Below, piece by piece: positions 1-64,000 of a stretch of 64,000 bases of DNA (positions are counted from its first letter, which is position 1; every line of letters starts with the position of its first letter). Source of the DNA: Parcubacteria group bacterium ADurb.Bin192 (lineage in GTDB: Bacteria; Patescibacteriota; Patescibacteriia; 2-12-FULL-60-25). The position numbers were made by a program, and so were the translations under genes. The stretch lies in contig MWCR01000001.1 of NCBI GenBank assembly GCA_002070095.1, positions 186,001-250,000 of the forward strand. Reading direction: 5' to 3'. Below the pieces are notes generated by a model that did no database searches, was not told where the DNA came from, and was given only the letters and a program-made list of their open reading frames with translations.

Positions 1-523
1 CGCACTTGGTATCACCCGTACAATCCAAATGCGTGGTCAAACAATCTCCGCAAGTGAAAGCGCTGGCGCCTTCATAGGCCCAGGTTCCGGCCAAACAAGT
101 GGTCAAACGATTGTTGCCTCCTCCGTAACAAGAAGCATCGCGATTACACCAAGCCGCGCCATTGTTATCGCAATACGGCGAGCTTGAATCCGAGGCCGTA
201 AAACAATTGATTACATAACCTCCGGTCAAGGCCGAGGCGTAAAGCACCGAAGAATTGACGCTGACGGCCGGAGCTGAAATGGAAGCCGTATTGTAACACT
301 GCGCGATACCCGAGGAATCTCCGCACATGTTGTTGGGAGCGCAATTCTGGCCCGGAAAATTAGCCGGGTCGCTTTGCGGACACGAGGCCGGATTGGCCAC
401 CCAATTGACCGCGGCATTAGCTTCCGCCGGCATCAAAGCCATGGCGACAGTTAAGGCGAAAACCATCCCGAGTGCAAAGGCCAGGATGGACTTGGTCTTA
501 AACTGTAATTTAGAGGAGTTCAT
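1..523 (-). CDS. Secreted Cys-rich protein, C-terminus outside window
   Basis: An open minus-strand frame starts at ATG 523 and runs off the left edge without a stop, about 174 codons visible. It opens with basic residues and a hydrophobic stretch ending in MPAEANAAVNW, a convincing signal peptide. The mature part is rich in Cys (CPQSDP, NCAPNNMCGD, CYGGG, CGDCLTTHLDC), which suggests disulphide-bonded extracellular modules. No SD precedes the ATG, as for its neighbours. I do not recognise the family. It lies 65 bases after the 857-residue adhesin gene on the same strand. Confidence 0.75.
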   Translation of the reverse strand, partial: MNSSKLQFKTKSILAFALGMVFALTVAMALMPAEANAAVNWVANPASCPQSDPANFPGQNCAPNNMCGDSSGIAQCYNTASISAPAVSVNSSVLYASALTGGYVINCFTASDSSSPYCDNNGAAWCNRDASCYGGGNNRLTTCLAGTWAYEGASAFTCGDCLTTHLDCTGDTKC

Positions 524-588
524 ATTTTTATTTTTGTATTGGTTTTTTGCTACGTGTTTTGTGCTATATGCTTTGTGTTACATGTTGA

Positions 589-3162
589 TTATCTGCAACA
601 ACTGATCTTTCTGGTAACCTGGCAATTATTCAGCCAGCCCATGCCTCCGCCGTTCGGATCATAAGCCCAGAAAGCACCCAAGCTGGTATTTGAATTGCTG
701 GTATAACCCGCACAGTCATTGGAATTGGCCGTGTAACCCGGAGGACCTTCAGCTATCCAGCCATAAGTCGTAGCCGCAAACAAAGTGGAAATATCCACCG
801 CGGCTATGGTGGCGATAATTTCATCGGTTCTACAAAAATGGCTGCCCGGATACTCGTTAAGGCAGATATCATTAGCCGCCTGATAACCAACTTTACCGCC
901 ATAATTAAACGCTCCATCATAAGCTGAAGCGGTCAAACCGACAAAAACCGATGTGCTGGCCGAACCAAAGGTCAACATGGCATCAATGGCTTTTAACGCG
1001 GCCTGGACAGTAGTGGCATTAAAATTCGCAAATTCATCAAATGTACCAACAAGATAAGCACCGCTGACTAAAGGATTTGTTCCCGAAGCGCTTAATCTGA
1101 TTCCATTGATTGATAATTCACCGGTAACTTCCAAAGAAGCTGTGGAAGTGCCGCCGGCAAAAATAATTGGATTGGTTGTAGAGGCACCGCGGTCAGTAAC
1201 CGTCTGCAAAGTATCAAGTTCAGCCAAAGTCCCCGTGGCAAAAGCGACCCATTGCGTGCCGTCCCAATAGTACGGGACCAAATCCGTAGTGTTGTAAATC
1301 ATGGCACCAGCCTGATTGCCCAACGCCGGATTGACTGCGTATTGACCGATCATGAGTTGAGCGCTCACACGCGCATCGCCGACCACATCAACACGATAGG
1401 CGGGAGTTTCCGTAAAAAATCCAAAATTGCCCAAACCGTTCATAAACAATTTTGTAGTAAAACCCGATGCAATTTGAAATTCCGAAGTGCTGGTTGGCAT
1501 CCAAATGGAAAAGTTATCAATACCTCCGGATAATTTTGTGCTGTATACTCCATTATTTAAAAATACAATATACGGGTTATCGGATCCATTGATATTATCA
1601 GAATTAATAATAATGCCCGCATCATTACCTGCTCCGCTCCCATCATCTGAATCAATGGTTAATAACGCATGATCACTTAAACCACCCTGCAGATGCAAAA
1701 GACTGGAAGGTGCACTTGTTCCCAGACCTAAACGGCCCACCTCATCCAATCTCATGCGTTCCAAATTATCCGTTCTGAATACCAAGGGCTGGGTATCTAT
1801 GGTACCGAGAAAATTAATATTTGGATCTGTTCCCGTATTACCAATTAAATTCCAGCCAAAATCCAAATCATCAAAAGTAATAATTTGATCCCACTGCGTT
1901 CCATCCCAGATATGAGCTGTCGAATCTAAAGATCTAAAAAGCATTGCGCCCGGTTCCACGCCTATCATGGGCAATAAATTACTTCTACCCATCACCAATT
2001 GACCCCAAGCTCTGATTACTCCGGCAACTTCCAAATCATATTGAGGGTTAGTATTATTTATGCCAACCGCTCCATTGGTTAAAATCCTCAATATTTCACT
2101 GCCGCCGTTTTGTCCAATGGTAAATGCTCCGTTATCAGCCTGCGCCAAGTCCCAGGTGGAAGTTCCCACGTGAACAATTCCGCTCCATAACTCTGACCAG
2201 CGCAAATCCGAATTGCCCAAAGTATAAGTGTCATGCGCTCCGGGAATGATGTCGCCCACTGATGTTGCTCCCGCAAACTGAATTCTATTCGTAGTCGTAT
2301 TCCCATTATCCGTCACCTGTTGCAAATCCATGGCATACAGGGTGGATGAGACGGTGGTGATGGCCGTATCCAAGTCAAACAAAGCGGCTTGGACAGTGGT
2401 GGCATTGGAGTTGGTGAATTCATCAAAGACACCGACCAGGTAAGCACCGGATGTTTGATTGTTTGTACCTATGGCATCAAGTCTGATGGCTCCGATGGCC
2501 AAGTATTGAGTGAGATTAAGGGAAGTGCCGGTAGCCACGCTGAAAGTGACTTGCTGGAGAGTGGAAGTGCCGTTAATAAATAAGCCGGCACCCGTAAAGG
2601 TTCCGGTAGCGATGTTGAAGTTTAAATTGCTGTCTAAAGCCAATAATTGGTTGGCCGTAGCGGTTGAAGTGGCTTCAAACCCGTTTAGTCTGTAAGCATT
2701 TAAAGCATAAGGGTGAGAAGAGAGCTGGACTCTGGGGCTGGCTTCGGCATCGGCTCCGATTTTAACACCCACATACATGACTTCGCTGAAGTCAAGATAG
2801 GCTGGGAAAGGAGTACAAGAGCCTAACTTAAGGAAAAAGTAGCCTTTGGCATCAGGGGTGATCATGGAACAAGCGCCTGATCCTTGGTCATACACTTCTT
2901 TCCAGACCAAGGGCCCCGCTTGTGCCGGCGCGTCTCCCGGAGCTCCGTTGGTGGGATGGAGGTAGAATGAGAGCTGGATGGCCGTGGTGGAAGTGACGGC
3001 CAAGCCGCCCGGGGTCAACAACCTGCTTTGGTAGTTGATGGTCTGGGGGATGGCGGCGTCTGCCTGCCGGATATTAAAAACCGGCGTAATGGCAAAAAAC
3101 ATGACCGCCACACCGGCTATCGCAATACGTACCAAAAAGTACGGTTTAATATGAAAAGACAT
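589..3162 (-). CDS. Secreted repeat adhesin with C-terminal Cys-rich lectin-like module
   Basis: 857 residues. Residues 1-36 are a signal peptide ending in RQADA. About 37-370 form a module nearly identical to the N-terminus of the 2909-residue neighbour (INYQSRLL, YALNAYRLNGFEA). The middle carries phage-tail-fibre-like repeats with the pattern FAGATS, YTLGNSDLRW, VHVGTSTWDL and VGINNTNPQ. The last ~110 residues (GGKVGYQAANDIC, YPGSHFCRTDEI, ending in CCR) form a Cys-rich module that resembles lectin-like C-terminal domains of other secreted proteins; this assignment is tentative. A cell-surface or secreted attachment role is inferred. No catalytic motif is visible. Confidence 0.8.
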   Translation of the reverse strand: MSFHIKPYFLVRIAIAGVAVMFFAITPVFNIRQADAAIPQTINYQSRLLTPGGLAVTSTTAIQLSFYLHPTNGAPGDAPAQAGPLVWKEVYDQGSGACSMITPDAKGYFFLKLGSCTPFPAYLDFSEVMYVGVKIGADAEASPRVQLSSHPYALNAYRLNGFEATSTATANQLLALDSNLNFNIATGTFTGAGLFINGTSTLQQVTFSVATGTSLNLTQYLAIGAIRLDAIGTNNQTSGAYLVGVFDEFTNSNATTVQAALFDLDTAITTVSSTLYAMDLQQVTDNGNTTTNRIQFAGATSVGDIIPGAHDTYTLGNSDLRWSELWSGIVHVGTSTWDLAQADNGAFTIGQNGGSEILRILTNGAVGINNTNPQYDLEVAGVIRAWGQLVMGRSNLLPMIGVEPGAMLFRSLDSTAHIWDGTQWDQIITFDDLDFGWNLIGNTGTDPNINFLGTIDTQPLVFRTDNLERMRLDEVGRLGLGTSAPSSLLHLQGGLSDHALLTIDSDDGSGAGNDAGIIINSDNINGSDNPYIVFLNNGVYSTKLSGGIDNFSIWMPTSTSEFQIASGFTTKLFMNGLGNFGFFTETPAYRVDVVGDARVSAQLMIGQYAVNPALGNQAGAMIYNTTDLVPYYWDGTQWVAFATGTLAELDTLQTVTDRGASTTNPIIFAGGTSTASLEVTGELSINGIRLSASGTNPLVSGAYLVGTFDEFANFNATTVQAALKAIDAMLTFGSASTSVFVGLTASAYDGAFNYGGKVGYQAANDICLNEYPGSHFCRTDEIIATIAAVDISTLFAATTYGWIAEGPPGYTANSNDCAGYTSNSNTSLGAFWAYDPNGGGMGWLNNCQVTRKISCCR

Positions 3163-3334
3163 ATTTGTTTTTGTTTTTGACCAAGATTAGCTGTTTTGAC
3201 CTAATCCAGGCACGTATTTATTATATTAGATAAAGGACAAGTATCATAAAACCGCTTGGTGCAGCGGTTTTATGGTCTTATCCCTGTTATTGATATCTTG
3301 TTGATAACCTGTATTTTACTGTTTACCAAGCTAA
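3163..3334 (-). repeat. Intergenic copy A of the duplicated adhesin flank
   Basis: This spacer shares long blocks with 12065-12246: the hairpin AAAACCGCT/AGCGGTTTT (3248-3256/3263-3271), the block TTATCCCTGTTATTGATA and the block TCCAGGCACGTAT. It holds the weak hairpin terminator of the upstream giant gene and a possible -10 (TATAAT on the minus strand, 3220-3225) for the 857-residue gene. Confidence 0.7.
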
Positions 3335-6300
3335 TTATTCGATAACTTGTTCTTCAATGATTTCCGCTTGAGGAACGGGCTCTATCTCGGGTTCCGGTAC
3401 TATAGATTCATTAGATTCAACCGGCTGACTCTCTTCTTGAGCCACGATCTCCAGCTCCTCTGAATACTCATTTTGCTCAACAGCCCCCTCATCAACCACA
3501 GCCGACTCATCAACCACCTCAGGCTCTTCAGGGACGGGCTGATCAGCTATCTGAGCGACCGGCTCGGTTTCTTCCACCGGGGCCGGAACCGGATTTGTGC
3601 CATTAGCGCTGATTTGGGTTTCGAGCTCCGAGGTGCCCATGTCATTGGTTTCAATGTCCAAAGTGGTACCGTTGCTGACGAAGACCTTGCCTTCATGACT
3701 GCCGAAAGCGTGCCAATTAAAGATTACATCAGTGTATTGAACTGTATCCAATACCAGGTCAAAGCCTTGCAAAGAAGCGTTTTCCACCCAATACGGCACC
3801 GTGACTTTGCCGGCCGGGGTTAGAGTAATGATGGGCAGAGTCCCATAATCCTCTTCAAAATCCACCCTGACCCTGGTATCGCCCACCAAAACCATGGCTT
3901 GACCAACCGTATCGCGGCCCATGGCCAAATGGCCTTTAACCGTAACATTGCCTTCAAAAACCGCGTTGGCCACCACCAAATCTACGGCTTCAACATTGTT
4001 TTCACCGCCCTGCAAAGAAGTGCCGGCTAATGAACCTTGCATGTTATTTTTATCAAATGATTCAAAGAAGACGGAAATCTTGCGATGCTTGACGCCATTG
4101 ATTGTTTCGGAGACATGAGTCCAATCAACTGATTGAGCGGCGCGAGCCACAATATGACTAACCATAAACTCACCCGTATCTTTTTCAGCATGTCCGGCCA
4201 CATCAGAAGAGATAAGATAATCACCGATATTGATATTTTCACCTTTATCAGCCACCCAAACTTCGCCATTACCCACAGCCATAATCAAATGTGGATTTTT
4301 ATTGCTGTGAGCCTTGCTCGGCTCTTGGAGTGATAAGTAAGCACCAATGACCTTGGAGTCATTAACAGCGGATGATTTAGTTACGCCGTAGATAATTTCT
4401 GACGCGGTATTACCGTTCAAATAACGATTCTCGCCCGTCAAAGTAACCAACAATCCCTTTTCCATAACCTCATCCGTCCAAGCATAGTGCGAACCAGTAA
4501 AAGCGTTGTAAGAGATGGTATTTCCGGATACCGAGATGGTTCCTTCTTCCACCCCATCCTGCCGTAATGAAACAATGGTTCCATCATCATTGGTACGATC
4601 AAACGCAGCCACAATACCGGCACTTTGTTCCACATTGACGCGCGCTTCTGTCGAAACAGTGCCAAAACCCACATTACCGCCGTTATCAAGATTCATGATT
4701 AAATTTGCTTGAGAATAAAATTGCAAGTCTCTTTGAACTTCAATCACCATGTTTCTATCATCCGTGGTACTGGCATACATACTCAAGTAGGCACCGTTGG
4801 CGCCGCCGGCAAGTCTGAACAAATTATCACCCGGCGTTGTACTGCCTAAAACATCCAATCTTCTGGAAGGCACGGTATTTCCAATACCAACGTTTCCGGC
4901 AGTGGAAATAACCATATCTCTGACCCAAGAACCGCTGTAATGACTGAAAGCAATATTGTTACTGGTATCCAATCCCATCTGCGCAATATCAACACCATCT
5001 CTTTGATACGTGGTATAAGCCGTGCCCTGGATGCCAGGCAAAGCGCCGTCTGTGGCACGGATAATCATTTGCCGGCTATAACCTCCGGAAGGCAAAATCC
5101 CGCCATCCCATTGACCTATTAACATGTTACCTCCGCTTAAAGTAAACAATTGTTCTGGTTGATCAGTACCAATGGCGAATCTGCCGTTTGTTTGCAATCT
5201 GAAATATTCATCGCCTTCGTTAAGAATCGTAAATGCGCCATCCGGGGCTTGTATCAAATCCCAAGTTGAAGTGCCGATATGAACATTGGTTGCCCATAAA
5301 TCCGACCAGCGCGAATCCGTATTGCCCAAACTGTAAGCACCATGAGTACCCGGAATGATATCACCGGTCGAAGTACCTCCGGCAAATTCAATCCAATTGG
5401 TTGTTGTAGCTCCGCGATCAGTGACATCTTGGAAAGTGTCAATTGTCAACGCGCTGGAACTGACCCAAGAAGCATTACCCGCTCCGTTGGTGATTAGGAT
5501 TTGTCCCGAATTACCATCAGTCGTCGGCAAAGCATAACCCGTGCTGGAAGGATTGTTGATCTGCAATGCCCCGTTGATTCTTAAAACATTAGTATCAAAT
5601 TCACCATAAACCAAAGGTGCAGACGTATTGGAATTATCTATATATAAACGATTCGAATTTGTTTCGCTGTAACCGGCTTGATAACCCAAGAAAATATTAC
5701 CACTGCCCAAAACATTGTTATTGCCGGCTTGTCTGCCTAAAAATAAGTTCCTAGTACCGGTGGTATTTGCGATACCCGCTTGATATCCTAAAAAGATATT
5801 GTCATTGCCGATCGATTTGCTGCCTGCTGAAACTCCCAAAAAGATATTGTCACTGCCTCTATTCTCATAACCAGCATTGGTTCCAAAGAATATATTATTA
5901 CTGCCTCGAGCATCATAACCCGTATAATAACCCATCATAATGTTATTATTACCCGTATTATACCAACCGGTACCGCGTCCCATGAAAAAGTTATCACTGC
6001 CCGTATTTTCCATGCCGGATTCATATCCGATCATAACATTGTTATTGCCGGAGGATTGATAACCGGCATAATAACCAACCATCGTACCGCCAAAAGCACC
6101 CGAATAATTTCTGCCTGCGCTATGGCCGATGGCTGTCGTGTTATTGGGAGCCGCATGATTGTATAATGCTTGATAACCCACTGCTACGTTGTATAGTCCG
6201 GTTGCGCTGTTATAACCGGCAGAAGAGCCAACATAAACATTTTGTCTGTTAGATAAATTATCAGCTCGTCCTGCATTTTGACCAAAAAATACCGAGTTAC

Positions 6301-9300
6301 CCGAATTTAAAACACTCAAATGCGGACCCTCCATGGTGAAATAATTTACATCTCCTGTAAAAAATCTTAAAATATCTTCATCCGGTAAATACTCAGTTGT
6401 GATTCCAGTATCATGCGTTACATCCCAGATTGCATTCGGAATTCCACCATTCAAAGCCTTCCATTCGCTTCCATTCCAGAAGAACGGTGTGGAAGAAGCT
6501 GTATTGTAGACCATAGCACCCGCTTGCAAACCGCTGGCCGGATTCAAAGCGTATTGACCGAGCATAAGTTGCGCGTTTACACGTGCGTCGCCTACCAAAT
6601 CCAAACGATATGCCGGAGTGGTTGTCCCGATACCAACATATCCCGTACTTGTAATTCTCATCCTTTCACTACCTCCGTTTTGGCCGATTGTAAACGCTCC
6701 ATCAGCGACCTGTGCCAAATCCCAAGTGGATGTGCCCACATGAACGGTTCCGGCCCAAAGATCGGACCAACGGTTGGTGGTACTGCCCAAGGAATAAAGA
6801 TTGGTTGTCGCCGGCAACAAACTTGAATTGGCTCTGGCCGTAAAGGTGATTGTATCTGAAGTTGCATCGCCCAGCACCGTATTACCGCCCACGTTCAAGC
6901 TGACTCCGGCCAATAAATCCAAACTATCCGTATCCAAGGTCATTCTGCTGGTTGGGGCTGTATAACCGCCCCCAACTTGGAATCTGATTAATGTGCCGGT
7001 ACCCACTGAACCGATAACTAAATTTTTATCCGTGGCCAACACACCATTGCCCGCCCAAGACGGTACGTAAAAATTAGATCCGTATTTACCGAAATAAATA
7101 TTATTGGTGAAATCCGCTCCACTGCCCTTAAGTTCCAAAACCGCTCCCGCGTAGTTGCTAGCATCATTGGTATTGACCGCCTTAAAACCTGTTAATGTAC
7201 TGGCGCTGTTATTTGTAACATTAACTTGATAGACAGCTGAATCAGTTGGAGACAATACATTGGTGTTCTTTTGCCAATGATTGGAATCCGCACCCGCTAA
7301 AGCAACCCAGCCCGTATTTCCTACATCCGTTGTCTTAACATACACTTGTTGGCCCGATCCCGTGCCATCAGTTCTATAATACATACTGCCGCTATAAGCC
7401 GTAACTTTGGCTTCCGGCGTACTGGTTCCCACCGACATTTTGATGTTATTTGTAAATTCACTGGCACCGCCGTTTCTTAATTGTAAGATGGGCACATTAT
7501 AATTTGTAGCCAAAATACTGAAAGCTCCTTGACTGGCCGATCCGGGGATCTGCAAAGCCATCTGGCTATAATCTATATAAAAATTACTGTCCCGCGTGCC
7601 CGATCTTTGATACCCGAATTCAAAAGACTCCGTGTTATTGTTCCAATTCATATAAGCTCCTGAACCATTTTCCGGATCACTTGTATCATCAGTAAAATAC
7701 ATTCTGGCGCCAAGATCTCCAAATTGTTCCATGGTTTGAATAGCCAACCCTCCTCCGTTAACAGCATTGGTCAAAGCCAAACTCGTTTCCCATTGATCGG
7801 TTCCCGGATTCAAAATCTCAACCGGATTGGCACTGTTTAAAGTATAAATCTGTCTGCCTAAAGCCGAACCTCCGGCATCATAAGCGGCTTGCAAGGTTGT
7901 AGTGGCAGATACTATGGCATTATCAACATAAGCTTTGTCAACCAAAGATCTGGCTACAAAATCCGCTGAATAATCACTTTCATAACGTAAACCATATCTT
8001 GAACCGGCAGCGCGAAAATCATAAAATTGATTATCGGCTCCAATATGTAAAACCGCATTATTTCCATACAGATCAACTTGACTGGTGCTCGCATCTATTT
8101 CAATGCCATGCTGGGAAACCATTTTGAAATTATCCATGAATTCCAAATAATGGTTGGTATTCCCTTCATCATTATTAACAGCTCCAATTCTTAAATTGCC
8201 GTTGGTATTGTAATCCGGTTGAAAATATAGAAAATTTGCAGGATTGCTTTGATCTGCAAACCTTAATTCATAACCATCAGCAATGGTAACATCGCGATCT
8301 TCGGGAATAAGACCGTCAGAATTATAAATGTTATAAACCAAATCCGATGATGTGGCCCAGCTCAATGTTCCGGCGCCATCTGTAATTAATACCTGATTGT
8401 TAGTACCATCGGCACTTGGCAGAGTCCAAATTGTATTACCCGTTAAAGCTGTAGGCGCAATAAAGCCAACATATTCACCGCCGAATTGATCCATCAATCT
8501 CAATTCACTGTGTGATAATTCTATGGCATTGGCCCCGTAGTTAACTTGCATGGATGTTCCAATGCCTCCGTAATCCAAATCACCAAAACCAACTACCAAA
8601 TCATTGCCAGCCACGCTGCCTCCGGCTCTAAAGACATTTTCACCATTCTCGTCTCTAAAATTGGCTATGTTCAGCATGCCCGAAATACCGGCAACTGAAA
8701 ATGAAGAAGCCTCATGAGAACCCGGCCCTACCATTAACAACGATACCAATGGATTATCTGTTCCGATTCCTACATAACCATCATTTCTAATATACATCCT
8801 CTCAACTCCCGCTGTATCAAATCTAATGTAATCCTCGTCAGCCGATTCCTCTACCTGCACACCCGTGTCATGATCCTCATCCCACAATGAACTGCGTACA
8901 TCTTCGGCCGTAGCCACGGTTCTCCATTGCGTGCCATCCCAATAATTGATGGTGGATGAAGAAGTTTTATACACCAATGAGCCGGCTTGATAACCGCTGA
9001 CCGGTAAAGACGCATAACGTCCCAACATGAATTGACCGGACAAACGTGAATCACCGGCAACATCCAAGCGATAAGCAGGAGTGGAGGTTGATAAACCAAT
9101 ATTACCATCACCGGCAACAGTCATTCTTTCATTACTATTAGTATATATTCTATAGGGTACATTTCCGTTAACCATAAACCCTGCGTCAAAAGGAGATGAA
9201 AAGGTTTTACCGGTCACGACTCCGTTGTTGGCGAATTCAATAAAAGCCGCGTCAGATCCATTGGCATGATCTGAATTTATGTAAATCCCCGCATCTTGCC

Positions 9301-12064
9301 CATCCGCATTGCCATCATCCGAATCAAGCGTTAAAACAGCGCGTCCATTTAATCCACCTTGTACATGTAATAAAGTAACCGGAGCGGCTGTACCTATGCC
9401 CAGTTGACCCGCTGAAGTTAAGACAAATGGACTTGGATCCGAAGCCGCGTCCTCTATCCATAAAGACGGTCCTGTGCCGATATTACGCATCCAAAAAGCT
9501 TCCGCCGTACCGTTGTGAATGTTGTAATATGCTCTGGCGCCGTCATCTGTATTGATTTCGACGGCATTACCTCCGTTTAATGGTTTATCGATCAGTAATC
9601 CTGTTTTACCGCCAATATCATACATCTCAATACCGGGCTCCGAACTCATATTATAAACAAATAAACCCGTGCCCGTAGCATTATTATTAATTTCAATACC
9701 CCTATTACCCGTATTATTATCCAATAACATGCCATAACCCGCGCTTTGTCTTATATATAAACCTGTACCCAAAGGCGACATACTGCGAATCTGCATACCA
9801 TAACCAGTACCCGTATTTTCAATCCAAGCACCAAAATTTGATCCAGCATTATTCAATCTGAAACCTACACCGTCATTGGGATTATCTATATATAAGCCAA
9901 TGCCATTACTAGTACTATTATCGAATCTGGCTCCATAACCAGTACCCTGATTTCTGGAATAAAAGCCAGATCCCGCGCCCATATTCCGTGCGCTGAAAGC
10001 ACTACCATTGCCTAAATTATTAACCCACAAACCTTCCGCATCAGTGGAGTGAGTCACCGACATGAAGCCTAGAGTACCGGTTGTGTTGGTAATTTCAATG
10101 GGGCCGGCGTCGGTTATAATGAATTTACCTGCTCCAAAACCTCCTCCATCATAAGCCAAATCCAAAGTCACCTGATCTGCAACTGTTCCTGTGGCAAAAG
10201 CTATCCATTGCGTTCCATCCCAATAATAAGGTACAAGATCCGCTGTATTATAAATCATGGATCCCGCTTGATTGCCCGCAACCGGATTTATTGCATAGCG
10301 TCCCAACATGAATTGTGATGTCAAACGGGCATCACCCGCAACATCCAAACGATAGGCCGGTGTATCGGTTGCAAAACCAAAGTTACCCATGTCAGTCATG
10401 TGCAGGCGAACAAAACCATCTTGATTAATTCCAAAGGTCGTACTGGCAGCCAAATCAAAACCTGAACCCGAAGTTCCTCCTAAAAATTTTGCGCTTTGTA
10501 CACCATTATTCATAAAAATCAAATATGCCGCATCAGAACCATTAATATTGTCGGAATTAATAATGATACCCGCATCCATGCCCATGGCATTGCCATCTTC
10601 GGAATCCAGTGTCAATAAAGCCGCCCCATTGGCACCGCCTTGAACATGTAATAAAGTTGACGGAGCATTTGTTCCGACACCCACAAAACCGATAGAACTG
10701 ATTACCATTCTGGAAAGCCAAGCTGAACCATCCCAATGATCAAAGTTAATGCTGTTGTTGGGTGTTATGCCGAATCTCGCTATATCTGTGGTATCACGTT
10801 GGAAATATGTATAAGCAGATCCCTGAATACCCGGTGAAAAACCGTCTGTAGCTCTTAAAATAAAATTCGCGCTCTTGCCTCCCGGAGGAATAATACCTTC
10901 ATATTGTCCGACCAACAAAGTATCACGAACGGACAACATTTGTTCCGGAGCTCTAATGCCTATACCAACCGCTCCATTTGTTAAAATCCTTATCCTTTCA
11001 CTGCCTCCGTTTCTACCTATGGTGAATGCTCCGTTATCAGCTTGACCTAAATCCCAGGTAGAAGTGCCTACATGAACAATACCGCTCCAAAGCTCTGCCC
11101 AGCGTAAATCCGAATTGCCCAAAGTATAAGTGTCATGCGCTCCGGGAATGATGTCGCCCACTGATGTTGCTCCCGCGAATTGAATCCTATTGGTCGTCGT
11201 ATTCCCATTATCCGTCACCTGTTGCAAATCCATGGCATGCAGGGTGGATGAGACGGTGGTGATGGCCGTATCCAAGTCAAACAAAGCCGCTTGCACGGTG
11301 GTGGCATTGGAGTTGGTGAATTCATCAAAGACTCCGACAAGGTAAGCACCTGATGTTTGATTGTTGGTACCTATGGCATCAAGCCTGATGGCTCCGATGG
11401 CCAAGTATTGAGTGAGATTAAGAGATGTGCCGGTAGCCACGCTGAAAGTGACTTGCTGGAGAGTGGAAGTGCCGTTAATAAATAAGCCGGCACCCGTAAA
11501 GGTTCCGGTAGCGATGTTGAAGTTTAAATTGCTGTCTAAAGCCAATAATTGGTTGGCCGTAGCGGTTGAAGTGGCTTCAAACCCGTTTAGTCTGTAAGCA
11601 TTTAAAGCATAAGGGTGAGAAGAGAGCTGGACTCTGGGGCTGGCTTCGGCATCGGCTCCGATTTTAACACCCACATACATGACTTCGCTGAAGTCAAGAT
11701 AGGCTGGGAAAGGAGTACAAGAGCCTAACTTAAGGAAAAAGTAGCCTTTGGCATCAGGGGTGATCATGGAACAAGCGCCTGATCCTTGGTCATACACTTC
11801 TTTCCAGACCAAGGGCCCCGCTTGTGCCGGCGCGTCTCCCGGAGCTCCGTTGGTGGGATGGAGGTAGAATGAGAGCTGGATGGCCGTGGTGGAAGTGACG
11901 GCCAAGCCGCCCGGGGTCAACAACCTGCTTTGGTAGTTGATGGTCTGGGGGATGGCGGCGTCTGCCTGCCGGATATTAAAAACCGGCGTAATGGCAAAAA
12001 TTACTGCCATTACACCAGCCAAAGCAACGCGCACGCGAAGGTACGACTTGATGGAAAGAAACAT
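3335..12064 (-). CDS. Giant secreted repeat adhesin (2909 residues)
   Basis: A signal peptide (residues 1-36) is followed by the same N-terminal module as the 857-residue protein. The body repeats units with FAGATS, LGNSDLRW, VHVGTSTWDL, VGIGT.AP and AGDARL..QFMLGRYA. Residues ~1940-2140 contain about eleven ~19-residue units of the form GYQAG..N..GS.NIFLG, a pattern seen in adhesin head and tail-fibre proteins. A segment with IRATDG.PGIQG occurs twice (about residues 390 and 2320). The region near 2500-2650 (NIGDYLISSDVAGHAEK) resembles terminal chaperone or autoprocessing regions of fibre proteins, but no S74 signature is seen. The last ~100 residues are acidic and Pro-rich. A long surface fibre is inferred. 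Confidence 0.85.
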   Translation of the reverse strand: MFLSIKSYLRVRVALAGVMAVIFAITPVFNIRQADAAIPQTINYQSRLLTPGGLAVTSTTAIQLSFYLHPTNGAPGDAPAQAGPLVWKEVYDQGSGACSMITPDAKGYFFLKLGSCTPFPAYLDFSEVMYVGVKIGADAEASPRVQLSSHPYALNAYRLNGFEATSTATANQLLALDSNLNFNIATGTFTGAGLFINGTSTLQQVTFSVATGTSLNLTQYLAIGAIRLDAIGTNNQTSGAYLVGVFDEFTNSNATTVQAALFDLDTAITTVSSTLHAMDLQQVTDNGNTTTNRIQFAGATSVGDIIPGAHDTYTLGNSDLRWAELWSGIVHVGTSTWDLGQADNGAFTIGRNGGSERIRILTNGAVGIGIRAPEQMLSVRDTLLVGQYEGIIPPGGKSANFILRATDGFSPGIQGSAYTYFQRDTTDIARFGITPNNSINFDHWDGSAWLSRMVISSIGFVGVGTNAPSTLLHVQGGANGAALLTLDSEDGNAMGMDAGIIINSDNINGSDAAYLIFMNNGVQSAKFLGGTSGSGFDLAASTTFGINQDGFVRLHMTDMGNFGFATDTPAYRLDVAGDARLTSQFMLGRYAINPVAGNQAGSMIYNTADLVPYYWDGTQWIAFATGTVADQVTLDLAYDGGGFGAGKFIITDAGPIEITNTTGTLGFMSVTHSTDAEGLWVNNLGNGSAFSARNMGAGSGFYSRNQGTGYGARFDNSTSNGIGLYIDNPNDGVGFRLNNAGSNFGAWIENTGTGYGMQIRSMSPLGTGLYIRQSAGYGMLLDNNTGNRGIEINNNATGTGLFVYNMSSEPGIEMYDIGGKTGLLIDKPLNGGNAVEINTDDGARAYYNIHNGTAEAFWMRNIGTGPSLWIEDAASDPSPFVLTSAGQLGIGTAAPVTLLHVQGGLNGRAVLTLDSDDGNADGQDAGIYINSDHANGSDAAFIEFANNGVVTGKTFSSPFDAGFMVNGNVPYRIYTNSNERMTVAGDGNIGLSTSTPAYRLDVAGDSRLSGQFMLGRYASLPVSGYQAGSLVYKTSSSTINYWDGTQWRTVATAEDVRSSLWDEDHDTGVQVEESADEDYIRFDTAGVERMYIRNDGYVGIGTDNPLVSLLMVGPGSHEASSFSVAGISGMLNIANFRDENGENVFRAGGSVAGNDLVVGFGDLDYGGIGTSMQVNYGANAIELSHSELRLMDQFGGEYVGFIAPTALTGNTIWTLPSADGTNNQVLITDGAGTLSWATSSDLVYNIYNSDGLIPEDRDVTIADGYELRFADQSNPANFLYFQPDYNTNGNLRIGAVNNDEGNTNHYLEFMDNFKMVSQHGIEIDASTSQVDLYGNNAVLHIGADNQFYDFRAAGSRYGLRYESDYSADFVARSLVDKAYVDNAIVSATTTLQAAYDAGGSALGRQIYTLNSANPVEILNPGTDQWETSLALTNAVNGGGLAIQTMEQFGDLGARMYFTDDTSDPENGSGAYMNWNNNTESFEFGYQRSGTRDSNFYIDYSQMALQIPGSASQGAFSILATNYNVPILQLRNGGASEFTNNIKMSVGTSTPEAKVTAYSGSMYYRTDGTGSGQQVYVKTTDVGNTGWVALAGADSNHWQKNTNVLSPTDSAVYQVNVTNNSASTLTGFKAVNTNDASNYAGAVLELKGSGADFTNNIYFGKYGSNFYVPSWAGNGVLATDKNLVIGSVGTGTLIRFQVGGGYTAPTSRMTLDTDSLDLLAGVSLNVGGNTVLGDATSDTITFTARANSSLLPATTNLYSLGSTTNRWSDLWAGTVHVGTSTWDLAQVADGAFTIGQNGGSERMRITSTGYVGIGTTTPAYRLDLVGDARVNAQLMLGQYALNPASGLQAGAMVYNTASSTPFFWNGSEWKALNGGIPNAIWDVTHDTGITTEYLPDEDILRFFTGDVNYFTMEGPHLSVLNSGNSVFFGQNAGRADNLSNRQNVYVGSSAGYNSATGLYNVAVGYQALYNHAAPNNTTAIGHSAGRNYSGAFGGTMVGYYAGYQSSGNNNVMIGYESGMENTGSDNFFMGRGTGWYNTGNNNIMMGYYTGYDARGSNNIFFGTNAGYENRGSDNIFLGVSAGSKSIGNDNIFLGYQAGIANTTGTRNLFLGRQAGNNNVLGSGNIFLGYQAGYSETNSNRLYIDNSNTSAPLVYGEFDTNVLRINGALQINNPSSTGYALPTTDGNSGQILITNGAGNASWVSSSALTIDTFQDVTDRGATTTNWIEFAGGTSTGDIIPGTHGAYSLGNTDSRWSDLWATNVHIGTSTWDLIQAPDGAFTILNEGDEYFRLQTNGRFAIGTDQPEQLFTLSGGNMLIGQWDGGILPSGGYSRQMIIRATDGALPGIQGTAYTTYQRDGVDIAQMGLDTSNNIAFSHYSGSWVRDMVISTAGNVGIGNTVPSRRLDVLGSTTPGDNLFRLAGGANGAYLSMYASTTDDRNMVIEVQRDLQFYSQANLIMNLDNGGNVGFGTVSTEARVNVEQSAGIVAAFDRTNDDGTIVSLRQDGVEEGTISVSGNTISYNAFTGSHYAWTDEVMEKGLLVTLTGENRYLNGNTASEIIYGVTKSSAVNDSKVIGAYLSLQEPSKAHSNKNPHLIMAVGNGEVWVADKGENINIGDYLISSDVAGHAEKDTGEFMVSHIVARAAQSVDWTHVSETINGVKHRKISVFFESFDKNNMQGSLAGTSLQGGENNVEAVDLVVANAVFEGNVTVKGHLAMGRDTVGQAMVLVGDTRVRVDFEEDYGTLPIITLTPAGKVTVPYWVENASLQGFDLVLDTVQYTDVIFNWHAFGSHEGKVFVSNGTTLDIETNDMGTSELETQISANGTNPVPAPVEETEPVAQIADQPVPEEPEVVDESAVVDEGAVEQNEYSEELEIVAQEESQPVESNESIVPEPEIEPVPQAEIIEEQVIE

Positions 12065-12132
12065 ATTGTTTTTTGTGTCAGTGGTTTTTTTGCCTAAACG
12101 CAGACAAATTAATCCAATCCAGGCACGTATAT

Positions 12133-12138
12133 ATTATA
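12133..12138 (-). promoter_or_regulatory. Possible -10 of the giant adhesin gene
   Basis: TATAAT on the minus strand within an AT-rich tract. The matching position in copy A (3220-3225) also reads TATAAT. No clear -35 is visible. Confidence 0.4.
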
Positions 12139-12150
12139 TATATACCAGAC

Positions 12151-12184
12151 TTAAAAAAATAAAACCGCTTGGTGTAGCGGTTTT
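12151..12184 (-). terminator. Intrinsic terminator of the 12247-16705 cluster
   Basis: Minus-strand stem AAAACCGCT/AGCGGTTTT with a 6-base loop, followed by TTTTATTTTTTT. It lies about 60 bases past the stop at 12247. Confidence 0.75.
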
Positions 12185-12246
12185 ACTATCTTATCCCTGT
12201 TATTGATATCTTGTTGATAACCTGTTTTCTCTTGTTTACCAAGCTT

Positions 12247-13275
12247 TTATTTAACCACTTTCCATAGCCCGTCTTCGTGCACCAAATAATAGTCTGCCAC
12301 GGTATTAGCCACCTCTATTTTGGCGCTGACAGCCTTGTCAAAAAGCACGTCGTATTTTTCAGATGACCAGGCATCTTGCTTGCCGGCCTGCGCCACAATC
12401 AACTCCTGACGGCTTAGATCTTTGGGCGAGAAATCCACCGTGTATTGATCAATAAAGTCCTGCTCACCGACCTTGGCCTTTATACTGACAGGCAACTGCT
12501 CGTAAATTTTGCTTAACTGCCCGTTAGATTCATTATCTATGGCAGACATTAAGGCATTATACATGCCAACGTTAAACAGAATCTGCATACTGCCCGTTTC
12601 GTCAACCTTCACTTTTTTCAGCAAAGCTTTCTTTAGCTCGGGATGGGTCAGCCTGATATAGGCATTGGAAGGAATCTGTGAAAAATTATACGCCCCACCG
12701 TCTTGAGTCCTGATACTGACCTCTTTAACCATCAGATCTACCCCCGCCACTCCAACATCTTCCAAGGGATCAAGCAATAATCCATTTACATTGATTAAGC
12801 CGACCTCTTTATCCACAGGCACCTCATAAATGGGCTGAACAGAGCCTGAATTTGAAGCTTGACTTTTAAACCAACCTGACTGATAGGCCACGAAACAAAA
12901 AACCGCGATGGAAAATAAGGCTGCCAAAACCGTGACCAAAGTCATGTTTTTCTGTCTTTGTTCCAAAGTCCGCCTGTCTTTTTTAGCCTTGAACATCAAC
13001 CTTAAATTATTAACCGCTAAAATCAAAACCAAGATGGTCAGCAGGGCCACCGGATAGAGATAGTGCGCGTAGCTAACCGTTGCCGATTCAATCGGAGCCT
13101 GACCTCTGACCTGAAGATTCAGTAAAGCCATATCATGCTGTTCTCCGCCTTCGGTTTCCACGATTATTTTGTGCAAACCCGGAGCCAAATCCTGTGGAAA
13201 TTGAGCTTCCCAATTGCCTTGTGCGTCGGTTTGTATCTCTATGGTGGCCTTGGGTTGGTTGGTATTGTTTTCCAT
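12247..13275 (-). CDS. Membrane protein, probable C-terminal half of a frameshifted surface protein
   Basis: 342 residues from ATG 13275; the frame is open back to 13320. The first ~70 residues (ATIEIQTDAQGNWEAQF, GLHKIIVETEGG) look like the second half of a bacterial Ig-like domain. Its first half ([18 protein letters not shown]) is the C-terminus of the preceding gene, whose TAA lies 4 bases upstream in the -/+1 related frame. Two membrane segments follow (YPVALLTILVLILAV and VTVLAALFSIAVFCFVAY) with a basic linker, then a carboxypeptidase-regulatory-like domain and an extracytoplasmic tail ending in EDGLWKVVK. The N-terminus has no signal peptide although it should lie outside, which fits a fusion with the upstream gene. 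Confidence 0.7.
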   Translation of the reverse strand: MENNTNQPKATIEIQTDAQGNWEAQFPQDLAPGLHKIIVETEGGEQHDMALLNLQVRGQAPIESATVSYAHYLYPVALLTILVLILAVNNLRLMFKAKKDRRTLEQRQKNMTLVTVLAALFSIAVFCFVAYQSGWFKSQASNSGSVQPIYEVPVDKEVGLINVNGLLLDPLEDVGVAGVDLMVKEVSIRTQDGGAYNFSQIPSNAYIRLTHPELKKALLKKVKVDETGSMQILFNVGMYNALMSAIDNESNGQLSKIYEQLPVSIKAKVGEQDFIDQYTVDFSPKDLSRQELIVAQAGKQDAWSSEKYDVLFDKAVSAKIEVANTVADYYLVHEDGLWKVVK

Positions 13276-13279
13276 ATGG

Positions 13280-15904
13280 TTAGTAAATATATAACTTGAG
13301 CTTGGCATTGGGCGAAGCAAAACCCTGAATCAGAATCTGATCAGCCTGTTTTTCGATGTTTTCAATCTTTAATCCGGACCAAGGAGAGACCAGATCAGGT
13401 TGTCCGGTGACGGGCGCGGGCACTGAACCGGCTCCGGAAGACGGCCTGGAAGCCGTAGGCGCGGGCGTGGCAACCGGTCTGGGCGCGGCCACCGGCAGAC
13501 AAACGGCTGGCTGATCACTGATGGTTTGAATGGTTTTTTCAATAGTCTGGGTGGCAAATAAAGGAGCCATGCGAACTTCGTAGCCATAGACTTCTTGTCC
13601 GTTGGCTCTAATCACCGGCCTGAAGTAATATAATTCTCCGGCCTGCAAGCCATCAATCACCACGGAATGATAGGTGCTGTTATTGGCATACTCACGAGTG
13701 GAATTGACATAGCCGTAATTGGGCGCGGCTCCCATGGATAAATGCTCGCTCATATCATAAATAACCCTGGAAGTGGCCGGCACATTGCTTAGCCAAGAAA
13801 CCAAAACTGAAGACTCGTTGATCTGATTGACTGTAATCGAACTTAAGTTCACTCCTAACAAAGGATTGATGCCCGGTGAACCGCCGCTGCCCGTGGAACC
13901 TCCTGCCGGGCAGCTGGACACGCACACCGTTCCGTTCCAGGTGGTATTGGTACCGCAAGAAACCGGACCGGCCACGCCTTCAAACTGACAAGTCGCGCTG
14001 CAACCATCGCCGGCCACGGTATTGCCATCATCACATTGTTCGGTTAATTCTTTTAAATTATTACCGCAGACTTCGGTGGACAAACAATTAGCACTGCAGC
14101 CATCCCCGCCCGCGGTATTGCCATCATCACAGACTTCATTACCTTCAATGACTGAATTACCGCAAACCTGTCCCGTACCTCCGCCCACAGCCATGGCATA
14201 TACATCGCGCTCCATCAGATTATTGCTCACGTCCTTGGCGTAAATAATCACAGGCACACTTTCCCCGGCCACGAAGTCACCGGCCGGATCTATGGTTACA
14301 GTATAATCATTGGGCGTACCGGCTAAAGCCGTAAAAGCCGTGGTTGAAGCATAAGTGATCCTGGTGCCGTTGGTTGTAACACTACCCGCTCCGCCCGCCG
14401 CGTTTTTATAATAAATACCATTTACATAAACCACCAAGCTGGCCAAATCAACACCCGAGCCGTCATCTTTTACATGAAAGATGATAGAACCGGCCGGAAT
14501 AATACCCTGATCATTGCCCGGATTGCGCTGGTCCACATAAGGAGGATCCGTATCAGCGGTGGTAAAAGTCCAAGTATCGGTCACCATGACATTAGGCACC
14601 AAGTCTGCGCAATCATAAGCACTAACCGTTACCACTTCATTCTGACTGAAGTCGCTGGCCGGATTGATGGTAAATCTGTAGCCATAATCAATGGCCGTAA
14701 CCGTCACGTCCGGATGTCCTTGCTGGTAAGTGGTCAAAGCAAAAGACGGAGATGAAACATTGAATCGACAGCTGGCCGCGTTCACGCCCGTACCGGAAAT
14801 GTTCCCCGGATAGAACTTCTTGTCATGCACATCAATCGTGATATTGGTGGATACACTGTTGTTAACACTCCCGCGGTTGGGCGTTTCAGCCACTACGCGC
14901 GGAGCCACCGTGTCCGCCTCGGTGGTAAAAGTCCAATTCTTAGCGTCCATGGTATTGGGTCCGTTGGCATCACCCAATTGATTCTGGGTGGGCGAGGCTA
15001 AATCCTGAAAACCACTGATAACCACATTATATAAAGTATTGTATTCCCAGTTTCTCAAATCGCCGGCAATGCCCGAAGGGCTGTTTGGGTTAACGGTAAC
15101 ATTGCACAAGTTGGTACCCCAAACACCGGAACATGCATAAGCATCCCAGGCCGTATAATCACTGCCGTTGAAAGTAATGGCCCCCGGCGGCGTGGCCGTA
15201 TTAACACCCGTACCCACTCCCGTGTTATCACCTTCTCCATTTTTACTGTCGCGCAAATCAAAAGTATAGTTATCTTCAACCGCCACATTAATACTGCCGT
15301 GCGTGGGCACCGGATTTAAAGCATATGGTTTTTTAGTGTCCGCCCAAATATGCATTTGAAAATCTTCGGCATCATCCAGCATATCATTGCCATCCAAAGA
15401 AATATTACTTTCCGTGGTTTGTCCGATAACACCCACATTAATATCCAAAGTCAAAGCCGCGCCCGTTCCGTAGTTAACCGCCGTGGGCTCATTCATGGTC
15501 CAGCGCACCGTGCCAAAATTACCCAATCCGTTTGAATACCCCGTGGTTCTGTAACCTGTGGACTTGACCCGGCCTCCGGAAATGGTCTGGCCGGACCAGC
15601 TGGGAAAATAGGTTCCCGTAGTCAAATTGGATGCAGTGACTTTAACCGTATCGTAGTCAATCCAAATATTGGACGCATTGGTGTTGGCTGACTGAATTTG
15701 CATGGTGGTCGTAAAAGCCTGACCAACATAAAAATAATTCAAGTCCGCGGGCAAGCCCGTACCGCCGTCACCCGTGTTATCACCGCCCGTAAAAGGGGAG
15801 GCTAACAGCTGAAACCAATCCGTGCCCGAGGGAGTGGCCGCGTTAACCGGCAAAGCCGTTAACAGCAGGGCTGCTATCAAAACAACATTCAAGAACTTTG
15901 TCAT
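13280..15904 (-). CDS. Secreted multi-domain protein: Ig-like, Cys repeats, FN3
   Basis: 874 residues with a signal peptide ending in PVNAA. Two or three SbsA-like bacterial Ig-like domains lie at about 190-560 ([38 protein letters not shown]). Two Cys repeats of the Myxococcus type ([36 protein letters not shown]) sit at about 580-640. A fibronectin III-like domain occupies about 685-780, then a Pro/Ala linker and the start of another Ig-like domain cut off by TAA at 13280. It starts 15 bases after the stop of the 15920 gene, so the cluster is probably one transcript. A surface or matrix role is inferred. Confidence 0.8.
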
Positions 15905-15919
15905 ATTTTTTTAAAAATC

Positions 15920-16705
15920 TTAGTTATCGCCTTCCACGTCCAAATTTTTCAACATTAAGCTTAAGTCCACGGAATTAACCACCGGATCCTGATTCAGATT
16001 GGATCTGATGCCGCGGGTGGTTAGATCATCTTTATCCAAATCATTGATAATAATTGAAAGATCGACTGAATTGACTACATCGTCACCCATGGTGGCCGGA
16101 GTACTGGTAGATCCGCTGACATCACCGGCCAATAAAGTACTCGTACCATAAGGAGCCGAGTTATCAGGCTGGGTAAAATTCAAAACCACATTACCTGTGC
16201 TCAAGGGTACGTTTCTTAAAATCTTGGTCAAATGCTGATGGGTTTTGATGGCTACGTCATAATTGCCGGCCGGCATGCTTCCTAAATCAATAGGTGTCAG
16301 ATAAGTGCCGGCCACTGTGGTGCTGGCCAAAACCGGCATGGTATAAACCGCAGCATGCGTACCCGGATCTTTAACTGTTAAATAAAAAATAGCATCATCA
16401 TTGGTGCTGGTGGCGCCCACGCGCATTTCGGGCACAGCCCATTGAATAGTGGCGGTTACCAGTTCCAAGTCTTCTTCCCAAAAAGTGCCGTGCCAATAAA
16501 CATAGTTAGTGCTGGTGGAAACGCCGGCTCCTGGATGGCCGATCTCGGCGTTAAATTGATAGTTGGTGGAAGAGGCGCGAAAATCAACCGGACCGCCATG
16601 CTCTTGAGTTAAATCAAAATTAGTACTGGTGGCCGCGATCACTAAAAACGGAAAGGTCAGCAGTCCTAAAATCAATATGATGCGCATGTTAGATGTTATC
16701 CTCAT
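15920..16705 (-). CDS. Secreted protein with dockerin-like C-terminus
   Basis: Up to 261 residues. Coordinates give the longest frame; the ATG at 16687 is more likely, because the extended -10 at 16716-16721 puts the transcript start only a few bases before ATG 16705 and because MRIILILGLLTFPFLVIAA is a clean signal peptide. The N-terminal part repeats the pattern TSTNF.L...SSTNY, also found in the 40898 gene. The C-terminus (GDVSGSTST, VVNSVDLSIIINDLDKDD, VVNSVDLSLMLKNLD) looks like a degenerate type I dockerin pair, a calcium-binding docking module. First gene of the cluster running to 12247. Confidence 0.75.
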   Translation of the reverse strand: MRITSNMRIILILGLLTFPFLVIAATSTNFDLTQEHGGPVDFRASSTNYQFNAEIGHPGAGVSTSTNYVYWHGTFWEEDLELVTATIQWAVPEMRVGATSTNDDAIFYLTVKDPGTHAAVYTMPVLASTTVAGTYLTPIDLGSMPAGNYDVAIKTHQHLTKILRNVPLSTGNVVLNFTQPDNSAPYGTSTLLAGDVSGSTSTPATMGDDVVNSVDLSIIINDLDKDDLTTRGIRSNLNQDPVVNSVDLSLMLKNLDVEGDN

Positions 16706-16715
16706 GTCCTTGTGT

Positions 16716-16721
16716 ATTATA
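16716..16721 (-). promoter_or_regulatory. Extended -10 promoter of the 15920-12247 cluster
   Basis: Minus-strand TGGTATAAT, an extended -10 without a good -35. Confidence 0.5.
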
Positions 16722-16751
16722 CCAGATACCGAACCAGCCTGCTACGACCCC

Positions 16752-16780
16752 TTGACCAATCAATCTATATATTGTATACA
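16752..16780 (+). promoter_or_regulatory. Promoter of the carbonic anhydrase-like genes
   Basis: TTGACC, 17 bases, TATACA. The SD AGGAGGAG (16813-16820) and ATG 16824 follow. Confidence 0.7.
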
Positions 16781-16823
16781 GCAGTGTGGCCAAAAAAAAC
16801 CACTGACATTTTAGGAGGAGAGA

Positions 16824-17144
16824 ATGCTGCATTTAACAGCGGAAGACAGGGAGACCTATCTGTACCTGCGCGGCAAGGGGGTTTTGAAGGATGAGGAGGT
16901 ACACAGGGTCCCGATGAGCAAGGGCACAACTCTGGTCTGTTGCGCGGACGGTGATCAGTTCGACGATTTGTACGCCAACCTGGCCGGCATGTGCTTGCAG
17001 AAAATGCCCTGGCCCCGCATTCACACTTTGACCTGCCATGGCGGCGCTCTCATCATCCCTTCGGACTCGCCTTTGAACAAGGGCTTCCGCGGCGTCAACA
17101 TGATCGAGGACATCGTCGATGCCTGGAGCATGAAAGGCACGTAA
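16824..17144 (+). CDS. Beta-carbonic anhydrase-like protein, N-terminal part
   Basis: 106 residues with a strong SD 4 bases before the ATG. The motif LVCCADGDQFDDLYANLAG matches in layout the first zinc motif of beta-carbonic anhydrases (Cys-x-Asp), and CHGGALIIP the strand after it. The frame ends at TAA 17142-17144 after MIEDIVDAWSMKGT. The next codon is an in-frame ATG that continues exactly where the family would place the second zinc motif. So this is either half of a gene broken by one nonsense codon or the first of two coupled halves. Catalysis of CO2 hydration is not established; the whole protein would be shorter than classical enzymes. Confidence 0.6.
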   Translation: MLHLTAEDRETYLYLRGKGVLKDEEVHRVPMSKGTTLVCCADGDQFDDLYANLAGMCLQKMPWPRIHTLTCHGGALIIPSDSPLNKGFRGVNMIEDIVDAWSMKGT

Positions 17145-17432
17145 ATGGTGGCCTTGTACGCGCACGCCCCTTGCGGCGCGGCCACCAAGATTGGCATGAG
17201 TCTGGCCCAAATCTTGGACAACTTGGTCCAAGCCAAGCTGGAACTCAAACAAGCTTTGCTCAAGGCCGGCGCTGCCACCAAAGTTGTGTGCCTGGTGCAC
17301 ATCGACCGCGGTGCGGAAGAAGGCAAACGAACGTACTTTTTGAGCGCCGCTGAGTGGCAGCTCATGACCAGGCACAATCCAATCGTGCCCGGCCGCCGCT
17401 GGCCGGCGCAACTCGCAAAAGCAGCCCCGTAA
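17145..17432 (+). CDS. Beta-carbonic anhydrase-like protein, C-terminal part
   Basis: 95 residues, in the same frame as 16824-17144 and separated from it only by TAA. LYAHAPCGAA carries the His-x-x-Cys pair that supplies two zinc ligands in beta-carbonic anhydrases. An amphipathic helix (LAQILDNLVQAKLELKQAL) and a strand with VCLVHIDRG follow. There is no separate SD close to ATG 17145, so its synthesis would depend on readthrough or re-initiation. A terminator follows at once. Confidence 0.55.
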   Translation: MVALYAHAPCGAATKIGMSLAQILDNLVQAKLELKQALLKAGAATKVVCLVHIDRGAEEGKRTYFLSAAEWQLMTRHNPIVPGRRWPAQLAKAAP

Positions 17433-17448
17433 GGCTGCTCATTTTTTT
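17420..17448 (+). terminator. Terminator of the carbonic anhydrase-like genes
   Basis: Stem AGCAGCC/GGCTGCT with a 6-base loop, then CATTTTTTT. It overlaps the end of the second ORF. Confidence 0.8.
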
Positions 17449-17450
17449 AC

Positions 17451-18047
17451 TTATTTTCTTTTTGGTGGTCTTTTGCGGTCGTTATTTATGACTGAACCAA
17501 TCACATCTTTGTCCATTTGTTTTTGGCCATGCGGTTTGTGCCGGCCGGATGAACGAATCAAAAACTGATCCGCCTCTTCCGAGATATCGATAAACAAATC
17601 ACAGGCACCTTTTAACTCCGAACTGGTGGACGCTCCAAAAGCAATCACCTCCACCACCACACCCTTGGCCTGAAGATATTCCACGCACGGCACAAAGTCT
17701 CCGTCGCCCGTAATTAAAATCATGGCATCCACTTTGTCCGCCAATTTGACTGCGTCTATGGCCATACCCACATCCCAATCCGCTTTTTTAACCCCGCTGG
17801 AAAACTCCAGCACTTCTTTAACTCTAAGCTCTATACCTCCGCCCACCAGAGCTTCAAAAAAACTAAGCTCCTCACCCGTCTTGGACTTGGCCACATAAGC
17901 AGTGGCCCGCACCAACTGCCTGTCTTCCGTGGCCGCGCGCACAATACCCGGGAAATTAAGCTTGGCATCATATAAATGTTTGGCCGAGTGATACATGTTC
18001 TGCGTATCTATCAGAACCGCCACTCGTTGAGCCGGTCTTTTAATCAT
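17451..18047 (-). CDS. NYN-domain (LabA/DUF88-like) putative ribonuclease
   Basis: 198 residues. The PIN-like NYN fold is shown by VAVLIDTQNMY (residues ~9-19), the central ADWDVGMAIDAV and ILITGDGDFVPCVEYLQAKG (about 110-130), which place the acidic residues expected for metal-dependent RNA cleavage. The C-terminal ~40 residues are basic (RKRPPKRK at the end) and may bind RNA. The start at 18047 has no SD. It converges with the carbonic anhydrase-like genes. The substrate is unknown. Confidence 0.85.
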   Translation of the reverse strand: MIKRPAQRVAVLIDTQNMYHSAKHLYDAKLNFPGIVRAATEDRQLVRATAYVAKSKTGEELSFFEALVGGGIELRVKEVLEFSSGVKKADWDVGMAIDAVKLADKVDAMILITGDGDFVPCVEYLQAKGVVVEVIAFGASTSSELKGACDLFIDISEEADQFLIRSSGRHKPHGQKQMDKDVIGSVINNDRKRPPKRK

Positions 18048-18247
18048 AAAAAAATAAACTTATTAAAAAATTGAATTATTCAAACGTCAGGCTAGCATAA
18101 TATTAATACGCCAATCGGTCAAAAGGGATTTCATGTAGCATGTAACATGTAGCACATAACATAAAACATTTAACATAACACAAGTCCCGTCAACGACGGG
18201 ACCTGCAACCTTCTTCTTGTTACATGCTACATGTTACATGCTGCATG
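18048..18247. repeat. Intergenic region with ACATGTAACATGTAGC-type repeats
   Basis: Several copies of a TGTTACATGCTACATG-like unit lie on both sides of a perfect 8-bp hairpin GTCCCGTC/GACGGGAC (18184-18191/18195-18202). Related units occur near 545-590, 20452-20480, 23626-23650 and 47840. The hairpin follows rpsO but has no U-tract. Confidence 0.6.
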
Positions 18248-18508
18248 CTATATCTTCAGTTTGCTCATCAGCTCGTCATAAGCTGAAGCATCTTCGCGCT
18301 TCAAGTATTTCATCAAACGGCGGCGTTCACTGACTTTTTTAATCAAACCGCGGCGGGAGGAAAAATCTTTTTTATGCGAGCGCAAATGCTCGGTCAAGTC
18401 TTTGATTTCCTCGGTCAAGATGGCTATCTGAACTTGAGGAGAACCCGTATCCGTGGCATGGGTCTTAAACTTTTCAATAATCTGCTTCTTCTTCTTAGGA
18501 TCCAACAT
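18248..18508 (-). CDS. rpsO: 30S ribosomal protein S15
   Basis: 86 residues, close to the family's 88-89. Binds 16S rRNA in the platform of the small subunit. Hallmarks are [40 protein letters not shown] and [13 protein letters not shown]. No SD precedes ATG 18508. A promoter at 18627-18655 implies a leader of about 110 bases, long enough for the autoregulation by S15 known in other bacteria. Monocistronic here; no pnp gene follows. Confidence 0.96.
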
Positions 18509-18620
18509 ATGGTTCAGCTTCTGTGTTAAACGTCAGATCCTGTTTAGAATCGGGCGGATCGCAGAGAAGCCGGGTCAGCGCGTTTTTCAGCCTTGAGCCG
18601 AAAAAGCGTAATAAATTAGT
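18509..18620 (-). promoter_or_regulatory. rpsO leader, possible S15-binding control region
   Basis: Between the inferred transcript start and ATG 18508 the minus strand can form a stem TTTTTCGGC/GCTGAAAAA and a second one GATCC/GGATC. S15 autoregulation through its leader is known in several phyla; here it is inferred. Confidence 0.35.
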
Positions 18621-18626
18621 GAGCTA

Positions 18627-18655
18627 AGATTAGCAAGGTTTGACGGGATGGTCAA
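18627..18655 (-). promoter_or_regulatory. rpsO promoter
   Basis: Minus-strand TTGACC, 17 bases, TAATCT. Confidence 0.7.
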
Positions 18656-18706
18656 GACAGCGATGCCCCGGTCGAGAGTTCCTCAACCGGGGCCGGAAGA
18701 CGCGGG

Positions 18707-18895
18707 CTAGTAACCGTTATTCAAGAGGTCGCCGCGATACTCGGCAATCGCGAAACCGGCACCCAGGCCGCCGCAAATCTTGAGCATCAAGCCCATGAAC
18801 TGGGTGAACGGCGACTCGATCCCGACCAGGTACTGCCCAAAAGCGAAGACCATCAAACAAAGAACGATTCCCACCATCAATCTGAATACGGCCAT
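18707..18895 (-). CDS. Small membrane protein
   Basis: About 62 residues from ATG 18895, chosen because an AGGAGG SD lies 7-8 bases upstream; the frame can also begin at TTG 18901. Two hydrophobic segments (FRLMVGIVLCLMVFAFG and FMGLMLKICGGLGAGFAIAEY) suggest a two-span inner-membrane protein. The second segment resembles VQQFLALMCEAVVGASLGLA of the gene upstream, which hints at a duplication. Function unknown. Confidence 0.6.
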   Translation of the reverse strand: MAVFRLMVGIVLCLMVFAFGQYLVGIESPFTQFMGLMLKICGGLGAGFAIAEYRGDLLNNGY

Positions 18896-19055
18896 CACCA
18901 ACCCTCCTGATTAGAGTTTGCGGCCCATGATGCGAAGGAGCTTGGCCTGACAAGGCACGGGGCAGACCCTGAAGGCTGCGCGTGACCGCCAGGCCGAGAC
19001 TCGCACCCACTACCGCCTCGCACATCAAGGCCAAAAACTGCTGAACGTTCTCCAT
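18717..19055 (-). CDS. Small membrane protein, probably frameshifted at its 3' part
   Basis: The frame from ATG 19055 runs 112 codons and overlaps the next gene, but only its first ~30 residues (MENVQQFLALMCEAVVGASL) look like protein. In the next frame the DNA reads QAKLLRIMGRKL and stops at TAA 18911-18913, directly before the SD of the following gene, which is where an intact gene would end. SD AAGGAG lies 5-6 bases before the ATG. A single-base indel near 18950 is the simplest reading. Confidence 0.45.
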   Translation of the reverse strand: MENVQQFLALMCEAVVGASLGLAVTRSLQGLPRALSGQAPSHHGPQTLIRRVGDGRIQIDGGNRSLFDGLRFWAVPGRDRVAVHPVHGLDAQDLRRPGCRFRDCRVSRRPLE

Positions 19056-19089
19056 GAGAACTCCTTTCTTTTGCCGGGAAATGATGCTT

Positions 19090-19118
19090 AAAATAGCACT
19101 TTTTTATAAAAATGTCAA
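19090..19118 (-). promoter_or_regulatory. Promoter of the small membrane protein pair
   Basis: Minus-strand TTGACA, 17 bases, TATTTT. Confidence 0.75.
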
Positions 19119-19189
19119 CCCTTGAAGGGTATAGCGGCTATTAAAATAAAAAAGCCCCGCAGACAATCTCCACGGAGCACGAGACACCG

Positions 19190-20053
19190 CTAGGCCTCCA
19201 GATCCAGTTCGCGCACGATCAGAGCCAGGCGCGCCAGATCCGACTCATCCAAACCGGCCTCGGCCGGCCCGAGCTTGGGCGGATCAAACCAGCCCAGAGA
19301 GCAGTCTCCCAATTCCGCCGGCGGTCCGAAGGCGGGGATCAGGCCGGTGACGTTATCAAGTTCCCGCAAGACTCCCAGAGTGGCGTCTTTGTCCCGCAAC
19401 AGGCCGATCAAATCCCTGGAGTCCAAGAAGCTCAGGCACTTTTTGGCCTCGACCGCCGCGACAGCGCGAGACCAGGCTTGATACTCTTCCACCGAAGAAC
19501 CGGCTCGGGCAATGTCCAAATCACAAACTCGGCCCAGCCTTTCCAAACCCTCGACAGCTTCAGCTCTCAAGGACCGGCGGCACAGCGCCACGTAGGCGCG
19601 TCCGTATTTCAAGACCAAGTCATCCAGTTCCTGGCGACTGAGGCCCAGATCCGCCAAAAACCCGGATTCAGCCTCGCTAATCTCTTGCTGAATCAGGGCT
19701 GACACCGCCGCGCCCACATAGATATAGCACCCGTCTTCACGAGCCAGGCAAACACGGTAGATGGCCGCCATCTCCAGGCCTGTATACAATTCAGGCAACC
19801 AGTCCTGTCCCAAGCGGCTGCGTTGCAGGCAATCAAGCGCCCGATTGTACAAAAAGCGCAGCATATTGCCGTGGAATTCAGCCGGTGTGACCCGAGCGCT
19901 GTTTTTCAACCGATCGAGAACCGCCTCCAGCAAGCCGACATGTGCAAAAAGCAAAGACGTCAATGTGTCCGCTTCCCGCACATCTCCGGACAGACAACTC
20001 AAGTACTTGGCGGTCGCGTGCTTAACCAACCCCTGATCCACCTGATCCTGCAT
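19190..20053 (-). CDS. Hypothetical helical protein
   Basis: 287 residues from ATG 20053. This start has an AGGAGA SD 7-8 bases upstream and lies inside the transcript predicted from the promoter at 20084-20112; the longer frame from 20086 would begin before the transcript. Predicted almost wholly helical, soluble, no signal peptide. Segments such as FLYNRALDCLQRSRLG and YGRAYVALCRRSLRAEAVEGL suggest a repeat-like helical bundle. I do not recognise the family. It is richer in GC-ending codons than rpsO or xerC nearby. Confidence 0.65.
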   Translation of the reverse strand: MQDQVDQGLVKHATAKYLSCLSGDVREADTLTSLLFAHVGLLEAVLDRLKNSARVTPAEFHGNMLRFLYNRALDCLQRSRLGQDWLPELYTGLEMAAIYRVCLAREDGCYIYVGAAVSALIQQEISEAESGFLADLGLSRQELDDLVLKYGRAYVALCRRSLRAEAVEGLERLGRVCDLDIARAGSSVEEYQAWSRAVAAVEAKKCLSFLDSRDLIGLLRDKDATLGVLRELDNVTGLIPAFGPPAELGDCSLGWFDPPKLGPAEAGLDESDLARLALIVRELDLEA

Positions 20054-20083
20054 GTGACTCTCTCCTTTCAAAGACCGGCTATT

Positions 20084-20112
20084 CATATACTATTTTTTTC
20101 TGATTATGTCAA
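20084..20112 (-). promoter_or_regulatory. Promoter of the 19190 gene
   Basis: Minus-strand TTGACA, 17 bases, TATATG. Confidence 0.75.
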
Positions 20113-20536
20113 TCCCAGCTACTCAACCACCCCTCCCAAACCCTCGCCCTGAATAGGGAGAGGATCTCCGACGCAACGTCGGAGTGGTGAGGGTTTCCCC
20201 AGTGGCGTTGCACGCATAGCTCCGTGAATTCCCGTTTTCATGGGGATAACAATGGCTTGTTTGTCATCTCGACCAACGTGGAGAGATCTCTTGGGTTTGA
20301 TAAGCTAAAGCGATTTCTCGACTACCGTTCGATGATGACATAACTGTTAATTAGCGAGATTGCCGCGTCATTCGTCGAACTCATTCCTCGCAATGACAAT
20401 GTTGGTTTTGACTTGGGGTGGTCGTTCGCGAACGGCACCCCGTGGGACGCTGTTACATGCTACGTGCTACATGTTTTGTGAAATAAGACGCGATGGACGC
20501 TAAGCGCATAAGCAGGTAAAATATTATCCGACACAT
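20113..20536. repeat. Gene-free region with dispersed palindromic repeats
   Basis: Contains the hairpin CTCCGACG/CGTCGGAG (20166-20184), a GAGAGATCTCTTGG block and, on the minus strand near 20350-20400, TTGTCATTGCGAGGAATGAG followed by GACGCGGCAATCTCG, a widespread bacterial intergenic repeat type. A TTACATGCTACGTGCTACATG unit lies near 20453. No gene seen. Confidence 0.6.
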
Positions 20537-21475
20537 ATGAAACTCTCCCATCATCTGCGCGATTTCCTGATTTATCTGGAAATTGAAAAAGGACGATCTC
20601 AAATGACCATCCGCAACTACGAATTTTATTTATTGCGTTTTATCGAATGGGCCAAAGATCCTAAAACCGAAGACATTAATGACAAAATGATGGTTGATTA
20701 TCGTCTTTATCTTAATCGCTTGGAAGATCCGACCAGGGGCCTGCTTAAAAAAAATACACAAAATTATCACTTAATCGCTTTACGTTCATTCTTTAAATAC
20801 TTGATCCGACACGACGTAAAAATCATGGCCCCCGAAAAAATTGAGCTGGCCAAACAAAACGCCAGAGAGCCAGTTTTCTTGGAGGCTAATGACATGGAGC
20901 GCCTGCTCCAAGCCCCGCTCCAAACGAACGACGTCGGCATCCTGCAGGCGCGCGATAAAGCTATTTTGGAATTATTTTTTTCCACGGGCATGCGCGTCTC
21001 CGAGTTAGCCAACCTAAAAAAAGAGCAGGTCAATTTAAACCGTGAAGAATTTACCATCCATGGCAAAGGCGACAAACTGCGGATTGTCTTTTTATCGCAT
21101 CAGGCCAGACATTGGATGAAAAACTACCTCAAGATGCGGGAGGATGAATCTCCGTACATGTTCATCCGGCATGACAGGGCTGTTAAAAACACCGCTCAAA
21201 ACTCGGATAAAGAAGCCGGCCCCATCACTCCCCGGTCCATCGAGAGGCTGGTCCAACGCTACGCGCTCATGGCCGGCATCACTAAACAAATCTCGCCTCA
21301 CAGCCTAAGACATTCTTTCGCCACCGATCTTTTGATGAACGGCGCGGACCTGCGCAGTGTGCAATCCATGCTTGGGCATTCTTCCATTACCACCACTCAA
21401 ATTTATACCCATATTACCAACCAGCAGCTGCGCGATGTGCATAAAGCCTTTCACGCCAAAAGAAGAAAAGAATAA
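20537..21475 (+). CDS. xerC: Tyrosine recombinase, XerC/XerD-like
   Basis: 312 residues. The N-terminal SAM-like core-binding domain (about 1-100) precedes a catalytic domain with all expected residues: Arg153 in GMRVSEL, Lys180 in GKGDKLR, His255/Arg258 in SPHSLRHSFA, His281 in LGHSS and nucleophile Tyr290 in QIYTHI. Length and lack of an arm-binding domain fit Xer recombinases, which resolve chromosome dimers at dif, rather than phage integrases. A TATTAT lies 9 bases before ATG, so the leader may be very short. The split between xerC and xerD cannot be made from sequence alone. Confidence 0.9.
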   Translation: MKLSHHLRDFLIYLEIEKGRSQMTIRNYEFYLLRFIEWAKDPKTEDINDKMMVDYRLYLNRLEDPTRGLLKKNTQNYHLIALRSFFKYLIRHDVKIMAPEKIELAKQNAREPVFLEANDMERLLQAPLQTNDVGILQARDKAILELFFSTGMRVSELANLKKEQVNLNREEFTIHGKGDKLRIVFLSHQARHWMKNYLKMREDESPYMFIRHDRAVKNTAQNSDKEAGPITPRSIERLVQRYALMAGITKQISPHSLRHSFATDLLMNGADLRSVQSMLGHSSITTTQIYTHITNQQLRDVHKAFHAKRRKE

Positions 21476-21495
21476 AAAAAGAGGCTCAAAGAGCC
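21472..21495 (-). terminator. Terminator of the 21526 gene
   Basis: Minus-strand GGCTC/GAGCC stem with a 3-base loop, followed by TCTTTTTTTATT. Confidence 0.65.
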
Positions 21496-21525
21496 AAGTG
21501 ATGATAAAAAGCGACGATCATAAAA

Positions 21526-21972
21526 TTATACCTTGCCAAAACGAGCTGAGGCGTTTGATCTTGAACGGCTTGACGCCGGCCAAGATTCAAGACAAGAGTA
21601 AGTTCCCGCCAAATAGTATTCACCGACGCCCACACGCTGATAAAGGTGTAAGGTTATGCCGAGTAAATCGGCCAGCTTTTGCCAGGCACGGCTGTCATTG
21701 ACCGCGCACTCCCCCAGTCTGAAGTAGCTTAGTGCGAACCCCCGGCCCGTGATGCCAAAAATTTGCGCCAACACCTCGAGATCCGTCCGCAGAGCCAAGA
21801 AGACTTCTTGGGCCGTGGGATTTTCTTGAGCATCCAACAAACAAGTCCCCGGCCTGATGGTGTTAATATCAGTCCGATAGCTCATACCGTCGGCTATAAA
21901 TACCCACTCTTGGCTTTCCGCCAGCCAATCCAGTAAAAGCTGCCGCCTGCGCATCTTTTCTTGAAAATCCAT
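21526..21972 (-). CDS. Hypothetical protein
   Basis: 148 residues, ATG 21972 preceded by GGGGGTGAG as SD. No signal peptide or membrane segment. Motifs such as WVFIADGMSYRTDINTIRPG and LLDAQENPTAQEVFLALRTDLEVLAQ suggest a mixed alpha/beta soluble protein. Not recognised. One of the single-gene units with its own promoter (22031-22059) and terminator. Confidence 0.65.
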   Translation of the reverse strand: MDFQEKMRRRQLLLDWLAESQEWVFIADGMSYRTDINTIRPGTCLLDAQENPTAQEVFLALRTDLEVLAQIFGITGRGFALSYFRLGECAVNDSRAWQKLADLLGITLHLYQRVGVGEYYLAGTYSCLESWPASSRSRSNASARFGKV

Positions 21973-22030
21973 GGCTCACCCCCCGTTTTGAGACAGTCTA
22001 TAAGTGCAAGTTGTCCAAGAAACATAAGAC

Positions 22031-22059
22031 ACATAATCAAGCCAAGCCGGTCATGTCAA
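22031..22059 (-). promoter_or_regulatory. Promoter of the 21526 gene
   Basis: Minus-strand TTGACA, 17 bases, TTATGT. Confidence 0.6.
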
Positions 22060-22074
22060 GACCAAGCCCGCCTC

Positions 22075-22103
22075 TCGACAAAAGTCAGTATTTCCACTAG
22101 ACT
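22075..22103 (+). promoter_or_regulatory. Promoter of tRNA-Arg(TCT)
   Basis: TCGACA, 17 bases, TAGACT, about 90 bases before the tRNA. An AT-rich inverted repeat lies between. Confidence 0.55.
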
Positions 22104-22198
22104 GCACCTATCAAAATCAATTACCAAATTAACAAATATAAAATACGAAGTACACCCTAATTTGATAATTTATATTTGAAATTTGTTAATTAGTTCAT

Positions 22199-22275
22199 GC
22201 GCCCTTAGCTCAGCCGGATAGAGCAACAGCCTTCTAAGCTGTAGGTCGTTGGTTCGAATCCAACAGGGCGCACCA
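22199..22275 (+). tRNA. tRNA-Arg (anticodon TCT)
   Basis: Acceptor arms GCGCCCT/AGGGCGC, D arm AGCTCAGCCGGATAGAGC, anticodon loop CTTCTAA with TCT at 22233-22235, T arm GGTTCGAATCC, and an encoded CCA. The 3' end (from 22259) is repeated at 22530. Confidence 0.95.
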
Positions 22276-22428
22276 CTCCCCGTCGCTCCACTTAGCGCTT
22301 TGCGCATTGTGAAGCTATGGGGAGTGTCCCTCGTAACTGAACCCAATGAAGCTTTATGCGAAGTTGGGTTAGTGAAGTGGGGCATCCCCCTTTCGCATAA
22401 AGCTACGGGGGATTTTTCTTTACCTGTT
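22274..22428 (+). ncRNA. Structured RNA-like element, copy 1, ending in a terminator
   Basis: Starts at the tRNA CCA. Helices: CACTCCCC/GGGGAGTG (22274-22281/22319-22326), AACCCAA/TTGGGTT (22340-22346/22364-22370) and ATCCCCC/GGGGGAT (22384-22390/22407-22413) followed by TTTTTCTTT. The loops of the last two are complementary over 13 bases (22350-22362 with 22392-22404), so a loop-loop contact or an alternative fold is possible. No ORF supported. Repeated as copy 2. Confidence 0.5.
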
Positions 22429-22529
22429 GGATGAGAACGGGAAAGTGGTAGGAAACGGTAGTTTCTTACATGCGGAGGAGAGTTATTCGAGAACCAAAAG
22501 GTTCTTGAAAGAGCGCAGCGATGTGAGAT
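22429..22529 (+). ncRNA. Spacer between the two structured elements
   Basis: 101 bases able to form GAAAC/GTTTC, GAGAACC/GGTTCTT and an enclosing CTTACAT/ATGTGAG helix. May be part of the same transcript or unrelated. No gene seen. Confidence 0.25.
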
Positions 22530-22698
22530 TCCAACAGGGCGCACCACTCCCCGTCGCTCCACTTAGCGCTTTGCGCATTGTGAAGCTATAGGGAGTGTCC
22601 CTCGTAACTGAACCCAATGAAGCTTTATGCGAAGTTGGGTTAGTGGAGTGGGGCATCCCCCTTCGCATAAAGCTACGGGGGATTTTTCTTTACCTGTT
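22530..22698 (+). ncRNA. Structured RNA-like element, copy 2, with duplicated tRNA 3' end
   Basis: Direct repeat of 22259-22428 at an offset of 270-271 bases, with few substitutions and one deletion. It begins with the last ~17 bases of tRNA-Arg. Helices are kept: CACTCCC/GGGAGTG, AACCCAA/TTGGGTT and the terminator ATCCCCC/GGGGGAT (22655-22661/22677-22683) followed by TTTTTCTTT. The 13-base loop complementarity extends to 14 here. Confidence 0.5.
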
Positions 22699-22705
22699 AC
22701 TTTTA

Positions 22706-22730
22706 ATAAAAAAAGCGCCCGACAGAGGGC
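22706..22730 (-). terminator. Terminator of the 22737 gene
   Basis: Minus-strand GCCC/GGGC stem followed by GCTTTTTTT. Confidence 0.6.
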
Positions 22731-22736
22731 AAGAGA

Positions 22737-23030
22737 CTAGGTAAAAACGTCGGCTACGGCTTCGCAGAGTTCATCCAGATTGAACGGGATCAATCTGACA
22801 CCCTTGGCTTGCAAGGCAGACAAGGCGTTCCGCACTCTATTTTCGATACGCGCGGCCGCTGTACCGGATGCTTGAAAACAGGGCTCTGTAGATCTGGACG
22901 GTAAGGTCACCCGTTGGTGATAATCGGCCGAGGCATAATAAAGTTCGTGTACCAAGGGAACAAGTTCCGGAGAACGCAGGGCCTCGGCCAAGACGTGCCG
23001 CACATGATTATTAACCGTGGGATGAGCCAA
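22737..23030 (-). CDS. Small hypothetical protein with TTG start
   Basis: About 97 residues from TTG 23030. That start is chosen because AAGGAGG lies 6 bases before it and because the promoter at 23051-23079 excludes the ATG at 23069. Helical and soluble. The C-terminal half (RIENRVRNALSALQAKGVRL) parallels QRIKSAIALLAELGIELG of the next unit, so the two may be paralogues. Function unknown. Confidence 0.6.
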   Translation of the reverse strand: MAHPTVNNHVRHVLAEALRSPELVPLVHELYYASADYHQRVTLPSRSTEPCFQASGTAAARIENRVRNALSALQAKGVRLIPFNLDELCEAVADVFT

Positions 23031-23050
23031 GCGCCACCTCCTTAAATTGG

Positions 23051-23079
23051 AATTTAATCGAATCTCCAAATCAAGTCAA
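23051..23079 (-). promoter_or_regulatory. Promoter of the 22737 gene
   Basis: Minus-strand TTGACT, 17 bases, TAAATT. The -35 overlaps the U-tract of the preceding terminator. Confidence 0.65.
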
Positions 23080-23101
23080 AAAAATAAGCGCCCCGGGCGC
23101 T
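23078..23101 (-). terminator. Terminator of the 23154 gene
   Basis: Minus-strand palindrome AGCGCCCGGGGCGCT followed by TATTTTTTT. Confidence 0.7.
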
Positions 23102-23153
23102 AGGGAGGAGGGCGCACGAGGCGTTCTAAGTAAGAAGCGAGAAGCCGGAGCGG

Positions 23154-23462
23154 CTAGGCGGCCAGGTGATCGTCCATGGCCGAAACCACAATGGGACAGA
23201 AACGGGCAAAATCCGCGCAATCACCCAGCTCAATGCCCAGTTCTGCCAACAGTGCAATCGCGGACTTGATTCTCTGCTCCGAGTTCACCCTTTGCAGAAT
23301 CTCCGCGCGCTGGACAGCCCGATCATCCGAAGTTAGAGGCTCGAGCCCGAACGTCTGGTGATTGGCATCCAGCCACGATTGACATGAATGAGCCAGCTCG
23401 ATCAACAGCTCTTGCACGCCCACGGTGTCGCGGTTGTTGTGAATCTTTTCATACAACCCCAT
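23154..23462 (-). CDS. Small hypothetical protein
   Basis: 102 residues; SD AAAGGAG lies 6-7 bases before ATG 23462. All-helical and soluble, with a Cys pair near the C-terminus (GDCADFARFCPIV). Similar helix order to the 22737 product. Own promoter, a GGTCCTGCGGGACC leader hairpin and own terminator. Function unknown. Confidence 0.65.
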   Translation of the reverse strand: MGLYEKIHNNRDTVGVQELLIELAHSCQSWLDANHQTFGLEPLTSDDRAVQRAEILQRVNSEQRIKSAIALLAELGIELGDCADFARFCPIVVSAMDDHLAA

Positions 23463-23904
23463 CTCAGTCTCCTTTCGGTCCCGCAGGACCTTGATCTCAA
23501 TTGATAAACAAGAATGCCATATTTTTCATGGCTTGTCAATCCCCGCTCGCATAACGTACTTAACGTACCTAGCGTCCTTTCACGTACATAACGTCCCAAT
23601 CGTCGCTCGTCCTACGTCACGAAACAAGTAACATGTAGCATGTAACAAACGTACACGTCCTACGTCGCTCGTCCCGCGTCCCACGTCAGGAACATTCCAC
23701 GCCTTCGGGCTTTCCTTCCCTCTCTTGGGTAAGAGAGGGTTAGGGTGAGTTAGGCTCTCGCGTACCCAACGTCCCGCGTAATCGCTCCCTCCGTCATCCT
23801 GAATTCAGTTCAGGAGTGAGAGAGTCGAGATGACAATGTAACGCAAAAAAAAGAACAGCTCGCAGGCTGTTCGGAGAAGAATCGAGCTGAGCTCGATTGA
23901 GTTG
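23463..23904. repeat. Gene-free region with repeat mosaic
   Basis: After the promoter lie ACGTCC/CTACGTC-rich repeats (23545-23700), the hairpin CCCTCTCTT/AAGAGAGGG (23718-23739) followed by GTTAGGGTGAGTTAGGC, and TCCTGAATTCAGTTCAGGA. The same blocks recur at 41870-42060 and 47470-47700. The hairpin near 23850-23880 (AACAGCTCGCAGGCTGTT) may terminate the 23905 gene. No gene seen. Confidence 0.6.
23511..23539 (-). promoter_or_regulatory. Promoter of the 23154 gene
   Basis: Minus-strand TTGACA, 17 bases, CATTCT. Confidence 0.6.
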
Positions 23905-25140
23905 TCAGGCGGTCAGCCGACTCTCGGCTTCTTCAAGCAGGGCGCCGGCCTGGCTCACGTCTTGTTCAATGGCCATGAGACCGATGCGCCGCAAGCGATC
24001 GTGCCGCAAAGCTCCCACCATGTACGGAATAACACCGGTCCCCCGTTGCCGGCGGAACATGAGCCCATACCCCAGGATGCCGCGGGCCCGGCTATAAGTA
24101 TCAATCCAACGGCTGGGCTCGATGATTTTGTTGGCCATACCCCATGCCTTCATCCCCAAACGGGCGGCCACGGCATAGCAGTAGGTGGCCGAAGTCGCGC
24201 GCGCGTCCGCATCCAACAGATACAGCTTGCCGCTGCGCGTGTCGCGCACCGCGTCAAAGGCCAAGACTCCGCTGTAACCCAGTTGCACGGCGTGCTGTAC
24301 CAGGGGTTGAGTCAAAGCACGCAGAGCCCGGGACACGTCGGCCGATACCACGTCATCACCGGAAGACAAGAGCTCGCCCTGATGCACGAATCCGTCGTGC
24401 ATTTGCAGACTGGTTCCCACGTACACCGGATCACCGGCCTGCATAAACCATTGAGCGCTCAAGGACTCGCGATTCACAATCTCTTGCTCCACGATCACTT
24501 CACGTCCCATGAACCGATCCGCGAACTTGCGGAACAGGGCTGAACTGGTGCGGCAGATACCATCACCGCCGGCCAAGTCCACGGGCTTGACCAGAACGTG
24601 CCAACGGCCGACTTGATCTCCCCTGGGTTCCAGGCGGCGGATGGCGTAGTCCAGATCTGTCAGGTTCCAACCCTCGGCCAAAATGATGTGCTTCGGAAAA
24701 GCTCCGGCTCCCTGCAGTGAGTCAGAAACTCGCCGCAAATAAGCTTTGTTGCCCAGCCGGTGGGCAATGGCCGGCTCGCAAGACATGGTATGTTTCCAGT
24801 CCAGCCCGGCCGCGCGCAGGAAATCAGATTCCAGACGGGTAGGATGGAAGAATTGCAGTCTGGCTCCGTCCTGCAAGCGCTGTTTCAAGTCTTCCAGCAA
24901 CGGACCCCCGGCCGACAAAGTGGAAAACATGCACCGGCCCGGCACGCGGATCAATTCATCCGGCGCCAAACCGTTTTCCTGAAGCCACGGACAAATACAG
25001 GTGTCCGTGTCTTCGGTCACGCAGACCGTGCCGCCCATCAACAAAGAACGTTCAATATATCTCTCCACCGGAATAGTGGTCAGCTCGCCAAATCCATCAA
25101 TCTGATGCATGTAGATGGCCCGCTTGGTTCTGCCGAACAT
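23905..25140 (-). CDS. ATP-grasp family ligase-like protein
   Basis: About 411 residues from ATG 25140 (SD AAGGAGGAG just upstream; the frame is open to 25224 but that part lies in a leader with a terminator). A pre-ATP-grasp region (to ~150) is followed by ATP-grasp elements: HVLVKPVDLAGGDGICR (the ATP-binding lysine and glycine-rich loop), EVIVEQEIV, and GYSGVLAFDAVRD then LYLLDADARATSATY, the acidic and basic residues that bind Mg-ATP. Such enzymes join a carboxylate to an amine through an acyl-phosphate. The substrate is unknown and no partner gene is adjacent. One of the SD-led single-gene units. Confidence 0.75.
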   Translation of the reverse strand: MFGRTKRAIYMHQIDGFGELTTIPVERYIERSLLMGGTVCVTEDTDTCICPWLQENGLAPDELIRVPGRCMFSTLSAGGPLLEDLKQRLQDGARLQFFHPTRLESDFLRAAGLDWKHTMSCEPAIAHRLGNKAYLRRVSDSLQGAGAFPKHIILAEGWNLTDLDYAIRRLEPRGDQVGRWHVLVKPVDLAGGDGICRTSSALFRKFADRFMGREVIVEQEIVNRESLSAQWFMQAGDPVYVGTSLQMHDGFVHQGELLSSGDDVVSADVSRALRALTQPLVQHAVQLGYSGVLAFDAVRDTRSGKLYLLDADARATSATYCYAVAARLGMKAWGMANKIIEPSRWIDTYSRARGILGYGLMFRRQRGTGVIPYMVGALRHDRLRRIGLMAIEQDVSQAGALLEEAESRLTA

Positions 25141-25166
25141 GAACTCCTCCTTGGTTGTGGCAAGAG

Positions 25167-25190
25167 AAAAAAAACCGCCTCTCGTGAGGC
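25167..25190 (-). terminator. Terminator-like hairpin in the leader of the ATP-grasp gene
   Basis: Minus-strand GCCTC/GAGGC with a 4-base loop, then GG and eight T. It lies 27 bases before ATG 25140 and downstream of the likely promoter, so it could act as an attenuator. Confidence 0.6.
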
Positions 25191-25275
25191 TGTTTGCTGA
25201 AACCGACCGCAAAATCAACCCCACCCTTAAGGGATGAAGATGACCTTAACGAGCATGTTATTCAGCATGTTTAAC

Positions 25276-25304
25276 ATTGAACCAGATGCTATAAAATACG
25301 TCAA
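25276..25304 (-). promoter_or_regulatory. Possible promoter of the ATP-grasp gene
   Basis: Minus-strand TTGACG, 17 bases, TTCAAT. Weak -10. Confidence 0.4.
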
Positions 25305-25340
25305 TAAAAGATGAGGCCTGCCGCAGAATGCGGAGGCCCC
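25305..25340 (-). terminator. Terminator of the 25363 gene
   Basis: Minus-strand GGCCTCCGC and GCGGCAGGCC pair with a short loop, followed by TCATCTTTTATT. Confidence 0.5.
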
Positions 25341-25362
25341 GAGCCGGGCCGCGCGGAGAACA

Positions 25363-26292
25363 TCAGGCCATAAAGGCCACGTTCTGGTCGTCGCGGGTGG
25401 TGAAGAAGAGTTCGATGTTCTGATCGTCGTGGATGTCGTAACCCACGAGCAGATCCCGGTTACCGGCCAGTTGGCCGACCAGGTAGTAGCTGATGGGCTT
25501 GGACAAGCCGTCCCACTTGGCCTTGATCTGCCCGTCCTTGCCGCGTTCCACGATCAGCTTGCGAGCTGTCTTGTCCGTGAAGTGGACCGAGGTCTTGCCG
25601 AAGATGTCCGTGTAGTCGGACCGCGAGTAGAAGATCATGTCGTTGGCCGTCTCAACCAGCACGTCCCAGTGATCCGGGCGTTGCAGCAGGGTGACGTCCT
25701 GCTTGACGCGATCTACCGGCACAGCTACCAGCCTCTTGGCCTGGCCTCCGGCGTTGGTGTACATGGCCGTGAGCAGACCGTTGACCCGGTCCACGCGCGC
25801 CATCACCAAACCCGCGGCCGTCATGTCCACGATGCGCCCCTTGACCACGCCGAACTGTGTCAGGCGGTTGAGGTCCTTGATGGGCACGACCGTGTCCAGG
25901 TAGCCGGCTGTCTTGAGATTGGTGTACTGCAGGTAGCCGGTCAGCTTGGCCACATCTCCAACCACCTCGTTGATCGGAAAGTTGTTCGGCTTGTACTTGT
26001 AGTTGAACAAACCGAAGAAGTCCATGCCGTCGATGCCGTCCCAGTTGAACAGGGCCGGATGGCCCGCGATCGTGTCGTACGGAGCCTTGACCGCCACGCC
26101 GTGAGTTTCCGGCAAAAGGCCGGTCGCCGTCTGAAACTGAATCCGAGATTCGTCGAGATACGTCCAGCCCACGATCCGGTCAGCCGTGATCAGTCTGGTC
26201 TTGAGCGCTTGTTTCAGGTTGGCGCGCTCCACGACCGTGGTCACGAGCTTGATGGCGGTATCATTGGACTGGACCTTGGTATCTGCCTTCAT
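25363..26292 (-). CDS. Hypothetical protein
   Basis: 309 residues from ATG 26292 (MKADTKVQ), preceded by GGAAAGGATAG as SD. The frame is open to 26391, but the promoter at 26391-26419 rules that out. Beta-rich and soluble with repeated strand-like segments (LLVGYDIHDDQNIELFFTTR at the end). No signal peptide. I do not recognise the family. It carries the best promoter match of the window and a leader hairpin, so strong expression is likely. Confidence 0.65.
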   Translation of the reverse strand: MKADTKVQSNDTAIKLVTTVVERANLKQALKTRLITADRIVGWTYLDESRIQFQTATGLLPETHGVAVKAPYDTIAGHPALFNWDGIDGMDFFGLFNYKYKPNNFPINEVVGDVAKLTGYLQYTNLKTAGYLDTVVPIKDLNRLTQFGVVKGRIVDMTAAGLVMARVDRVNGLLTAMYTNAGGQAKRLVAVPVDRVKQDVTLLQRPDHWDVLVETANDMIFYSRSDYTDIFGKTSVHFTDKTARKLIVERGKDGQIKAKWDGLSKPISYYLVGQLAGNRDLLVGYDIHDDQNIELFFTTRDDQNVAFMA

Positions 26293-26364
26293 GATCTCTA
26301 TCCTTTCCTCAACAACAAACAGTTGAAATCCCCTTAAGCTAACTCTTCTTCTTTTTTTAAGAGC

Positions 26365-26379
26365 ATCACGCCAAGCGTG
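26365..26379 (-). promoter_or_regulatory. Leader hairpin of the 25363 gene
   Basis: TCACGC/GCGTGA with a CAA-type loop, just after the inferred transcript start. It may stabilise the mRNA. Confidence 0.4.
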
Positions 26380-26390
26380 AAAGAGGCTCA

Positions 26391-26419
26391 ATTATAAAAT
26401 ATGGCGCCCAATGCGTCAA
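26391..26419 (-). promoter_or_regulatory. Promoter of the 25363 gene
   Basis: Minus-strand TTGACG, 17 bases, TATAAT. Confidence 0.8.
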
Positions 26420-26445
26420 TAGTCACGGCATTAAGTGATTCCGAC

Positions 26446-26895
26446 CTATATCCGCTCGTGTTTTACCAGCTTGCTCTGCTCATCAAAATAAAATCTCATG
26501 TTAACCTGTCCTCCGTTTAAAACAGCCGGCAACCATAAAGCATCATCTTCCCACATATTATCCAGAGGTAATTCACTCAAACTATACCAAGCCGGCAACA
26601 TCTCTTCTGTTTCTTGAGGCTGACCCGCCAAATCACGGCCTATAAAAACATGGCAACGCTGATTCCAATCGGGCTTGGCCTCAAAAACGAATTCGATCAG
26701 ACCCTTGGCCTCCAGTGTCATAACGCTGGCTCCGGTTTCTTCAAAAAATTCTCGCCGACAAGCTTGTTCCGGAGTTTCGCCGTCCTCTACTTTGCCTCCG
26801 GGGCCGTTCCATTTACCTTGGCCTAAACCGCGTTTTTTCATAGCCAGCAAAACTTGACCATCTCTGACCACATAACACAGCGTGGTTAAACGCAT
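26446..26895 (-). CDS. NUDIX hydrolase, MTH1-like oxidised-nucleotide pyrophosphatase
   Basis: 149 residues. The Nudix box is complete: GGKVEDGETPEQACRREFFE then ETG. The context resembles mammalian MTH1 more than short MutT: KKRGLGQGKWNGPGGKV, EMLPAWYSLSELPLDNMWED, then a Phe/Tyr-rich end. Trp and the acidic pair in MWEDD sit where MTH1 reads the oxidised base. Hydrolysis of 8-oxo-dGTP or related nucleotides to monophosphates is the likely role, in the cytoplasm. Its ATG lies one base past the TGA of the upstream hydrolase gene, so translation is probably coupled. Confidence 0.88.
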   Translation of the reverse strand: MRLTTLCYVVRDGQVLLAMKKRGLGQGKWNGPGGKVEDGETPEQACRREFFEETGASVMTLEAKGLIEFVFEAKPDWNQRCHVFIGRDLAGQPQETEEMLPAWYSLSELPLDNMWEDDALWLPAVLNGGQVNMRFYFDEQSKLVKHERI

Positions 26896-26896
26896 A

Positions 26897-27586
26897 TCAT
26901 TTTAAAAATTTAATGATTTGATTTAAAGCGCGCGGCAATTCCAATGGCCGGCCGGAAACACATTTAATATTTTGCTTAATCTCTTGGCTTAAATTTTGAT
27001 TACAGGTTATGGCCGTTAAAACATCCTTCAATTTAAACACTCCTCTGTATTGAGTAAAATGACCTTGGCCTTTTTCCACCCAAAGCTTGGTTTGCAAATT
27101 ACGCGCTATCCAACGACTTTCTTTGATGGGCACGATTGGATCCTGATCGCCGTGAATCACGGTCCAAAGTTTGGCTTTACGCGGCAGGCGCTTCCAATCA
27201 AAATCCATGTCATAACCCGTGGCAATCTTATCCAAATAAGGAATCTGCCGAGCCAGGCCGCTGACTAAAACCGCATGCCTGAATTTTCGACCACGATGTT
27301 TCTGTAAAAGATATAAAATGGTGGGCACGCCCAAAGAATGGCCGACTAAAATGGTTTTGGCGGGATCGAGCGGGGCCACCGTCTTTTCGAGCTTGGCCAG
27401 CCACTTATCCTTGTCAGGTTTGATGGCTTGAGGCATGGCCGGAGCTAAAACTTGAAAACCCATGGCCCGCAATTTTTTCTGAAGCCAAGGAAACCAATGA
27501 TGGCGCGGCGTGCTTAACCAGCCGTGCACCAAAACCACATTATAATGACTGCGGTTCAGACCGGTCGGTTTTTTAATTTTTTTCAT
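26897..27586 (-). CDS. Alpha/beta hydrolase, RBBP9/YdeN-like
   Basis: 229 residues. VVLVHGWLSTPRHHW gives the oxyanion turn, LVGHSLGVPT the nucleophilic Ser elbow, HGDQDPIVP the acid and GQGHF the His of the triad. Short hydrolases of this group cleave small esters; the natural substrate is unknown. First gene of a pair with the NUDIX hydrolase. No signal peptide, so cytoplasmic. No SD. Confidence 0.85.
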   Translation of the reverse strand: MKKIKKPTGLNRSHYNVVLVHGWLSTPRHHWFPWLQKKLRAMGFQVLAPAMPQAIKPDKDKWLAKLEKTVAPLDPAKTILVGHSLGVPTILYLLQKHRGRKFRHAVLVSGLARQIPYLDKIATGYDMDFDWKRLPRKAKLWTVIHGDQDPIVPIKESRWIARNLQTKLWVEKGQGHFTQYRGVFKLKDVLTAITCNQNLSQEIKQNIKCVSGRPLELPRALNQIIKFLK

Positions 27587-27635
27587 ACCCTAAATCAATC
27601 GTATTACCCGGGATTTGTTACGGCAAGTCCGTCCC

Positions 27636-27663
27636 TTGACCGCGTCCCTGCTTTTGCTAGAGT
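27636..27663 (+). promoter_or_regulatory. Promoter of the SPFH gene
   Basis: TTGACC, 16 bases, TAGAGT, 29 bases before the ATG. Confidence 0.5.
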
Positions 27664-27692
27664 GTAAAGAGTTTAATCACTAATATCTGCAT

Positions 27693-28430
27693 ATGTATTA
27701 TTTAGTCTTAGTCATCCTGTTTCTTGTCTTAACCTCTATCAGGCAAGTCAACCAATATCAACGCGGCATCAAACTGCGCTTTGGCAAATTCGCGGGCGTT
27801 GTCCAGCCCGGCTGGCGAATCATTTGGCCGGTCATCGAAAGCATGGTCAAGCTGGATATCCGCATCAAAGCGGCCGACGTGCCTTATCAAGATACTATTA
27901 CCAAGGATAACATCTCCTGCAAAATCAACGCGGTTATTTACTATCGTATTTTGGAACCCGACAAAGCTTTTTTGGAAGTCGAGCACGTGATGAACGCGGT
28001 TTCGCAATTGGCTCAAACCACCATGCGTAACATTTGCGGTGAAATGACTTTGGACGAACTGCTCTCCAACCGCGAAGAAGCGGCTAAGCGCATCAAAGAA
28101 GTTATTGCCAGCCACGCGCAAGCCTGGGGCGTGGAAGTGGGCAGTGTGGAACTGAAAGACATTTCCCTGCCGGATGACATGGTGCGCACCATCGCCAAGC
28201 AAGCCGAAGCCGAGCGTGAAAAAAGAGCGGTTATCATCAAATCCGAAGGAGAACTGGCAGCCGCCAATAATTTACAGCAAGCGGCCGGCATCTTGTCCTC
28301 TTCACCCGGAGCCCTGCACTTAAGAACTCTTTCCACTCTGAACGACTTATCATCCGACCAATCAAACACCGTTATTTTCGCAGTTCCGTTGGAGATTTTG
28401 CGCGCTTTTGAAAGAATGGGTAAACAGTAA
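27693..28430 (+). CDS. SPFH/Band 7 (stomatin/prohibitin-like) membrane protein
   Basis: 245 residues. A single N-terminal membrane segment (YYLVLVILFLVLTSI) is followed by the Band 7 domain: NQYQRGIKLRFGKFAGVVQPG, DIRIKAADVPYQDTITKDN and the coiled region SLPDDMVRTIAKQAEAEREK. Such proteins oligomerise at the membrane and often scaffold proteases or transporters. No NfeD or FtsH gene is adjacent, so the partner is unknown. No SD; strong terminator follows. Confidence 0.92.
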   Translation: MYYLVLVILFLVLTSIRQVNQYQRGIKLRFGKFAGVVQPGWRIIWPVIESMVKLDIRIKAADVPYQDTITKDNISCKINAVIYYRILEPDKAFLEVEHVMNAVSQLAQTTMRNICGEMTLDELLSNREEAAKRIKEVIASHAQAWGVEVGSVELKDISLPDDMVRTIAKQAEAEREKRAVIIKSEGELAAANNLQQAAGILSSSPGALHLRTLSTLNDLSSDQSNTVIFAVPLEILRAFERMGKQ

Positions 28431-28443
28431 ATCAATCAGTTTA

Positions 28444-28476
28444 AAAAATGACCGCGCACGCGGTCATTTTTATTTT
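28444..28476 (+). terminator. Terminator of the SPFH gene
   Basis: AAAATGACCGC/GCGGTCATTTT stem followed by TTATTTTTC. Confidence 0.85.
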
Positions 28477-28504
28477 TCTGCGCGTGCGGTATGGTTAAGT
28501 TGTT

Positions 28505-28738
28505 ATGAAGCTGTTAGTAAAAATCATTCCCAACGCCAAAAAAACGGAAGCGGTGGGCTGGGAAGGTCAGACTTTAAAAATACGATTAAGCGCTCCGCCG
28601 ATCGAGGGAAAGGCTAACAAGGAACTGATTAAATTTCTGGCAGAAATTTGCGATTGCGCGCCCAGTGAAATTGAAATCACCAAAGGGTTGACCGGTAAAC
28701 AAAAAACCTTGGAAGTTCCCTGTCTGCCAACAATCTGA
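28505..28738 (+). CDS. YggU/UPF0235 (DUF167) family protein
   Basis: 77 residues. The family pattern is clear: VKIIPNAKKTEAVGW, LKIRLSAPPIEGKANKELIKFLA and ITKGLTGKQKTLEV. The structure is known for homologues (small alpha/beta fold), but the function is not. No SD. Confidence 0.9.
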   Translation: MKLLVKIIPNAKKTEAVGWEGQTLKIRLSAPPIEGKANKELIKFLAEICDCAPSEIEITKGLTGKQKTLEVPCLPTI

Positions 28739-28769
28739 TGACGGACAATATTTAGCCCGCTCGCCTAAA

Positions 28770-28802
28770 CAAAAAGCCCCGCATGTTCAAATCATGGGGG
28801 CA
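28770..28802 (-). terminator. Terminator of the 28792 gene
   Basis: Minus-strand GCCCCCATG and CATGCGGGGC pair, then TTTTTG. It overlaps the stop codon. Confidence 0.75.
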
Positions 28803-29871
28803 TGGGAGCTGGCGGCAAAATCAAGGCCGCGTACTGCAGAAAATCGAGCAACTCGGACCGGCGCTCTTCGGCAAAGCCGGCCTTGTCTATGAGTGCCTTG
28901 ATGACCTCGGCGGGCAAACGCGCGCCATTGATATCGTAGTGCTTGCGGCGTTCTCCATAGACACGGCAGACCATTTCCATCTGCCAAGGCTCTTCCACCA
29001 AGCTCAAAGCATCCTGCCAGCCAACCTGGTGAATCAACTCGTAAAAACCGGCCTGCGCCGGCAGACGGGCGTCTTCACGCGCTCTGGCCTGCTGACAAAT
29101 GACCAGCCGGCGCTGTACTTCGGCGTCCTCCGGCCAGGCCGAACACTCCTGCTTGAAACCGGCCAGCACCCGATGAGCCAAACCGCGCCACACCGCGTCT
29201 TGATGGACCGTTAACTTGATAGACGGATCGGCCAAAGGCCAATCATGATCATCCAGAGCAAAAGTCTGAAGGCTCAACACATCATCCTTGTCCGGATGCT
29301 TGTCGAAGATAGCCAAGGACAGACCCACGGTTCTGGACGCCAAGCCCTCCACATGCCCCCGTTCTCCGAGGACCAGCCGTCTGGCATAGATCAAGCCGCG
29401 GGCGCTGCGGGCGATGTGCACTTTGAATTCCCCTCCCTCTGCCGTGCAAAGGGTGGTCCACTGCAAGACCTGACCGTCACTGCGCACCCAAGCCGCAAAG
29501 CAATCCCGTTCTCCGGACGAGATGCGTCTGACCCAAGGCGGCACGTCCGAGTCTCGGCAGACATAGTCGAACCGGCGAAGACCAAACATCAACATGATGG
29601 CCGTGTAGGCTTCGGGCGGTTTGGGATCTTGACGGCGGCGCAAGGTAAAGCGGCGCTCTCCGGTCAACACCCGGGAAACCTCCATCAAACCGATGGCCGG
29701 CAAGCCGCCGCATTCCGGAATCGGCACATAGTACTTGCCGTATTGCCGGTTGAAGTAAATATTCTTTTCCAGCTGGGAATATCGCTGATCCTGTGTCTGA
29801 TCGCGATATTGAACCGCCTTGTCCATGGAACCAAAGCCGTAAACCGGTACCAGCAGGCTTCTGTCGTCCAT
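28792..29871 (-). CDS. Hypothetical protein
   Basis: 359 residues from ATG 29871 (SD GGAGGTG; the GTG three bases upstream is also possible). Soluble, mixed alpha/beta, with Trp- and Arg-rich stretches (VPPWVRRISSGERDCFAAW). The region ARGLIYARRLVLGERGHVEG may be a beta-rich core. No signal peptide and no recognisable family. Long leader with a GAGGCTGG-type hairpin. One of the SD-led single-gene units. Confidence 0.65.
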   Translation of the reverse strand: MDDRSLLVPVYGFGSMDKAVQYRDQTQDQRYSQLEKNIYFNRQYGKYYVPIPECGGLPAIGLMEVSRVLTGERRFTLRRRQDPKPPEAYTAIMLMFGLRRFDYVCRDSDVPPWVRRISSGERDCFAAWVRSDGQVLQWTTLCTAEGGEFKVHIARSARGLIYARRLVLGERGHVEGLASRTVGLSLAIFDKHPDKDDVLSLQTFALDDHDWPLADPSIKLTVHQDAVWRGLAHRVLAGFKQECSAWPEDAEVQRRLVICQQARAREDARLPAQAGFYELIHQVGWQDALSLVEEPWQMEMVCRVYGERRKHYDINGARLPAEVIKALIDKAGFAEERRSELLDFLQYAALILPPAPMPP

Positions 29872-29945
29872 CACGCACCTCCGACTCTCCTTAGTATGTA
29901 AAGAACGGAAACCGAGGCGGAGAACCAGCCTCGAAGAGCATAGAA

Positions 29946-29973
29946 AATATACACGAAATTACCAAAAAGTCAA
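29946..29973 (-). promoter_or_regulatory. Promoter of the 28792 gene
   Basis: Minus-strand TTGACT, 16 bases, TATATT. Confidence 0.6.
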
Positions 29974-30002
29974 TCTCAAGCACTATTCTTTGACTGAAAC
30001 CA

Positions 30003-30266
30003 TCAAGGGCTGTCAAAACCGCCCCGGCTCCAAGGATTACAGCGTACAATCCTCCAGATGGTTTTTGGCAGACCTTTCAACACACCGTATTTCATGATGG
30101 CTTCATATCCATACTGACTGCAGGTGGGATGATATTTGCAGACGGGCCTGCTCATGTACTTGGCCAAAGGTCCATGATCCAAAGACAGTATTTTTTGATA
30201 CAGTCTAATCAGCCCGGCCGCCAACCGGCGCGGGACTAAAAAAAAATATTTAAAATTGATGGACAT
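30003..30266 (-). CDS. yidD: Membrane protein insertion efficiency factor YidD
   Basis: 87 residues. The family signature [19 protein letters not shown] with its paired Cys is present, followed by [10 protein letters not shown]. YidD is a small amphipathic protein at the inner membrane that helps YidC-dependent insertion. It sits in the usual order after rpmH and rnpA, but the next gene is not yidC: 28792 is unrelated, so yidC has been displaced. Confidence 0.95.
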
Positions 30267-30349
30267 AAGGATTTAATCGCCTTCATTGCTGTCAGATGTC
30301 TTTAACTTGCCAGAGAGATGGCGGCCGGCCGCTCACACATTTTGATTGG

Positions 30350-30820
30350 TTAAGTATCTTGTCCGGCTTTCTTAGCCTTGACCCGCGGTTTAACAAATCT
30401 GGCGCCGGCCGCGATCTTGCCCCGGCTCATTTCTTTGCGCGCCCGAGGCGAAAGCTTGAGAGGCTTGGACATGGTTTCCGGAATTTTGCTCACCAATCTC
30501 AAAATTTCATCTTTTATCACCTGATAATCAGCCGTTAAAGTATCCGGTTTTAAGACGAACAACAAATGATAACCCTTGGGGATTTGGTCCAAGAGCTCAC
30601 GCACCGCTCCTCTGAATCTACGCTTGGCCAAGTTGCGTTTAACCGCTCTTTTAAAAATTTTAGTGGAAATAATAAAACCGATACGGCTGTCCGCAGGCTC
30701 GGGACTCGAATCAATCCGTCTGACACGCATGGTAGCCAGAGGACCAAAAACAGATCGACCCCGGGTGGCCATCTGCGCAAAGTCTTTGGTTTTTTTCAAT
30801 CTCTGCTCCACGGGCAACAT
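30350..30820 (-). CDS. rnpA: Ribonuclease P protein component
   Basis: 156 residues, about 35-40 longer than usual because of a basic C-terminal tail (LSPRARKEMSRGK, VKPRVKAKK). The RNR motif is clear in FKRAVKRNLAKRRFRGAVREL, preceded by RIGFIISTKIF. The protein binds RNase P RNA and the 5' leader of pre-tRNA. Lies between rpmH and yidD as in most bacteria. Confidence 0.93.
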   Translation of the reverse strand: MLPVEQRLKKTKDFAQMATRGRSVFGPLATMRVRRIDSSPEPADSRIGFIISTKIFKRAVKRNLAKRRFRGAVRELLDQIPKGYHLLFVLKPDTLTADYQVIKDEILRLVSKIPETMSKPLKLSPRARKEMSRGKIAAGARFVKPRVKAKKAGQDT

Positions 30821-30835
30821 ATCTAGTTAAATTAG

Positions 30836-30936
30836 AATTATCAAATATTCAAATTACAAACTTGGTGTCGCTCTGCTTATTCAATATAATATATCACGAA
30901 GTGATTCCAAATTTTATATTTGAATATTTGATAATT
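30836..30936. repeat. AT-rich 18-bp inverted repeat between rnpA and rpmH
   Basis: AATTATCAAATATTCAAA (30836-30853) is the exact reverse complement of 30919-30936. Similar words lie beside tRNA genes near 22125-22195, 43207-43262 and 58143-58172. Confidence 0.7.
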
Positions 30937-30957
30937 TATTGGTCTTTCATAATAACA

Positions 30958-30978
30958 GAGACGCACAGTGTGCGTCTC
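30958..30978 (-). terminator. Hairpin after rpmH
   Basis: GAGACGCAC/GTGCGTCTC stem just past the rpmH stop. Little U-tract, so it may process or slow rather than end the transcript. Confidence 0.5.
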
Positions 30979-30985
30979 TTGTTGT

Positions 30986-31135
30986 TTATCTGGCTCTTTT
31001 GACTGTCAGCTTTTTGCGGCCGGTGGCACGCCGTCTGGATAAGACCTTCCGACCGTCTTTAGTTGCCATTCTAGCTCTAAAACCATGCACCTTCATGTGC
31101 CTGCGCTTTTTTGGCTGATATGTTCTTTTTGGCAT
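30986..31135 (-). CDS. rpmH: 50S ribosomal protein L34
   Basis: 49 residues, slightly longer than the usual 44-46. Reads [20 protein letters not shown] then [12 protein letters not shown] and a basic end, typical of L34, which sits near the exit tunnel of 23S rRNA. The -10 at 31144-31149 is 8 bases before ATG 31135, so the mRNA is probably leaderless or nearly so. Confidence 0.96.
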
Positions 31136-31143
31136 ACCGCACT

Positions 31144-31172
31144 AAGATAAAGGAAAATTCAGGTTTTGGCAA
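31144..31172 (-). promoter_or_regulatory. rpmH promoter
   Basis: Minus-strand TTGCCA, 17 bases, TATCTT, directly abutting the gene. Confidence 0.7.
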
Positions 31173-31191
31173 GCGTCAGCAACCAGGATTG

Positions 31192-31935
31192 TTATCTGAC
31201 CTCAAAAGTCACGCTGACATAAGACACCACGTCCTGCGAACCCGGTTCTATGGTGGGGGCAACGGCCATGGCCATGTCCGCTTTTTCCATGGCTAAATAA
31301 GGACGCGGACCGGAAACCGGTACCGTGGATTCATTAAATGAGATGGCTCTGACCACGGTTAAACCCAATTTTTGGGCTAAAATTTGAGCTTTTTCACGGG
31401 CTTCATCTATGGCCAAATCTCTGGCTTGAGCCTCCAGCAGCTTGGGATCATCAATCACAAACTGCATACCGCCCACTTGATTGGCACCCAATTCGCCGGC
31501 CCGGCCGATCACCTCGCCCGCTTTGCTCATATCACGCACCTTAACCGCCACATTCTGGCTGATGGTATAGCCATCCAGAGTTTGCCGGCCCTCGTTCCAG
31601 TTGTATTTGGGGTTAAGGCTGTATTGCTTGGTCTGAATATCATCAGACGCAATGCCCAGTTCCTTAACAGCCGCTATGATAGCGTTCATTTTTTGGGTGT
31701 TGGAAGTTTGGATTTGTTCCACGGTCCGCCCTTCGGTGATAACCCCCAGTTCAATCATGGCCACGTCCGGCTTGGCCGCAACCTTGCCTTCACCGTCAAC
31801 CACAATCGTGTCTCTGCCCGGACGGCCTATATAATGATACTCCTGCAAAGCATTTCTGGAGAGCACGCCCAAATAAAACATGAGCATGGCTGACGTCAGG
31901 CCGATGAAGGCCAATAAAAATTTGTTCTTGAACAT
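31192..31935 (-). CDS. SIMPL-domain (DUF541) secreted or membrane-anchored protein
   Basis: 247 residues. An N-terminal hydrophobic segment (FLLAFIGLTSAMLMFYLGVL) acts as anchor or signal. The SIMPL domain is shown by VVDGEGKVAAKPDVAMIELGV, IIAAVKELGIASDDIQTKQYSL, a YTISQNVAVKVRD strand and AREKAQILAQKLGL. Homologues are periplasmic or extracytoplasmic with oxidative-stress or unknown roles. Ends 57 bases from rpmH on the same strand. Confidence 0.9.
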   Translation of the reverse strand: MFKNKFLLAFIGLTSAMLMFYLGVLSRNALQEYHYIGRPGRDTIVVDGEGKVAAKPDVAMIELGVITEGRTVEQIQTSNTQKMNAIIAAVKELGIASDDIQTKQYSLNPKYNWNEGRQTLDGYTISQNVAVKVRDMSKAGEVIGRAGELGANQVGGMQFVIDDPKLLEAQARDLAIDEAREKAQILAQKLGLTVVRAISFNESTVPVSGPRPYLAMEKADMAMAVAPTIEPGSQDVVSYVSVTFEVR

Positions 31936-32056
31936 ATAAAAAATAAAAAATATTAAACTGACTTGTACAATATATTAACACACTTTATAACATTGTTGGT
32001 AAAAATACATGACGAATTTCCAAAAAATAATAATGTTTTTAGGGGTTATGCAAGAC

Positions 32057-32086
32057 TTATCCATAACTATCAACTATTTATCCACA
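32057..32086 (+). promoter_or_regulatory. Two DnaA boxes upstream of dnaA
   Basis: TTATCCATA (32057-32065) and the perfect consensus TTATCCACA (32078-32086), the latter 3 bases from the dnaA -35. Points to autoregulation of dnaA. Confidence 0.75.
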
Positions 32087-32089
32087 CGT

Positions 32090-32118
32090 TTGACATGCTT
32101 GAACGCACCTGTTGATAT
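32090..32118 (+). promoter_or_regulatory. dnaA promoter
   Basis: TTGACA, 17 bases, TGATAT, 34 bases before the ATG. Confidence 0.7.
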
Positions 32119-32152
32119 GTAGGCAATATTACAGATTAACCCGACCTTTTCT

Positions 32153-33556
32153 ATGAATCCCAATGAAATTTGGCAAGCCGCTCTTGGAGAGCTTGAACTC
32201 ACTCTTTCCAAGGCCAATTTCACCACCTGGTTTAAAAACACTTTTATCTCGAGTTATGAAAGCTCCAAGATAATCATCGCCGTGCCCAACACCTTTACCA
32301 AGGCCTGGTTGGAAAAAAAATACCACGAAGCCATTGTCCGAGCCCTGCGCAATGCCACTAACAACGGCGTCCGTGAAGTTACCTATAAAGTCGAGGTGCG
32401 CAACACCACCCCCATCCCGGGCTTCGCGCCGGCCGAGCCCATGGAAACCAGCTATGAAGTTACTTTGAGCGATTCACAGCAGGAAGAGGCTAAGCAGCAA
32501 AAATATTCGGAAAACGGCTCCGGAGGCTTGAACCCCAGATATACTTTTGAAAATTTTGTGGTCGGCAAAACCAATGAGCTGGCCCACGCCTCGGCCATGG
32601 CCGTGGCCGCCAGCATCGGCACCACTTATAATCCACTTTTCATCTTCGGGGGCGCGGGCCTGGGCAAAACACATTTACTGCAAGCCATCGGCCATCATGT
32701 TTTAAAAAACAAGCCCAACACCAACGTGCTCTACGTTACCTGTGAGCGCTTTACCAATGACTATATTCAGTCGGTCCGGGGCGGACGCGCGCGTGAATTT
32801 AAAGACACCTACAGATCTTTGGATGTTTTGCTCTTGGACGACATTCAGTTTATCGCGGGTAAAGACAGCACCCAGGAAGAATTTTTCAATACTTTCAACA
32901 CCCTGCATCAATCCAACAAACAAATCGTCATCACCTCGGACAGACCGGCTAAGGAAATACAAGGTCTGGAGGCCCGGCTGGTTTCCCGGGTGGAATGGGG
33001 TATGACAGCTGATATTTCAAGCCCTGATTTTGAAACCCGAGTAGCTATTTTGCAGGGCAAATGCACGGAAAAAAATTACAGTCTCAACATGGAGATTTTG
33101 CGCTACGTGGCCGGCACGGTTCAGACCAATGTCAGAGAATTGGAAGGAGCGTTGAACAAAGTCATTGCCTACCACCAATTCAAAAGCGCTGAACCAACCA
33201 TGGAATCGGTCCAGAGCCTGCTGCAAAGTTTTGTGCCCACCATGCCCAAAAGAAACATTACTCCGCGCAAGCTGATGGAAGTGGTGATTAATTATTATGA
33301 TATAAAAATGGAAGAATTGTTGGGCAAAAGCCGCGAACAAAGACTGGCCTTTCCCAGACAGGTGGTTATGTACTTGCTGCGCGAAGAAGCCAAGTGCTCT
33401 TTCCCGGCCATCGGCAAACAAATCGGCAACCGTGATCACACTACGGCCATGCATGCCTGCACAAAGATCGGCGAGATGGTAAAAAAAGACGAACAGCTTA
33501 AACACGATATCAACACTTTACGCGAAAAGATCTACATGGGGACACAGGGCCAGTAA
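32153..33556 (+). CDS. dnaA: Chromosomal replication initiator DnaA
   Basis: 467 residues, full length. Domain I (MNPNEIWQAALGELELTLSK), a short linker, the AAA+ domain with Walker A GGAGLGKTHLL (residue ~165) and Walker B LLLDDIQFI, and the C-terminal helix-turn-helix with the DnaA signature RDHTTAMHACTKI. It binds DnaA boxes and opens the origin. DnaA boxes in its promoter and an origin after its stop fit the usual dnaA-oriC-dnaN arrangement. No SD. Confidence 0.98.
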   Translation: MNPNEIWQAALGELELTLSKANFTTWFKNTFISSYESSKIIIAVPNTFTKAWLEKKYHEAIVRALRNATNNGVREVTYKVEVRNTTPIPGFAPAEPMETSYEVTLSDSQQEEAKQQKYSENGSGGLNPRYTFENFVVGKTNELAHASAMAVAASIGTTYNPLFIFGGAGLGKTHLLQAIGHHVLKNKPNTNVLYVTCERFTNDYIQSVRGGRAREFKDTYRSLDVLLLDDIQFIAGKDSTQEEFFNTFNTLHQSNKQIVITSDRPAKEIQGLEARLVSRVEWGMTADISSPDFETRVAILQGKCTEKNYSLNMEILRYVAGTVQTNVRELEGALNKVIAYHQFKSAEPTMESVQSLLQSFVPTMPKRNITPRKLMEVVINYYDIKMEELLGKSREQRLAFPRQVVMYLLREEAKCSFPAIGKQIGNRDHTTAMHACTKIGEMVKKDEQLKHDINTLREKIYMGTQGQ

Positions 33557-33808
33557 ACCTGTGTACGTCCGGGTGGAAAAACTGTATTCTTAGAGCGGGT
33601 TAAACAACCCCCAGCAAACTTAACCACCGCGAGACAAGCTTCTTCACCATACAATCAACACCTCTGTTTATAAAATAAGACCTAAACCCAGCTTCAAAAC
33701 ACGGTTTTCCACTTCATACACAGGGCTTATTACTACTATTACTTATATATATTTAATTAATTATTAATAAAAGATAATCCGGATAACCGGGAAATAAACC
33801 ACTTGAAT
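33557..33808 (+). other. Replication origin oriC (dnaA-dnaN spacer)
   Basis: Two tandem DnaA-box-like 9-mers, TTTTCCACT (33705-33713) and TCATACACA (33714-33722), are followed by GGGC and five DnaA-trios TTA CTA CTA TTA CTT (33730-33744), then a pure AT tract to about 33771. This copies the layout of the Bacillus subtilis unwinding region. A further inverted box (TTTTCCACC) lies at 33572-33580. Confidence 0.75.
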
Positions 33809-34942
33809 ATGCAATTCTCTTGCACACAGGAGAACCTGGTACAGGGCCTGTCCATCGTCAGTCACGTTACATCTAAAAATATTAATTTGCCGGTTTTGGG
33901 CAATGTTCTGATTAAAGCTGAAAAAGGCGGTATTCATTTTCATTCCACCAACCTGGAAATATCCATCAGTTGTACTGTCCGCGGGCGCGTGGACGTGGAA
34001 GGTGAATACAGCGTGCCGGCTAAACTGTTATTTGATTATATTGCTTTGCTGCCTTCGGGCAAGGTTGAGTTTGAGTTGAAGGATTCGGGTTTGGAGATTA
34101 AATCAAACGGCCAGGAAACCGTTTTCAGGGGCATGCCGGCCAGCGAGTTTCCTTTGTTGCCCAAGTTAACCAAGAACACCACTTATCAGTTAAAAGCCGG
34201 CGAAGTCAGGCAGGCTATTTCACAGGTTGTGTTCGCGGCTTCGGTGTCCGAGTCCAGACCCGAGCTTTCAGGTGTAGCTTGTTTTTTTAATGCCCCGGGA
34301 CGGCCGGGCAAAGCGGCTTTGGTGGCCACGGATTCTTATCGTTTGGCTGAAAGAGTGATTGATTGCAAAGAAAATGAACAGCCGGCCACCATCATCGTCC
34401 CTTCCAGGGCCATGAGTGAGATTTTTCGCATCTTATCTTCTTATAAAGATGACTTGGATTCTCCGGAGAGCGTGGGCTTGAGCACGACTGACAATCAATT
34501 GGTGGTTTCTTATGGTTCGGTTGAACTGACTTCGCGTTTGATAGAAGCCAGTTTTCCGGATTATCAAAATATTATCCCAACTTCATCCAATACGGATGCC
34601 GTGTTAAACCGGCAGGAGCTTATAAAGGCTGTTAAGGCGGCCAGTTTGTTTTCACGCAAAGAGATTAACGATGTGCACCTGGAACTCTCTCCGGGGGCCA
34701 ATTCATGCGCCATAGAGTCTTCTGATGAGGGTACGGGCAAGACCAAGACGGTTATTGGCGGAGAAGTGACGGGTCAGGATAATAAAATTGTGCTGAATTT
34801 CAAATATATCTCCGATGGCTTGAATGCTCTGTCAAGTGAAAAAGTTAAGCTGGCCACGGTCAGCCCCATGTCGCCCATGTTGATTCTGCCGGTTGGTGAT
34901 GATTTGGATTATAAATACTTGGTCATGCCTATCAGGCAGTAG
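33809..34942 (+). CDS. dnaN: DNA polymerase III sliding clamp (beta subunit)
   Basis: 377 residues from ATG 33809; a TTG six bases upstream is in frame but less likely. Three clamp folds, with typical words GLSIVSHVTSKNINLPVLGNV, AKLLFDYIALLPSGKVEF, FRGMPASEFPLLPKL and the C-terminus YLVMPIRQ. The ring holds the polymerase on DNA and recruits partners. A strong terminator follows. Confidence 0.97.
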   Translation: MQFSCTQENLVQGLSIVSHVTSKNINLPVLGNVLIKAEKGGIHFHSTNLEISISCTVRGRVDVEGEYSVPAKLLFDYIALLPSGKVEFELKDSGLEIKSNGQETVFRGMPASEFPLLPKLTKNTTYQLKAGEVRQAISQVVFAASVSESRPELSGVACFFNAPGRPGKAALVATDSYRLAERVIDCKENEQPATIIVPSRAMSEIFRILSSYKDDLDSPESVGLSTTDNQLVVSYGSVELTSRLIEASFPDYQNIIPTSSNTDAVLNRQELIKAVKAASLFSRKEINDVHLELSPGANSCAIESSDEGTGKTKTVIGGEVTGQDNKIVLNFKYISDGLNALSSEKVKLATVSPMSPMLILPVGDDLDYKYLVMPIRQ

Positions 34943-34953
34943 TGATGTAAATT

Positions 34954-34984
34954 AAAATACGGACCAAAGGTCCGTATTTTTTGT
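34954..34984 (+). terminator. dnaN terminator
   Basis: AAAATACGGACC/GGTCCGTATTTT with an AAA loop, then TTGTTC. Confidence 0.85.
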
Positions 34985-34994
34985 TCTTATTCAT

Positions 34995-37900
34995 TTAGGT
35001 GGTTTTATTGATTGGTTTTAGGGCCACGTCAAAGTCCACCACGGTTTCTTTTTTGGTGCGTACCAGGTCTATGTCCTTGGAAGTGTATTTTTCATAACCC
35101 TCGGCTTCCACGGTAATGTAAAAAGTATTCTTGTCCGCAAAAAAGCCATAACGTCCTCTTTCTCCGGTAAGCATGGTTTCCAGTAATTTGTTAAACTTTT
35201 TATCGAAGATGCGCACCACAGCTCCTTTGATCGGCTGTTTGGTGGATGAGTTGTAGATTTTACCCCAGGGCCGGGCTTTGGCCGGCAAGGCCAAACGTCT
35301 GAACAGGAAATAGAAGCCCACTTGAGCCAAGAAAATCATGGCAATCAGCCAGGTGGGTGAGATGATCAAAGCTAAGAAGGCTACGATGACACCGGCCAAG
35401 GACAGGGAGTGCTGGGCGTTGCGCACGGTTTTTTTGTAAATGATTTTGCGCGGTGTTTCCACGGTTACCACCGGATCCAGAGGTACGTTCAGGCCAATGG
35501 GCGACTGTTCTTTGAGCGCGATCATTTCCCCATGATAAACATCCACAAATTCTCCGTCTGTTTTAACATCTATTAAATATTGGGTTGGGAACTGATAGCC
35601 CGGTTTGTTGATTTCCAGCAGGTAATTGCCTGCCTTGGCCTGAAAAACATAACGCCCGTATTTATCGGTTACGCGGGTCTGGACGATTAGATGGCTTTCA
35701 AAGTGAATTAAGCGGACCACGGCAAATTCTATGGGTTGTTTGGTTAGAGAGTTGTAGACCAAGCCCCAGCGCTTTTTCTTTTGGCGCCCAAACAGCAGAA
35801 TGGGTTGAGTAAAAAAGAATTGCAAATAGGACAGCAGGTTGAATAAAGGCAGAGCCGCGGCCGTATTTAATAAGGAGATGCTAAGCAAGGTTGGGGCCGC
35901 GTAGCTTTCGATCGCCTCAACCATCTGGGGATCGCGGATGGCTTGCCGGATTATTTGAGCTGTATATTCAACTTGTTCCGGCAGATTTTCCACAAACGGG
36001 AAGGTGCCGGTCACAGTCAAGGGCTCGGGGACTTTGATTAGAGGTATACGGCCGCCGAACACGTTTTGTCTGACATTGATATTGGCTGTTCTTTGGCTGG
36101 TATAGCCGGGTTTTTCGGCTTGAGCATAATACAGTCCGTTGGGTACGACAAAAGTGAAGCCTCCGTTTTCATCTGATATCACCGGATTGCTTTGTCCGTA
36201 AGGAGCGCCGTTCCACACCACCCATTCTCCGTTGATGTTTTGATACAAAGTCACCGTAGCCTCGGGCAGGGCGGTTACCGGCCCGATGATCAGGGGTTCT
36301 TCAACCACTTGTCCGCCGTATTGAACTTCAAAATCATCCAAGGCCGCGCCCACGCGTCCGTCCACAAAAGTCACTCGGATGTCCGTGTTGAATAAACCGC
36401 TGTCCGGTGACAAAAAGGTGCCGGTGTAGGCTGTTCCATCAGCACTTAAAGTTAATGAATATGAGTGGCCGCCCACGGTCATAACCGCGAATTGAGGAGT
36501 GGCGCCCAGATTGGCTGTGGGCACATAAACCAAAACCGAACTGTTGCCCAAGACACCGTATTGTCCGTTTTCATCAGGTTGCAACAAAACCGTGCCGTTG
36601 GCCGCGTAGTAGATGGCGTGGATGCTGATGTCAGGAATGGTTGGCGGGGTGGTGGTAGCCGGCGGGGTGATGGGCGGAACAACAGGCGGAGTGGTAGTGG
36701 TTGGAGGGACTACGGGCGGGGTGGTGGTAGCCGGCGGCAAAGGCGGAGTTGAAGTCGGAGGCAGTTGAATGGTTCCTTGCGGAGTAGCGTTGTCCAAAGC
36801 CCCGGACGCGAAGTTGTTGTTGGTGTCGTAGGCATAAGCCGCGTAGTAATAAGTGACTCCGTTGGTCAGCCCGACATCCAAAGTTGACAGCAGAAGACCT
36901 TGGTAAACAAAATCACCGTCATTGGGTCCGACGGGATATCCTCCGGTGCGGCGCATGATTTTAACACCCGCGAAATCAGGTTCAGGCGGATGCGTCCAGT
37001 TAAGCAGGACCACTGTGTCCCCGGCCGTGGCCGTTAAGGTGATGTTGGTGGGCGGAGTCAGATCTGACGAAGTTCTGAAAGTGTAGATTGAAGAGGTGGC
37101 GCTGGCTCCAAGTCCGTCTTGTGAGATGACGCGGTAATAATAAATCGTATTAGGCTGCAGACCGGACAGGGGCACGGCGTGGTTGCTGACAAAGCCGGCT
37201 ACCGAGTTCCAGGATCCGAGGAGCGCGGAAGTGCCGTATTGGACCAGTGAATCAGCCGGCCGGTTGGTGTCCCAAACAATCAAGGCTGACGTGTCTTGAA
37301 TCGAAGTGGAGGTAACATTGGATATGACCAGTGGATCCAGGGCCAGCGTTTTAAATGTATAGTCACCGGAAACAGCTGTGTTGCCGAACGGGTCGCTGGA
37401 AATAACTTGAAAATGATAAACCGTGTCCGGTGTCAGACCGGATAAGTCCAGACCATGAGACAGAACAAAAGATCCATTGGATACGGAGTCCGTATAGATG
37501 ACGGTTAAGCCGTAGTTGGTGAGTGAGTCGGCCGGTTCATCCGTATCCCAAATAATGCGGGCCGAGGTCTGGGTAATGTTAATGGCCTGGACATTGGAGA
37601 TGATGGGCGCGGTGGTGTCGCCTCCGCCTCCTCCGCCGGAAACAGTGGTCTGCACGGTCAGATTTCTGGAGTTGGACAAGAGCGCGCCGGTCGGATTCCA
37701 GACGGTCATCACCCGTGTGCCGACCGAAGCAATGTCCGCGGCCAAGATGGTGGCTGTTAATTGGGTCGAGCTGACAAAAGTGGTTACTCTGTCTCCCCCG
37801 TCCAGACGCACTACTGAATCAGCCATAAAGCCCGCGCCCACCAAAGTCATAATAAAATTGGCGCCTCCCACGTCCACTGTATTTGGATTGATGCTGGTCA

Positions 37901-38498
37901 AAATTAAACTGCTGGGAACGGTGGCGTTGACCGTGACATTGCCGTTGGCCACAATAGGAATGGCTACGCTGGCCGTGTCGCCGAAATTACCTCCTATATT
38001 CAGATAGACGGCAGTCGGGGCCGCGGGATTGGTTAAACGATTGATGCCGCCGGCCGCATGCGTACCAACATAGACAACTATTAAATCATTGGCCGGCACG
38101 GTTCCGGGTACGGCATTGGTGGGCGGAGTCAAAGTGATGACACCTGCGCCCATGGCTATACCCCAAGTATTGATGCCCGGCACAGCTCCATGAGCCGGAG
38201 AGTTTTCCAAGCCGGTCACGGGTCCGTAAAAAATATCCACGTCTCCGGAATTTAAAGCTCCAAAGGTGAAGGACGACAGGTCTAGAGTAATGGTATCGGT
38301 CGGAGCGTCTATACCCGAAGGGGTTTTAAACTTGATGGTGTGATTGGCGGCTGCACCCGCGGTATGCGTGGTGATTTGATCCGAAGCCGGACTGGCGCTG
38401 GCCGCCAGAGTCAGCAAGGGAGCGCAACTTAAAACAAAGGCCAGAAACAAGATCATGGCCTTGGACGCCAAAACGCGATTTTGTAATTTTTTTAACAT
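34995..38498 (-). CDS. Large membrane-anchored surface protein: IPT, FN3, carboxypeptidase-regulatory-like domains
   Basis: About 1167 residues from ATG 38498; an in-frame TTG at 38513 is less likely. A signal peptide (KAMILFLAFVLSCAPLLTLAA) is followed by a beta region, an IPT/TIG domain (LTSINPNTVDVGGANFIMTL), three fibronectin III-like domains (NVQAINITQTSARIIWDTDE, NVTSTSIQDTSALIVWDTN), a Pro/Thr linker, several carboxypeptidase-regulatory-like folds (LYYAQAEKPGYTS, YLLEINKPGYQFPTQY, FYITVEAEGYEKYTS) and hydrophobic segments between the last ones. Likely a cell-envelope structural protein. Ends close to dnaN, convergent. Confidence 0.8.
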   Translation of the reverse strand: MLKKLQNRVLASKAMILFLAFVLSCAPLLTLAASASPASDQITTHTAGAAANHTIKFKTPSGIDAPTDTITLDLSSFTFGALNSGDVDIFYGPVTGLENSPAHGAVPGINTWGIAMGAGVITLTPPTNAVPGTVPANDLIVVYVGTHAAGGINRLTNPAAPTAVYLNIGGNFGDTASVAIPIVANGNVTVNATVPSSLILTSINPNTVDVGGANFIMTLVGAGFMADSVVRLDGGDRVTTFVSSTQLTATILAADIASVGTRVMTVWNPTGALLSNSRNLTVQTTVSGGGGGGDTTAPIISNVQAINITQTSARIIWDTDEPADSLTNYGLTVIYTDSVSNGSFVLSHGLDLSGLTPDTVYHFQVISSDPFGNTAVSGDYTFKTLALDPLVISNVTSTSIQDTSALIVWDTNRPADSLVQYGTSALLGSWNSVAGFVSNHAVPLSGLQPNTIYYYRVISQDGLGASATSSIYTFRTSSDLTPPTNITLTATAGDTVVLLNWTHPPEPDFAGVKIMRRTGGYPVGPNDGDFVYQGLLLSTLDVGLTNGVTYYYAAYAYDTNNNFASGALDNATPQGTIQLPPTSTPPLPPATTTPPVVPPTTTTPPVVPPITPPATTTPPTIPDISIHAIYYAANGTVLLQPDENGQYGVLGNSSVLVYVPTANLGATPQFAVMTVGGHSYSLTLSADGTAYTGTFLSPDSGLFNTDIRVTFVDGRVGAALDDFEVQYGGQVVEEPLIIGPVTALPEATVTLYQNINGEWVVWNGAPYGQSNPVISDENGGFTFVVPNGLYYAQAEKPGYTSQRTANINVRQNVFGGRIPLIKVPEPLTVTGTFPFVENLPEQVEYTAQIIRQAIRDPQMVEAIESYAAPTLLSISLLNTAAALPLFNLLSYLQFFFTQPILLFGRQKKKRWGLVYNSLTKQPIEFAVVRLIHFESHLIVQTRVTDKYGRYVFQAKAGNYLLEINKPGYQFPTQYLIDVKTDGEFVDVYHGEMIALKEQSPIGLNVPLDPVVTVETPRKIIYKKTVRNAQHSLSLAGVIVAFLALIISPTWLIAMIFLAQVGFYFLFRRLALPAKARPWGKIYNSSTKQPIKGAVVRIFDKKFNKLLETMLTGERGRYGFFADKNTFYITVEAEGYEKYTSKDIDLVRTKKETVVDFDVALKPINKTT

Positions 38499-38544
38499 GT
38501 TTAACGCGTCCAAATTGTTCTGTTGTGAAATGTGAACGCGGTTA

Positions 38545-38567
38545 AAGCCCTGCAGTTAGCAGGGCTT
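38545..38567 (-). terminator. Hairpin between the 38582 and 34995 genes
   Basis: AAGCCCTGC/GCAGGGCTT with a 5-base loop but without a long U-tract. Confidence 0.45.
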
Positions 38568-38581
38568 GGTCCGCGGCCGCA

Positions 38582-39562
38582 TTATTTTTTATGCTTGGTA
38601 TTTTTGCTGATAGCTGAACTGACGATGGCCCGGTTATACACTTTCATTATTAGGAATAACACGACGATAATCAGTAAGAGCACCAGACCCATCCTCCAAG
38701 GGATCACCCAAAAAGAAACAGTTTGCGCTTCGAGCGCGGTGTTGGCACTGCCGTATTTAACATCGACCGTGGCCGTGTATTTACCCAAAGCAAAGTTGCG
38801 CCATTCATTGGTCAGTCCGGCCATAAATCCGCCGGTGGCAATGTCCGTTGATTTGGCCCACCAAGTATCCAAGCGCCTGACGCTGTTGGGCAAGACCGCG
38901 CCTTTTTTAGGATTGGCCGGCACGCGCGCCACAATCCCTCCCCACATGTTGCGCACGGTTAAAGTGCCGGTGGGTCTAAAGTGCACACTGCCGTGGTTGC
39001 GGATGCGCAAGCTCATCATGGCCGGCAAACTGCTGAAAGCGGATTTGTTAACCGTAAAAGATTCAATGGTGGCTTTTTCATTCACCTCACCCGAGACTCT
39101 AATCAAAAAAACAATACCTGTTTTGGCTGAAATGCCCAGATTACTGCCCTCTCCCTCGGTATCCGGAGTATTGGTAAAAAACACGCTGGCATAATGGCCG
39201 CCGGGTTCGGCATTGGCCGGAATGTTTAAGGTGTATTCCAATTCTTTGGATTTACCGGCTTCCAAAACAAAAGATTTTTCATTAAATCTGAACCATTGAG
39301 GCAGGCCGTTAACATCCACCTCTTCGTCCAGATAGCGTTGCTCACCCTCTTCACCTTGGGCTACAAAGGATTGAACCGAAACATACAAAGTTTCCGGCCC
39401 CTTGCTCTCATTGGTAACCATGATTTTGCCCGTGGCCCGCATGCCCGGAGCCACTTCATGATCAACCACCACCGGGGATACGGTTAGAGCTGAAGCGTTC
39501 TGTATAAAACCGAAAAGCACAAAGAGCAAAACCGCGAAAAATGAGTATTTAAATAATTTCAT
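38582..39562 (-). CDS. WxL-interacting-protein-like (DUF916-like) membrane protein
   Basis: 326 residues. Signal peptide (FFAVLLFVLFGFIQNASA), then two Ig-like domains: LTVSPVVVDHEVAPGMRATG with GKIMVTNESKGPETLYV, and RIRNHGSVHFRPTGTLTVRN. One C-terminal membrane helix (MGLVLLLIIVVLFLIMKVY) and a basic tail follow. This architecture matches DUF916/WxLIP proteins of Firmicutes, which hold WxL proteins at the wall. The next two genes upstream end in WxL-like beta domains, which supports that reading. The match is by pattern, not by search. Confidence 0.65.
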   Translation of the reverse strand: MKLFKYSFFAVLLFVLFGFIQNASALTVSPVVVDHEVAPGMRATGKIMVTNESKGPETLYVSVQSFVAQGEEGEQRYLDEEVDVNGLPQWFRFNEKSFVLEAGKSKELEYTLNIPANAEPGGHYASVFFTNTPDTEGEGSNLGISAKTGIVFLIRVSGEVNEKATIESFTVNKSAFSSLPAMMSLRIRNHGSVHFRPTGTLTVRNMWGGIVARVPANPKKGAVLPNSVRRLDTWWAKSTDIATGGFMAGLTNEWRNFALGKYTATVDVKYGSANTALEAQTVSFWVIPWRMGLVLLLIIVVLFLIMKVYNRAIVSSAISKNTKHKK

Positions 39563-39591
39563 AGGTTAGGGTGAGAAATTAATTCTACAGC

Positions 39592-39618
39592 CCTATCACG
39601 CAACGAGTGCGTGATAGG
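39592..39618 (-). terminator. Long hairpin between the 39631 and 38582 genes
   Basis: Perfect 11-bp stem CCTATCACGCA/TGCGTGATAGG with a 5-base loop, no U-tract. May be a processing or stability element within one transcript. Confidence 0.45.
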
Positions 39619-39630
39619 AGGTAAAACCAA

Positions 39631-40650
39631 TTAGAACGAACCGGTTACCGTGTAGGTAACGGTTTGGCTGTAGAAACCAGCCGGGGTGACCGGTGAAATG
39701 GCCGCCTTGTGAGTTACTAATGTGGTTGATTGCGTGGTTGAACTCCAGAAACCATCAGTATAGCTGATGAAAGCGGTTGGTGAAGTGGGTACCGGCGTAT
39801 CATCGTCGGCAAAATCACCATTTTCAACCAAGGGTTGATCAAACAGACCGGTGCCAGAATTACGGCCGCCGACTGTAGCGCCTGTTACCGCAATGCCATA
39901 ACTTTCGACGCCAAGTGTAACCGTACCGTCTTCAGCGATATCGGTTATGGTGGCATATTCAGGTGTAGACAATTGCTTGTCAGCATCTATAGTGCTGGTA
40001 AAACCTCCGGACGCATTGGTGGAGATTTTTAAGCTATAGTTGCAGGGTGAAACAGCGCCTGTGGTCAAAGAACCCAAGGCACAATCGTTTTTCGGCACGC
40101 CCAAAGCGGTCGAAGATACGATGGCAAATGACAAAGTGGAAGGCACCGTAGCGGTGACCAACACGTCATTGCCTCCGCCCAGGTAGTACAAGATGGCTCC
40201 ATAGTCCACGTAAGTTCCACTGGACAAAATGGCCACTGAAATATTAAGCGGATTAATTACTAAGCCATCAGCTACGGGCACGCTTAAACACATTTGTGCG
40301 GCTACGCCGGTTGCGCCACCAGTAAAAGTCCAGGTGGCACCGGTAGCGGTAAAAGAACCAAAGGAACCTGTTCCGCCGGCTACTGAGGCTGTTGGAACAG
40401 CGCAGTCAGCTACAAAGGTTGAGCTGGCGGCCGGCGAGATGACCACAGTGATAGTGTCACCAGTGGAATACTGACCGGAAGCCGTCCAACCAAAAGTAAT
40501 TTCTGCGAAACCATTGGTTTCGGTATCAATTTCACCGTTAGCCGGAGTTACATAGCTCAACTGCACACCGCTGGCGTTCGCGGGCAACATGGCAGCGGCC
40601 ATGGCAATTATGGCTACAAAAGAAAACAATCTAACTATATATCCTTTCAT
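39631..40650 (-). CDS. Secreted beta protein with WxL-like C-terminal domain
   Basis: 339 residues. Signal peptide ending in PANAS. An N-terminal beta domain (VQLSYVTPANGEIDTETNG) precedes a C-terminal domain that parallels the 40898 product: ISTNASGGFTSTID, DIAEDGTVTLGVESYGIAVTG and the ending ISPVTPAGFYSQTVTYTVTG. The last strand resembles WxL domains, where AG.Y.AT.TWTL closes the fold, but the Trp-x-Leu words themselves are missing. Possibly a major surface-layer or wall-bound subunit. Confidence 0.65.
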   Translation of the reverse strand: MKGYIVRLFSFVAIIAMAAAMLPANASGVQLSYVTPANGEIDTETNGFAEITFGWTASGQYSTGDTITVVISPAASSTFVADCAVPTASVAGGTGSFGSFTATGATWTFTGGATGVAAQMCLSVPVADGLVINPLNISVAILSSGTYVDYGAILYYLGGGNDVLVTATVPSTLSFAIVSSTALGVPKNDCALGSLTTGAVSPCNYSLKISTNASGGFTSTIDADKQLSTPEYATITDIAEDGTVTLGVESYGIAVTGATVGGRNSGTGLFDQPLVENGDFADDDTPVPTSPTAFISYTDGFWSSTTQSTTLVTHKAAISPVTPAGFYSQTVTYTVTGSF

Positions 40651-40701
40651 AGGATGTTTTTAATATTTTGTGTTAATTTTAGGCGATATAAAGCCATGAG
40701 C

Positions 40702-40707
40702 ATTATA
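40702..40707 (-). promoter_or_regulatory. Proximal -10 of the 39631 gene
   Basis: Minus-strand TATAAT about 50 bases before ATG 40650. Weak -35. Confidence 0.4.
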
Positions 40708-40740
40708 CGTTGTATCAATGTTTTTCCCCCTCATGGTGGC

Positions 40741-40866
40741 GCAAACATCGAGACACGCCTAATTATTCATGTTTTGAATTATTAGTCCTCAATCAAGATT
40801 GATTTCGACCTTTCAAAGGACCATAACTTTTTAACTTGCCTTAAAAAGTTATTGACCTTCGAATTG
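40741..40866 (-). ncRNA. Highly structured leader or small RNA
   Basis: Three perfect hairpins in 92 bases: ATAACTTTTTAA/TTAAAAAGTTAT (40823-40852), AATCAA/TTGATT (40791-40804) and AATTATTCA/TGAATTATT (40761-40783), plus CCTTT/AAAGG at 40808-40820. It lies just downstream of a minus-strand promoter (40873-40901). Too structured for a plain spacer; either a long leader of the 39631 gene or a separate RNA. Confidence 0.4.
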
Positions 40867-40872
40867 CGCTAA

Positions 40873-40901
40873 ATTATACCGTAAAAACCAATTTTTGTTA
40901 A
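40873..40901 (-). promoter_or_regulatory. Distal promoter before the structured region
   Basis: Minus-strand TTAACA, 17 bases, TATAAT, overlapping the stop of the 40898 gene. Confidence 0.6.
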
Positions 40902-41812
40902 AAATTGGCTGTTAATAAATATCTGATGGTTTGGGTGTAGGCGCCGGCCGGCGTGACCGGAGTGATGGAGATCTTGTACAACATGCCAATGCGGTCATTA
41001 TCAGCCGTGGTGGTTGAGATCTGAATGTCGCGCAAAGTGCTGGTGGCCGCGAAATCAAATCCCGTGCTGGTAGCTGTGTAACCGTAAACCTGCGCTCCGT
41101 ATTCTTCTGACCCCAAGGTGACGGATCCGTCGCTGACATTATTAATGTGGGCCGAGGGCGAAGCTCTTAAATAATCATCGGTCTGCACTCTTAAAGTATA
41201 ACCACTGGCGGCATTGGTGCTGATATTGGTTCTGACAATGGCGGTTTTGCCCAAATTGACGTCCAATTGACCAAAATCCGCGTTGTTATCCTCCATCCTG
41301 TAGACATAATCATCCCCTCCGGCCGGAGTGATTGAGATGGCTGACACCATGCCGTCCCATTTGTCGACAGTCAAAATCAACCCATTGATTTCAGTGATCC
41401 GTCCAACAATAAAATTTTGGCTAAAACCCAAGTTTTCCACCACTCCTATATATTGACCGACCGAAAAATTCGCCACAGAGCTGACCGTGACCGTGGTCGG
41501 GCTTTTGGAAAGCGCTGTATATGGTGTTTGCGTATCGTTTTCTTGCGCGCTGATGGAAAAAGATAGGGTTGGCTCAAAGAATTCGGTCTGCCGGTAGCCG
41601 GCTTGAACCGTATAATTGGTGCTGGTGGTATAACCGGTAGCCTGTTCACCTAATGTGTCGTACAATAAAAAATTAGTGGAAGTACTGTTATCAGTCCCCC
41701 CGCTATTGATGGAATCAAAAGGGATTTCAAAATTCGTACTGGTCATGGCCGCGGACACAGTACTGGAGAATATTAAAAAACCCGCGATGAATGCGCACAA
41801 GTAAAAGCGCAT
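40898..41812 (-). CDS. Secreted beta protein with TSTN repeats and WxL-like C-terminus
   Basis: 304 residues. Signal peptide ending in STVSAA. The N-terminus has the TSTNFEIPFDSI, STSTNFLLYDTLGE and TSTNYTVQAGYRQ repeat also seen at the start of the 15920 product. The C-terminal domain is homologous to that of 39631 (ISTNAASGYTLRVQTDDY, NNVSDGSVTLGSEEYGAQVYG, ITPVTPAGAYTQTIRYLLTA). The extended -10 lies 10 bases before the ATG, so the leader is a few bases at most. Confidence 0.65.
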   Translation of the reverse strand: MRFYLCAFIAGFLIFSSTVSAAMTSTNFEIPFDSINSGGTDNSTSTNFLLYDTLGEQATGYTTSTNYTVQAGYRQTEFFEPTLSFSISAQENDTQTPYTALSKSPTTVTVSSVANFSVGQYIGVVENLGFSQNFIVGRITEINGLILTVDKWDGMVSAISITPAGGDDYVYRMEDNNADFGQLDVNLGKTAIVRTNISTNAASGYTLRVQTDDYLRASPSAHINNVSDGSVTLGSEEYGAQVYGYTATSTGFDFAATSTLRDIQISTTTADNDRIGMLYKISITPVTPAGAYTQTIRYLLTANF

Positions 41813-41822
41813 AGGTAATGCA

Positions 41823-41831
41823 AGTATAGCA
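41823..41831 (-). promoter_or_regulatory. Extended -10 of the 40898 gene
   Basis: Minus-strand TGCTATACT. Confidence 0.5.
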
Positions 41832-42226
41832 TAATTTTGGGCCTTTAGGAAGTGTGTGGGTAACTCTTACTAATTAACGTACCTAGCGTCCTTTCACGTA
41901 TCCCGATACTACGATCGGGATCCCAATCGAGCATATATTTTTTGCGAGTGTCGGGACATAACGTCCCAATCGTCGCTCGTCCCGCGTCCCACGTCAGGAA
42001 CATTCCACGGCTTCGGGCTTTCCCTCTCTTGGGTAAGAGAGGGTTAGGGTGAGTTATGCTTAGTTATGCTTAGTGTCCCTCATAATCCCGCTTTCGTCAT
42101 CCTGAACTTGCCATGCCCCTCGAATCCTTGTTAAGGGCGAGGTTTAGGCGTGTTGAAAGCAGTATTTTGGCTAATTTAAGCTAAATTAATTGAATTGATG
42201 TATAAGTTTGACATATTTATCAACAG
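41832..42226. repeat. Gene-free repeat mosaic before the parS array
   Basis: Contains CCTAGCGTCCTTTCACGTA, the palindromic element 41901-41956, the CGTCGCTCGTCCCGCGTCC block and the CCCTCTCTT/AAGAGAGGG hairpin (42022-42043). The same blocks, in the same order, lie at 23550-23755. No gene seen. Confidence 0.6.
41901..41956 (+). repeat. Palindromic element TCCCGAYACT, copy 1
   Basis: Terminal inverted repeats TCCCGATACT and AGTGTCGGGA enclose CGATCGGGATCCC and TTTTTTGCG. About 56 bp. Confidence 0.7.
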
Positions 42227-42938
42227 TGTTTCACGTGAAACGTTTGCTAGCAACTATTCTTTTTAACTAAGTTTTTTGATCTAAGTGTTTCACGTGAAAC
42301 ACTTAGGATTGGGATTTGTTCCGGTTTGATCATGAGAATTGTTTCACGTGAAACAAAGCCATGTTTTGCATATTTGTCGTTTAGCACAATTAATGTTTCA
42401 CGTGAAACATTAATTTAAAGACAATTTATTTATAGAATTTCTCTTTCTGTGAATATTTTGTTTGCTTAGACAGTTATGCTGTCAACGTTTCACGTGAAAC
42501 ACTTACAATTTATTGTTTGCTCTGACTCGTTTAATTGTTTCACGTGAAACAATGCCGGGACAAATTATTTCTTGTATTCTCAAAACAGGCCTGTGTTTCA
42601 CGTGAAACACTTTATAAGTTGTAAATATTCTTTAAAATAATACTTTATTCATTATTTGTTTTGTAATTCTGTTTGAAATCATTAATTTAAAAACGTTTCA
42701 CGTGAAACATATCTTCAATAAGTCGTAATAAGAATGATACACTTCATTAAGTGTTTCACGTGAAACACTTAATGAAGAAAATAATAGATAATTTTTATCT
42801 GAATGAAGTAATTAAATATATTGATTGATAAATGATCGTTGGACTTTTTCTGTTGCTTAGTTAAACGTTTCACGTGAAACATTTATTATTAATTTCAAAA
42901 TGCTAATATTATTTAGACCGAGTGTTTCACGTGAAACA
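42227..42938. repeat. Array of 11 parS-like centromere sites
   Basis: The 14-bp palindrome GTTTCACGTGAAAC occurs 11 times, each exact, starting at 42228, 42287, 42341, 42395, 42487, 42537, 42595, 42695, 42753, 42867 and 42924. It is the core of the conserved chromosomal parS (TGTTCCACGTGAAACA) bound by ParB. Several sites extend further as palindromes: 36 bp at 42753, 28 bp at 42395, 26 bp at 42287, 22 bp at 42924. Steps are mostly 50-59 bp or 92-114 bp. Spacers are AT-rich and unrelated. No parA or parB lies in the window. Confidence 0.92.
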
Positions 42939-43092
42939 CTCTTGTATAATTTATTGATCTTGAATCTATATTGGTCTGTCTAAATCGCTAGAAGTTGTCG
43001 GTTACAAATCTATAGTGTAGGTGTGTCATATGGATTCAGGGGATTAATAGTTGGTTTGTCCCGTAAAATTGATAAATCAATCACGGGGCATC

Positions 43093-43125
43093 AAAAAAGC
43101 CGGCTCTTTCGAGCGGCTTTTTTGA
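43093..43125 (-). terminator. Terminator of tRNA-Ala(CGC)
   Basis: Minus-strand AAAAAAGCCGCTC and GAGCCGGCTTTTTT pair around a GAAA loop with one bulge, ending in TTTTTT directly after CCA. Confidence 0.75.
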
Positions 43126-43202
43126 TGGTGGACCGAGGGGGATTCGAACCCCCGACCTCTGCAATGCGAATGCAGCGCTCTAGCCAACTGAGCTACCGGC
43201 CC
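43126..43202 (-). tRNA. tRNA-Ala (anticodon CGC)
   Basis: Acceptor GGGCCGG/TCGGTCC with the G3-U70 pair that marks tRNA-Ala, anticodon loop TTCGCAT with CGC, T arm GGTTCGAATCC, encoded CCA. Confidence 0.94.
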
Positions 43203-43272
43203 AAATTAAATTTTCAATTATGAATTTTCAAATATTCAATGATGAATTATTGAATATTATATTGTGGAGGTC

Positions 43273-43347
43273 TGGTGTTCCCGGGTGGAATCGAACCACC
43301 AACTAGGGCTTAGGAGTCCCTCGTTATATCCATTTAACTACAGGAAC
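43273..43347 (-). tRNA. tRNA-Arg (anticodon CCT)
   Basis: Acceptor GTTCCTG/CGGGAAC, anticodon loop CTCCTAA with CCT, T arm GGTTCGATTCC, encoded CCA. The last anticodon-stem pair is A-G. About 70 bases upstream of tRNA-Ala, perhaps one transcript. Confidence 0.9.
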
Positions 43348-43402
43348 AAATGAGTCGTAAAATATTTAATGGCAATCATTACCAGCTTATTTAAGCCAAT
43401 TT

Positions 43403-43431
43403 ATGATATCTTGAAATATATTTAGCGTCAA
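43403..43431 (-). promoter_or_regulatory. Promoter of the tRNA-Arg/tRNA-Ala pair
   Basis: Minus-strand TTGACG, 17 bases, TATCAT. Confidence 0.7.
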
Positions 43432-43454
43432 TGCGTGTTAAGAGGCGGTATTTA

Positions 43455-43483
43455 TTGACACTTCTTTAAAAACAGCTTATTAT
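43455..43483 (+). promoter_or_regulatory. rpsT promoter
   Basis: TTGACA, 17 bases, TATTAT. The transcript start would lie only 5-8 bases before ATG 43498. Confidence 0.75.
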
Positions 43484-43497
43484 TGTGTCTATCATAT

Positions 43498-43764
43498 ATG
43501 CCAAACAAGAAATCAGCCATTAAGGAGTTGCGCAAAGCCAAAAAAAGAAGCGTTCACAATGCCCGCGTGAAGACCAATTTTAAAGCTTTGTTTTCCAAGG
43601 CTAAAGATCATGCTGATAAGGGCGAGATGGAGGAGGCTAAGAAAATAGCGGTGGCTTTTCAAACAGCGGCTGATAAAGCGGCCAAAGTCAATGTTATTTC
43701 AAAAAATAAAGCCAATCGTAAAAAATCAACTTTAATGAAAATGTTGTCGGCAAAAAAAGCCTAA
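43498..43764 (+). CDS. rpsT: 30S ribosomal protein S20
   Basis: 88 residues from ATG 43498 (MPNKKSAIKELRKAKKRS); upstream in-frame codons precede the likely transcript start. Helical and basic, as expected for S20, which binds the 16S rRNA body: KTNFKALFSKAKDHADKGE and ISKNKANRKKSTLMKML. No SD and a very short leader. Confidence 0.95.
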   Translation: MPNKKSAIKELRKAKKRSVHNARVKTNFKALFSKAKDHADKGEMEEAKKIAVAFQTAADKAAKVNVISKNKANRKKSTLMKMLSAKKA

Positions 43765-43796
43765 AAAAATCCTCGGTTTAAACCGAGGATTTTTTA
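43763..43796. terminator. Bidirectional terminator between rpsT and holA
   Basis: AAAAAATCCTCGG and CCGAGGATTTTTT form a long stem with runs of A and T on either side, serving both convergent genes. Confidence 0.85.
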
Positions 43797-44624
43797 TATC
43801 AAAGGAACAATTTCTTTACCGCCGGCCAATGAACTGCGCGTGGCGTATAAACAGCGGAGAAAATTAATGGTTTTGAAATCGGGATTTTGAAAATCAGTGT
43901 TTAGCAATTTTTTTTGGACATAAGGATGCACGCCTTGTGCTTGTCCGTGTTTTACTTTGTGCCAGTTTAGAGCTTGTGAAATCAGCAGAGGTAATATTTC
44001 TTGTGCATCCATGCCCATCAAACCGGTTTGGACTTGGTTTTTTTGTTGCAATAGATTATCAACTGTATTAAACAGATTGCTTTGTGAGTCGGGCAGGGTT
44101 TGGTCCGGCAGAAGTCCGGAGACTGAAATCATTTGAACGGCTGTGTTTATGGCCCAAAGATCATTAGGGTATAAAGCGATCAGCCGGTCGGCCAATTCAG
44201 CTTTAAGCTCGTTTTGCCGGCAGATGGCCACAACGGCTTGGCGTAAATCCGAAGCTGACAATTTTTGATATTCGTAAACAAAAGTTTTTTCTTTGGAAAA
44301 GTGCTCCATTATTTTGGCGGGCGGCAGTTTGTCTTCTTCGGTCAGAACAATGTTTTGATCCGCGTCTTTTAAAACAGCCTGATTTAATTTTTTGGTTTGC
44401 GCGGGTGTTAGACCGGTCAGCAAATTTTCGTACTTGAGCAGTTTTTTGGAAGCGAACAGGTCCATATTGCCCAACCTTCCAAGTACGTCCTGTAGAGTGG
44501 ATTGATGCTCCAAACGTTCAATTGAACGGCCGCTCGGGTCATGTTTTTGTTGGTAGGCGTCAATTAGTTCCCGGACTTTTTGTCTGGCTAAAAAACTTTC
44601 CGGTCCGGCGCAAATAATCAGCAT
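43794..44624 (-). CDS. holA: DNA polymerase III delta subunit
   Basis: 276 residues, shorter than the ~330-340 of E. coli. Begins MLIICAGPESFLARQKVREL like the nucleotide-binding-like domain of delta, with LGNMDLFASKKLLKYENLL and FVYEYQKLSASDLRQAVVAIC, followed by the helical collar (LISQALNWHKVKHGQAQG, HPYVQKKLL). Delta opens the sliding clamp within the loader. It lies beside rpsT as in many bacteria. Confidence 0.85.
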   Translation of the reverse strand: MLIICAGPESFLARQKVRELIDAYQQKHDPSGRSIERLEHQSTLQDVLGRLGNMDLFASKKLLKYENLLTGLTPAQTKKLNQAVLKDADQNIVLTEEDKLPPAKIMEHFSKEKTFVYEYQKLSASDLRQAVVAICRQNELKAELADRLIALYPNDLWAINTAVQMISVSGLLPDQTLPDSQSNLFNTVDNLLQQKNQVQTGLMGMDAQEILPLLISQALNWHKVKHGQAQGVHPYVQKKLLNTDFQNPDFKTINFLRCLYATRSSLAGGKEIVPLI

Positions 44625-44761
44625 ATTAGAATGCTAACTCTATATCCTTTGGAAGGGAAGCGGGTCTGAAATCGAACCGTTGACAAGCTTGGAATATACT
44701 GTATGTTTACAAAAAACTCTTTCGAAGAATTAAAAAACGAGCCGGCCGGCTCGTTTTTGAT
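44625..44761. other. Spacer with possible short plus-strand transcript
   Basis: TTGACA (44680-44685), 16 bases, TATGTT and a hairpin at 44732-44758 could give a plus-strand RNA of about 45 bases. The hairpin also serves polA. Weak evidence. Confidence 0.2.
44732..44758 (-). terminator. polA terminator
   Basis: AAAACGAGCCGG palindrome with TTTTT on either strand, just past the polA stop. Confidence 0.75.
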
Positions 44762-47437
44762 TTATTTGACAGGCGACATTTCTTCCCAGTTCTGACCGTA
44801 TTTGGCGTCCACGATAATCGGGCAGCCGATTTTTTCTATGTTTTGCATGATGTCTACGATTTGCGAAGCAACTTTGACTACCTGCTTTTCAGGTAACTCA
44901 AAGACCAATTCATCATGCACCTGCAGGAGCAGGCTGGTCTCTTTTGAAATTTTTGGCAGTTCGCGCGCCACTTTAATCATGGCCAGTTTAATCAAATCAG
45001 CTTCCGTGCCTTGGATGGGCATGTTGATGGCCATGCGTTCGGCCTGGGCGCGAACTTGAGGCAGAGGTGAATTGATTTCGGGTAAAGAACGCTTGCGTCC
45101 AAATAAAGTTTCCACATAACCGCGTTCCGAGGCCAGGGCTTTGCTTAGTTCCATCCACTCTTTGATGCCCGAAAAAACTTCAAAATATTTATTAATGAAT
45201 TGCTTGGCCTCTTCAAACTTAATGCCGGCCGTGCGCGCCAAGCCTTGAGGCTCTTGCCCGAAAATTAAGCCAAAGTTAATAGCCTTGGCAATACGTCTTT
45301 GATCCTTGGTGACCTCGTCCAATTTTAAATCCCAAATTTTAGCCGCCGTGGAAGTATGAATGTCTTCATTGTTTTCAAAAGCCAGCAACATGTTTTTATC
45401 TTTGGCCAAAGCCGCGGCAATGCGCAATTCTATTTGCGAATAATCACAGGCCAGCAGTGCGTAACCCGGTTTGGTAATAAAAGCCCGGCGCACCCGGCGT
45501 CCGATTTCGGTTCTGATGGGAATGTTCTGTAAATTGGGATCCGAAGAAGACAAACGCCCCGTGGCCGTGACCACTTGATTAAAGGTGGTGTGTACTCGCC
45601 CCAGACTATCCACTTGTTGAGGCAAAGCATCCACATAGGTGGACAGAAGTTTGGATAACTCGCGGTATTGTTCTATCAGCTCGATAATGGGATGAGTGCC
45701 GTCAAGTTTTTCCAGTTCAGAGGCTGCGGTCGAGAGGCCGGTTTTCCCGCGCTTGATGCCTTTGTCCGAAATCTTTAAAACATCAAATAAAATATGAGAG
45801 AGTTGTTTGGGCGACAGGGGATTGAAAATCTCGCCGGCCAGATCATGCATGGTTTTTTCCAAAGCCTGTTTTTCTTTGGTCAGCTCTCGCGACAGTTTTT
45901 TGAGATAGGGTACATCGATTAAGATGCCCGATTTTTCCATGTTGGCCAGGATGGGGATCAACGGCATTTCCATGGTTTCAAAAATCGGCCATAAATTTTC
46001 CTTTTTAAGTTTTTTCTGTAATACGGTCTCCAGTTTTCTGACAGCGTTCAACTCTTGTTCGGGTTTGTCTTCGCGGATTATGGTTTGCAGATACAAAGCT
46101 GACAGGGTTTTTAGCTCATGACTGCGTTCGCCGGCTGTCAACAAGTAAGAGGCGATTTCCGTATCAAAAGACAGTCCTTGGATTGTGATGCCATAACCGT
46201 CCGCCCAATGGAAAATATTTTTAACCGCATGGCCGGTTTTGGCTATTTTTGGGTTTTCCAAAAGCGTCTTCAGTTCTGATAAGCCTTGATCGCGCAAAGC
46301 CGGATCTGAGATTGAAAAGGTTAGCCGTCCGGTTCCCAGCAACAGAGCGGCCGGTTGTTCAAAAAAAGAAGTCTGCACGGCCGGCGGTATGTAGAGGTAA
46401 AGTTTAGCTTCAGAACCAACTTTTTTTAGAGCCTCCGCCAGTTCTCCGGGTGTATTTAAAATTAAAGTTGTAGTTTTTTGCACAGCCGGTTCTCTCTTGG
46501 TTTTGGCGGCTTTTGTCCCGCCGGTTTCATCATTGTTTTGATTGGCGGAAGAACGGCCGAATAAGCGGTTGATCAAGGATTTAAAACCCAGTTCAGAAAA
46601 CAGTTTTAATACCGCGGATTGTTCCACGGGCCGTCGGATTAATTGTTGGCGGCTGACTGGCAACGGCACGTCGGTTTTAATGGTGACCAGGTGCAACATT
46701 TCTTTGGCGGTTGCTTCTCCTTTGATGAGTTTGTCGCGCACGCCCGGGGCCAAACCTGATTCAGGGTTGTGAGCGGCTTTAAAAATTTGTTTCAAGTTAT
46801 CAAATTTAACCAACAAATCAGTGGCGGTTTTTTCGCCGATGCCTTGGATGCCGGGCAGATTGTCTGATGGATCACCGCGCATAGCCTTGTAATCGGCTAT
46901 CTGGTCGGGTCTTAAGCCGGTTATTTGTACCAGTGTTTCCGGGGTGTAAAGGATGGTTTCGGACACGCCTTTTTTGAAAGCTATAACAGAAATGTTGTCA
47001 GAGATCAGTTGCCAGGCGTCTTTATCACCGGTCAAAATCATGACTTGATAGCCCTGCTGTTCGAGCTTAACGGCCAGCGTGCCCAAGAGGTCGTCCGCTT
47101 CATAGCCGTCCAAGCTGATATTGGTTCCGCCCAAAACTTCAACCGCTTGTTCGGCTCGCGGGATTTGATGGTAAAATTCATCGGGTTGTTTTTCTCGATG
47201 TCCTTTATAGTCGAACCGCGCTTCATGCCTAAAGGTGGGCGCGGCCGTGTCCCAGCAGACGCTCAAAATATCAGGTCTTTGCTGGTTCAAAATATTAATT
47301 AAAACAGAGGTGAAGCCATAGACGGCGTTGACCAATTCGCCTTGGCTGTTGGTCATGGGCGGCAAGGCGTGCCAAGCCCGGTGAATCAGGGCATTGGCGT
47401 CAATCAGCAGAGCCTTGGGGCGTGAGGGGGTGTTCAT
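44762..47437 (-). CDS. polA: DNA polymerase I
   Basis: 891 residues. The 5'-3' exonuclease domain (about 1-290) shows LLIDANALIHRAWHALPPM, SLDGYEADDLLGTLA, ILTGDKDAWQLI and IQGIGEKTATDLL. The middle domain has the fold of the 3'-5' exonuclease but lacks the Asp-x-Glu pair (LYLYIPPAVQ in its place), so proofreading is probably lost. The polymerase domain has ACDYSQIELRIAA (motif A), RRIAKAINFGLIFGQ (motif B) and LLQVHDELVFE (motif C). Fills gaps and removes RNA primers. TATAAT lies 5 bases before ATG 47437: a leaderless mRNA is likely. Confidence 0.97.
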   Translation of the reverse strand: MNTPSRPKALLIDANALIHRAWHALPPMTNSQGELVNAVYGFTSVLINILNQQRPDILSVCWDTAAPTFRHEARFDYKGHREKQPDEFYHQIPRAEQAVEVLGGTNISLDGYEADDLLGTLAVKLEQQGYQVMILTGDKDAWQLISDNISVIAFKKGVSETILYTPETLVQITGLRPDQIADYKAMRGDPSDNLPGIQGIGEKTATDLLVKFDNLKQIFKAAHNPESGLAPGVRDKLIKGEATAKEMLHLVTIKTDVPLPVSRQQLIRRPVEQSAVLKLFSELGFKSLINRLFGRSSANQNNDETGGTKAAKTKREPAVQKTTTLILNTPGELAEALKKVGSEAKLYLYIPPAVQTSFFEQPAALLLGTGRLTFSISDPALRDQGLSELKTLLENPKIAKTGHAVKNIFHWADGYGITIQGLSFDTEIASYLLTAGERSHELKTLSALYLQTIIREDKPEQELNAVRKLETVLQKKLKKENLWPIFETMEMPLIPILANMEKSGILIDVPYLKKLSRELTKEKQALEKTMHDLAGEIFNPLSPKQLSHILFDVLKISDKGIKRGKTGLSTAASELEKLDGTHPIIELIEQYRELSKLLSTYVDALPQQVDSLGRVHTTFNQVVTATGRLSSSDPNLQNIPIRTEIGRRVRRAFITKPGYALLACDYSQIELRIAAALAKDKNMLLAFENNEDIHTSTAAKIWDLKLDEVTKDQRRIAKAINFGLIFGQEPQGLARTAGIKFEEAKQFINKYFEVFSGIKEWMELSKALASERGYVETLFGRKRSLPEINSPLPQVRAQAERMAINMPIQGTEADLIKLAMIKVARELPKISKETSLLLQVHDELVFELPEKQVVKVASQIVDIMQNIEKIGCPIIVDAKYGQNWEEMSPVK

Positions 47438-47442
47438 ACTAC

Positions 47443-47448
47443 ATTATA
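47443..47448 (-). promoter_or_regulatory. -10 of polA, leaderless
   Basis: Minus-strand TATAAT five bases from the ATG. No clear -35. Confidence 0.5.
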
Positions 47449-47908
47449 TATATACCACCATAGGGGAAATCACAATAACGTACAACGTACAACGTACAAC
47501 GGTACGGCGTTCGCGAACGCGCGTGTCAACGTACAACGTGCATCTCACGTCCATCACGTATCCCGATACTACGATCGGGATCCCGACCAAGCGTATAATT
47601 TTTTGCGAGTGTCGGGACATCACGTACTTAGCGTCTTAACTCAACCTCGCCTACGACCCTCTCTCCCTCTCTTGGGTAAGAGAGGGCTGGGGTGAGTTAG
47701 GCTTATACTTACTTAACGTCATGCAGGGTGTCGTTAGTATTAGATTATCAGTTCAACACCACCCCTAACCCCTCCTCACCTGAGGAGGGGAATTGAGCCC
47801 TGACGTAGGATGAGCGACGTAGGACGTGAGGTAAGTTTGTTACATGTTTTGTGACGTAGGACGAGCGACGTGCGACGTTATGGACGCCAGGTACGTTATC
47901 CGGTCCCA
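47449..47908. repeat. Gene-free repeat mosaic upstream of the ABC exporter
   Basis: Holds four ACGTACAACGT units (47475-47540), the palindromic element 47561-47617, the CCCTCTCTT/AAGAGAGGG hairpin (47665-47686), the perfect hairpin CCCCTCCTCA/TGAGGAGGGG (47769-47790) and GACGTAGGACGAGCGACGT repeats. No gene seen. Confidence 0.6.
47561..47617 (+). repeat. Palindromic element TCCCGAYACT, copy 2
   Basis: Same ends and inner words as copy 1 at 41901; 57 bp. Confidence 0.7.
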
Positions 47909-47937
47909 TTGACGCGCATCAATATTTTTGCTAATTT
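47909..47937 (+). promoter_or_regulatory. Promoter of the ABC exporter gene
   Basis: TTGACG, 17 bases, TAATTT. Confidence 0.65.
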
Positions 47938-47992
47938 AACCTGTCCCTTGGCATGGCGCCCGGGGATGTACTTCGAAAAAATGAGGCGGTCC

Positions 47993-49837
47993 ATGAAAGA
48001 GCCTGAAGTCAAGCAAGGCTGGTCCATCGTCAAGGATCTGTGGCAGTTGGTTTGGCCTTACCGTCCGCAAATCAAGCGGGCGTTAACCTGGATTTGCGTT
48101 AACGAACTGCTCAACTTGATCCAGCCGGCCATTATGATGGTTCTCATCGACCACGTGGTCAATCAAAGCCGTAAAGAGCAGGTGGACCATGCGGCCTTGC
48201 TGGGCATGGCCGGGTTGGCGCTCTTGGCCTACAGCTTGTTCTACCTGGCGGTCAGGTTCAAGAATGCCTGGGTGTTCAGAGTGTTGAACTCCATTGAGTT
48301 TGATGTACTGGCCAAGTCCGCGGACAAGTTACTGCACATGCCACCGGCTTACTTTGCCAAAGAGAATCCGGGCAAGGTGGTGGGCAAACTGCATCGCGGA
48401 GTCAAAGAGTCGATCGAAACGGTCTGGCATCTGGCCTTTGGTCTGTTGCCCTCGCTGGCCACCTTGGTGATTACCTCGGTTGTCTTGTTCGCGGTGCGTT
48501 ACCAGGCCGGTCTGGCTGTGCTGGTAATCTTGAGTGTCTTTATCTACACGCAGAGCAAGCTCAAACACCGCATCGAGCCTCTGCGCAAAGAGTTGACCGA
48601 CTTGCAAGAAGATGCCAACGCCTATGCTTCGCAGGCCATGGACAACATCGTGACGGTTCAAGCCTTCGGGCAAGAGCAGAGAGAGCTGGACCGGGTCCTG
48701 GCTTTTTGGGAAAACAAAAAGTCGCTGGAGGCCAAGGAACATCGGCTGACCGAAACATGGGGCCAGATCAACCGGCTGACTTTTGATTTCGGGCAGGTAG
48801 CCGTCTTCGTGATCGCGGCTTACGGGCTGTTCTCCGGAGCTTTGACTTTGGGTCAGCTGTTCTTCGTGCTCATGCTGGCCGGCCGTGCCTTGGGCATGGC
48901 CGAGGTGCTTAACCGTTCCTACAAACAGATTCTCAAGAGCCAGGAAGACATCCGGCGCACTCTGCACATCTTGAAGCATGACTGGAAGTATCTGGCGCCG
49001 GCTCCGGAAGAACCGGCCAGCATCCAAACCGCGCAGGGCTTGAGTCTGGAAGCTTGTGATGTCGGTTACATCTATCCCGTGGCCACGCTTGAAGGTTTGG
49101 CTCTGGAAAAAGGATCCAAGCCGGCCCTGTCCGGCGTCAATCTCAAGATCAAGGCCGGCTCCCTGACCGGAATTGTAGGCTTGTCGGGCAGCGGCAAGTC
49201 CACCCTGCTTGGTCTCATGCGCCGGCTGGATGATCCGGACCGGGGTCAAATACTGCTGGATGGCATTGACGTGCGCGATTTGGATCTGGCGGAGGTTCGC
49301 CGGCACGTGGCTTCTGTCGGACAGATAGAACTGTTCAACACCAGCATCGCCAAAAACATTGCTTACGGACAACCGGCAGCCACGGACGATCAAATCCGCA
49401 AGGCGGCCGAATTGGCCAATGCCCACGAATTCATCACCGAACTGCCCAAGGGCTATGCCACGGTGATTGACAACAAAGGCTCGCGTTTGTCCGAAGGGCA
49501 GAAACAAAGAATTTGTTTGGCGCGGGCCCTGCTCTGCCGGCCGGCTATTCTTCTGCTGGACGAGCCGCTCAATCATCTGGACGCGGAAAGCGCCTATCAA
49601 GTGAAGACGGCCATTGATGGTTTGCGCGGTCAGTGCACCATTGTGCATGTCACGCACCAGCTGTGGTCCATCAGAGAAGCGGATCAGATCATTATGTTGG
49701 ACTGCGGCCGAGTGGCCGAGTACGGCACGCATGCCTATCTGATGAGCAAACACGGTTTGTACAGCACCTTGTATCAGCGCCAGATCTTGCAGCAAAGCGA
49801 GATTCTGGGGCTGGTCAACTCCTGCGGTCTGAATTGA
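47993..49837 (+). CDS. ABC exporter, fused membrane and ATPase domains
   Basis: 614 residues from ATG 47993; in-frame ATGs at 47966 and 47981 also lie within the transcript. The membrane domain (about 20-330) has several hydrophobic helices (ALLGMAGLALLAYSLFYLAV, AVFVIAAYGLFSGALTLGQL). The ATPase has Walker A VGLSGSGKST, a signature LSEGQKQR (instead of LSGGQ), Walker B ILLLDEPLNHLD and switch His VTHQL. A single half-transporter that would work as a homodimer, exporting lipid, peptide or drug; the substrate is unknown. An SD-like GAGGCGG lies only 3 bases before ATG 47993. Confidence 0.88.
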   Translation: MKEPEVKQGWSIVKDLWQLVWPYRPQIKRALTWICVNELLNLIQPAIMMVLIDHVVNQSRKEQVDHAALLGMAGLALLAYSLFYLAVRFKNAWVFRVLNSIEFDVLAKSADKLLHMPPAYFAKENPGKVVGKLHRGVKESIETVWHLAFGLLPSLATLVITSVVLFAVRYQAGLAVLVILSVFIYTQSKLKHRIEPLRKELTDLQEDANAYASQAMDNIVTVQAFGQEQRELDRVLAFWENKKSLEAKEHRLTETWGQINRLTFDFGQVAVFVIAAYGLFSGALTLGQLFFVLMLAGRALGMAEVLNRSYKQILKSQEDIRRTLHILKHDWKYLAPAPEEPASIQTAQGLSLEACDVGYIYPVATLEGLALEKGSKPALSGVNLKIKAGSLTGIVGLSGSGKSTLLGLMRRLDDPDRGQILLDGIDVRDLDLAEVRRHVASVGQIELFNTSIAKNIAYGQPAATDDQIRKAAELANAHEFITELPKGYATVIDNKGSRLSEGQKQRICLARALLCRPAILLLDEPLNHLDAESAYQVKTAIDGLRGQCTIVHVTHQLWSIREADQIIMLDCGRVAEYGTHAYLMSKHGLYSTLYQRQILQQSEILGLVNSCGLN

Positions 49838-49850
49838 CCGCGGTTTTTTT
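49824..49850 (+). terminator. Terminator of the ABC exporter gene
   Basis: GCGGTC/GACCGC with a 6-base loop, then GG and seven T; it spans the stop codon. Confidence 0.8.
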
Positions 49851-50580
49851 AATCAAAATTTTGAATTTTTTTATTCCATAATTGGCGGCACAGATCCGGC
49901 TTGAAGGTAATGGCTATGTCCACTCCGAGTTTGACCATGCGTCTGGTGGCCAGGCTTGAAGGGCGGTCTTCATAAGTAACCACTTTCAGGCCTCTGGCAT
50001 GCAGCCAGCGCACGCGTGCCGGATTCAAAGAAGAAACGCGTGTGCCAAAACCCCAGGGTTCGAGTTTAAAGATATGGGGCCAGACGGCTTGCTTGCGTCC
50101 CGGGACCGTCCAGATATGCATTAAAGCAATTCTTTTGATTTCAGGCAGTTCTCTTTGAAAGTCATGTAAAATTGAAAAATGAAAAGAAGAGACTAAAGTG
50201 CGGGCGCGCAAACCGGAGCTGGTTTTTAATTTGGCTATGATGCAGGAGGCGGCCTCCGGATCTTTAATTTCCAGATTGATTAAATACGGTTGAGGTATGG
50301 CCGTGGTCAGATCATTGAGTTCAGGGATACTGCCCGCGCCGCGCAATTCTATTTTGGATAATTCTTTGGCGGTTAAATTTTTACAGCGCCGGGCATCACC
50401 GGCCACCCGGGCCAGATTTTCATCATGCAAAACAACAGGCAGTCCGTCCCGGCTTAAACGCACATCGCATTCTATGCCGTCCACTCCGGCCTGCATGGCT
50501 TGGACAAAAGAGATGAGCGTGTTTTCCGCCACCCGCCGGTTGGGCAGGCCGCGATGACCGAAAATCAACATACGGCGCAT
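49849..50580 (-). CDS. Glycerophosphodiester phosphodiesterase
   Basis: 243 residues. GDPD family TIM barrel: IFGHRGLPNRRVAENTLISF (catalytic His and Arg, metal Glu), GIECDVRLSRDGLPVVLHDE (metal Glu/Asp and catalytic His), LINLEIKD (metal Glu), then VVTYEDRPSS and GVDIAITFKPDL at the end. Cleaves glycerophosphodiesters to an alcohol and glycerol-3-phosphate, using a divalent metal. No signal peptide. Converges with the ABC exporter. Confidence 0.92.
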   Translation of the reverse strand: MRRMLIFGHRGLPNRRVAENTLISFVQAMQAGVDGIECDVRLSRDGLPVVLHDENLARVAGDARRCKNLTAKELSKIELRGAGSIPELNDLTTAIPQPYLINLEIKDPEAASCIIAKLKTSSGLRARTLVSSFHFSILHDFQRELPEIKRIALMHIWTVPGRKQAVWPHIFKLEPWGFGTRVSSLNPARVRWLHARGLKVVTYEDRPSSLATRRMVKLGVDIAITFKPDLCRQLWNKKIQNFD

Positions 50581-50639
50581 AGGTTACCTGAACACGGGTT
50601 AATAGACAACTGTCAGAAGTTGATAGCTTGGTGATCGGC

Positions 50640-50668
50640 TGGACGTTTTTTTTATGGCTTGATAACAT
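50640..50668 (+). promoter_or_regulatory. Possible promoter of tRNA-Cys
   Basis: TGGACG, 17 bases, TAACAT, about 35 bases before the tRNA. Confidence 0.4.
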
Positions 50669-50704
50669 CAGGACGCTTAGAATCAGATTAAACATTCAGA
50701 TCTG

Positions 50705-50779
50705 GGCGTGATAGCCAAGTGGTAAGGCACGGGTCTGCAAAACCTGTATTCGCGGGTTCGATTCCCGCTCACGCCTCCA
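50705..50779 (+). tRNA. tRNA-Cys (anticodon GCA)
   Basis: Acceptor GGCGTGA/TCACGCC, anticodon loop TCTGCAAAA region with GCA, T arm GGGTTCGATTCCC, discriminator U73 typical of tRNA-Cys, encoded CCA. Confidence 0.95.
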
Positions 50780-50782
50780 CGT

Positions 50783-50811
50783 AAAAAGCCGCTTGCATAA
50801 GACGGCTTTTT
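50783..50811 (+). terminator. Terminator of tRNA-Cys
   Basis: AAAAAGCCG/CGGCTTTTT with an 11-base loop. Confidence 0.75.
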
Positions 50812-50918
50812 ACGTACCTCATGAGCAGCTGGCTGCTTTTACGAGGCTCCCAATAATTAAACAACCAACGGCTTCACGCGGCGCCGCCAATGTTGCAATC
50901 ATTAATTATCTTTTTAAG

Positions 50919-50953
50919 ATAAAAACAAAACACCCGGCTTTGAGCCGAGTGTT
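50919..50953 (-). terminator. Terminator of the 3D-domain gene
   Basis: Minus-strand AACACTCGGCT/AGCCGGGTGTT with a 3-base loop, then TTGTTTTTAT. Confidence 0.8.
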
Positions 50954-50959
50954 TTTGAA

Positions 50960-51541
50960 TTACGTTTCTTTGTTTAAAACTTCCACTACCACTTGTCTTT
51001 TGCCCCAGCTCTTGGCGGCCGGTATTTGATCGGCACCGCCAAAGTATAAGTCTATTCTATGTGAGTATTTGGCGGCCAGGCGGTCGCGGACCGTACAGAC
51101 ACCGAAGCCGGGCACATGAATTTTGGTTCCAAAAGGCAGAGCCGCGGCACAAGACTGTTCACCTTGTTCTCTTAATTGACAGATGTTGGATCCGTCAGCG
51201 CTGATACAAGGAGTGGAGTCGGTTTGCCAAGGCACGCTGTTATAAGCGGTCACCGTATAAGTCCGGGTATATTTGACTTCAGGTACGCTCATGATAATCG
51301 GTTTGGTCTGTTCAACCGGTTTTTCCGGAATAGTGAAAGCCCGTTCTTGCATGGCGTCATACAGAATTTGCGTGGCCGTTGAAAACATGGGTGACGGAGG
51401 CAATAATTCCAAGGCTGACGCGCTTTGGATTTTTATGGATGTTAAAGTGACAGCGGTTATCAGAACTATGAGTATTGATTTGGTTACGGAGTTAAGTGTC
51501 TTGTGTAAGACCATATATATTATACTCTTGGAAGGAATCAT
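50960..51541 (-). CDS. 3D-domain secreted protein (putative cell-wall lytic enzyme)
   Basis: Up to 193 residues; the ATG at 51514 (MVLHKTLNSVTKSILIVLI) is the likelier start, because TATAAT at 51519-51524 lies just before it, implying a leaderless mRNA. Signal peptide, short linker, then a 3D domain: YTVTAYNSVPWQTDSTPC, ISADG, CAAALPFGTKIHVPGFG and TVRDRLAAKYSHRIDLYFG with the three conserved Asp. This double-psi barrel is found in MltA and YabE/Rpf-type proteins that cut peptidoglycan. Lies beside the PBP1A gene, divergent. Confidence 0.85.
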   Translation of the reverse strand: MIPSKSIIYMVLHKTLNSVTKSILIVLITAVTLTSIKIQSASALELLPPSPMFSTATQILYDAMQERAFTIPEKPVEQTKPIIMSVPEVKYTRTYTVTAYNSVPWQTDSTPCISADGSNICQLREQGEQSCAAALPFGTKIHVPGFGVCTVRDRLAAKYSHRIDLYFGGADQIPAAKSWGKRQVVVEVLNKET

Positions 51542-51745
51542 GCTTCGCTTAAGCGGAGCTATTTGGTCAGATTAGCCAAAATATGGTTTAATCTGTCAAA
51601 TAGGGCTTACTAGAGGGCAAAATCAGTTGATTTCGCTTCTCCTGCAAAGACAGGTCATCCATTTCAAGAGGCTAAAAACATACCATATTTTGCGGTTTTT
51701 GTCAAGAGTAAAACCTTAAAATTTCACTAATTTAAGCCAAATTTT
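51542..51745. other. Divergent intergenic region, 3D protein and PBP1A
   Basis: No gene or strong repeat seen. It must carry the PBP1A promoter; TTGTCA at 51699-51704 is a possible -35. Confidence 0.4.
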
Positions 51746-54601
51746 ATGCCAATCCCCGGTCTCAAAGAAATCCAAAAATTGCCCCAAGAATGGAAAGAAA
51801 GACGGGCTAAAAAAAGACCCGGCAGATTAAAAGCGGTGGCCGTTATTTTATTGATAGTGTGTTTGGCTTTGGGTTTGTTGGGCTTATTGACAGCCACCAT
51901 TGCCATGGCTTGGATCAGCCGCGATTTGCCAAATCCAAATACCTTGAGCACCAGAGAAATTCCCCAGTCAACCAAGATTTATGACCGCACCGGTGAAACG
52001 CTGTTGTATGAAATTCATGGAGATGAAAAAAGATCTTTGGTCAAGATTGAGGAAATACCCGAGGTCATGAAACAAGCAACCATCTCCATTGAGGACCGAG
52101 CTTTTTATGAACATGGCGGCATCTATTGGAAGGGACTGGTCAGAGCTTTTACGGTTGGCTTTTTGCAAAACAAGCGGGTTGAAGGCACGTCTACTTTAAC
52201 TCAACAGTTGGTTAAGAATGCTATCTTGACCAATGAAAGAACCGTGACACGCAAAGTCAAAGAAATATTATTATCTTTTCAAATAGAGCGACGGTATACC
52301 AAGGATCAGATTCTGCAAATGTATTTAAACGAGATTCCATACGGCTCCATGATTTACGGAGTAGGTTCGGCGGCCGAGGGTTATTTTGGGAAGCGCGTGG
52401 ATGAATTAACTTTGGATGAAGCGGCCTTGCTGGCGGCAATTCCGCAGGCGCCGGATAAGTGGTCTCCCTATGGTACCGGTATGCATGGTGATAACAGACA
52501 GGGATTAATAGCCAGACAGAGATTGATTTTGGATGACATGGTGCGTGATGGTTATATAACCAAAGAGCAAGCTGATGAAGCCAAGCAGATTGATACTTTG
52601 CAAAAGTTGGTGCCTCGTACGGTGGGAGACATTAAAGCTCCTCATTTTGTTATGTATGTGCGTTCGCAATTGATAGAAACATACGGGCAAAAAACCGTGG
52701 AACAAGGAGGTATGCGTGTGATTACGAGTTTGGATTGGGAGATGCAGCAGATAGCTGAAGAAGAAGTCAGAAAAGGCGTGGAGAAAAATGGTGAGAAGTT
52801 CGGTTTTACCAATGCTTCGTTGGTGGCTCTGGACCCCAAGAGCGGACAAATATTAAGCATGGTTGGATCCAAGGACTTTTTTGATAAAGAAATTGATGGA
52901 CAGGTTAACGTATCAATCAGGCCGCGTCAGCCCGGATCTTCTTTTAAACCGATTGTGTTTACAGCCGGGTTTATTAAAGGTTATACATCCGAGACTACTT
53001 TGTGGGATGTACTGACCACTTTTAAAACAGATGTTGGTCCCTATAATCCCAAAAATTACAGTCCGGTTTACAACGGCCCTATCAGCGTACGCAAGGCCCT
53101 GCAGGGATCTTTGAATATTCCGGCGGTTAAAATGTTGTACTTGGTGGGTGTGGGCCGGGTGTTGGATTTCGCGGAACAATTGGGTTACACCACTTTTGAA
53201 GACAGATCTCGTTTTGGTTTGTCTTTGGTGCTGGGCGGGGGCGAAGTCAAATTATTGGAACATGTTAATGCTTACGCGGCTTTTGCCAATCAAGGCCGGC
53301 AATATCCGATTACATCGATTTTAAAAGTGACGGATGTTAACAACAACGTGCTGTTGGAATGGCAGGCGCCGGAGGGCAAGGAAGTGGTGCCCGCGGCCGC
53401 GGCCAATGAGATTACCAATGTTTTGTCCGATAACAACGCCAGAGCCTATGTTTTTGGCACGCAAAATTTTTTGACTTTACCGGACAGGCCCGCGGCCGCC
53501 AAAACCGGCACCACCAATAATTTTAAAGATGCCTGGACCTTGGGCTATGTGCCGTCTTTAGCGGCCGGTGTTTGGGTGGGCAACAGTGATGCCACGGAAA
53601 TGAAAAGCGGAGCGGACGGTTCGGTTATCGCGGCGCCCATTTGGCAAGGCTTTATGAAAAGAGCCTTGGCTGATACGCCAAAAGAAAGTTTTCCGCCCAT
53701 GCCGCAGTTGACGGCTGCCAAGCCAGTTCTGTTAGGCAAAGCTTTTAAGACCACGGTTAAAATCGATAAGTTCAGCGGCAAATTGGCCACCGAGTTTACG
53801 CCCGAAGATTTGGTTGAAGAAAAAGAATTCTACGAAGCGCATAATATATTGTGGTATCTGGATAAGGATGACCCCATGGGACCGGCCCCGGCTAATCCGG
53901 AGAGTGATCCGCAATTCGCCAACTGGGAATACGGAGTTCAGGAATGGGTTAAGAAAAATGAGTGGCACACCACCAGCACCGTGCCCACGGAATATGATGA
54001 TATTCATACGGCTGATAACCGGCCGGTTTTGAATTTAATTTCACCTCAACAAAACGACAATCTTTATTCCAGAGATTTGACCATTTCGTTTAACGCGCAA
54101 ACTTCCCGCATGGTACAAAGCGTTAAAGTTGAGCTGGATGGTTTATTGGTAGGTTCAGCCGAAGGCTCTGATAATCAAGTCCGCGTACACATTCCGAACA
54201 CGGTCAGCCGCGGATACCATGACCTGGTTTTAATGGTCAGAGATGATATCGGCAATACGGCTTCGGTTAAAGTTACAATTAATTTGTTGGCCGATCCTAC
54301 GCCCTTCCGCGTGTCGCTTGAGGGCGTAACTACGCGTGATAATCCTGTATTGTCTGATTTTCCCATCAATTTAAGTTTGCAGGTTAATGATTTATACAAT
54401 CTGCAAAAATTGGACGTCTTTTACACGCATGAAGGTTCGGTTGGTTTGGTGGGTTCGGTGGTAGCGCCTCAAAATTACGTTAATATCATACAATGGAACA
54501 GGCCGGATCAAAGCGGTTTCTATCAATTATATACCGTAGCTCATTTTACAGATGGTAGTACGTTTAAAGGTGATACCTTGGGAGTTTCCATCGGCCAGTG
54601 A
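51746..54601 (+). CDS. Penicillin-binding protein 1A (bifunctional) with Ig-like tail
   Basis: 951 residues. One membrane anchor (AVAVILLIVCLALGLLGLL), then glycosyltransferase 51: SIEDRAFYEHGG (catalytic Glu, residue ~115), GTSTLTQQLVKN, and LNEIPYGSMIYGVGSAAEGYFGK (split). The transpeptidase has PGSSFKP (nucleophile Ser ~398), SLN and AAKTGTTNNFKDAW. The last ~180 residues form a bacterial Ig-like domain (PVLNLISPQQNDNLYSRDLT) that is extra to the classic enzyme. Polymerises and crosslinks peptidoglycan outside the membrane. No SD. Confidence 0.95.
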   Translation: MPIPGLKEIQKLPQEWKERRAKKRPGRLKAVAVILLIVCLALGLLGLLTATIAMAWISRDLPNPNTLSTREIPQSTKIYDRTGETLLYEIHGDEKRSLVKIEEIPEVMKQATISIEDRAFYEHGGIYWKGLVRAFTVGFLQNKRVEGTSTLTQQLVKNAILTNERTVTRKVKEILLSFQIERRYTKDQILQMYLNEIPYGSMIYGVGSAAEGYFGKRVDELTLDEAALLAAIPQAPDKWSPYGTGMHGDNRQGLIARQRLILDDMVRDGYITKEQADEAKQIDTLQKLVPRTVGDIKAPHFVMYVRSQLIETYGQKTVEQGGMRVITSLDWEMQQIAEEEVRKGVEKNGEKFGFTNASLVALDPKSGQILSMVGSKDFFDKEIDGQVNVSIRPRQPGSSFKPIVFTAGFIKGYTSETTLWDVLTTFKTDVGPYNPKNYSPVYNGPISVRKALQGSLNIPAVKMLYLVGVGRVLDFAEQLGYTTFEDRSRFGLSLVLGGGEVKLLEHVNAYAAFANQGRQYPITSILKVTDVNNNVLLEWQAPEGKEVVPAAAANEITNVLSDNNARAYVFGTQNFLTLPDRPAAAKTGTTNNFKDAWTLGYVPSLAAGVWVGNSDATEMKSGADGSVIAAPIWQGFMKRALADTPKESFPPMPQLTAAKPVLLGKAFKTTVKIDKFSGKLATEFTPEDLVEEKEFYEAHNILWYLDKDDPMGPAPANPESDPQFANWEYGVQEWVKKNEWHTTSTVPTEYDDIHTADNRPVLNLISPQQNDNLYSRDLTISFNAQTSRMVQSVKVELDGLLVGSAEGSDNQVRVHIPNTVSRGYHDLVLMVRDDIGNTASVKVTINLLADPTPFRVSLEGVTTRDNPVLSDFPINLSLQVNDLYNLQKLDVFYTHEGSVGLVGSVVAPQNYVNIIQWNRPDQSGFYQLYTVAHFTDGSTFKGDTLGVSIGQ

Positions 54602-54641
54602 TTTTCAACAATCGGGTTTAGAAAAAAATAATCAAATATGC

Positions 54642-54647
54642 TATACT
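54642..54647 (+). promoter_or_regulatory. Extended -10 of the 54698 gene
   Basis: TGCTATACT, 50 bases before the ATG. Weak -35. Confidence 0.45.
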
Positions 54648-54697
54648 GCGGTTAACTAATAACTAATACTTTTGTATTTAAATTTATTTTTGTTCTT

Positions 54698-57184
54698 ATG
54701 CTAAACCAAGACGCTGTGGCCAAAGCCACTTGGGAGGGAAGCGAGAAGGTCTCGCCACGTCTGTCCAAGATACTGGGTTATCTGATAGACGCCTGCATTT
54801 ACGCCAGTGTGGCGCTGGTGCCTTTATTCTTTTTACCCATTACGCTGGATGTGCTGGAGCTGAATAAGCAAAGTTTGCTTATCATATTGGTTATGCTCGG
54901 CATGGCCGCCTGGTTGGGCAAAGGCTTGGCCGAAAGACGATTTATTTTATCCAGAGCCTGGCTGCATTTGGTGGTGACTTTGTTTGCCGGCGGCTGGCTG
55001 GTGACCAGTTTGTTCTCTCAGGACAAGTATATTTCTTTGGTCGGCAACATCGGTCAGATGCAATGGTCTTTCGCTACCATGCTGGCCTTTGTGGTTTTTT
55101 ACATGCTGGTGGTCAACCGCGTGGGCACAACCAAAAGATTGTATAATTTGGTTTTAACCTTTTTAGTCTCGTCAATTCTGGTGGGCTTATATGGATTTTT
55201 TCAATTATTGGGCATTTATCCTTTGAGCTGGCTGGCGGCCTTTACCTCGGCCAAGACTTTCAACACGGTCGGCACGATCAATGCTTTTGGAGTGTACATG
55301 GCCGTGCCTTTGGTTTTGGCGGTTTCGTTAACTGTTTTCGGCTGTAAAGATGATGAATGCAAATTGGGCAAAAAATCCAAAGGCAGTGTGGCGGCTAATG
55401 TGATCGTCTGGTTGACCTTGTTGGTTTCTTTGCTGGTGGCCGTAGCGGTTGATTTTTGGGTGGTTTGGGCCGCTATCATTTTCGGCACGGCTTTATTGAT
55501 TATTCTGCCCATTGTCAGGGCTTTGAAGGTCAATCACGTTTCACGTGTGGTAGTGCCGGCGGTTATTATCTGTGTATCTATTTTGTTGCTCATCTTCAAA
55601 ACTCCGGTTAAGTTGAATTTGCCGGCTGAAGTATCGCCCTCGGCTACAGCTTCTTGGAGCATTGCCAAGAATGTGTTGAGTGAAGCCCCGATTTTTGGCT
55701 CCGGCCCAGGAACTTGGATTTATGATTACGCCAAATACAGATCTCCGGCTGTGAACCTGTCTCAATTTTGGACGGTCAGATTTGAACGCGGTTTAACCAC
55801 CTTCTTCACTTTGATTGCCATGACCGGTTTGGTGGGCATTGCCATGTGGCTTATATTATTGATATCGGCCATTGCCACCAGCGCTGTGCATCTGGTTAAG
55901 GAAAAGGATGATGATGCTTGGCAGGCTTATCTGACGATTTTCGCGGGTTGGGCCACCATGGCTTTTATCGCTTTCCTGTATAACTACAATTTTGCGCATC
56001 ACTTTGTGTTCTGGTTTTTACTGGCCTTGCTCTCGGCCTTGATTGCTAAAAAGGCTTTTGTCTGGGATTCACAAAAAAGCGTGGCCACTTCCACTATTAT
56101 TTCGATTTCCTTTATCGTTATTTGCGTGGCCGCTTTATCAACCGTGTGGCTGGCCGGGCAAAGACTGGCGGCTGATGCCTCATACTCCAAGGCGGTCATG
56201 ACTTACCGAGATGGTAAAAATATTGATGAGGTTATCGGTCATCTGAACAAGTCAGTGGTCATGAACAGGTTGAACGATGTGTATTATCGTAACTTGTCAC
56301 AAGCCTATTTGATCAAAGCCGCTCAAGTATTTGAAGCCGAGAAAAATAATCCGGAGGGAGCAGCCATAATCAATCAAGTGATTGCAGCTACTATTGATAC
56401 GGCTAAAAAAGCCGGAGAAATTAATCCTTCCAATGTTGATAATTGGGAGAATATGGCGGTCATTTATCAATCCATTGCCGGGTTTATTCAGGGCGCGGAC
56501 GAGTTTGCCATCAAAAATTTTGAAGAGGCTTTGGCACGCGAGCCTAATAATCCGGTGTACGGCGCGGAAATAGGCAAGATATATGTTTTGCGGTCCGATG
56601 CTTACCGCACCCTGCTTCAAGCTGAAGACGAGGGTGAGCGCAAAGAGGCTGAACGCAAGGTTAAGGAGGAATTGGATAAGGCGGCTGAATGGTTTAATAA
56701 ATCCATTCAAGCTAAACCTGATTTCGCGCCCGCGCACTATCAATTGGGCTTGGTGTATGAAAGACAGGGCCGTATTCAGGATGCCATCTCCAAGCTGGAA
56801 GAAGTAGTGGCCAACAGCAAAGACGTGGGAGTGGCTTTCCAATTAGCCATCCTCTATTATCGCAATGACGAGAAAGACAGATCCATTAACTTGTTCGAGC
56901 AAATCGTGGCCATGGCTCCGGAATATGCTAACGCCAGATGGTTCTTGTCCGCCTTGTATGAAGAAAAAGGAGAATTGGACAAATCTCTGGAGCAAGTCTT
57001 AAAGGTTCAAGAAACCAATCAAGACAATCAGGATGTGGCCAACAGAATCAAGTATTTACAAGATTTAAAAGCCAAAGGCAGTCAGCCGGCACCGGTTCCG
57101 GCTCCTCAGCCAACCATCCCGGCCCCGGTTGAAGAAAAGATAACCGGTCCTGAAGAGCAAAACCCAATTCAAAAAGCCGAATAA
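54698..57184 (+). CDS. O-antigen ligase/Wzy-like membrane protein with TPR domain
   Basis: 828 residues. About 12 membrane segments up to residue ~490, with a large loop that holds GSGPGTWIYDYAKYRSP, the region where ligases and polymerases of this group keep catalytic residues. The C-terminal half is a TPR array (NNPVYGAEIGKIYVLRSDAY, PDFAPAHYQLGLVYERQGRI, YANARWFLSALYEEKGEL) ending in a Pro-rich tail. Such Wzy_C/TPR proteins are common in this group and probably transfer or polymerise surface glycans or glycosylate proteins. Follows PBP1A on the same strand. Confidence 0.85.
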   Translation: MLNQDAVAKATWEGSEKVSPRLSKILGYLIDACIYASVALVPLFFLPITLDVLELNKQSLLIILVMLGMAAWLGKGLAERRFILSRAWLHLVVTLFAGGWLVTSLFSQDKYISLVGNIGQMQWSFATMLAFVVFYMLVVNRVGTTKRLYNLVLTFLVSSILVGLYGFFQLLGIYPLSWLAAFTSAKTFNTVGTINAFGVYMAVPLVLAVSLTVFGCKDDECKLGKKSKGSVAANVIVWLTLLVSLLVAVAVDFWVVWAAIIFGTALLIILPIVRALKVNHVSRVVVPAVIICVSILLLIFKTPVKLNLPAEVSPSATASWSIAKNVLSEAPIFGSGPGTWIYDYAKYRSPAVNLSQFWTVRFERGLTTFFTLIAMTGLVGIAMWLILLISAIATSAVHLVKEKDDDAWQAYLTIFAGWATMAFIAFLYNYNFAHHFVFWFLLALLSALIAKKAFVWDSQKSVATSTIISISFIVICVAALSTVWLAGQRLAADASYSKAVMTYRDGKNIDEVIGHLNKSVVMNRLNDVYYRNLSQAYLIKAAQVFEAEKNNPEGAAIINQVIAATIDTAKKAGEINPSNVDNWENMAVIYQSIAGFIQGADEFAIKNFEEALAREPNNPVYGAEIGKIYVLRSDAYRTLLQAEDEGERKEAERKVKEELDKAAEWFNKSIQAKPDFAPAHYQLGLVYERQGRIQDAISKLEEVVANSKDVGVAFQLAILYYRNDEKDRSINLFEQIVAMAPEYANARWFLSALYEEKGELDKSLEQVLKVQETNQDNQDVANRIKYLQDLKAKGSQPAPVPAPQPTIPAPVEEKITGPEEQNPIQKAE

Positions 57185-57192
57185 GATAACCC

Positions 57193-57226
57193 AGCCCCGC
57201 CTCAAATGAGACGGGGCTCTTTTTTT
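57193..57226 (+). terminator. Terminator of the Wzy/TPR gene
   Basis: AGCCCCGCCTC/GAGACGGGGCT stem, AAAT loop, then CTTTTTTT. Confidence 0.85.
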
Positions 57227-57256
57227 GCGCGCGTAAATAAGCTATTATATTAGCGG

Positions 57257-58066
57257 ATGAAAAACGGCCAGATGAAATCCATGTTTAACTCATTGATCAG
57301 ATGGGGTTATTTTAATGAGAGTAATCCATCTGGGCGCATGGCTTTGCTTTTGAAGAGCTTGATTCAGGAACAGAAATACATCAATCAAACGGCTGATAAA
57401 ATATTCACAACCTATCAAAATGATTTGGAAAAGTTGAATGATATGATTTCCGGGCTCAAAGAAACGGATGATTATCAGGGTATGGCTTCTTTGATTGAAT
57501 ATAGGCAGGCGGAATTATTAAGAGCCTTGATCGCGTCTGAAATTGCGATTGCGGATACGGCCGAACTTGAAAGAGAATACATGGACTGGAAAAGGGCGCA
57601 GGGCTTGAACCGGGTGAATTCGGGTTCGGCCAAGCAAAGAATGGATATTTTAGCCGGCGAACTCAAGATAAGGGGTCGGCTGCAAGAGGTTGATTCGTCA
57701 AATAGCTTCGTTCCTCCCGAGACTGAACCCCGAGCCGTTATCATGGACAGCTCTGATGAGGTTGAAGCAGATCAAGAACAGGAGTTTGAATGCCCGGCCA
57801 GTCAGCCTAAAAATGAAGTTTTAGCGTCAGAAGATGATTTGGTTGATTATACTTTGGTGGATGAGGAATCTCTGGTTCGTCACATCCGGGAACTGACCAA
57901 GGAATTGGCCAGGCATCAGTCAGCACCCGTGGTCAATCAAGCCGAGACCCTGCGTTTGGCCAAAGAGATGCGGGATAAGTATCATTTTTTGCGCCGGCAA
58001 GATAAAAAGATGGGCAAAAAACGCGACCGGTTAGCCATGGTCGACGATTTAAGGCACATCTTTTAA
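57257..58066 (+). CDS. Hypothetical coiled-coil protein
   Basis: 269 residues. Helical and charged: an N-terminal helical region (LLKSLIQEQKYINQTADKIF, TAELEREYMDWKRAQ), an acidic linker (about 160-195) and a C-terminal coiled coil (LVRHIRELTKELARHQ) with a basic end. No signal peptide or membrane segment. No family recognised. It begins 70 bases after the Wzy/TPR gene and a terminator. Confidence 0.7.
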   Translation: MKNGQMKSMFNSLIRWGYFNESNPSGRMALLLKSLIQEQKYINQTADKIFTTYQNDLEKLNDMISGLKETDDYQGMASLIEYRQAELLRALIASEIAIADTAELEREYMDWKRAQGLNRVNSGSAKQRMDILAGELKIRGRLQEVDSSNSFVPPETEPRAVIMDSSDEVEADQEQEFECPASQPKNEVLASEDDLVDYTLVDEESLVRHIRELTKELARHQSAPVVNQAETLRLAKEMRDKYHFLRRQDKKMGKKRDRLAMVDDLRHIF

Positions 58067-58071
58067 GTCCA

Positions 58072-58100
58072 TTGACACAAAAGTTCATTTTTTGTAGAAT
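58072..58100 (+). promoter_or_regulatory. Promoter of tRNA-Ala(GGC)
   Basis: TTGACA, 17 bases, TAGAAT. Confidence 0.8.
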
Positions 58101-58188
58101 CATTCCACCGTTACCTTAATCAGTCTTCAATATAGCCAATCCTAATTTGATAATTGGTATTTGAAAATTGTAATTTAAGTCAATATCC

Positions 58189-58265
58189 GGGCCTTTAGCT
58201 CAGCTGGCTAGAGCACTTCCATGGCATGGAAGGGGTCGAGGGTTCAAATCCCTCAAGGTCCACCA
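58189..58265 (+). tRNA. tRNA-Ala (anticodon GGC)
   Basis: Acceptor GGGCCTT/AAGGTCC with G3-U70, anticodon loop ATGGCAT with GGC, T arm GGGTTCAAATCCC, encoded CCA. Confidence 0.95.
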
Positions 58266-58267
58266 AC

Positions 58268-58292
58268 AAAAAACCGTTTAAGACGGTTTTTT
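58268..58292 (+). terminator. Terminator of tRNA-Ala(GGC)
   Basis: AAAAAACCGT/ACGGTTTTTT with a 5-base loop. Confidence 0.85.
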
Positions 58293-58804
58293 GTAATGTT
58301 CAATTTTCAAATATCCAATCATCAATAACCAATCATCAATAACCAAGGTTGTCATTCCCGGCTTAGTAAGCAAAATACCTAACTACGCTAATTAATTAAA
58401 TCGGTCCCGACACTCGCAAAAAATTATATACTCAATCGGGATCCCGAATCACAGTATCGGGAGAATCCACCTTTAATTACTCAATAACCAATAACCAATA
58501 ACCAAATAATTGGAAGGCATTATGGTATTTTTATGTATTAAATATTGTTGATAAGTATGTTGATAAGTAGGTTGGATGAGCATGAGCTACGGAAGGTCGG
58601 ATTTGGTGTATTCACAATTTATGAACAAGGATGAAAAATGAGAAAGGTATTGCTATTATTAGCCGAAATAGATTATATATACGCGTGTTAAAATAATTAC
58701 GAGCTTGAGAACAGGTCAGGCGCGCGCATGTTTATGGCTGTATTTTCTGAATTGCGATTTGCTGACCTGTTTTAAATTTTAAAACAAGCTCAAAAATAAA
58801 TTGT
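58293..58804. repeat. Gene-free region upstream of the right-hand adhesin
   Basis: Carries CAATAACCAATCATCAATAACC-type short tandem words (58318-58350 and 58480-58505), the palindromic element 58405-58462, and TGTTGATAAGTA twice (58545-58575). No gene seen; the adhesin promoter must lie here. Confidence 0.5.
58405..58462 (-). repeat. Palindromic element TCCCGAYACT, copy 3
   Basis: Inverted relative to copies 1 and 2; ends TCCCGACACT and AGTATCGGGA, 58 bp. Confidence 0.7.
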
Positions 58805-61800
58805 ATGCCGCCAAACAAATCCGGCATTAAACAAAAACAGCTCTGTTTAATCAATAAACTAAGAATACAAATCTCATACATTTGTATATTTTGTTTTGTC
58901 ACAGCGCTATTTGGAGTTTTGACCGTCAATATACAGCGGTCATGGGCTGAAATCGATAAAAGCATCAACTATCAAGGGCGCTTGATGAGTGCTTCGGGTA
59001 TTAATGTTTCGGATGGCACTTACTCCATGAAGATTTCCATCTACAACCAAGCTTCGGGAGGTTCTCATTTATGGTCAGCCAGCACTACTAATGGGCTACC
59101 GGCAGGTACACCGGCCAATATACAAGTTGAAGTCAAAAATGGCTTATTCAGCATCCTTTTAGGTGATACTAACAATGATCAAGTGGCTTTTCCGGCAGGC
59201 TTGTTTAACAATGATACTCTCTACTTAGGCATAACAGTTGGTTCAGACAGTGAGATGACCCCCAGAAAAAGACTGTCAGCCGTCCCCTATGCCTATAATT
59301 CGCAAACTTTACAGGGTCAATACGCTTCCAACACCGTAGCCAGTACGGGCGGAGACTTATTTGCCTTGCATCAAAGCTCTAATGACAGTGCTTCAGCCGA
59401 AAGAACAGCTTTAGCCATCTACACATCAGGTACCAACAATCTTTATGACCTCTTAATCAAAGCCAATTCAGGCTCTGATGTCTTTTCAGTTTCCAGACAA
59501 GGCAGTGTTACCACCACCGGTAACTTACAGGTTGATGGCATCACTCAATTAGGCAGTACCCTGTCCGTGGCCGCCACTTCATCCTTGGCTGACTTATCCC
59601 TCACCGGCCGAGTCAACTCCAATCTCTTGCCTTACATTACTGATACCTACTCTTTGGGCAACTCCACTTACAGATGGCTGGGCATCACAGCACAAAACGT
59701 GAATACGGTTAACGTCTCATCCACCAATATTGATGCCTTGGGGTATGTGTCGACCACGAATTTATACTCAACTGAGTCAATTTTGGGCAATGCCACGACC
59801 ACCAATTTGTATAACTCGGGCACGGTTTCAACCACGGCTTTGTACGTCAACGGAGTAGCCATCACCGGAGCCGGCGCAACGACAACTTGGCAACAGGTAA
59901 CTGATGTCGGCGCCACAACCAACAATTGGATCCAATTCGCGGGCGCCACATCCACAGACAACATTGTTCCCAACTTAACCAACTCTTTGACTTTGGGAAC
60001 AGAGAACTATCAGTGGTTGGGAATTTTTGCTCAAAATGCAGATTTCACCAACGTCTCAACAACCAACTTGGATGCTTCCGGTTATATCGTCACCAACAAT
60101 CTCACAGCTACCAATGCTGACTTGACCAACGTCTCCAGCACCAACATCGATGCCTCCGGTTACATCACAGCCAACACCTTAAACTCAAACACAGCTAATC
60201 TTGGCAACGTCACCTCAACAAACCTATACAACTCCGGCGTCGTCTCAACCACATCTCTATACGTAAACGGTGTAGCAGTCACAGGCATCGAAACTCAAGA
60301 CTTTCAAGATGTCACAGACTTGGGCGTTGCCACAACCAATTGGATTCAATTCGCGGGTGCCACTTCAACCAACAACTTCTTGCCCGGTACCACGGATTTA
60401 TATACTTTAGGCTCTTCCGCATATCGTTGGGCCAATCTTTTTGCGGTCAACGGCAATGTTATCAATGTAAGCTCAACCAACATCGATGCTTCAGGCTACA
60501 TCACAGCCAACACCTTAAACTCCAACACTGCTCTCTTGGGCAACGTTACCACAACCAACTTGTACAACTCGGGCGTTGTCTCCACCACATCCCTTTACGT
60601 CAACGGCACGCAAATTACAGGTCTTGAATCACAAGACTTGCAAGATGTCACAGACTTGGGAGCAGTCACAACCAACTGGATCCAGTTCGCGGGTGCCACT
60701 TCAACCAACAATCTCGTTCCAACTTCAACCAATCTCTATTCTCTCGGCACATCAGTTTACCGCTGGAGCGATGTTTGGGGTGTGGCTATGCATATCGGGA
60801 CATCTACATGGGATTTGACGCAAGGAACCAATGGCAGATTCATGGTCGGCAATAACAATTTGGAGAGATTAACCATTACGGTTGACGGCAATGTCGGCAT
60901 TGGGACCAGCACACCCGGAGCCAATTTGGTGGTCAATGACGGTACAATTTTAAATTACGCTGGTAATAGTATATGGCAATCAGCAGCCGATGAAGATACT
61001 CATGCAACTTTTGATTCAACTATGGTTGAATACAATGGGAAGATGTATGTTTTTGGGGGTTTAAGTTATGATCCGGATACTTTTACTTATTATACAACAA
61101 GTTCTTTAAGGATTTATGACCCGGCAACGGATACCTGGGAAATCAGCTCTGTTCTAGATACGCAATACGAACGTTACTCTCATGGAGCGGTAGTTTGGGA
61201 TGATAAGATGTTGGTTTTTGGTGGATATGATGAAAATTTTAACGCAACCAGCTCTTTACGTATTTATGATTTTATCAGCGAAACATGGTCATCCGGTGCG
61301 AGCGCAAACTCCAATCAAGCGGCTCATTCGGTTGTATTAAGCGGTGGAACCTTAATCGCTTATGGAGGTGATGATGGTTCCGGTTTTGTTGACATTGTTC
61401 AAATATACGATTATGACACTGATTCTTGGAGTTATGGGGCATCGAACAGTATTAGGCAGTTCGGCCACTCGGCTGTTGTTTATGGGACCAAAATGTATGT
61501 TTTTGGAGGAGAAGATGATGATACGGGTGACAGGCTCGACGACATATATATTTATGATATAAAAAATGATATCTGGAGCAGTGGCACCGAGGATACCGGA
61601 AATTTCCGTAGATTTCACGAAGCCGTAGTACTTGATAATAAAATGTATGTCTTTGGAGGACAAGACCCGGATATAGATTTTTTATCGGATTTACGAGTTT
61701 ATGATTTCTTGTCAGATTCTTGGAGTGCGGGATATTCAGATCCGGCATTTCCAAGAAATTCTTTCAGCATGGCAGTATATGATGGTGTTATTTACGTGAC

Positions 61801-64000
61801 CGGAGGTTTGGACAGTTATTCCGAGCCTGCACTTATTACAACCAGATATCTTGATACAACCAATCTCGATATTGTTGATTATATCGCCTCCCTGCGCAAC
61901 ATGGGAACTTCGGAACTAACATTTAAATCAGATGCGGTTTTGAATCTGGATATCGGCAAGTGGTCCATCATGGAAGGCGATGTCGGTATTGGATTATTAA
62001 ATCCAACCGAGGATCTTGATGTTTATGGAAATATCCAAAATATTTTATATCAGCAACAAGCATTTCCGGTTGTGGCAACATCATCTTTTGCTAATGGTTG
62101 CAGTGGAAGCATTACGGGCGGCAGAGTTGTTGGTGATTATATTTACTTTGCACAGACCGGCGGCTGTCAGTTCCTTGTTGCTGAAGCAAGTAATCCCCGA
62201 AGAATAAATCCCATAGGGAGCGCCGCAGGATCTAATGCCGACAATCCATTAATCATAGGTAATTACTTATATCTGCCTGCGGAAGAAATTTATATATATG
62301 ATATTTCCAATCCCGCTTCGGAAGTCATGGTTGATACATATAACACCAATTTGGATTTTGTCTATGATATTGAGAGGTATGGAAACTACATTTTGGTTGC
62401 CAATAATGGCAATGATGAGCTAACGGTTCTGGATATCACCAATCCAATAAGTCCGGTTGAAGTGGCAAATGTTGGTGTTGGCACCAGCCCTTGGGCTTTG
62501 GCTGTTCAGGGCGCTTACGCTTACACAGCCGACCAAGACGGAAACTCCGTATCCATAGTCAATGTTTCCAATCCGCTGGATCCGGCATTTATTGATTCCG
62601 TCTTTTTAGACGCGGATTTCAGACCGTTCGATGTGGCTGTCAGCGGAAGATATGCTTATGCCGTGGGCTCCTATAATTTTGGAGACGCGGGTGATTTATA
62701 TGTTATTGATATCGGCAATCCCAATTTTGCTTCCGTGGCAACAACTCTTAGAGTAACTACCGGCAAAGGCGGATTAAATGAAATCATAGTTTCCGGACGT
62801 TATGCATATGTTTCCAGTATCAGCGGAATTCATGTTATTGATCTTATCGACCCGGAAGATCCTGTGCTTTTGGGCAGTGTAGATGGAAACTTTCAAGGAG
62901 CCGTATTAAACGGACGCTATCTATACGGCACCAACAGTGATAATGGTTTGGTTTATACTATTGATGTCCATGGCACCGAAACCAATGGTCTTTTGGCGCA
63001 CTCCGCCGAATTGGGCACCCTGAATGTACGGCAGTCATCCATGTTCGCGGATAATATTTTTGCCCAAGGCGGCCTATCTGTCGGATCACCGGGCATCTAC
63101 TCCATGGGTTCTTTGGGTGTTTATGCAACCACATCCCTTATGGATCTGGCTGTGAACGGCCGAGTCAACTCCAGTCTCCTGCCTTACATCACAGATACAT
63201 ATTATCTCGGCAACTCCACTTACAGATGGCTGGGCATGGCCGTGGCCAACGTATCTTCAACCAACATCGATGCCTCCGGCTACGTCTCCACCACATCTCT
63301 TTACGTCAACGGCACACAAATAACAGGTGCTACTCCAAGTCTCCAACAAGTAACTGATGTCGGCTACATCACCAACGACGCCATCGGCTTCGCCGGAGCT
63401 TCATCCACGGGTCACTTCCTGCCAACAGCCAACATCACATACGACCTTGGCTCCACCTCATTCCGCTGGAGAAATCTTTATGCTTCAAACGGAATCTTCA
63501 CCAATGTCAGCTCAACCAACATTGATGCTTTGGGCTATGTTTCAACGACAAACTTGTATTCAAACACGGCACTCTTGGGCAACGTCACCACAACCAACTT
63601 ATACAACTCTGGTGTCGTCTCAACCACACAACTATACGTCAACGGCGTAGCTGTCACCGGCATCGAAGCTCAAGACTTCCAAGATGTCACAGACTTGGGT
63701 GTTGCCACAACCAACTGGATTCAATTCGCGGGCGCTACTTCAACCAATCATTTCTTGCCCGGTACCAACAATCTCTTCAACTTGGGATCTCTTGCGTATC
63801 GCTGGGCGAATCTTTTCGCCGTCAACGGCAACTTCACCGGCACTGTCACAACAACAAACCTATTTGCATCCGGCTACGTCTCCACAACCAGCTTATACGT
63901 CAACGGCACACAAATCACAGGCGCTACTCCGACTTTGCAAGAAGTGACAGACGAGGGTTATGTTACGACCAATCCCATCAGATTCGCCGGAGCTTCATCA
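58805..64000 (+). CDS. Giant secreted adhesin with Kelch and LVIVD beta-propellers, C-terminus outside window
   Basis: Open from ATG 58805 to the window edge, 1732 codons without a stop. A basic N-terminus and the segment ISYICIFCFVTALFGVL act as signal, followed by INYQGRLMSASG, the same start as the other adhesins. Repeats of about 120 residues (VSSTNIDASGY, LGNVTTTNLYNSGVVST, SLYVNGVAVTG, TNWIQFAGATSTN, LGSSAYRWANLF) lie at about 295-690 and again from ~1455. Between them sit six Kelch blades (KMYVFGG and variants, residues ~735-1015) and about seven LVIVD blades (GRYAYVSSISGIHVIDLIDP, residues ~1090-1390). Probably a surface stalk presenting two binding heads. Confidence 0.88.
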   Translation, partial: MPPNKSGIKQKQLCLINKLRIQISYICIFCFVTALFGVLTVNIQRSWAEIDKSINYQGRLMSASGINVSDGTYSMKISIYNQASGGSHLWSASTTNGLPAGTPANIQVEVKNGLFSILLGDTNNDQVAFPAGLFNNDTLYLGITVGSDSEMTPRKRLSAVPYAYNSQTLQGQYASNTVASTGGDLFALHQSSNDSASAERTALAIYTSGTNNLYDLLIKANSGSDVFSVSRQGSVTTTGNLQVDGITQLGSTLSVAATSSLADLSLTGRVNSNLLPYITDTYSLGNSTYRWLGITAQNVNTVNVSSTNIDALGYVSTTNLYSTESILGNATTTNLYNSGTVSTTALYVNGVAITGAGATTTWQQVTDVGATTNNWIQFAGATSTDNIVPNLTNSLTLGTENYQWLGIFAQNADFTNVSTTNLDASGYIVTNNLTATNADLTNVSSTNIDASGYITANTLNSNTANLGNVTSTNLYNSGVVSTTSLYVNGVAVTGIETQDFQDVTDLGVATTNWIQFAGATSTNNFLPGTTDLYTLGSSAYRWANLFAVNGNVINVSSTNIDASGYITANTLNSNTALLGNVTTTNLYNSGVVSTTSLYVNGTQITGLESQDLQDVTDLGAVTTNWIQFAGATSTNNLVPTSTNLYSLGTSVYRWSDVWGVAMHIGTSTWDLTQGTNGRFMVGNNNLERLTITVDGNVGIGTSTPGANLVVNDGTILNYAGNSIWQSAADEDTHATFDSTMVEYNGKMYVFGGLSYDPDTFTYYTTSSLRIYDPATDTWEISSVLDTQYERYSHGAVVWDDKMLVFGGYDENFNATSSLRIYDFISETWSSGASANSNQAAHSVVLSGGTLIAYGGDDGSGFVDIVQIYDYDTDSWSYGASNSIRQFGHSAVVYGTKMYVFGGEDDDTGDRLDDIYIYDIKNDIWSSGTEDTGNFRRFHEAVVLDNKMYVFGGQDPDIDFLSDLRVYDFLSDSWSAGYSDPAFPRNSFSMAVYDGVIYVTGGLDSYSEPALITTRYLDTTNLDIVDYIASLRNMGTSELTFKSDAVLNLDIGKWSIMEGDVGIGLLNPTEDLDVYGNIQNILYQQQAFPVVATSSFANGCSGSITGGRVVGDYIYFAQTGGCQFLVAEASNPRRINPIGSAAGSNADNPLIIGNYLYLPAEEIYIYDISNPASEVMVDTYNTNLDFVYDIERYGNYILVANNGNDELTVLDITNPISPVEVANVGVGTSPWALAVQGAYAYTADQDGNSVSIVNVSNPLDPAFIDSVFLDADFRPFDVAVSGRYAYAVGSYNFGDAGDLYVIDIGNPNFASVATTLRVTTGKGGLNEIIVSGRYAYVSSISGIHVIDLIDPEDPVLLGSVDGNFQGAVLNGRYLYGTNSDNGLVYTIDVHGTETNGLLAHSAELGTLNVRQSSMFADNIFAQGGLSVGSPGIYSMGSLGVYATTSLMDLAVNGRVNSSLLPYITDTYYLGNSTYRWLGMAVANVSSTNIDASGYVSTTSLYVNGTQITGATPSLQQVTDVGYITNDAIGFAGASSTGHFLPTANITYDLGSTSFRWRNLYASNGIFTNVSSTNIDALGYVSTTNLYSNTALLGNVTTTNLYNSGVVSTTQLYVNGVAVTGIEAQDFQDVTDLGVATTNWIQFAGATSTNHFLPGTNNLFNLGSLAYRWANLFAVNGNFTGTVTTTNLFASGYVSTTSLYVNGTQITGATPTLQEVTDEGYVTTNPIRFAGASS

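Follow-up and report, generated by a model that had tools for sequence, protein, structure and literature searches.

Beta-class carbonic anhydrases (PF00484; E. coli carbonic anhydrase 2, PDB 9eaw) have as their hallmark the Asp-Arg pair of the CxDxR motif. The protein family considered here resembles them in its predicted fold, in the order of its Cys and subsequent His-x-x-Cys residues and in an Asp two positions after the Cys (Asp42, present in 28 of 29 aligned rows), but differs from them in giving no PF00484 match and in having mostly Asp in place of the Arg of CxDxR. A likeness to a second described group, Pro_CA_2, is seen in that PF20393 is matched both by a protein from genome G130, the one scanned against Pfam among those that align with our family profile, and by one encoded on contig C10 in the genome under study; the two Pro_CA_2 proteins scanned differ from our family, however, in that both are 140 aa long with CxDxR retained. 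The gene that we describe lies in a stretch of 64,000 nucleotides (the window) from Parcubacteria group bacterium ADurb.Bin192 and is interrupted by a stop codon. The features of the locus are as follows.

16824..17144, + strand: first ORF, N-terminal half of a carbonic-anhydrase-like protein; 106 aa, ATG start, Cys40 at 16941-16943
17145..17432, + strand: second ORF, C-terminal half; 95 aa, ATG start, HAPC at 17163-17174
17142..17144, + strand: TAA stop in frame, protein position 107, predicted to fall in the loop that joins helix 91-104 to strand 108-115
16813..16818, + strand: AGGAGG, Shine-Dalgarno-like, of the first ORF, read from the sequence; anti-SD duplex energy -10.2
17133..17137, + strand: AAAGG, resembling a weak Shine-Dalgarno site, ahead of the second ATG, read from the sequence; duplex energy -5.6
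17420..17449, + strand: terminator-like hairpin with T-run that overlaps the end of the second ORF; one found against a shuffle mean of 1.4, not significant by count

An earlier note on this DNA had described two ORFs in one frame parted only by a TAA, and coordinates and translation agree with that description: the TAA is the sole break between the two ORFs, an ATG follows it directly, and the read-through frame that joins them comprises 202 positions. Apart from the TAA no defect is apparent, with the start, the AGGAGG run and the other 201 codons all intact. The read-through frame matches unbroken homologues across the break, for example that of genome G031 (51% identity over residues 2-184, no stop), and the arrangement is thus not due to chance. 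The genome under study has one copy of the gene. Elsewhere in the order, 5 of 40 genomes have relatives, four of which belong to the genus itself; identities across the break are 41-51%, again with no stop. The G+C content of the gene, 57-59%, exceeds that of most of its immediate surroundings. A further G+C-rich stretch, up to 62%, coincides with a 298-aa ORF at 19190-20086 (- strand) for which even the best Pfam match falls short of significance (E 0.24) and which is possibly another accessory gene.

A profile search of the class matched 29 of 380 genomes, counting the window's own and a few weak matches, and five weak or partial ones (L031-L035) among 30 matches of this search, none carrying a flagged stop, were excluded from the alignment of 29 rows on which much of what follows is based. 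By eye L034 and L035 resemble other carbonic-anhydrase-like types, and genome G246 has two divergent copies of the family (L015, L036). Nine relatives are named, as Patescibacteria group bacterium (6), bacterium (2) and Candidatus Lloydbacteria (1). A draw across the phylum gave 7 matching genomes of 379, namely the window's own, three already known and three new partial ones that lie outside the alignment and have no flagged stop. No relative was found on genome contigs with a single protein as query; the family alignment gave nine, five of them contigs already known, and when used against viral contigs it gave none.

Within the alignment Cys40, Gly73, Gly74, His114 and Cys117 are invariant, the Cys and His residues in 29 of 29 rows, and we take Cys40 and the His-x-x-Cys pair to be zinc ligands. 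The earlier note had placed a CADGD motif in the first ORF and HAPC in the second; the positions are right (residues 40-44 at 16941-16955, and residues 114-117), but CADGD is not conserved as a whole and its invariant part is the Cys. Asp44 occurs in 23 of 29 rows, and the residue found where CxDxR has its Arg is Asp in 23, the window's protein included, His in 3, Arg in 2 and Ser in 1. Searches by sequence against established models returned little. None of the 29 members, the window's protein among them, has a significant Pfam match; PF00484 has no match in the window's genome and none among the 29 members at E 0.1; a single member touches PF20393 (E 0.057, below the curated cut-off), the window's protein not doing so; six members scanned against NCBIfam gave nothing better than E 0.043, and the PDB searched by sequence gave nothing better than E 0.78.

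Alignment of the family profile to nine carbonic-anhydrase-like proteins found elsewhere in the class, all but one being of a small CxDxR type, gave a probability of 95.9, with Cys40 paired with the CxDxR cysteine and His114 and Cys117 with H-x-x-C; the corresponding values were 0.1 for a reversed set and at most 1.2 for 50 column shuffles. The predicted model (pLDDT 79, pTM 0.80, from 10 sequences, and weak around residues 71-90) gave a best VIA match with Z 10.6 and an rmsd of 2.8 over 128 aligned residues. The first 47 of the 50 listed VIA rows, with Z from 10.6 to 8.0, are carbonic anhydrase or YadF entries except for two of carbonyl sulfide hydrolase and Rv1284, the latter presumably also a beta-carbonic anhydrase; the next other fold among the listed rows is adenylate kinase, at Z 6.3. 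Foldseek ordered by E-value runs against a beta-carbonic anhydrase in that KaiC chains come first (2.5e-4), yet with TMq of only 0.24-0.35, the best beta-carbonic anhydrase, 7coj, standing at rank 19 (1.5e-3, TMq 0.43). The profile alignment, the VIA score and the invariant residues bear out the beta-carbonic-anhydrase-like fold and the Cys and His-x-x-Cys assignment of the earlier note, and the family has the appearance of zinc proteins with the beta-carbonic anhydrase fold. We stop short of classing it among the beta-carbonic anhydrases because the defining catalytic residue, the Arg of CxDxR, is usually missing, and its chemistry may be other than CO2 hydration. In G064 a family member adjoins a 360-aa protein that matches CsoSCA_cat and Pro_CA below cut-offs (L113, 1372-2454 and 2500-3090, both +), and in G130 one adjoins a Pro_CA_2 protein (L114, 1396-1815 and 1896-2741, both -); such pairs of carbonic-anhydrase-like genes may hint at a paired function.

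How other members of the family deal with position 107 is readily seen from the alignment: residues in this column differ widely and are for the most part hydrophilic (D 5, R 4, G 3, N 3, S 3, T 2, P 2, Q 2, K 2, E 1, H 1). The earlier note had proposed just this comparison, and a sense codon stands opposite the TAA in 28 of 28 other members; homologues split at the same point, which it had named as evidence to the contrary, were seen in 0 of 28. Among the members sampled, only this genome shows the split. Stops flagged in the matches of G064, G138 and G172 were considered as signs of a family-wide split and rejected, each being the last codon of its match, at the C-terminus and nowhere near position 107.

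In the predicted model residue 107 falls in the loop that separates helix 91-104 from strand 108-115, a strand that leads to His114. The break precedes the His-x-x-Cys strand, so that the first chain holds Cys40, the second holds His114 and Cys117, and neither half has the whole zinc site. We consider it fairly probable that a dispensable gene has recently acquired the TAA by nonsense mutation. On this view, which is an inference from the evidence assembled here, the stop is genuine, the product has no activity and the change is recent. A single-codon change would then have hit a member of this uncharacterised carbonic-anhydrase-like family of the beta-carbonic anhydrase fold in a small genome; a ribosome starting at 16824 would stop after residue 106 with loss of the His and Cys zinc ligands, and the encoded protein would most likely be inactive, although leaky re-initiation at the ATG next to the stop may yield some of the C-terminal half.

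Any loss of function would be recent. Conserved sites are kept at 16 of 18 in the first half and 16 of 18 in the second, which is no different from what intact members show in a count based on 15 of the 29 rows, and in a neutral simulation, limited to substitutions and tolerating no additional stop and up to four losses at the 32 conserved sites that remain, the probability of such preservation falls to 5% at approximately 0.10 substitutions per site (0.047 at 0.10). A working split protein or a sequence error would, however, leave the sequence just as well conserved and just as free of other damage.

The second element of the preferred reading, dispensability, rests on the distribution of the gene. 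With the window's own genome counted, the family is present in 5 of 9 genomes of the genus and 6 of 41 of the order. An intact family gene adjoins an NYN gene in G031, G032 and G033, and in G035 it lies on a different contig from the NYN gene. G028 and G029 have the NYN gene beside a different, secreted-looking gene, with only chance-level family matches at the locus and none elsewhere in either genome, G028 being only 84% complete; G030 and G034 gave no NYN match, and the comparison covered the genus members that did. Since the NYN locus of G028 and G029 is without trace of it, the gene is dispensable within the genus. The window's genome moreover encodes, on contig C10, a separate, uninterrupted putative carbonic anhydrase, the Pro_CA_2 protein mentioned above, with CMDFR and HTDCG (L119, 1459-1881, -), and loss of the window's gene therefore need not remove all such function.

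The alternative that survives best is that the stop is an error of sequence or assembly, or the consensus of a minority strain in a metagenome assembly, with the real gene intact. The stop is seen in one genome only, and that genome is in 69 contigs and may itself be metagenome-assembled, as 8 of the 9 named relatives are by title. On contig C1, a crude scan covering 260 kb argues in the other direction, showing no visible riddling with breaks, albeit weakly, as the scan missed the target gene and so cannot measure the pseudogene load. Four other stop-separated in-frame coding pairs that it returned are by eye separate neighbouring genes, among them what we take to be a histidine-kinase-like gene followed by a response-regulator-like gene, and pilin-like genes. 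On balance we regard an error as unlikely.

More doubtful still is a two-chain protein, in which translation would stop at the TAA and re-initiate at the adjacent ATG, the chains reassembling round one zinc site. Re-initiation is mechanically possible: the ATG abuts the stop (TAAATG) and is preceded by the AAAGG run, whose duplex energy is as strong as or stronger than that of 83% of first-ATG starts of long ORFs; the break falls in a predicted loop between helix and strand, and both halves are equally conserved. Against this, none of the 28 aligned homologues is split there, 17% of 839 internal ATGs have a site as strong as or stronger than -5.6, and Met at the column of the second ATG is shared by one relative that is not split (2 of 29 rows, counting the window's). 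The AGGAGG run of the first ORF equals or exceeds 95% of 144 first-ATG starts of long ORFs in duplex strength. The duplex-energy test says little either way, because median values for first ATGs of long ORFs (-2.0, n=144) and for internal ATGs (-2.9, n=839) do not separate the two. Nor is a promoter of its own evident for the second ORF, the one promoter-like site within the first ORF (17028-17056, 9/12 matches) being what chance predicts (0.9 expected). Improbable as it is, a two-chain protein would be a natural split metalloprotein, with the Cys of its one zinc site contributed by the first chain and the His-x-x-Cys by the second.

Readthrough of the TAA to a full-length protein, whether programmed or by a suppressor, would fit the conservation that carries on past the stop, but is highly improbable given that no aligned relative has a stop at that column, that no other interrupted gene was recognised in the crude scan of C1 and that no suppressor tRNA was found, the anticodons tta, cta and tca being absent from 48 stretches of this draft genome that cover all 50 tRNA matches (65 ARAGORN calls, some tRNAs being counted in more than one stretch).

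The earlier note had left a nonsense mutation, readthrough and a split enzyme made by re-initiation side by side; the first fits best, there being no split homologue and no suppressor tRNA, with the gene missing in some genus members, and the other two are less favoured. On the preferred reading of a recent nonsense mutation, the carbonic-anhydrase-like gene is probably on its way out, and the interruption probably amounts to no more than ordinary gene loss. The literature search found no work joining carbonic anhydrase to Lloydbacteria and one paper joining beta-carbonic anhydrase to the candidate phyla radiation; of 23 papers for Patescibacteria, the 15 listed name neither carbonic anhydrase nor Patescibacteria in title or abstract. 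Novelty of the family is not claimed. What is gained concerning the family is small, namely a predicted beta-carbonic anhydrase fold, without a significant Pfam match and scattered through a class of small-genome bacteria, in which the zinc ligands are kept and the Arg is mostly replaced.

Follow-up and report, generated by a model that had tools for sequence, protein, structure and literature searches.

The described systems that come closest to the element reported here are integron cassettes with their attC sites, small dispersed hairpin elements, islands integrated at tRNA genes, and target-primed retroelements. Like integron cassettes, the element would be mobile without a gene of its own, and a site acting as a folded single strand, in the manner of attC, would have inverted ends, stem mismatches and a variable terminal structure. 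In the element, however, it is the interior that is conserved, the ends differing from tRNA to tRNA, and the target is a tRNA rather than attI. REP/BIME sequences, hairpins derived from IS200/IS605 and MITEs are likewise short, structured, gene-less, multi-copy and tied to gene ends, but many carriers of the element have no matching Y1 transposase, and we know of no target copying at the ends of REP/BIME, IS200/IS605-derived elements or MITEs. tRNA-integrated islands, integrative satellites and casposons also insert at tRNA 3' ends, leave direct copies of the tRNA end and keep the tRNA functional, whereas the element is ~120 nt long, carries no gene, occurs at every isotype and bears an extra, inverted copy of its target. 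For target-primed retroelements, long target duplications of variable length and fold-back products at one end are conceivable, but reverse transcriptase is absent from several carriers of the element (e.g. G000, G003, G010).

The locus lies in a window of 64,000 nucleotides from Parcubacteria group bacterium ADurb.Bin192, and the parts of the locus from the tRNA to the second terminator region are on its forward strand. Here the insertion target, an intact tRNA-Arg(TCT) gene (22199–22275), opens a long direct repeat, with 22256–22428 recurring at 22527–22698 with 4 differences over 173 positions (3 substitutions and 1 indel, 98% identity). The copies are 173 and 172 nt long with an offset of 271/270, in agreement with the tandem duplication of ~170 bp reported in the preliminary description. 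The duplicated segment starts right after GTTC (22252–22255) with the stretch from the T-loop to CCA, here called T3 (copy 1, 22256–22275); T3 copy 2, a direct copy of the tRNA-Arg 3' end to CCA with one change, is found at 22527–22546. Each T3 copy runs on into a terminator region (22276–22422 and 22547–22698), the second of which ends in CCTGTT (22693–22698) before the flank ACTTTTAATAAAA. Both regions hold the three helices already described, namely hairpin A (CACTCCCC..GGGGAGTG), hairpin M2 (AACCCAA..TTGGGTT) and terminator M3 (ATCCCCC..GGGGGAT plus a T-run), and the duplicated unit has a fold z of -7.7.

Modules of the A/M2/M3 type also stand behind Arg(TCG), Ile, Lys, Leu and other tRNAs of the same genome (G000), where hairpin A occurs without the other modules behind tRNA-His and M2 is also found away from tRNAs, within longer inverted repeats. 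The repeated unit is therefore a tRNA end followed by an ordinary modular terminator region. A complementarity of 13 nt between the last two loops is present in both copies, but the kissing contact that had been proposed from it is not supported, as the complementary run shrinks to 5 nt in the Ile, 7 nt in the Lys and 4 nt in the Leu module copies and the loops are part of a dispersed hairpin family. The repeat was also rejected as an RNA family in itself, its modules being dispersed terminators whose loop pairing is absent from other copies. The loop TTCGCATAAAGC or near variants of it are common to terminators behind many tRNAs in this genus and its relatives (22387–22422 in the window; L010–L028); a DNA-uptake signal was considered for this recurring loop and dismissed, since just 14 exact copies in 1.44 Mb are too few. 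Solitary copies of M2 (22340–22372 in the window) lie off tRNAs inside inverted repeats of the GTCATTCCTGCG..GCAGGAATCCA type (L035, L036, L037, L039, L040 and L041 in G000), and these M2-bearing inverted repeats are a second dispersed repeat family.

Between the repeat copies lies an element of 124 nt (22423–22546). The core of this stretch (22429–22526) had been taken as no more than a spacer. Together with its borders, it forms an element in its own right that belongs to a large family, and it is this stretch, not the repeat copies, that makes up the structured family. The left end of the element (22423–22438) is the reverse complement of the tRNA-Arg T-arm with two changes (CCTGTTGGATGAGAAC against the reverse complement CCTGTTGGATTCGAAC). 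The interior (22439–22522), conserved in the phylum, contains hairpin P2 (GTAGGAAAC GGTA GTTTCTTAC; 22448–22469), nearly all pairs of which change on both sides with pairing kept, and hairpin P3 (TTCGAGAACC AAAA GGTTCTTGAA; 22486–22509), which is supported by covariation. It is followed by GTGA (22523–22526) in place of the tRNA's GTTC, a change of TC to GA, and then by T3 copy 2. As the left end is the inverted start of the target, it pairs with the right-hand target copy as a stem, P1, around the interior, and because the right end has GTGA where the target has GTTC, P1 ends in tandem G.A mismatches, here against the GAAC of the left end. Such a GTGA-type junction is found in 93 of 117 copies, about five have the target's reading unchanged, and junctions differ by 0–3 nt among copies. 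A third interior hairpin, P4, can be seen by eye before the right end in many copies.

The fold is borne out by covariation. In 42 copies, double-sided changes occur at 31 of the 34 pairs of P1, P2 and P3, with 91.8% of cells paired and a covariation score of 0.532, against 0.201 when shuffled and at most 0.158 when slid. Among 69 copies from other families, 33 of 34 pairs are double-changed, 89.8% are paired and the score is 0.641 (0.227 shuffled). These alignments lean towards structure because they were fitted to the model, although the excess over both controls is large. Compensatory base changes of the kind looked for in structured RNAs are thus present. G-U pairs exceed A-C mismatches in P2 and P3 and not in P1; their share is 4.7% in P2 and 3.3% in P3, falling to 0.4% and 2.6% in the distant set, while tRNA stems at the same loci have 6.0%. 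This scarcity of G-U leans towards a role of P2 as single-stranded DNA, and does not in itself settle the choice between DNA and RNA.

A first covariance model, built from 7 copies, gave 52 matches in 15 of the 41 genomes of the taxonomic family, and a second found the element in 47 of the 286 genomes of the class. In a search of the phylum (Patescibacteria), 37 of 380 genomes carried it, 23 of them outside the class and with Candidatus Magasanikbacteria among the carriers. Where flanks were inspected, 124 of 143 copies immediately follow a tRNA encoded on the same strand (45/51, 54/66 and 25/26 in the three sets), and all 20 tRNA isotypes occur as targets. One genome (G059) has at least 19 copies, each, with few exceptions, behind a different tRNA. 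Tandem copies are found at L225 and L209. Three copies in three genera (L111, L188, L226) lie antisense at the 5' end of a gene that we take, from its translated start, to be lepA, the start of which is duplicated. At these sites, as at tRNAs, it is the target that is directly repeated (37 bp and perfect in L111, longer and diverged in L188 and L226), and the left end is the inverse of the target, extending in L188 and L226 up to a motif, GNTCRA, that is common with the T-loop; the same two copies show the TC to GA change seen at tRNA sites. A copy at L292 (G615:C14:1397-1530) has no tRNA and a P1 of GGTCACCTTTGC/GCAAAGGTGACC, and is possibly another non-tRNA target. At L192 (G076:C42), the element adjoins a tRNA with anticodon CTA, named Pyl by ARAGORN.

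The ends of the element follow the local tRNA. The inverted T-arm matches the tRNA beside it at 11.66 of 14, compared to 9.25 for other isotypes (maximum 9.50 in 200 permutations), and the direct acceptor copy matches at 10.17 of 12, compared to 6.38 (maximum 6.63 in 200 permutations). The inverted left end corresponds to the first 9–16 nt of the duplicated target, which extends from the T-loop onward over the tRNA 3' end and, where well preserved, the terminator, for about 26–75 bp or more; insertion leaves the target tRNA working. At 88 tRNA loci, T3 is directly repeated on both sides of the element, and in 13 of these the terminator is duplicated too (at least 80% identity over the following 35 nt); L199 has a perfect target repeat of 59 bp, and one of 37 bp is found in L194. 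Most copies resemble the tRNA as far as CCA if this is encoded and as far as the discriminator base if it is not, and in some genomes with encoded CCA the copy has CAA or ACA there. The stop at the discriminator base is not expected from a cut at a random distance and counts against the main model developed below. The acceptor part of copy 2, which has no partner in P1, shares 91% identity with the tRNA (perfect in 56 of 88) and still 89% where the terminators show no likeness, while the terminators of the two copies mostly lack any relation (0.65 against 0.54 shuffled). That this part is kept would not be expected if a scar decayed neutrally, and copy 2 may therefore have a use; either the insertions are recent, with fast replacement of terminators, or copy 2 has been retained as a usable tRNA 3' end.

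The interiors, on the other hand, resemble each other across tRNAs. The 84-nt interior in the window is 95% identical to a stretch behind tRNA-Ala(TGC) of G000, the ends of which match tRNA-Ala instead; in this genome, tRNA-Met and tRNA-Lys are also followed by a copy, a diverged one in the case of Lys, and truncated left ends follow Arg(TCG), Thr(CGT) and possibly Gln(CTG). Among 99 copies, 44 have their nearest interior in their own genome, 34 of these at another isotype, whereas shuffling gives a mean of 4.5 and a maximum of 13. Some nearest neighbours share the isotype (18 against 5.4), and part of the signal is therefore vertical. In six congeners, which are other species and not isogenic strains (G001, G003, G004, G005, G006 and G008), tRNA-Arg(TCT) has neither the element nor a second tRNA 3' end downstream. 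Ends that fit the local tRNA, interiors that are alike across the tRNAs of one genome and the six empty sites together indicate a mobile element. We consider it probable that 22423–22546 represents a copy of a mobile element without genes which is spread over the phylum and enters tRNAs of any isotype at their 3' ends, and occasionally lepA at its 5' end, with its terminal stem rebuilt for each target. The duplication in the window is the target duplication around this insert, the tRNA-Arg 3' end and terminator hairpins having been copied; the integration scar that had been proposed stands to that extent, and the tyrosine recombinase it was linked to is not implicated.

Larger segments and phage genes are found at some copies. 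In L151 (2700-5060; G003:C2), a 490-aa ORF without Pfam match sits between near-identical T3-terminator-element-T3 copies at a tRNA-Ser, 2.08 kb apart with ~1.9 kb between them, an arrangement that looks like a gene cassette. In L230 (G163:C33:10300-12400), ~950 bp with small ORFs without Pfam match separate P2 from P3 of a single element. TGCGGAG stands on either side of this insert, and a target duplication of ~68 bp surrounds the whole. In L152 (~7050-7760; G006) and L153 (~7000-7600; G059), phage-like genes extend to the 3' end of a tRNA-Ser and stop there, shortly before an element; those of G006 include DNA-packaging protein gp3, and one in G059 appears holin-like by eye. The borders in L152 and L153 are probably prophage attachment sites.

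These observations bear on the other ways in which the locus can be read. Simple local duplication of a single terminator, or its doubling in the assembly, was also raised in the preliminary description and would fit two adjacent copies of 98% identity, but it is hardly credible given that the joint between them holds a conserved element of like anatomy in 47 of 286 class genomes, independent assemblies included, and in further genomes of the phylum. The two copies might instead be attL and attR of a shrunken island or phage, driven by an integrase, at the tRNA 3' end. The T-loops and 3' ends of tRNAs are common targets of integrases, prophage genes border copies at tRNA-Ser in G006 and possibly G059, and there are the one-ORF segment between near-identical copies in G003 and the ~950 bp within a copy in G163. 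Nevertheless, we find such a remnant very unlikely, as one and the same interior is found at all 20 isotypes and at lepA, which is not how site-specific integrases behave, the phage borders fall at copy 1 rather than at the interior, the junctions vary by 0–3 nt, and the inverted copy is left without account.

Another reading is an RNA device of the host, in which a trailer cotranscribed with the tRNA, its left end free to pair with either the T-arm or the copy of it, would control how the tRNA folds, is processed at its 3' end or is terminated. This would explain why the element lies directly downstream on the tRNA strand and why conservation extends to the acceptor copy and not to the terminators. 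Covariation in P2 and P3, where G-U is tolerated better than A-C, and a predicted fold of the whole transcript, which pairs the left end with the tRNA 3' half, also speak for it. This explanation seems rather unlikely in view of the patchy presence of the element (37 of 380 phylum genomes), the occurrence of the same tRNA without it in congeners, its spread between unrelated isotypes inside one genome, the antisense insertion at lepA and the low share of G-U among P2 pairs in the distant set (0.4%, where tRNA stems at these loci have 6.0%). Group I-like splicing with the left end as internal guide was also rejected, since in the commonest form the joints fail to restore the tRNA (GTGAGATTCC against GTTCGAATCC) if the intron ends in G, and there is no Rfam match.

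For a mobile element of this kind, the sequences suggest a route of insertion. The recognised object would be the folded single strand of the element, with P1 as a double-stranded replica of the tRNA T-arm. One strand of the target would be nicked at the T-loop and the element strand joined there; fold-back copying of the target would then yield the inverted copy and rebuild P1, and a second cut beyond the terminator, with repair of the stagger, would yield the direct duplication. The resulting order would be L-[t r]-rc(t)-interior-[t r]-R, and the moving enzyme would work in trans. The native flank in the window starts with CCTGTT (22693–22698), identical to the first six bases of the inverted copy, and in L120 the flank likewise starts with the start of the inverted copy, GTGCA, as expected if a short complementarity primes the fold-back. 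A mechanism outside the known ones, in which a folded strand is joined to a T-loop nick and the target is copied back in reverse so that each copy makes a stem identical to its host tRNA, is put forward here tentatively, as possible rather than probable. The kept acceptor of copy 2 would then mean that the element can be taken out again, from the DNA or from the RNA, copy 2 providing the working tRNA 3' end.

No autonomous version of the element was found, and no transposase or recombinase is linked to it. The presence of reverse transcriptase (RVT_1) does not match that of the element and, being missing from carriers G000, G003, G004, G005, G010 and G019, it was rejected as the engine; the same applies to Y1 (HUH) transposase, which is missing from carriers G003, G004, G006, G010, G031 and G060. 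The neighbouring recombinase gene in the window (20537–21475) is XerC/D-like and falls below the cut-offs of dedicated integron-integrase models. A PF00589 match of similar score and size is found in 7 of 7 genomes tested, and a Xer gene also adjoins tRNA-Arg(TCT) in congeners without the element. For these reasons Xer is not implicated, its position reflecting ancestral synteny, and it was rejected as the integrase.

An Rfam cmscan of 22100–22800, up to E = 1, returned just the tRNA, a tRNA-antisense overlap (RF04354) and a weak chance match outside the element, with no membership among group I/II introns, ribozymes, T-box or other families. The attC core boxes R''/R' (RYYYAAC/GTTRRRY) occur in 0 of 117 copies, by which membership among integron attC sites was rejected. 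Phages, plasmids and viral contigs gave no match to the element, and no description of it was found in a literature search of partial coverage, which took in few subscription journals.

To our knowledge, few mobile elements have been described in the minimal genomes of Patescibacteria. If the reading given here is true, the phylum has a class of very small mobile elements with ends adapted to each target entered, which would account for the duplicated tRNA ends in Patescibacteria. Under the model, any new copy should bear an inverted T-arm taken from the tRNA that it has entered, a prediction that sequence data alone can address, and the family would provide a clean search image for the enzyme that moves it.

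Follow-up and report, generated by a model that had tools for sequence, protein, structure and literature searches.

Two predicted beta-propellers of different families within a giant, phage-tail-fibre-like protein of a Patescibacterium

The fibres of the mosaic adhesive trimer (MAT) superfamily are located on the surface of the predator Bdellovibrio, where one member binds prey glycans, and in the account given in PMC10769870 these proteins (Bd3182 and others) are about 1000 amino acids long, start with a conserved, beta-rich N-domain of about 130 amino acids after the signal peptide, continue as a phage-fibre-like shaft in which three chains intertwine into a beta-helix, and contain an S74 chaperone with the motif SDxxxK; many paralogues are present per genome, and the modular binding domains are located at the C-terminal tip. 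S74 domains chaperone trimeric beta-helices and then cut themselves off (PMC10769870); for Bd3182, S74 cleavage has been published together with the exchange S782A. The main text of the same paper nowhere uses the word "propeller". The endosialidase tailspike of phage K1F is described as a homotrimer whose active site lies in a beta-propeller; its stalk is a beta-helix, and the C-terminal chaperone is removed by cleavage (PMC12632334). In the eBAP3 fibres of eCIS, propellers (lectins) are the proposed binding modules on tail-fibre-derived shafts (PMC12923769), and the type IV pilin PilX2 of Saccharibacteria, a candidate host adhesin, places a seven-bladed propeller on the filament of a Patescibacterium (PMC12206443). 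Among open-licence papers, no title was found on such fibres in Uhrbacteria, Patescibacteria or the candidate phyla radiation.

The giant fibre described here comes from a genome that groups with Candidatus Uhrbacteria and other Patescibacteria. Its N-domain, which follows a signal-peptide-like segment, has remote sequence similarity to that of the MAT fibres; it shares with them the S74 chaperone with SDxxxK and the phage-fibre-like shaft, and its family likewise has many paralogues per genome and modular binding domains; it differs from them in its size of 3952 amino acids, in binding domains that are propellers along the shaft, and in a second, Peptidase_G2-like, C-terminal domain (PMC10769870). 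With the K1F tailspike it has the order of parts in common, namely propeller, stalk and a C-terminal chaperone predicted to be cleaved off (PMC12632334). The eBAP3 fibres resemble it in carrying propellers, but they have collagen-like shafts and TNFR-like tips and belong to an injection machine (PMC12923769), whereas the propeller of PilX2 is of the RCC1 type and its type IV pilus is an unrelated scaffold (PMC12206443). The Kelch and LVIVD families are here both inserts of one fibre. The K1F tailspike differs from it in being a short phage protein with one propeller, which is an enzyme, and it is not known to contain a Kelch or LVIVD domain. What is known, in short, are S74/MAT-like fibre adhesins; new are the giant size, the propellers along the shaft, the extra G2-like domain and the rare Kelch.

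The window, that is, the whole stretch of 64,000 nucleotides that was analysed (G000:C1:186001-250000), contains the first 1732 of the 3952 amino acids of this open reading frame (58805..64000, plus strand, as are its parts listed here); 2220 residues are encoded beyond the window, up to the stop at L009:12664. A hydrophobic N-terminal segment (about amino acids 17-48, 58853..58948), recognized by eye in the translation as a signal peptide or anchor, precedes the N-domain (amino acids 50-178, 58952..59338) and a first stalk of Ser/Thr/Asn-rich DTYxLGxxxYRW repeats (amino acids 180-695, 59342..60889). The VGIG motif NVGIGTSTPGANLVVND (60890..60940) lies at the joint preceding the six-bladed Kelch propeller (amino acids 724-1016, 60974..61852), the closing strand of which is WQS in positions 724-726. 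A linker (61853..62068), which has low pLDDT in the model and contains a second VGIG motif at amino acid 1060 (DVGIGLLNPTEDLDVYG), leads to the seven-bladed LVIVD propeller (amino acids 1089-1387, 62069..62965), closed by its own N-terminal strand. The AHSAE linker (amino acids 1391-1455, 62975..63169) is of a kind seen after most LVIVD propellers of the fibre family, and behind it a second stalk with the repeat type of the first (63170..64000) leaves the window; YadA-head-like repeats, the S74 domain and the Peptidase_G2-like domain follow in this order. The DTYxLGxxxYRW repeats flank the propellers (amino acids 282-645, then from about 1470), in agreement with the statement of the sequence-only reading that tail-fibre-like repeats resume after them, and its placement of the propellers at 60990-63020 was right to within a few codons. 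Taken together, translation and models describe a predicted secreted, phage-tail-fibre-like scaffold with two different closed propellers and a stalk that resumes after them.

Kelch_1 (PF01344) and LVIVD (PF08309) both exceed their Pfam cut-offs in the giant fibre. In the in-window part of the reading frame six stretches match Kelch_1 (E 2.3e-49) and five match LVIVD (E 1.6e-17, 63 bits against a cut-off of 20.2); the GG and W repeats of the former close into a six-bladed ring in the model, and the latter consists of LVIVD repeats of about 42 amino acids that form seven blades in the model. AlphaFold2 was run on single chains, each propeller with its own alignment, because a joint alignment placed Kelch rows on the LVIVD part. 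The Kelch model (amino acids 696-1082, 8-row alignment) has a mean pLDDT of 77.7 (90-96 in most blocks of the propeller) and consists of six four-stranded blades, the last strand of blade six being the N-terminal strand 724-726. The mean pLDDT of the LVIVD model (amino acids 1059-1456, 21-row alignment) is 83.0, and its 28 strands make up seven blades, of which the last is closed by the strand 1089-1094; strands were assigned to blades by hand from DSSP lists. Both propellers are thus predicted to close, with high model confidence. The sequence-only reading had proposed two different propellers in one fibre protein, with six Kelch and about seven LVIVD blades, and had suggested an HMM search for both families and a structure prediction in which closure would decide; on all these points it is borne out.

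Foldseek places the Kelch model with Kelch domains (E 3e-22) and the LVIVD model closest to seven-bladed WD40-type propellers (E 3.4e-12). In the fold comparison by VIA-align, which covers only structures that Foldseek ranks high, the best solved fold for the Kelch model is the Kelch domain of NS1-BP (5yy8, Z 38.9, rmsd 1.7 over 278 residues), and the LVIVD model reaches a Z of about 33 with the beta-TrCP/RACK1 group, where top rows such as 9t8y (rmsd 2.2 over 285) and 4aow (2.0 over 274) are tied. Sequence searches of the PDB match the Kelch part to 9tsn, the designed SAKe6 propellers and KLHL20, and the LVIVD profile to the 6-phosphogluconolactonase-like ybhE (1ri6) at 2.5e-11. A single-protein query with the Kelch domain of this fibre returned no viral relative.

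Likeness to phage proteins is detected by PHROGs, where the C-terminal third, beyond the window, matches tail spike (4.3e-85) and virion protein profiles; one stalk part matches tail fibre (1.3e-5). Within amino acids 1913-3330 there are 26 N[TV]A[IVLMF]G units (NTAIG-type, as in YadA heads), interrupted by stalk at about 2251-2700; the term "YadA-head-like" is our reading of these repeats, with no Pfam match behind it. Trimeric autotransporters of the YadA type have a C-terminal barrel (YadA_anchor) that anchors them in the outer membrane. YadA_anchor is absent from the 11 Pfam families found at E <= 0.1 in the 3952-amino-acid protein, and assignment to this type was rejected. The S74 domain (PF13884, amino acids 3414-3463) scores 28.5 bits against the Pfam cut-off of 22 and contains the motif SDVRAKK (SDxxxK); S[DE]xxxK is present in 8 of the 13 S74 matches of the fibre set, and a search of the PDB with the S74 piece by sequence gave only a single chance-level row. 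The Peptidase_G2-like domain (about amino acids 3576-3800) matches PF11962, the family of phi29 gp12-type self-cleaving chaperones, at 5.5e-4, with 19.9 bits against a cut-off of 25. Ten of the 21 G2-like domains of the family match PF11962 (best E 5.7e-8), and the G2-like profile finds the phi29 preneck appendage 3gqh at E 0.027. The protein ends with one more C-terminal domain and a tail that is acidic and rich in proline.

As to the MAT superfamily, the N-domain of the giant fibre matches NF053851 (Bdello_MAT_N) at E 3.8e-6 with 26.8 bits, the curated cut-off being 60. All 29 aligned N-domains of the family match this NCBIfam model (best E 1.6e-9), and no other NCBIfam family matches more than two of them. 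Matches at E <= 0.01 are present in 25 of the 96 genomes, all below the cut-off of 60 bits, which is reached in none of the 96. Neither the N-domain nor the first stalk has a PDB match by sequence. Judged by these profile scores, the N-domain is remotely related to that of the MAT fibres and falls outside membership by NCBI's rule. The S74 domain with SDxxxK is shared with the MAT fibres, but MAT fibres carry their diversified adhesive domain C-terminally, whereas the propellers of the giant fibre are internal (amino acids 724-1387 of 3952), with stalk and YadA-like repeats still to come after them. Because the position of the binding domains differs and the N-domain is under the curated cut-off, the giant fibre is not filed here as a MAT member; it most likely works like a MAT fibre.

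The N-domain is present in 47 of the 96 relatives, often in several copies, and five times in the source genome, where three of the matches, the giant fibre included, lie in the window. A named GTDB set gave 49 N-domain loci, mostly labelled Patescibacteria group, Uhrbacteria, Magasanikbacteria, Falkowbacteria or Moraniibacteriota, with one labelled Calditrichota. The N-domain closest to ours among the named ones (70%) belongs to a long fibre ORF on a contig (L095) of a MAG labelled Candidatus Thermoplasmatota archaeon, where a further fibre-like ORF adjoins it; the contig probably comes from Patescibacteria and was mis-binned. Two ORFs of the family, at G077:C1:322820 and G036:C33, are larger than the giant fibre (5481 and 5918 amino acids). 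In the source genome, both the end of contig C1 (L009:13531-16185) and the start of C11 (L010:1-13872) fall within fibre ORFs that carry LVIVD heads, and these may be one gene of more than 5000 amino acids across an assembly gap.

Heads were surveyed with local HMMs seeded from the fibre's own blades and run on the ORFs of 63 regions; these had been picked by matches to N-domain or head queries, and head frequencies are therefore biased. By this HMM count there are 83 head-like runs of at least four blades, 80 of them LVIVD and three Kelch. In the fibres of relatives, AHSA linkers and stalk separate successive LVIVD propellers, each of six to seven blades; six runs are present in a fibre of G008 (C27), eight in one of G019 (C4), and eight, some of them short, in a 4623-amino-acid ORF of the source genome (C11). 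The AHSA linker follows 62 of the 80 LVIVD propellers. The VGIG motif, searched by HMM within 75 amino acids before the head, precedes 25 of the 80 LVIVD and one of the three Kelch runs, and a fixed VGIG joint before every head was rejected on these counts. Among 31 ORFs with both N- and C-domain, the local HMMs detect no head in 22, one in three, two in four, and four and five in one each; heads are therefore not needed for the scaffold. LVIVD propellers are an ordinary cassette of the fibre family, with up to eight runs per fibre, and since such cassettes are common, a unique invention of the source genome was rejected.

Kelch_1 is found in nine of the 96 relatives, and inside fibres only in the source genome (one ORF) and in G021 (two ORFs, L072 and L073); no Kelch run is present in the 49 named loci. 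In each of the G021 ORFs the Kelch propeller is seven-bladed, belongs to a WTGSKMIVWGG subtype and is located behind six LVIVD runs. The two subtypes, with six versus seven blades, suggest that Kelch was recruited into fibres twice. Separate lipoprotein-like Kelch ORFs in G021 and G037 (431, 421 and 415 amino acids) also have the WTGSKMIVWGG subtype, and to judge by this likeness they are a possible source of the fused G021 head. Those of G037 (L085:942-3375, in the fibre locus) sit between the fibre end and a TPR membrane gene, and that of G021 (L167:1991-3283) is beside a TPR membrane gene. A class-wide search with the Kelch domain of this fibre matched 19 of 380 genomes, in which Kelch ORFs of more than 1000 amino acids occur in the source genome, twice in G021, once in G058 (with no fibre part by local HMMs) and once in G105; one place in G037 has a 1023-amino-acid frame. 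The unusual part of the giant fibre is its Kelch propeller, LVIVD being standard. The sequence-only reading had called the stalk with two propeller heads a striking design; this is changed here in that the Kelch head, found in fibres of two genomes, is the unusual one.

The fibre of a genus-mate, G008 (L038, 2193 amino acids, S74 present), matches amino acids 2-710 of the giant fibre at 65%, diverges first directly behind NVGIGTSTPGANLVV, and has no match to the Kelch part (717-1040) or the LVIVD part (1101-1396); later blocks align again within 1397-1830 (59%), 2251-2700 (62-65%) and 3406-3952 (48%). Across the family, the best blastp partner is better inside the genus for 20 of 26 N-domains, 14 of 17 C-domains and 17 of 17 G2-like domains, whereas for heads this is the case in 32 of 60. 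The median best-partner identity of heads is 34.4% inside and 34.3% outside the genus, the outside pool offering more partners, equally so for scaffold domains. On these comparisons the scaffold domains keep genus-level signal and the heads do not. Within genus g14, the heads of G037 pair as follows: head 1 with G033 head 2 (62%), head 2 with G033 head 1 (48.5%), and head 3 with the first head of a G021 fibre (73%); two heads within one fibre of G009 are 83% identical. The DNA of the paralogue adjoining the giant fibre is 90% identical over amino acids 64-293, then abruptly diverges and is largely unalignable. The alignments fit gain, loss, duplication and reordering of heads, but for most heads fast change in situ, with no exchange, may have removed the genus signal just as well. 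The head swapping that the sequence-only reading wished to see surveyed finds partial support: the missing genus signal and the different order in G037 and G033 speak for it, and divergence in place fits as well.

Upstream of the giant fibre, a gene on the plus strand (54698..57184) encodes a multi-pass membrane protein with a C-terminal TPR part. Pfam and PDB matches confirm the TPR part alone; the membrane part matches no Pfam family and no PDB entry. Homologues lie directly downstream of 13 of 39 fibre 3' ends (those with at least 700 nt of following sequence), on the same strand and less than 400 nt away, and upstream of the fibre in the source genome and in G008. The protein is a likely candidate for a functional partner of the fibre and perhaps, by our own reading, an O-antigen ligase or glycosyl ligase with TPR. 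Two further fibres of the family, identified by N-domain search, are located on the minus strand: one of 2909 amino acids (3335..12064) and an 857-amino-acid ORF (589..3162). The head HMMs found no propeller in either. They adjoin each other, and their identical N-domains suggest a recent duplication or gene conversion. Short tandem repeats are present between tRNA-Ala and the start of the giant fibre (58310-58346 and 58546-58574; a 14-mer in 2.6 and a 12-mer in 2.4 copies). Beyond the window, in the coding start (paralogue leader) of a neighbouring fibre, the heptamer AATTACG is repeated 3.7 times (L009:13725-13750); a change in its copy number would shift the frame, which makes it a possible on/off switch of that fibre.

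We consider it probable that the giant fibre serves an ultrasmall Patescibacterium as a secreted MAT-like adhesin, probably a trimer, whose shaft carries exchangeable propeller heads along its length. Three chains would intertwine into one shaft, the formation of which would be chaperoned by the S74 domain before it cuts itself off at Ser3414, and the N-domain would stay at the cell surface. The propellers would project sideways as binding heads; as the N- and C-terminus of a closed propeller are side by side, a head could be inserted or removed without breaking the shaft. Head sets would be gained, lost, duplicated and reordered, tracking changing binding partners, which would most likely be molecules of host or prey cells, either sugars or proteins. 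The S74 domain suggests a homotrimer, in which case there would be six heads per fibre, "two heads" being the number per chain. The shaft would be, as a rough estimate, of the order of 0.2 µm long, taking the length of Bd3182 (about 550 Å, PMC10769870) as the yardstick for its about 2700 residues outside the propellers. That the fibre attaches to a host cell, as the sequence-only reading had it, is plausible by precedent. A more far-reaching version, which we offer tentatively and with more doubt than belief, is a plug-in adhesin of the Uhrbacteria group: a MAT-like shaft with reusable joints (VGIGxxxPxxxLxVxG before many heads, the AHSA linker after most), in which propellers would be inserted, copied, reordered and replaced, Kelch would have been recruited at least twice independently, and the head set would determine which host cells can be held.

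Could the heads serve something other than recognition of a host? A fibre so large and so rich in Ser, Thr and Asn, with several family copies per genome (five N-domain matches in the source genome), could be a structural or protective coat or bind to itself in aggregates or a biofilm matrix, but the heads change much more quickly than the scaffold does, and they are gained and placed in new order, for which a changing external partner is the better fit, and the related MAT fibres are on a predator surface, with one of them binding prey glycans (PMC10769870); we regard a coat or self-binding as unlikely. Rather unlikely, too, is that the propellers are enzymes that cut the surface polymer of a neighbour, as in the K1F endosialidase tailspike, a homotrimer with a propeller active site and the same order of parts (PMC12632334). 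The seven-bladed head does match enzymes weakly by sequence (the 6-phosphogluconolactonase-like ybhE, a phosphotriesterase), yet the closest propellers, by sequence as well as by fold, are of the binding type (KLHL/Keap1, RACK1, beta-TrCP) or designed, and no glycosidase or lyase family of Pfam was matched in the giant fibre.

The PHROGs matches to tail spike, virion protein and tail fibre profiles, together with the propeller lectins of contractile-injection fibres (PMC12923769), would also be expected if the gene were part of a prophage or tailocin and the propellers bound the receptor for that particle. However, the neighbours examined encode a penicillin-binding protein, an ABC transporter and the TPR membrane protein, and the family is spread over 47 of 96 relatives, frequently with more than one copy each; we regard this origin as very improbable. 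That unrelated genes were joined by an assembly or frame artefact has next to no probability in our judgement: contigs do break within these repetitive genes, and the two Kelch contigs of G021 are only about 10.5 kb long, but 3952 codons are read without a stop, the reading frame stops about 3.5 kb short of the end of its contig, which is 260 kb long, and blocks of scaffold before and after the heads align with the fibre of another species.

A MAT-like adhesin with exchangeable heads would have consequences for how these organisms can be studied. Both heads are compact, self-contained domains that are directly expressible for binding screens. If the fibres are the grip by which a cell is held, the head inventory would give a handle on host range that can be read from sequence. 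If true, one shared fibre design would tie together an episymbiont lineage, the predator Bdellovibrio and the tail fibres of phages.
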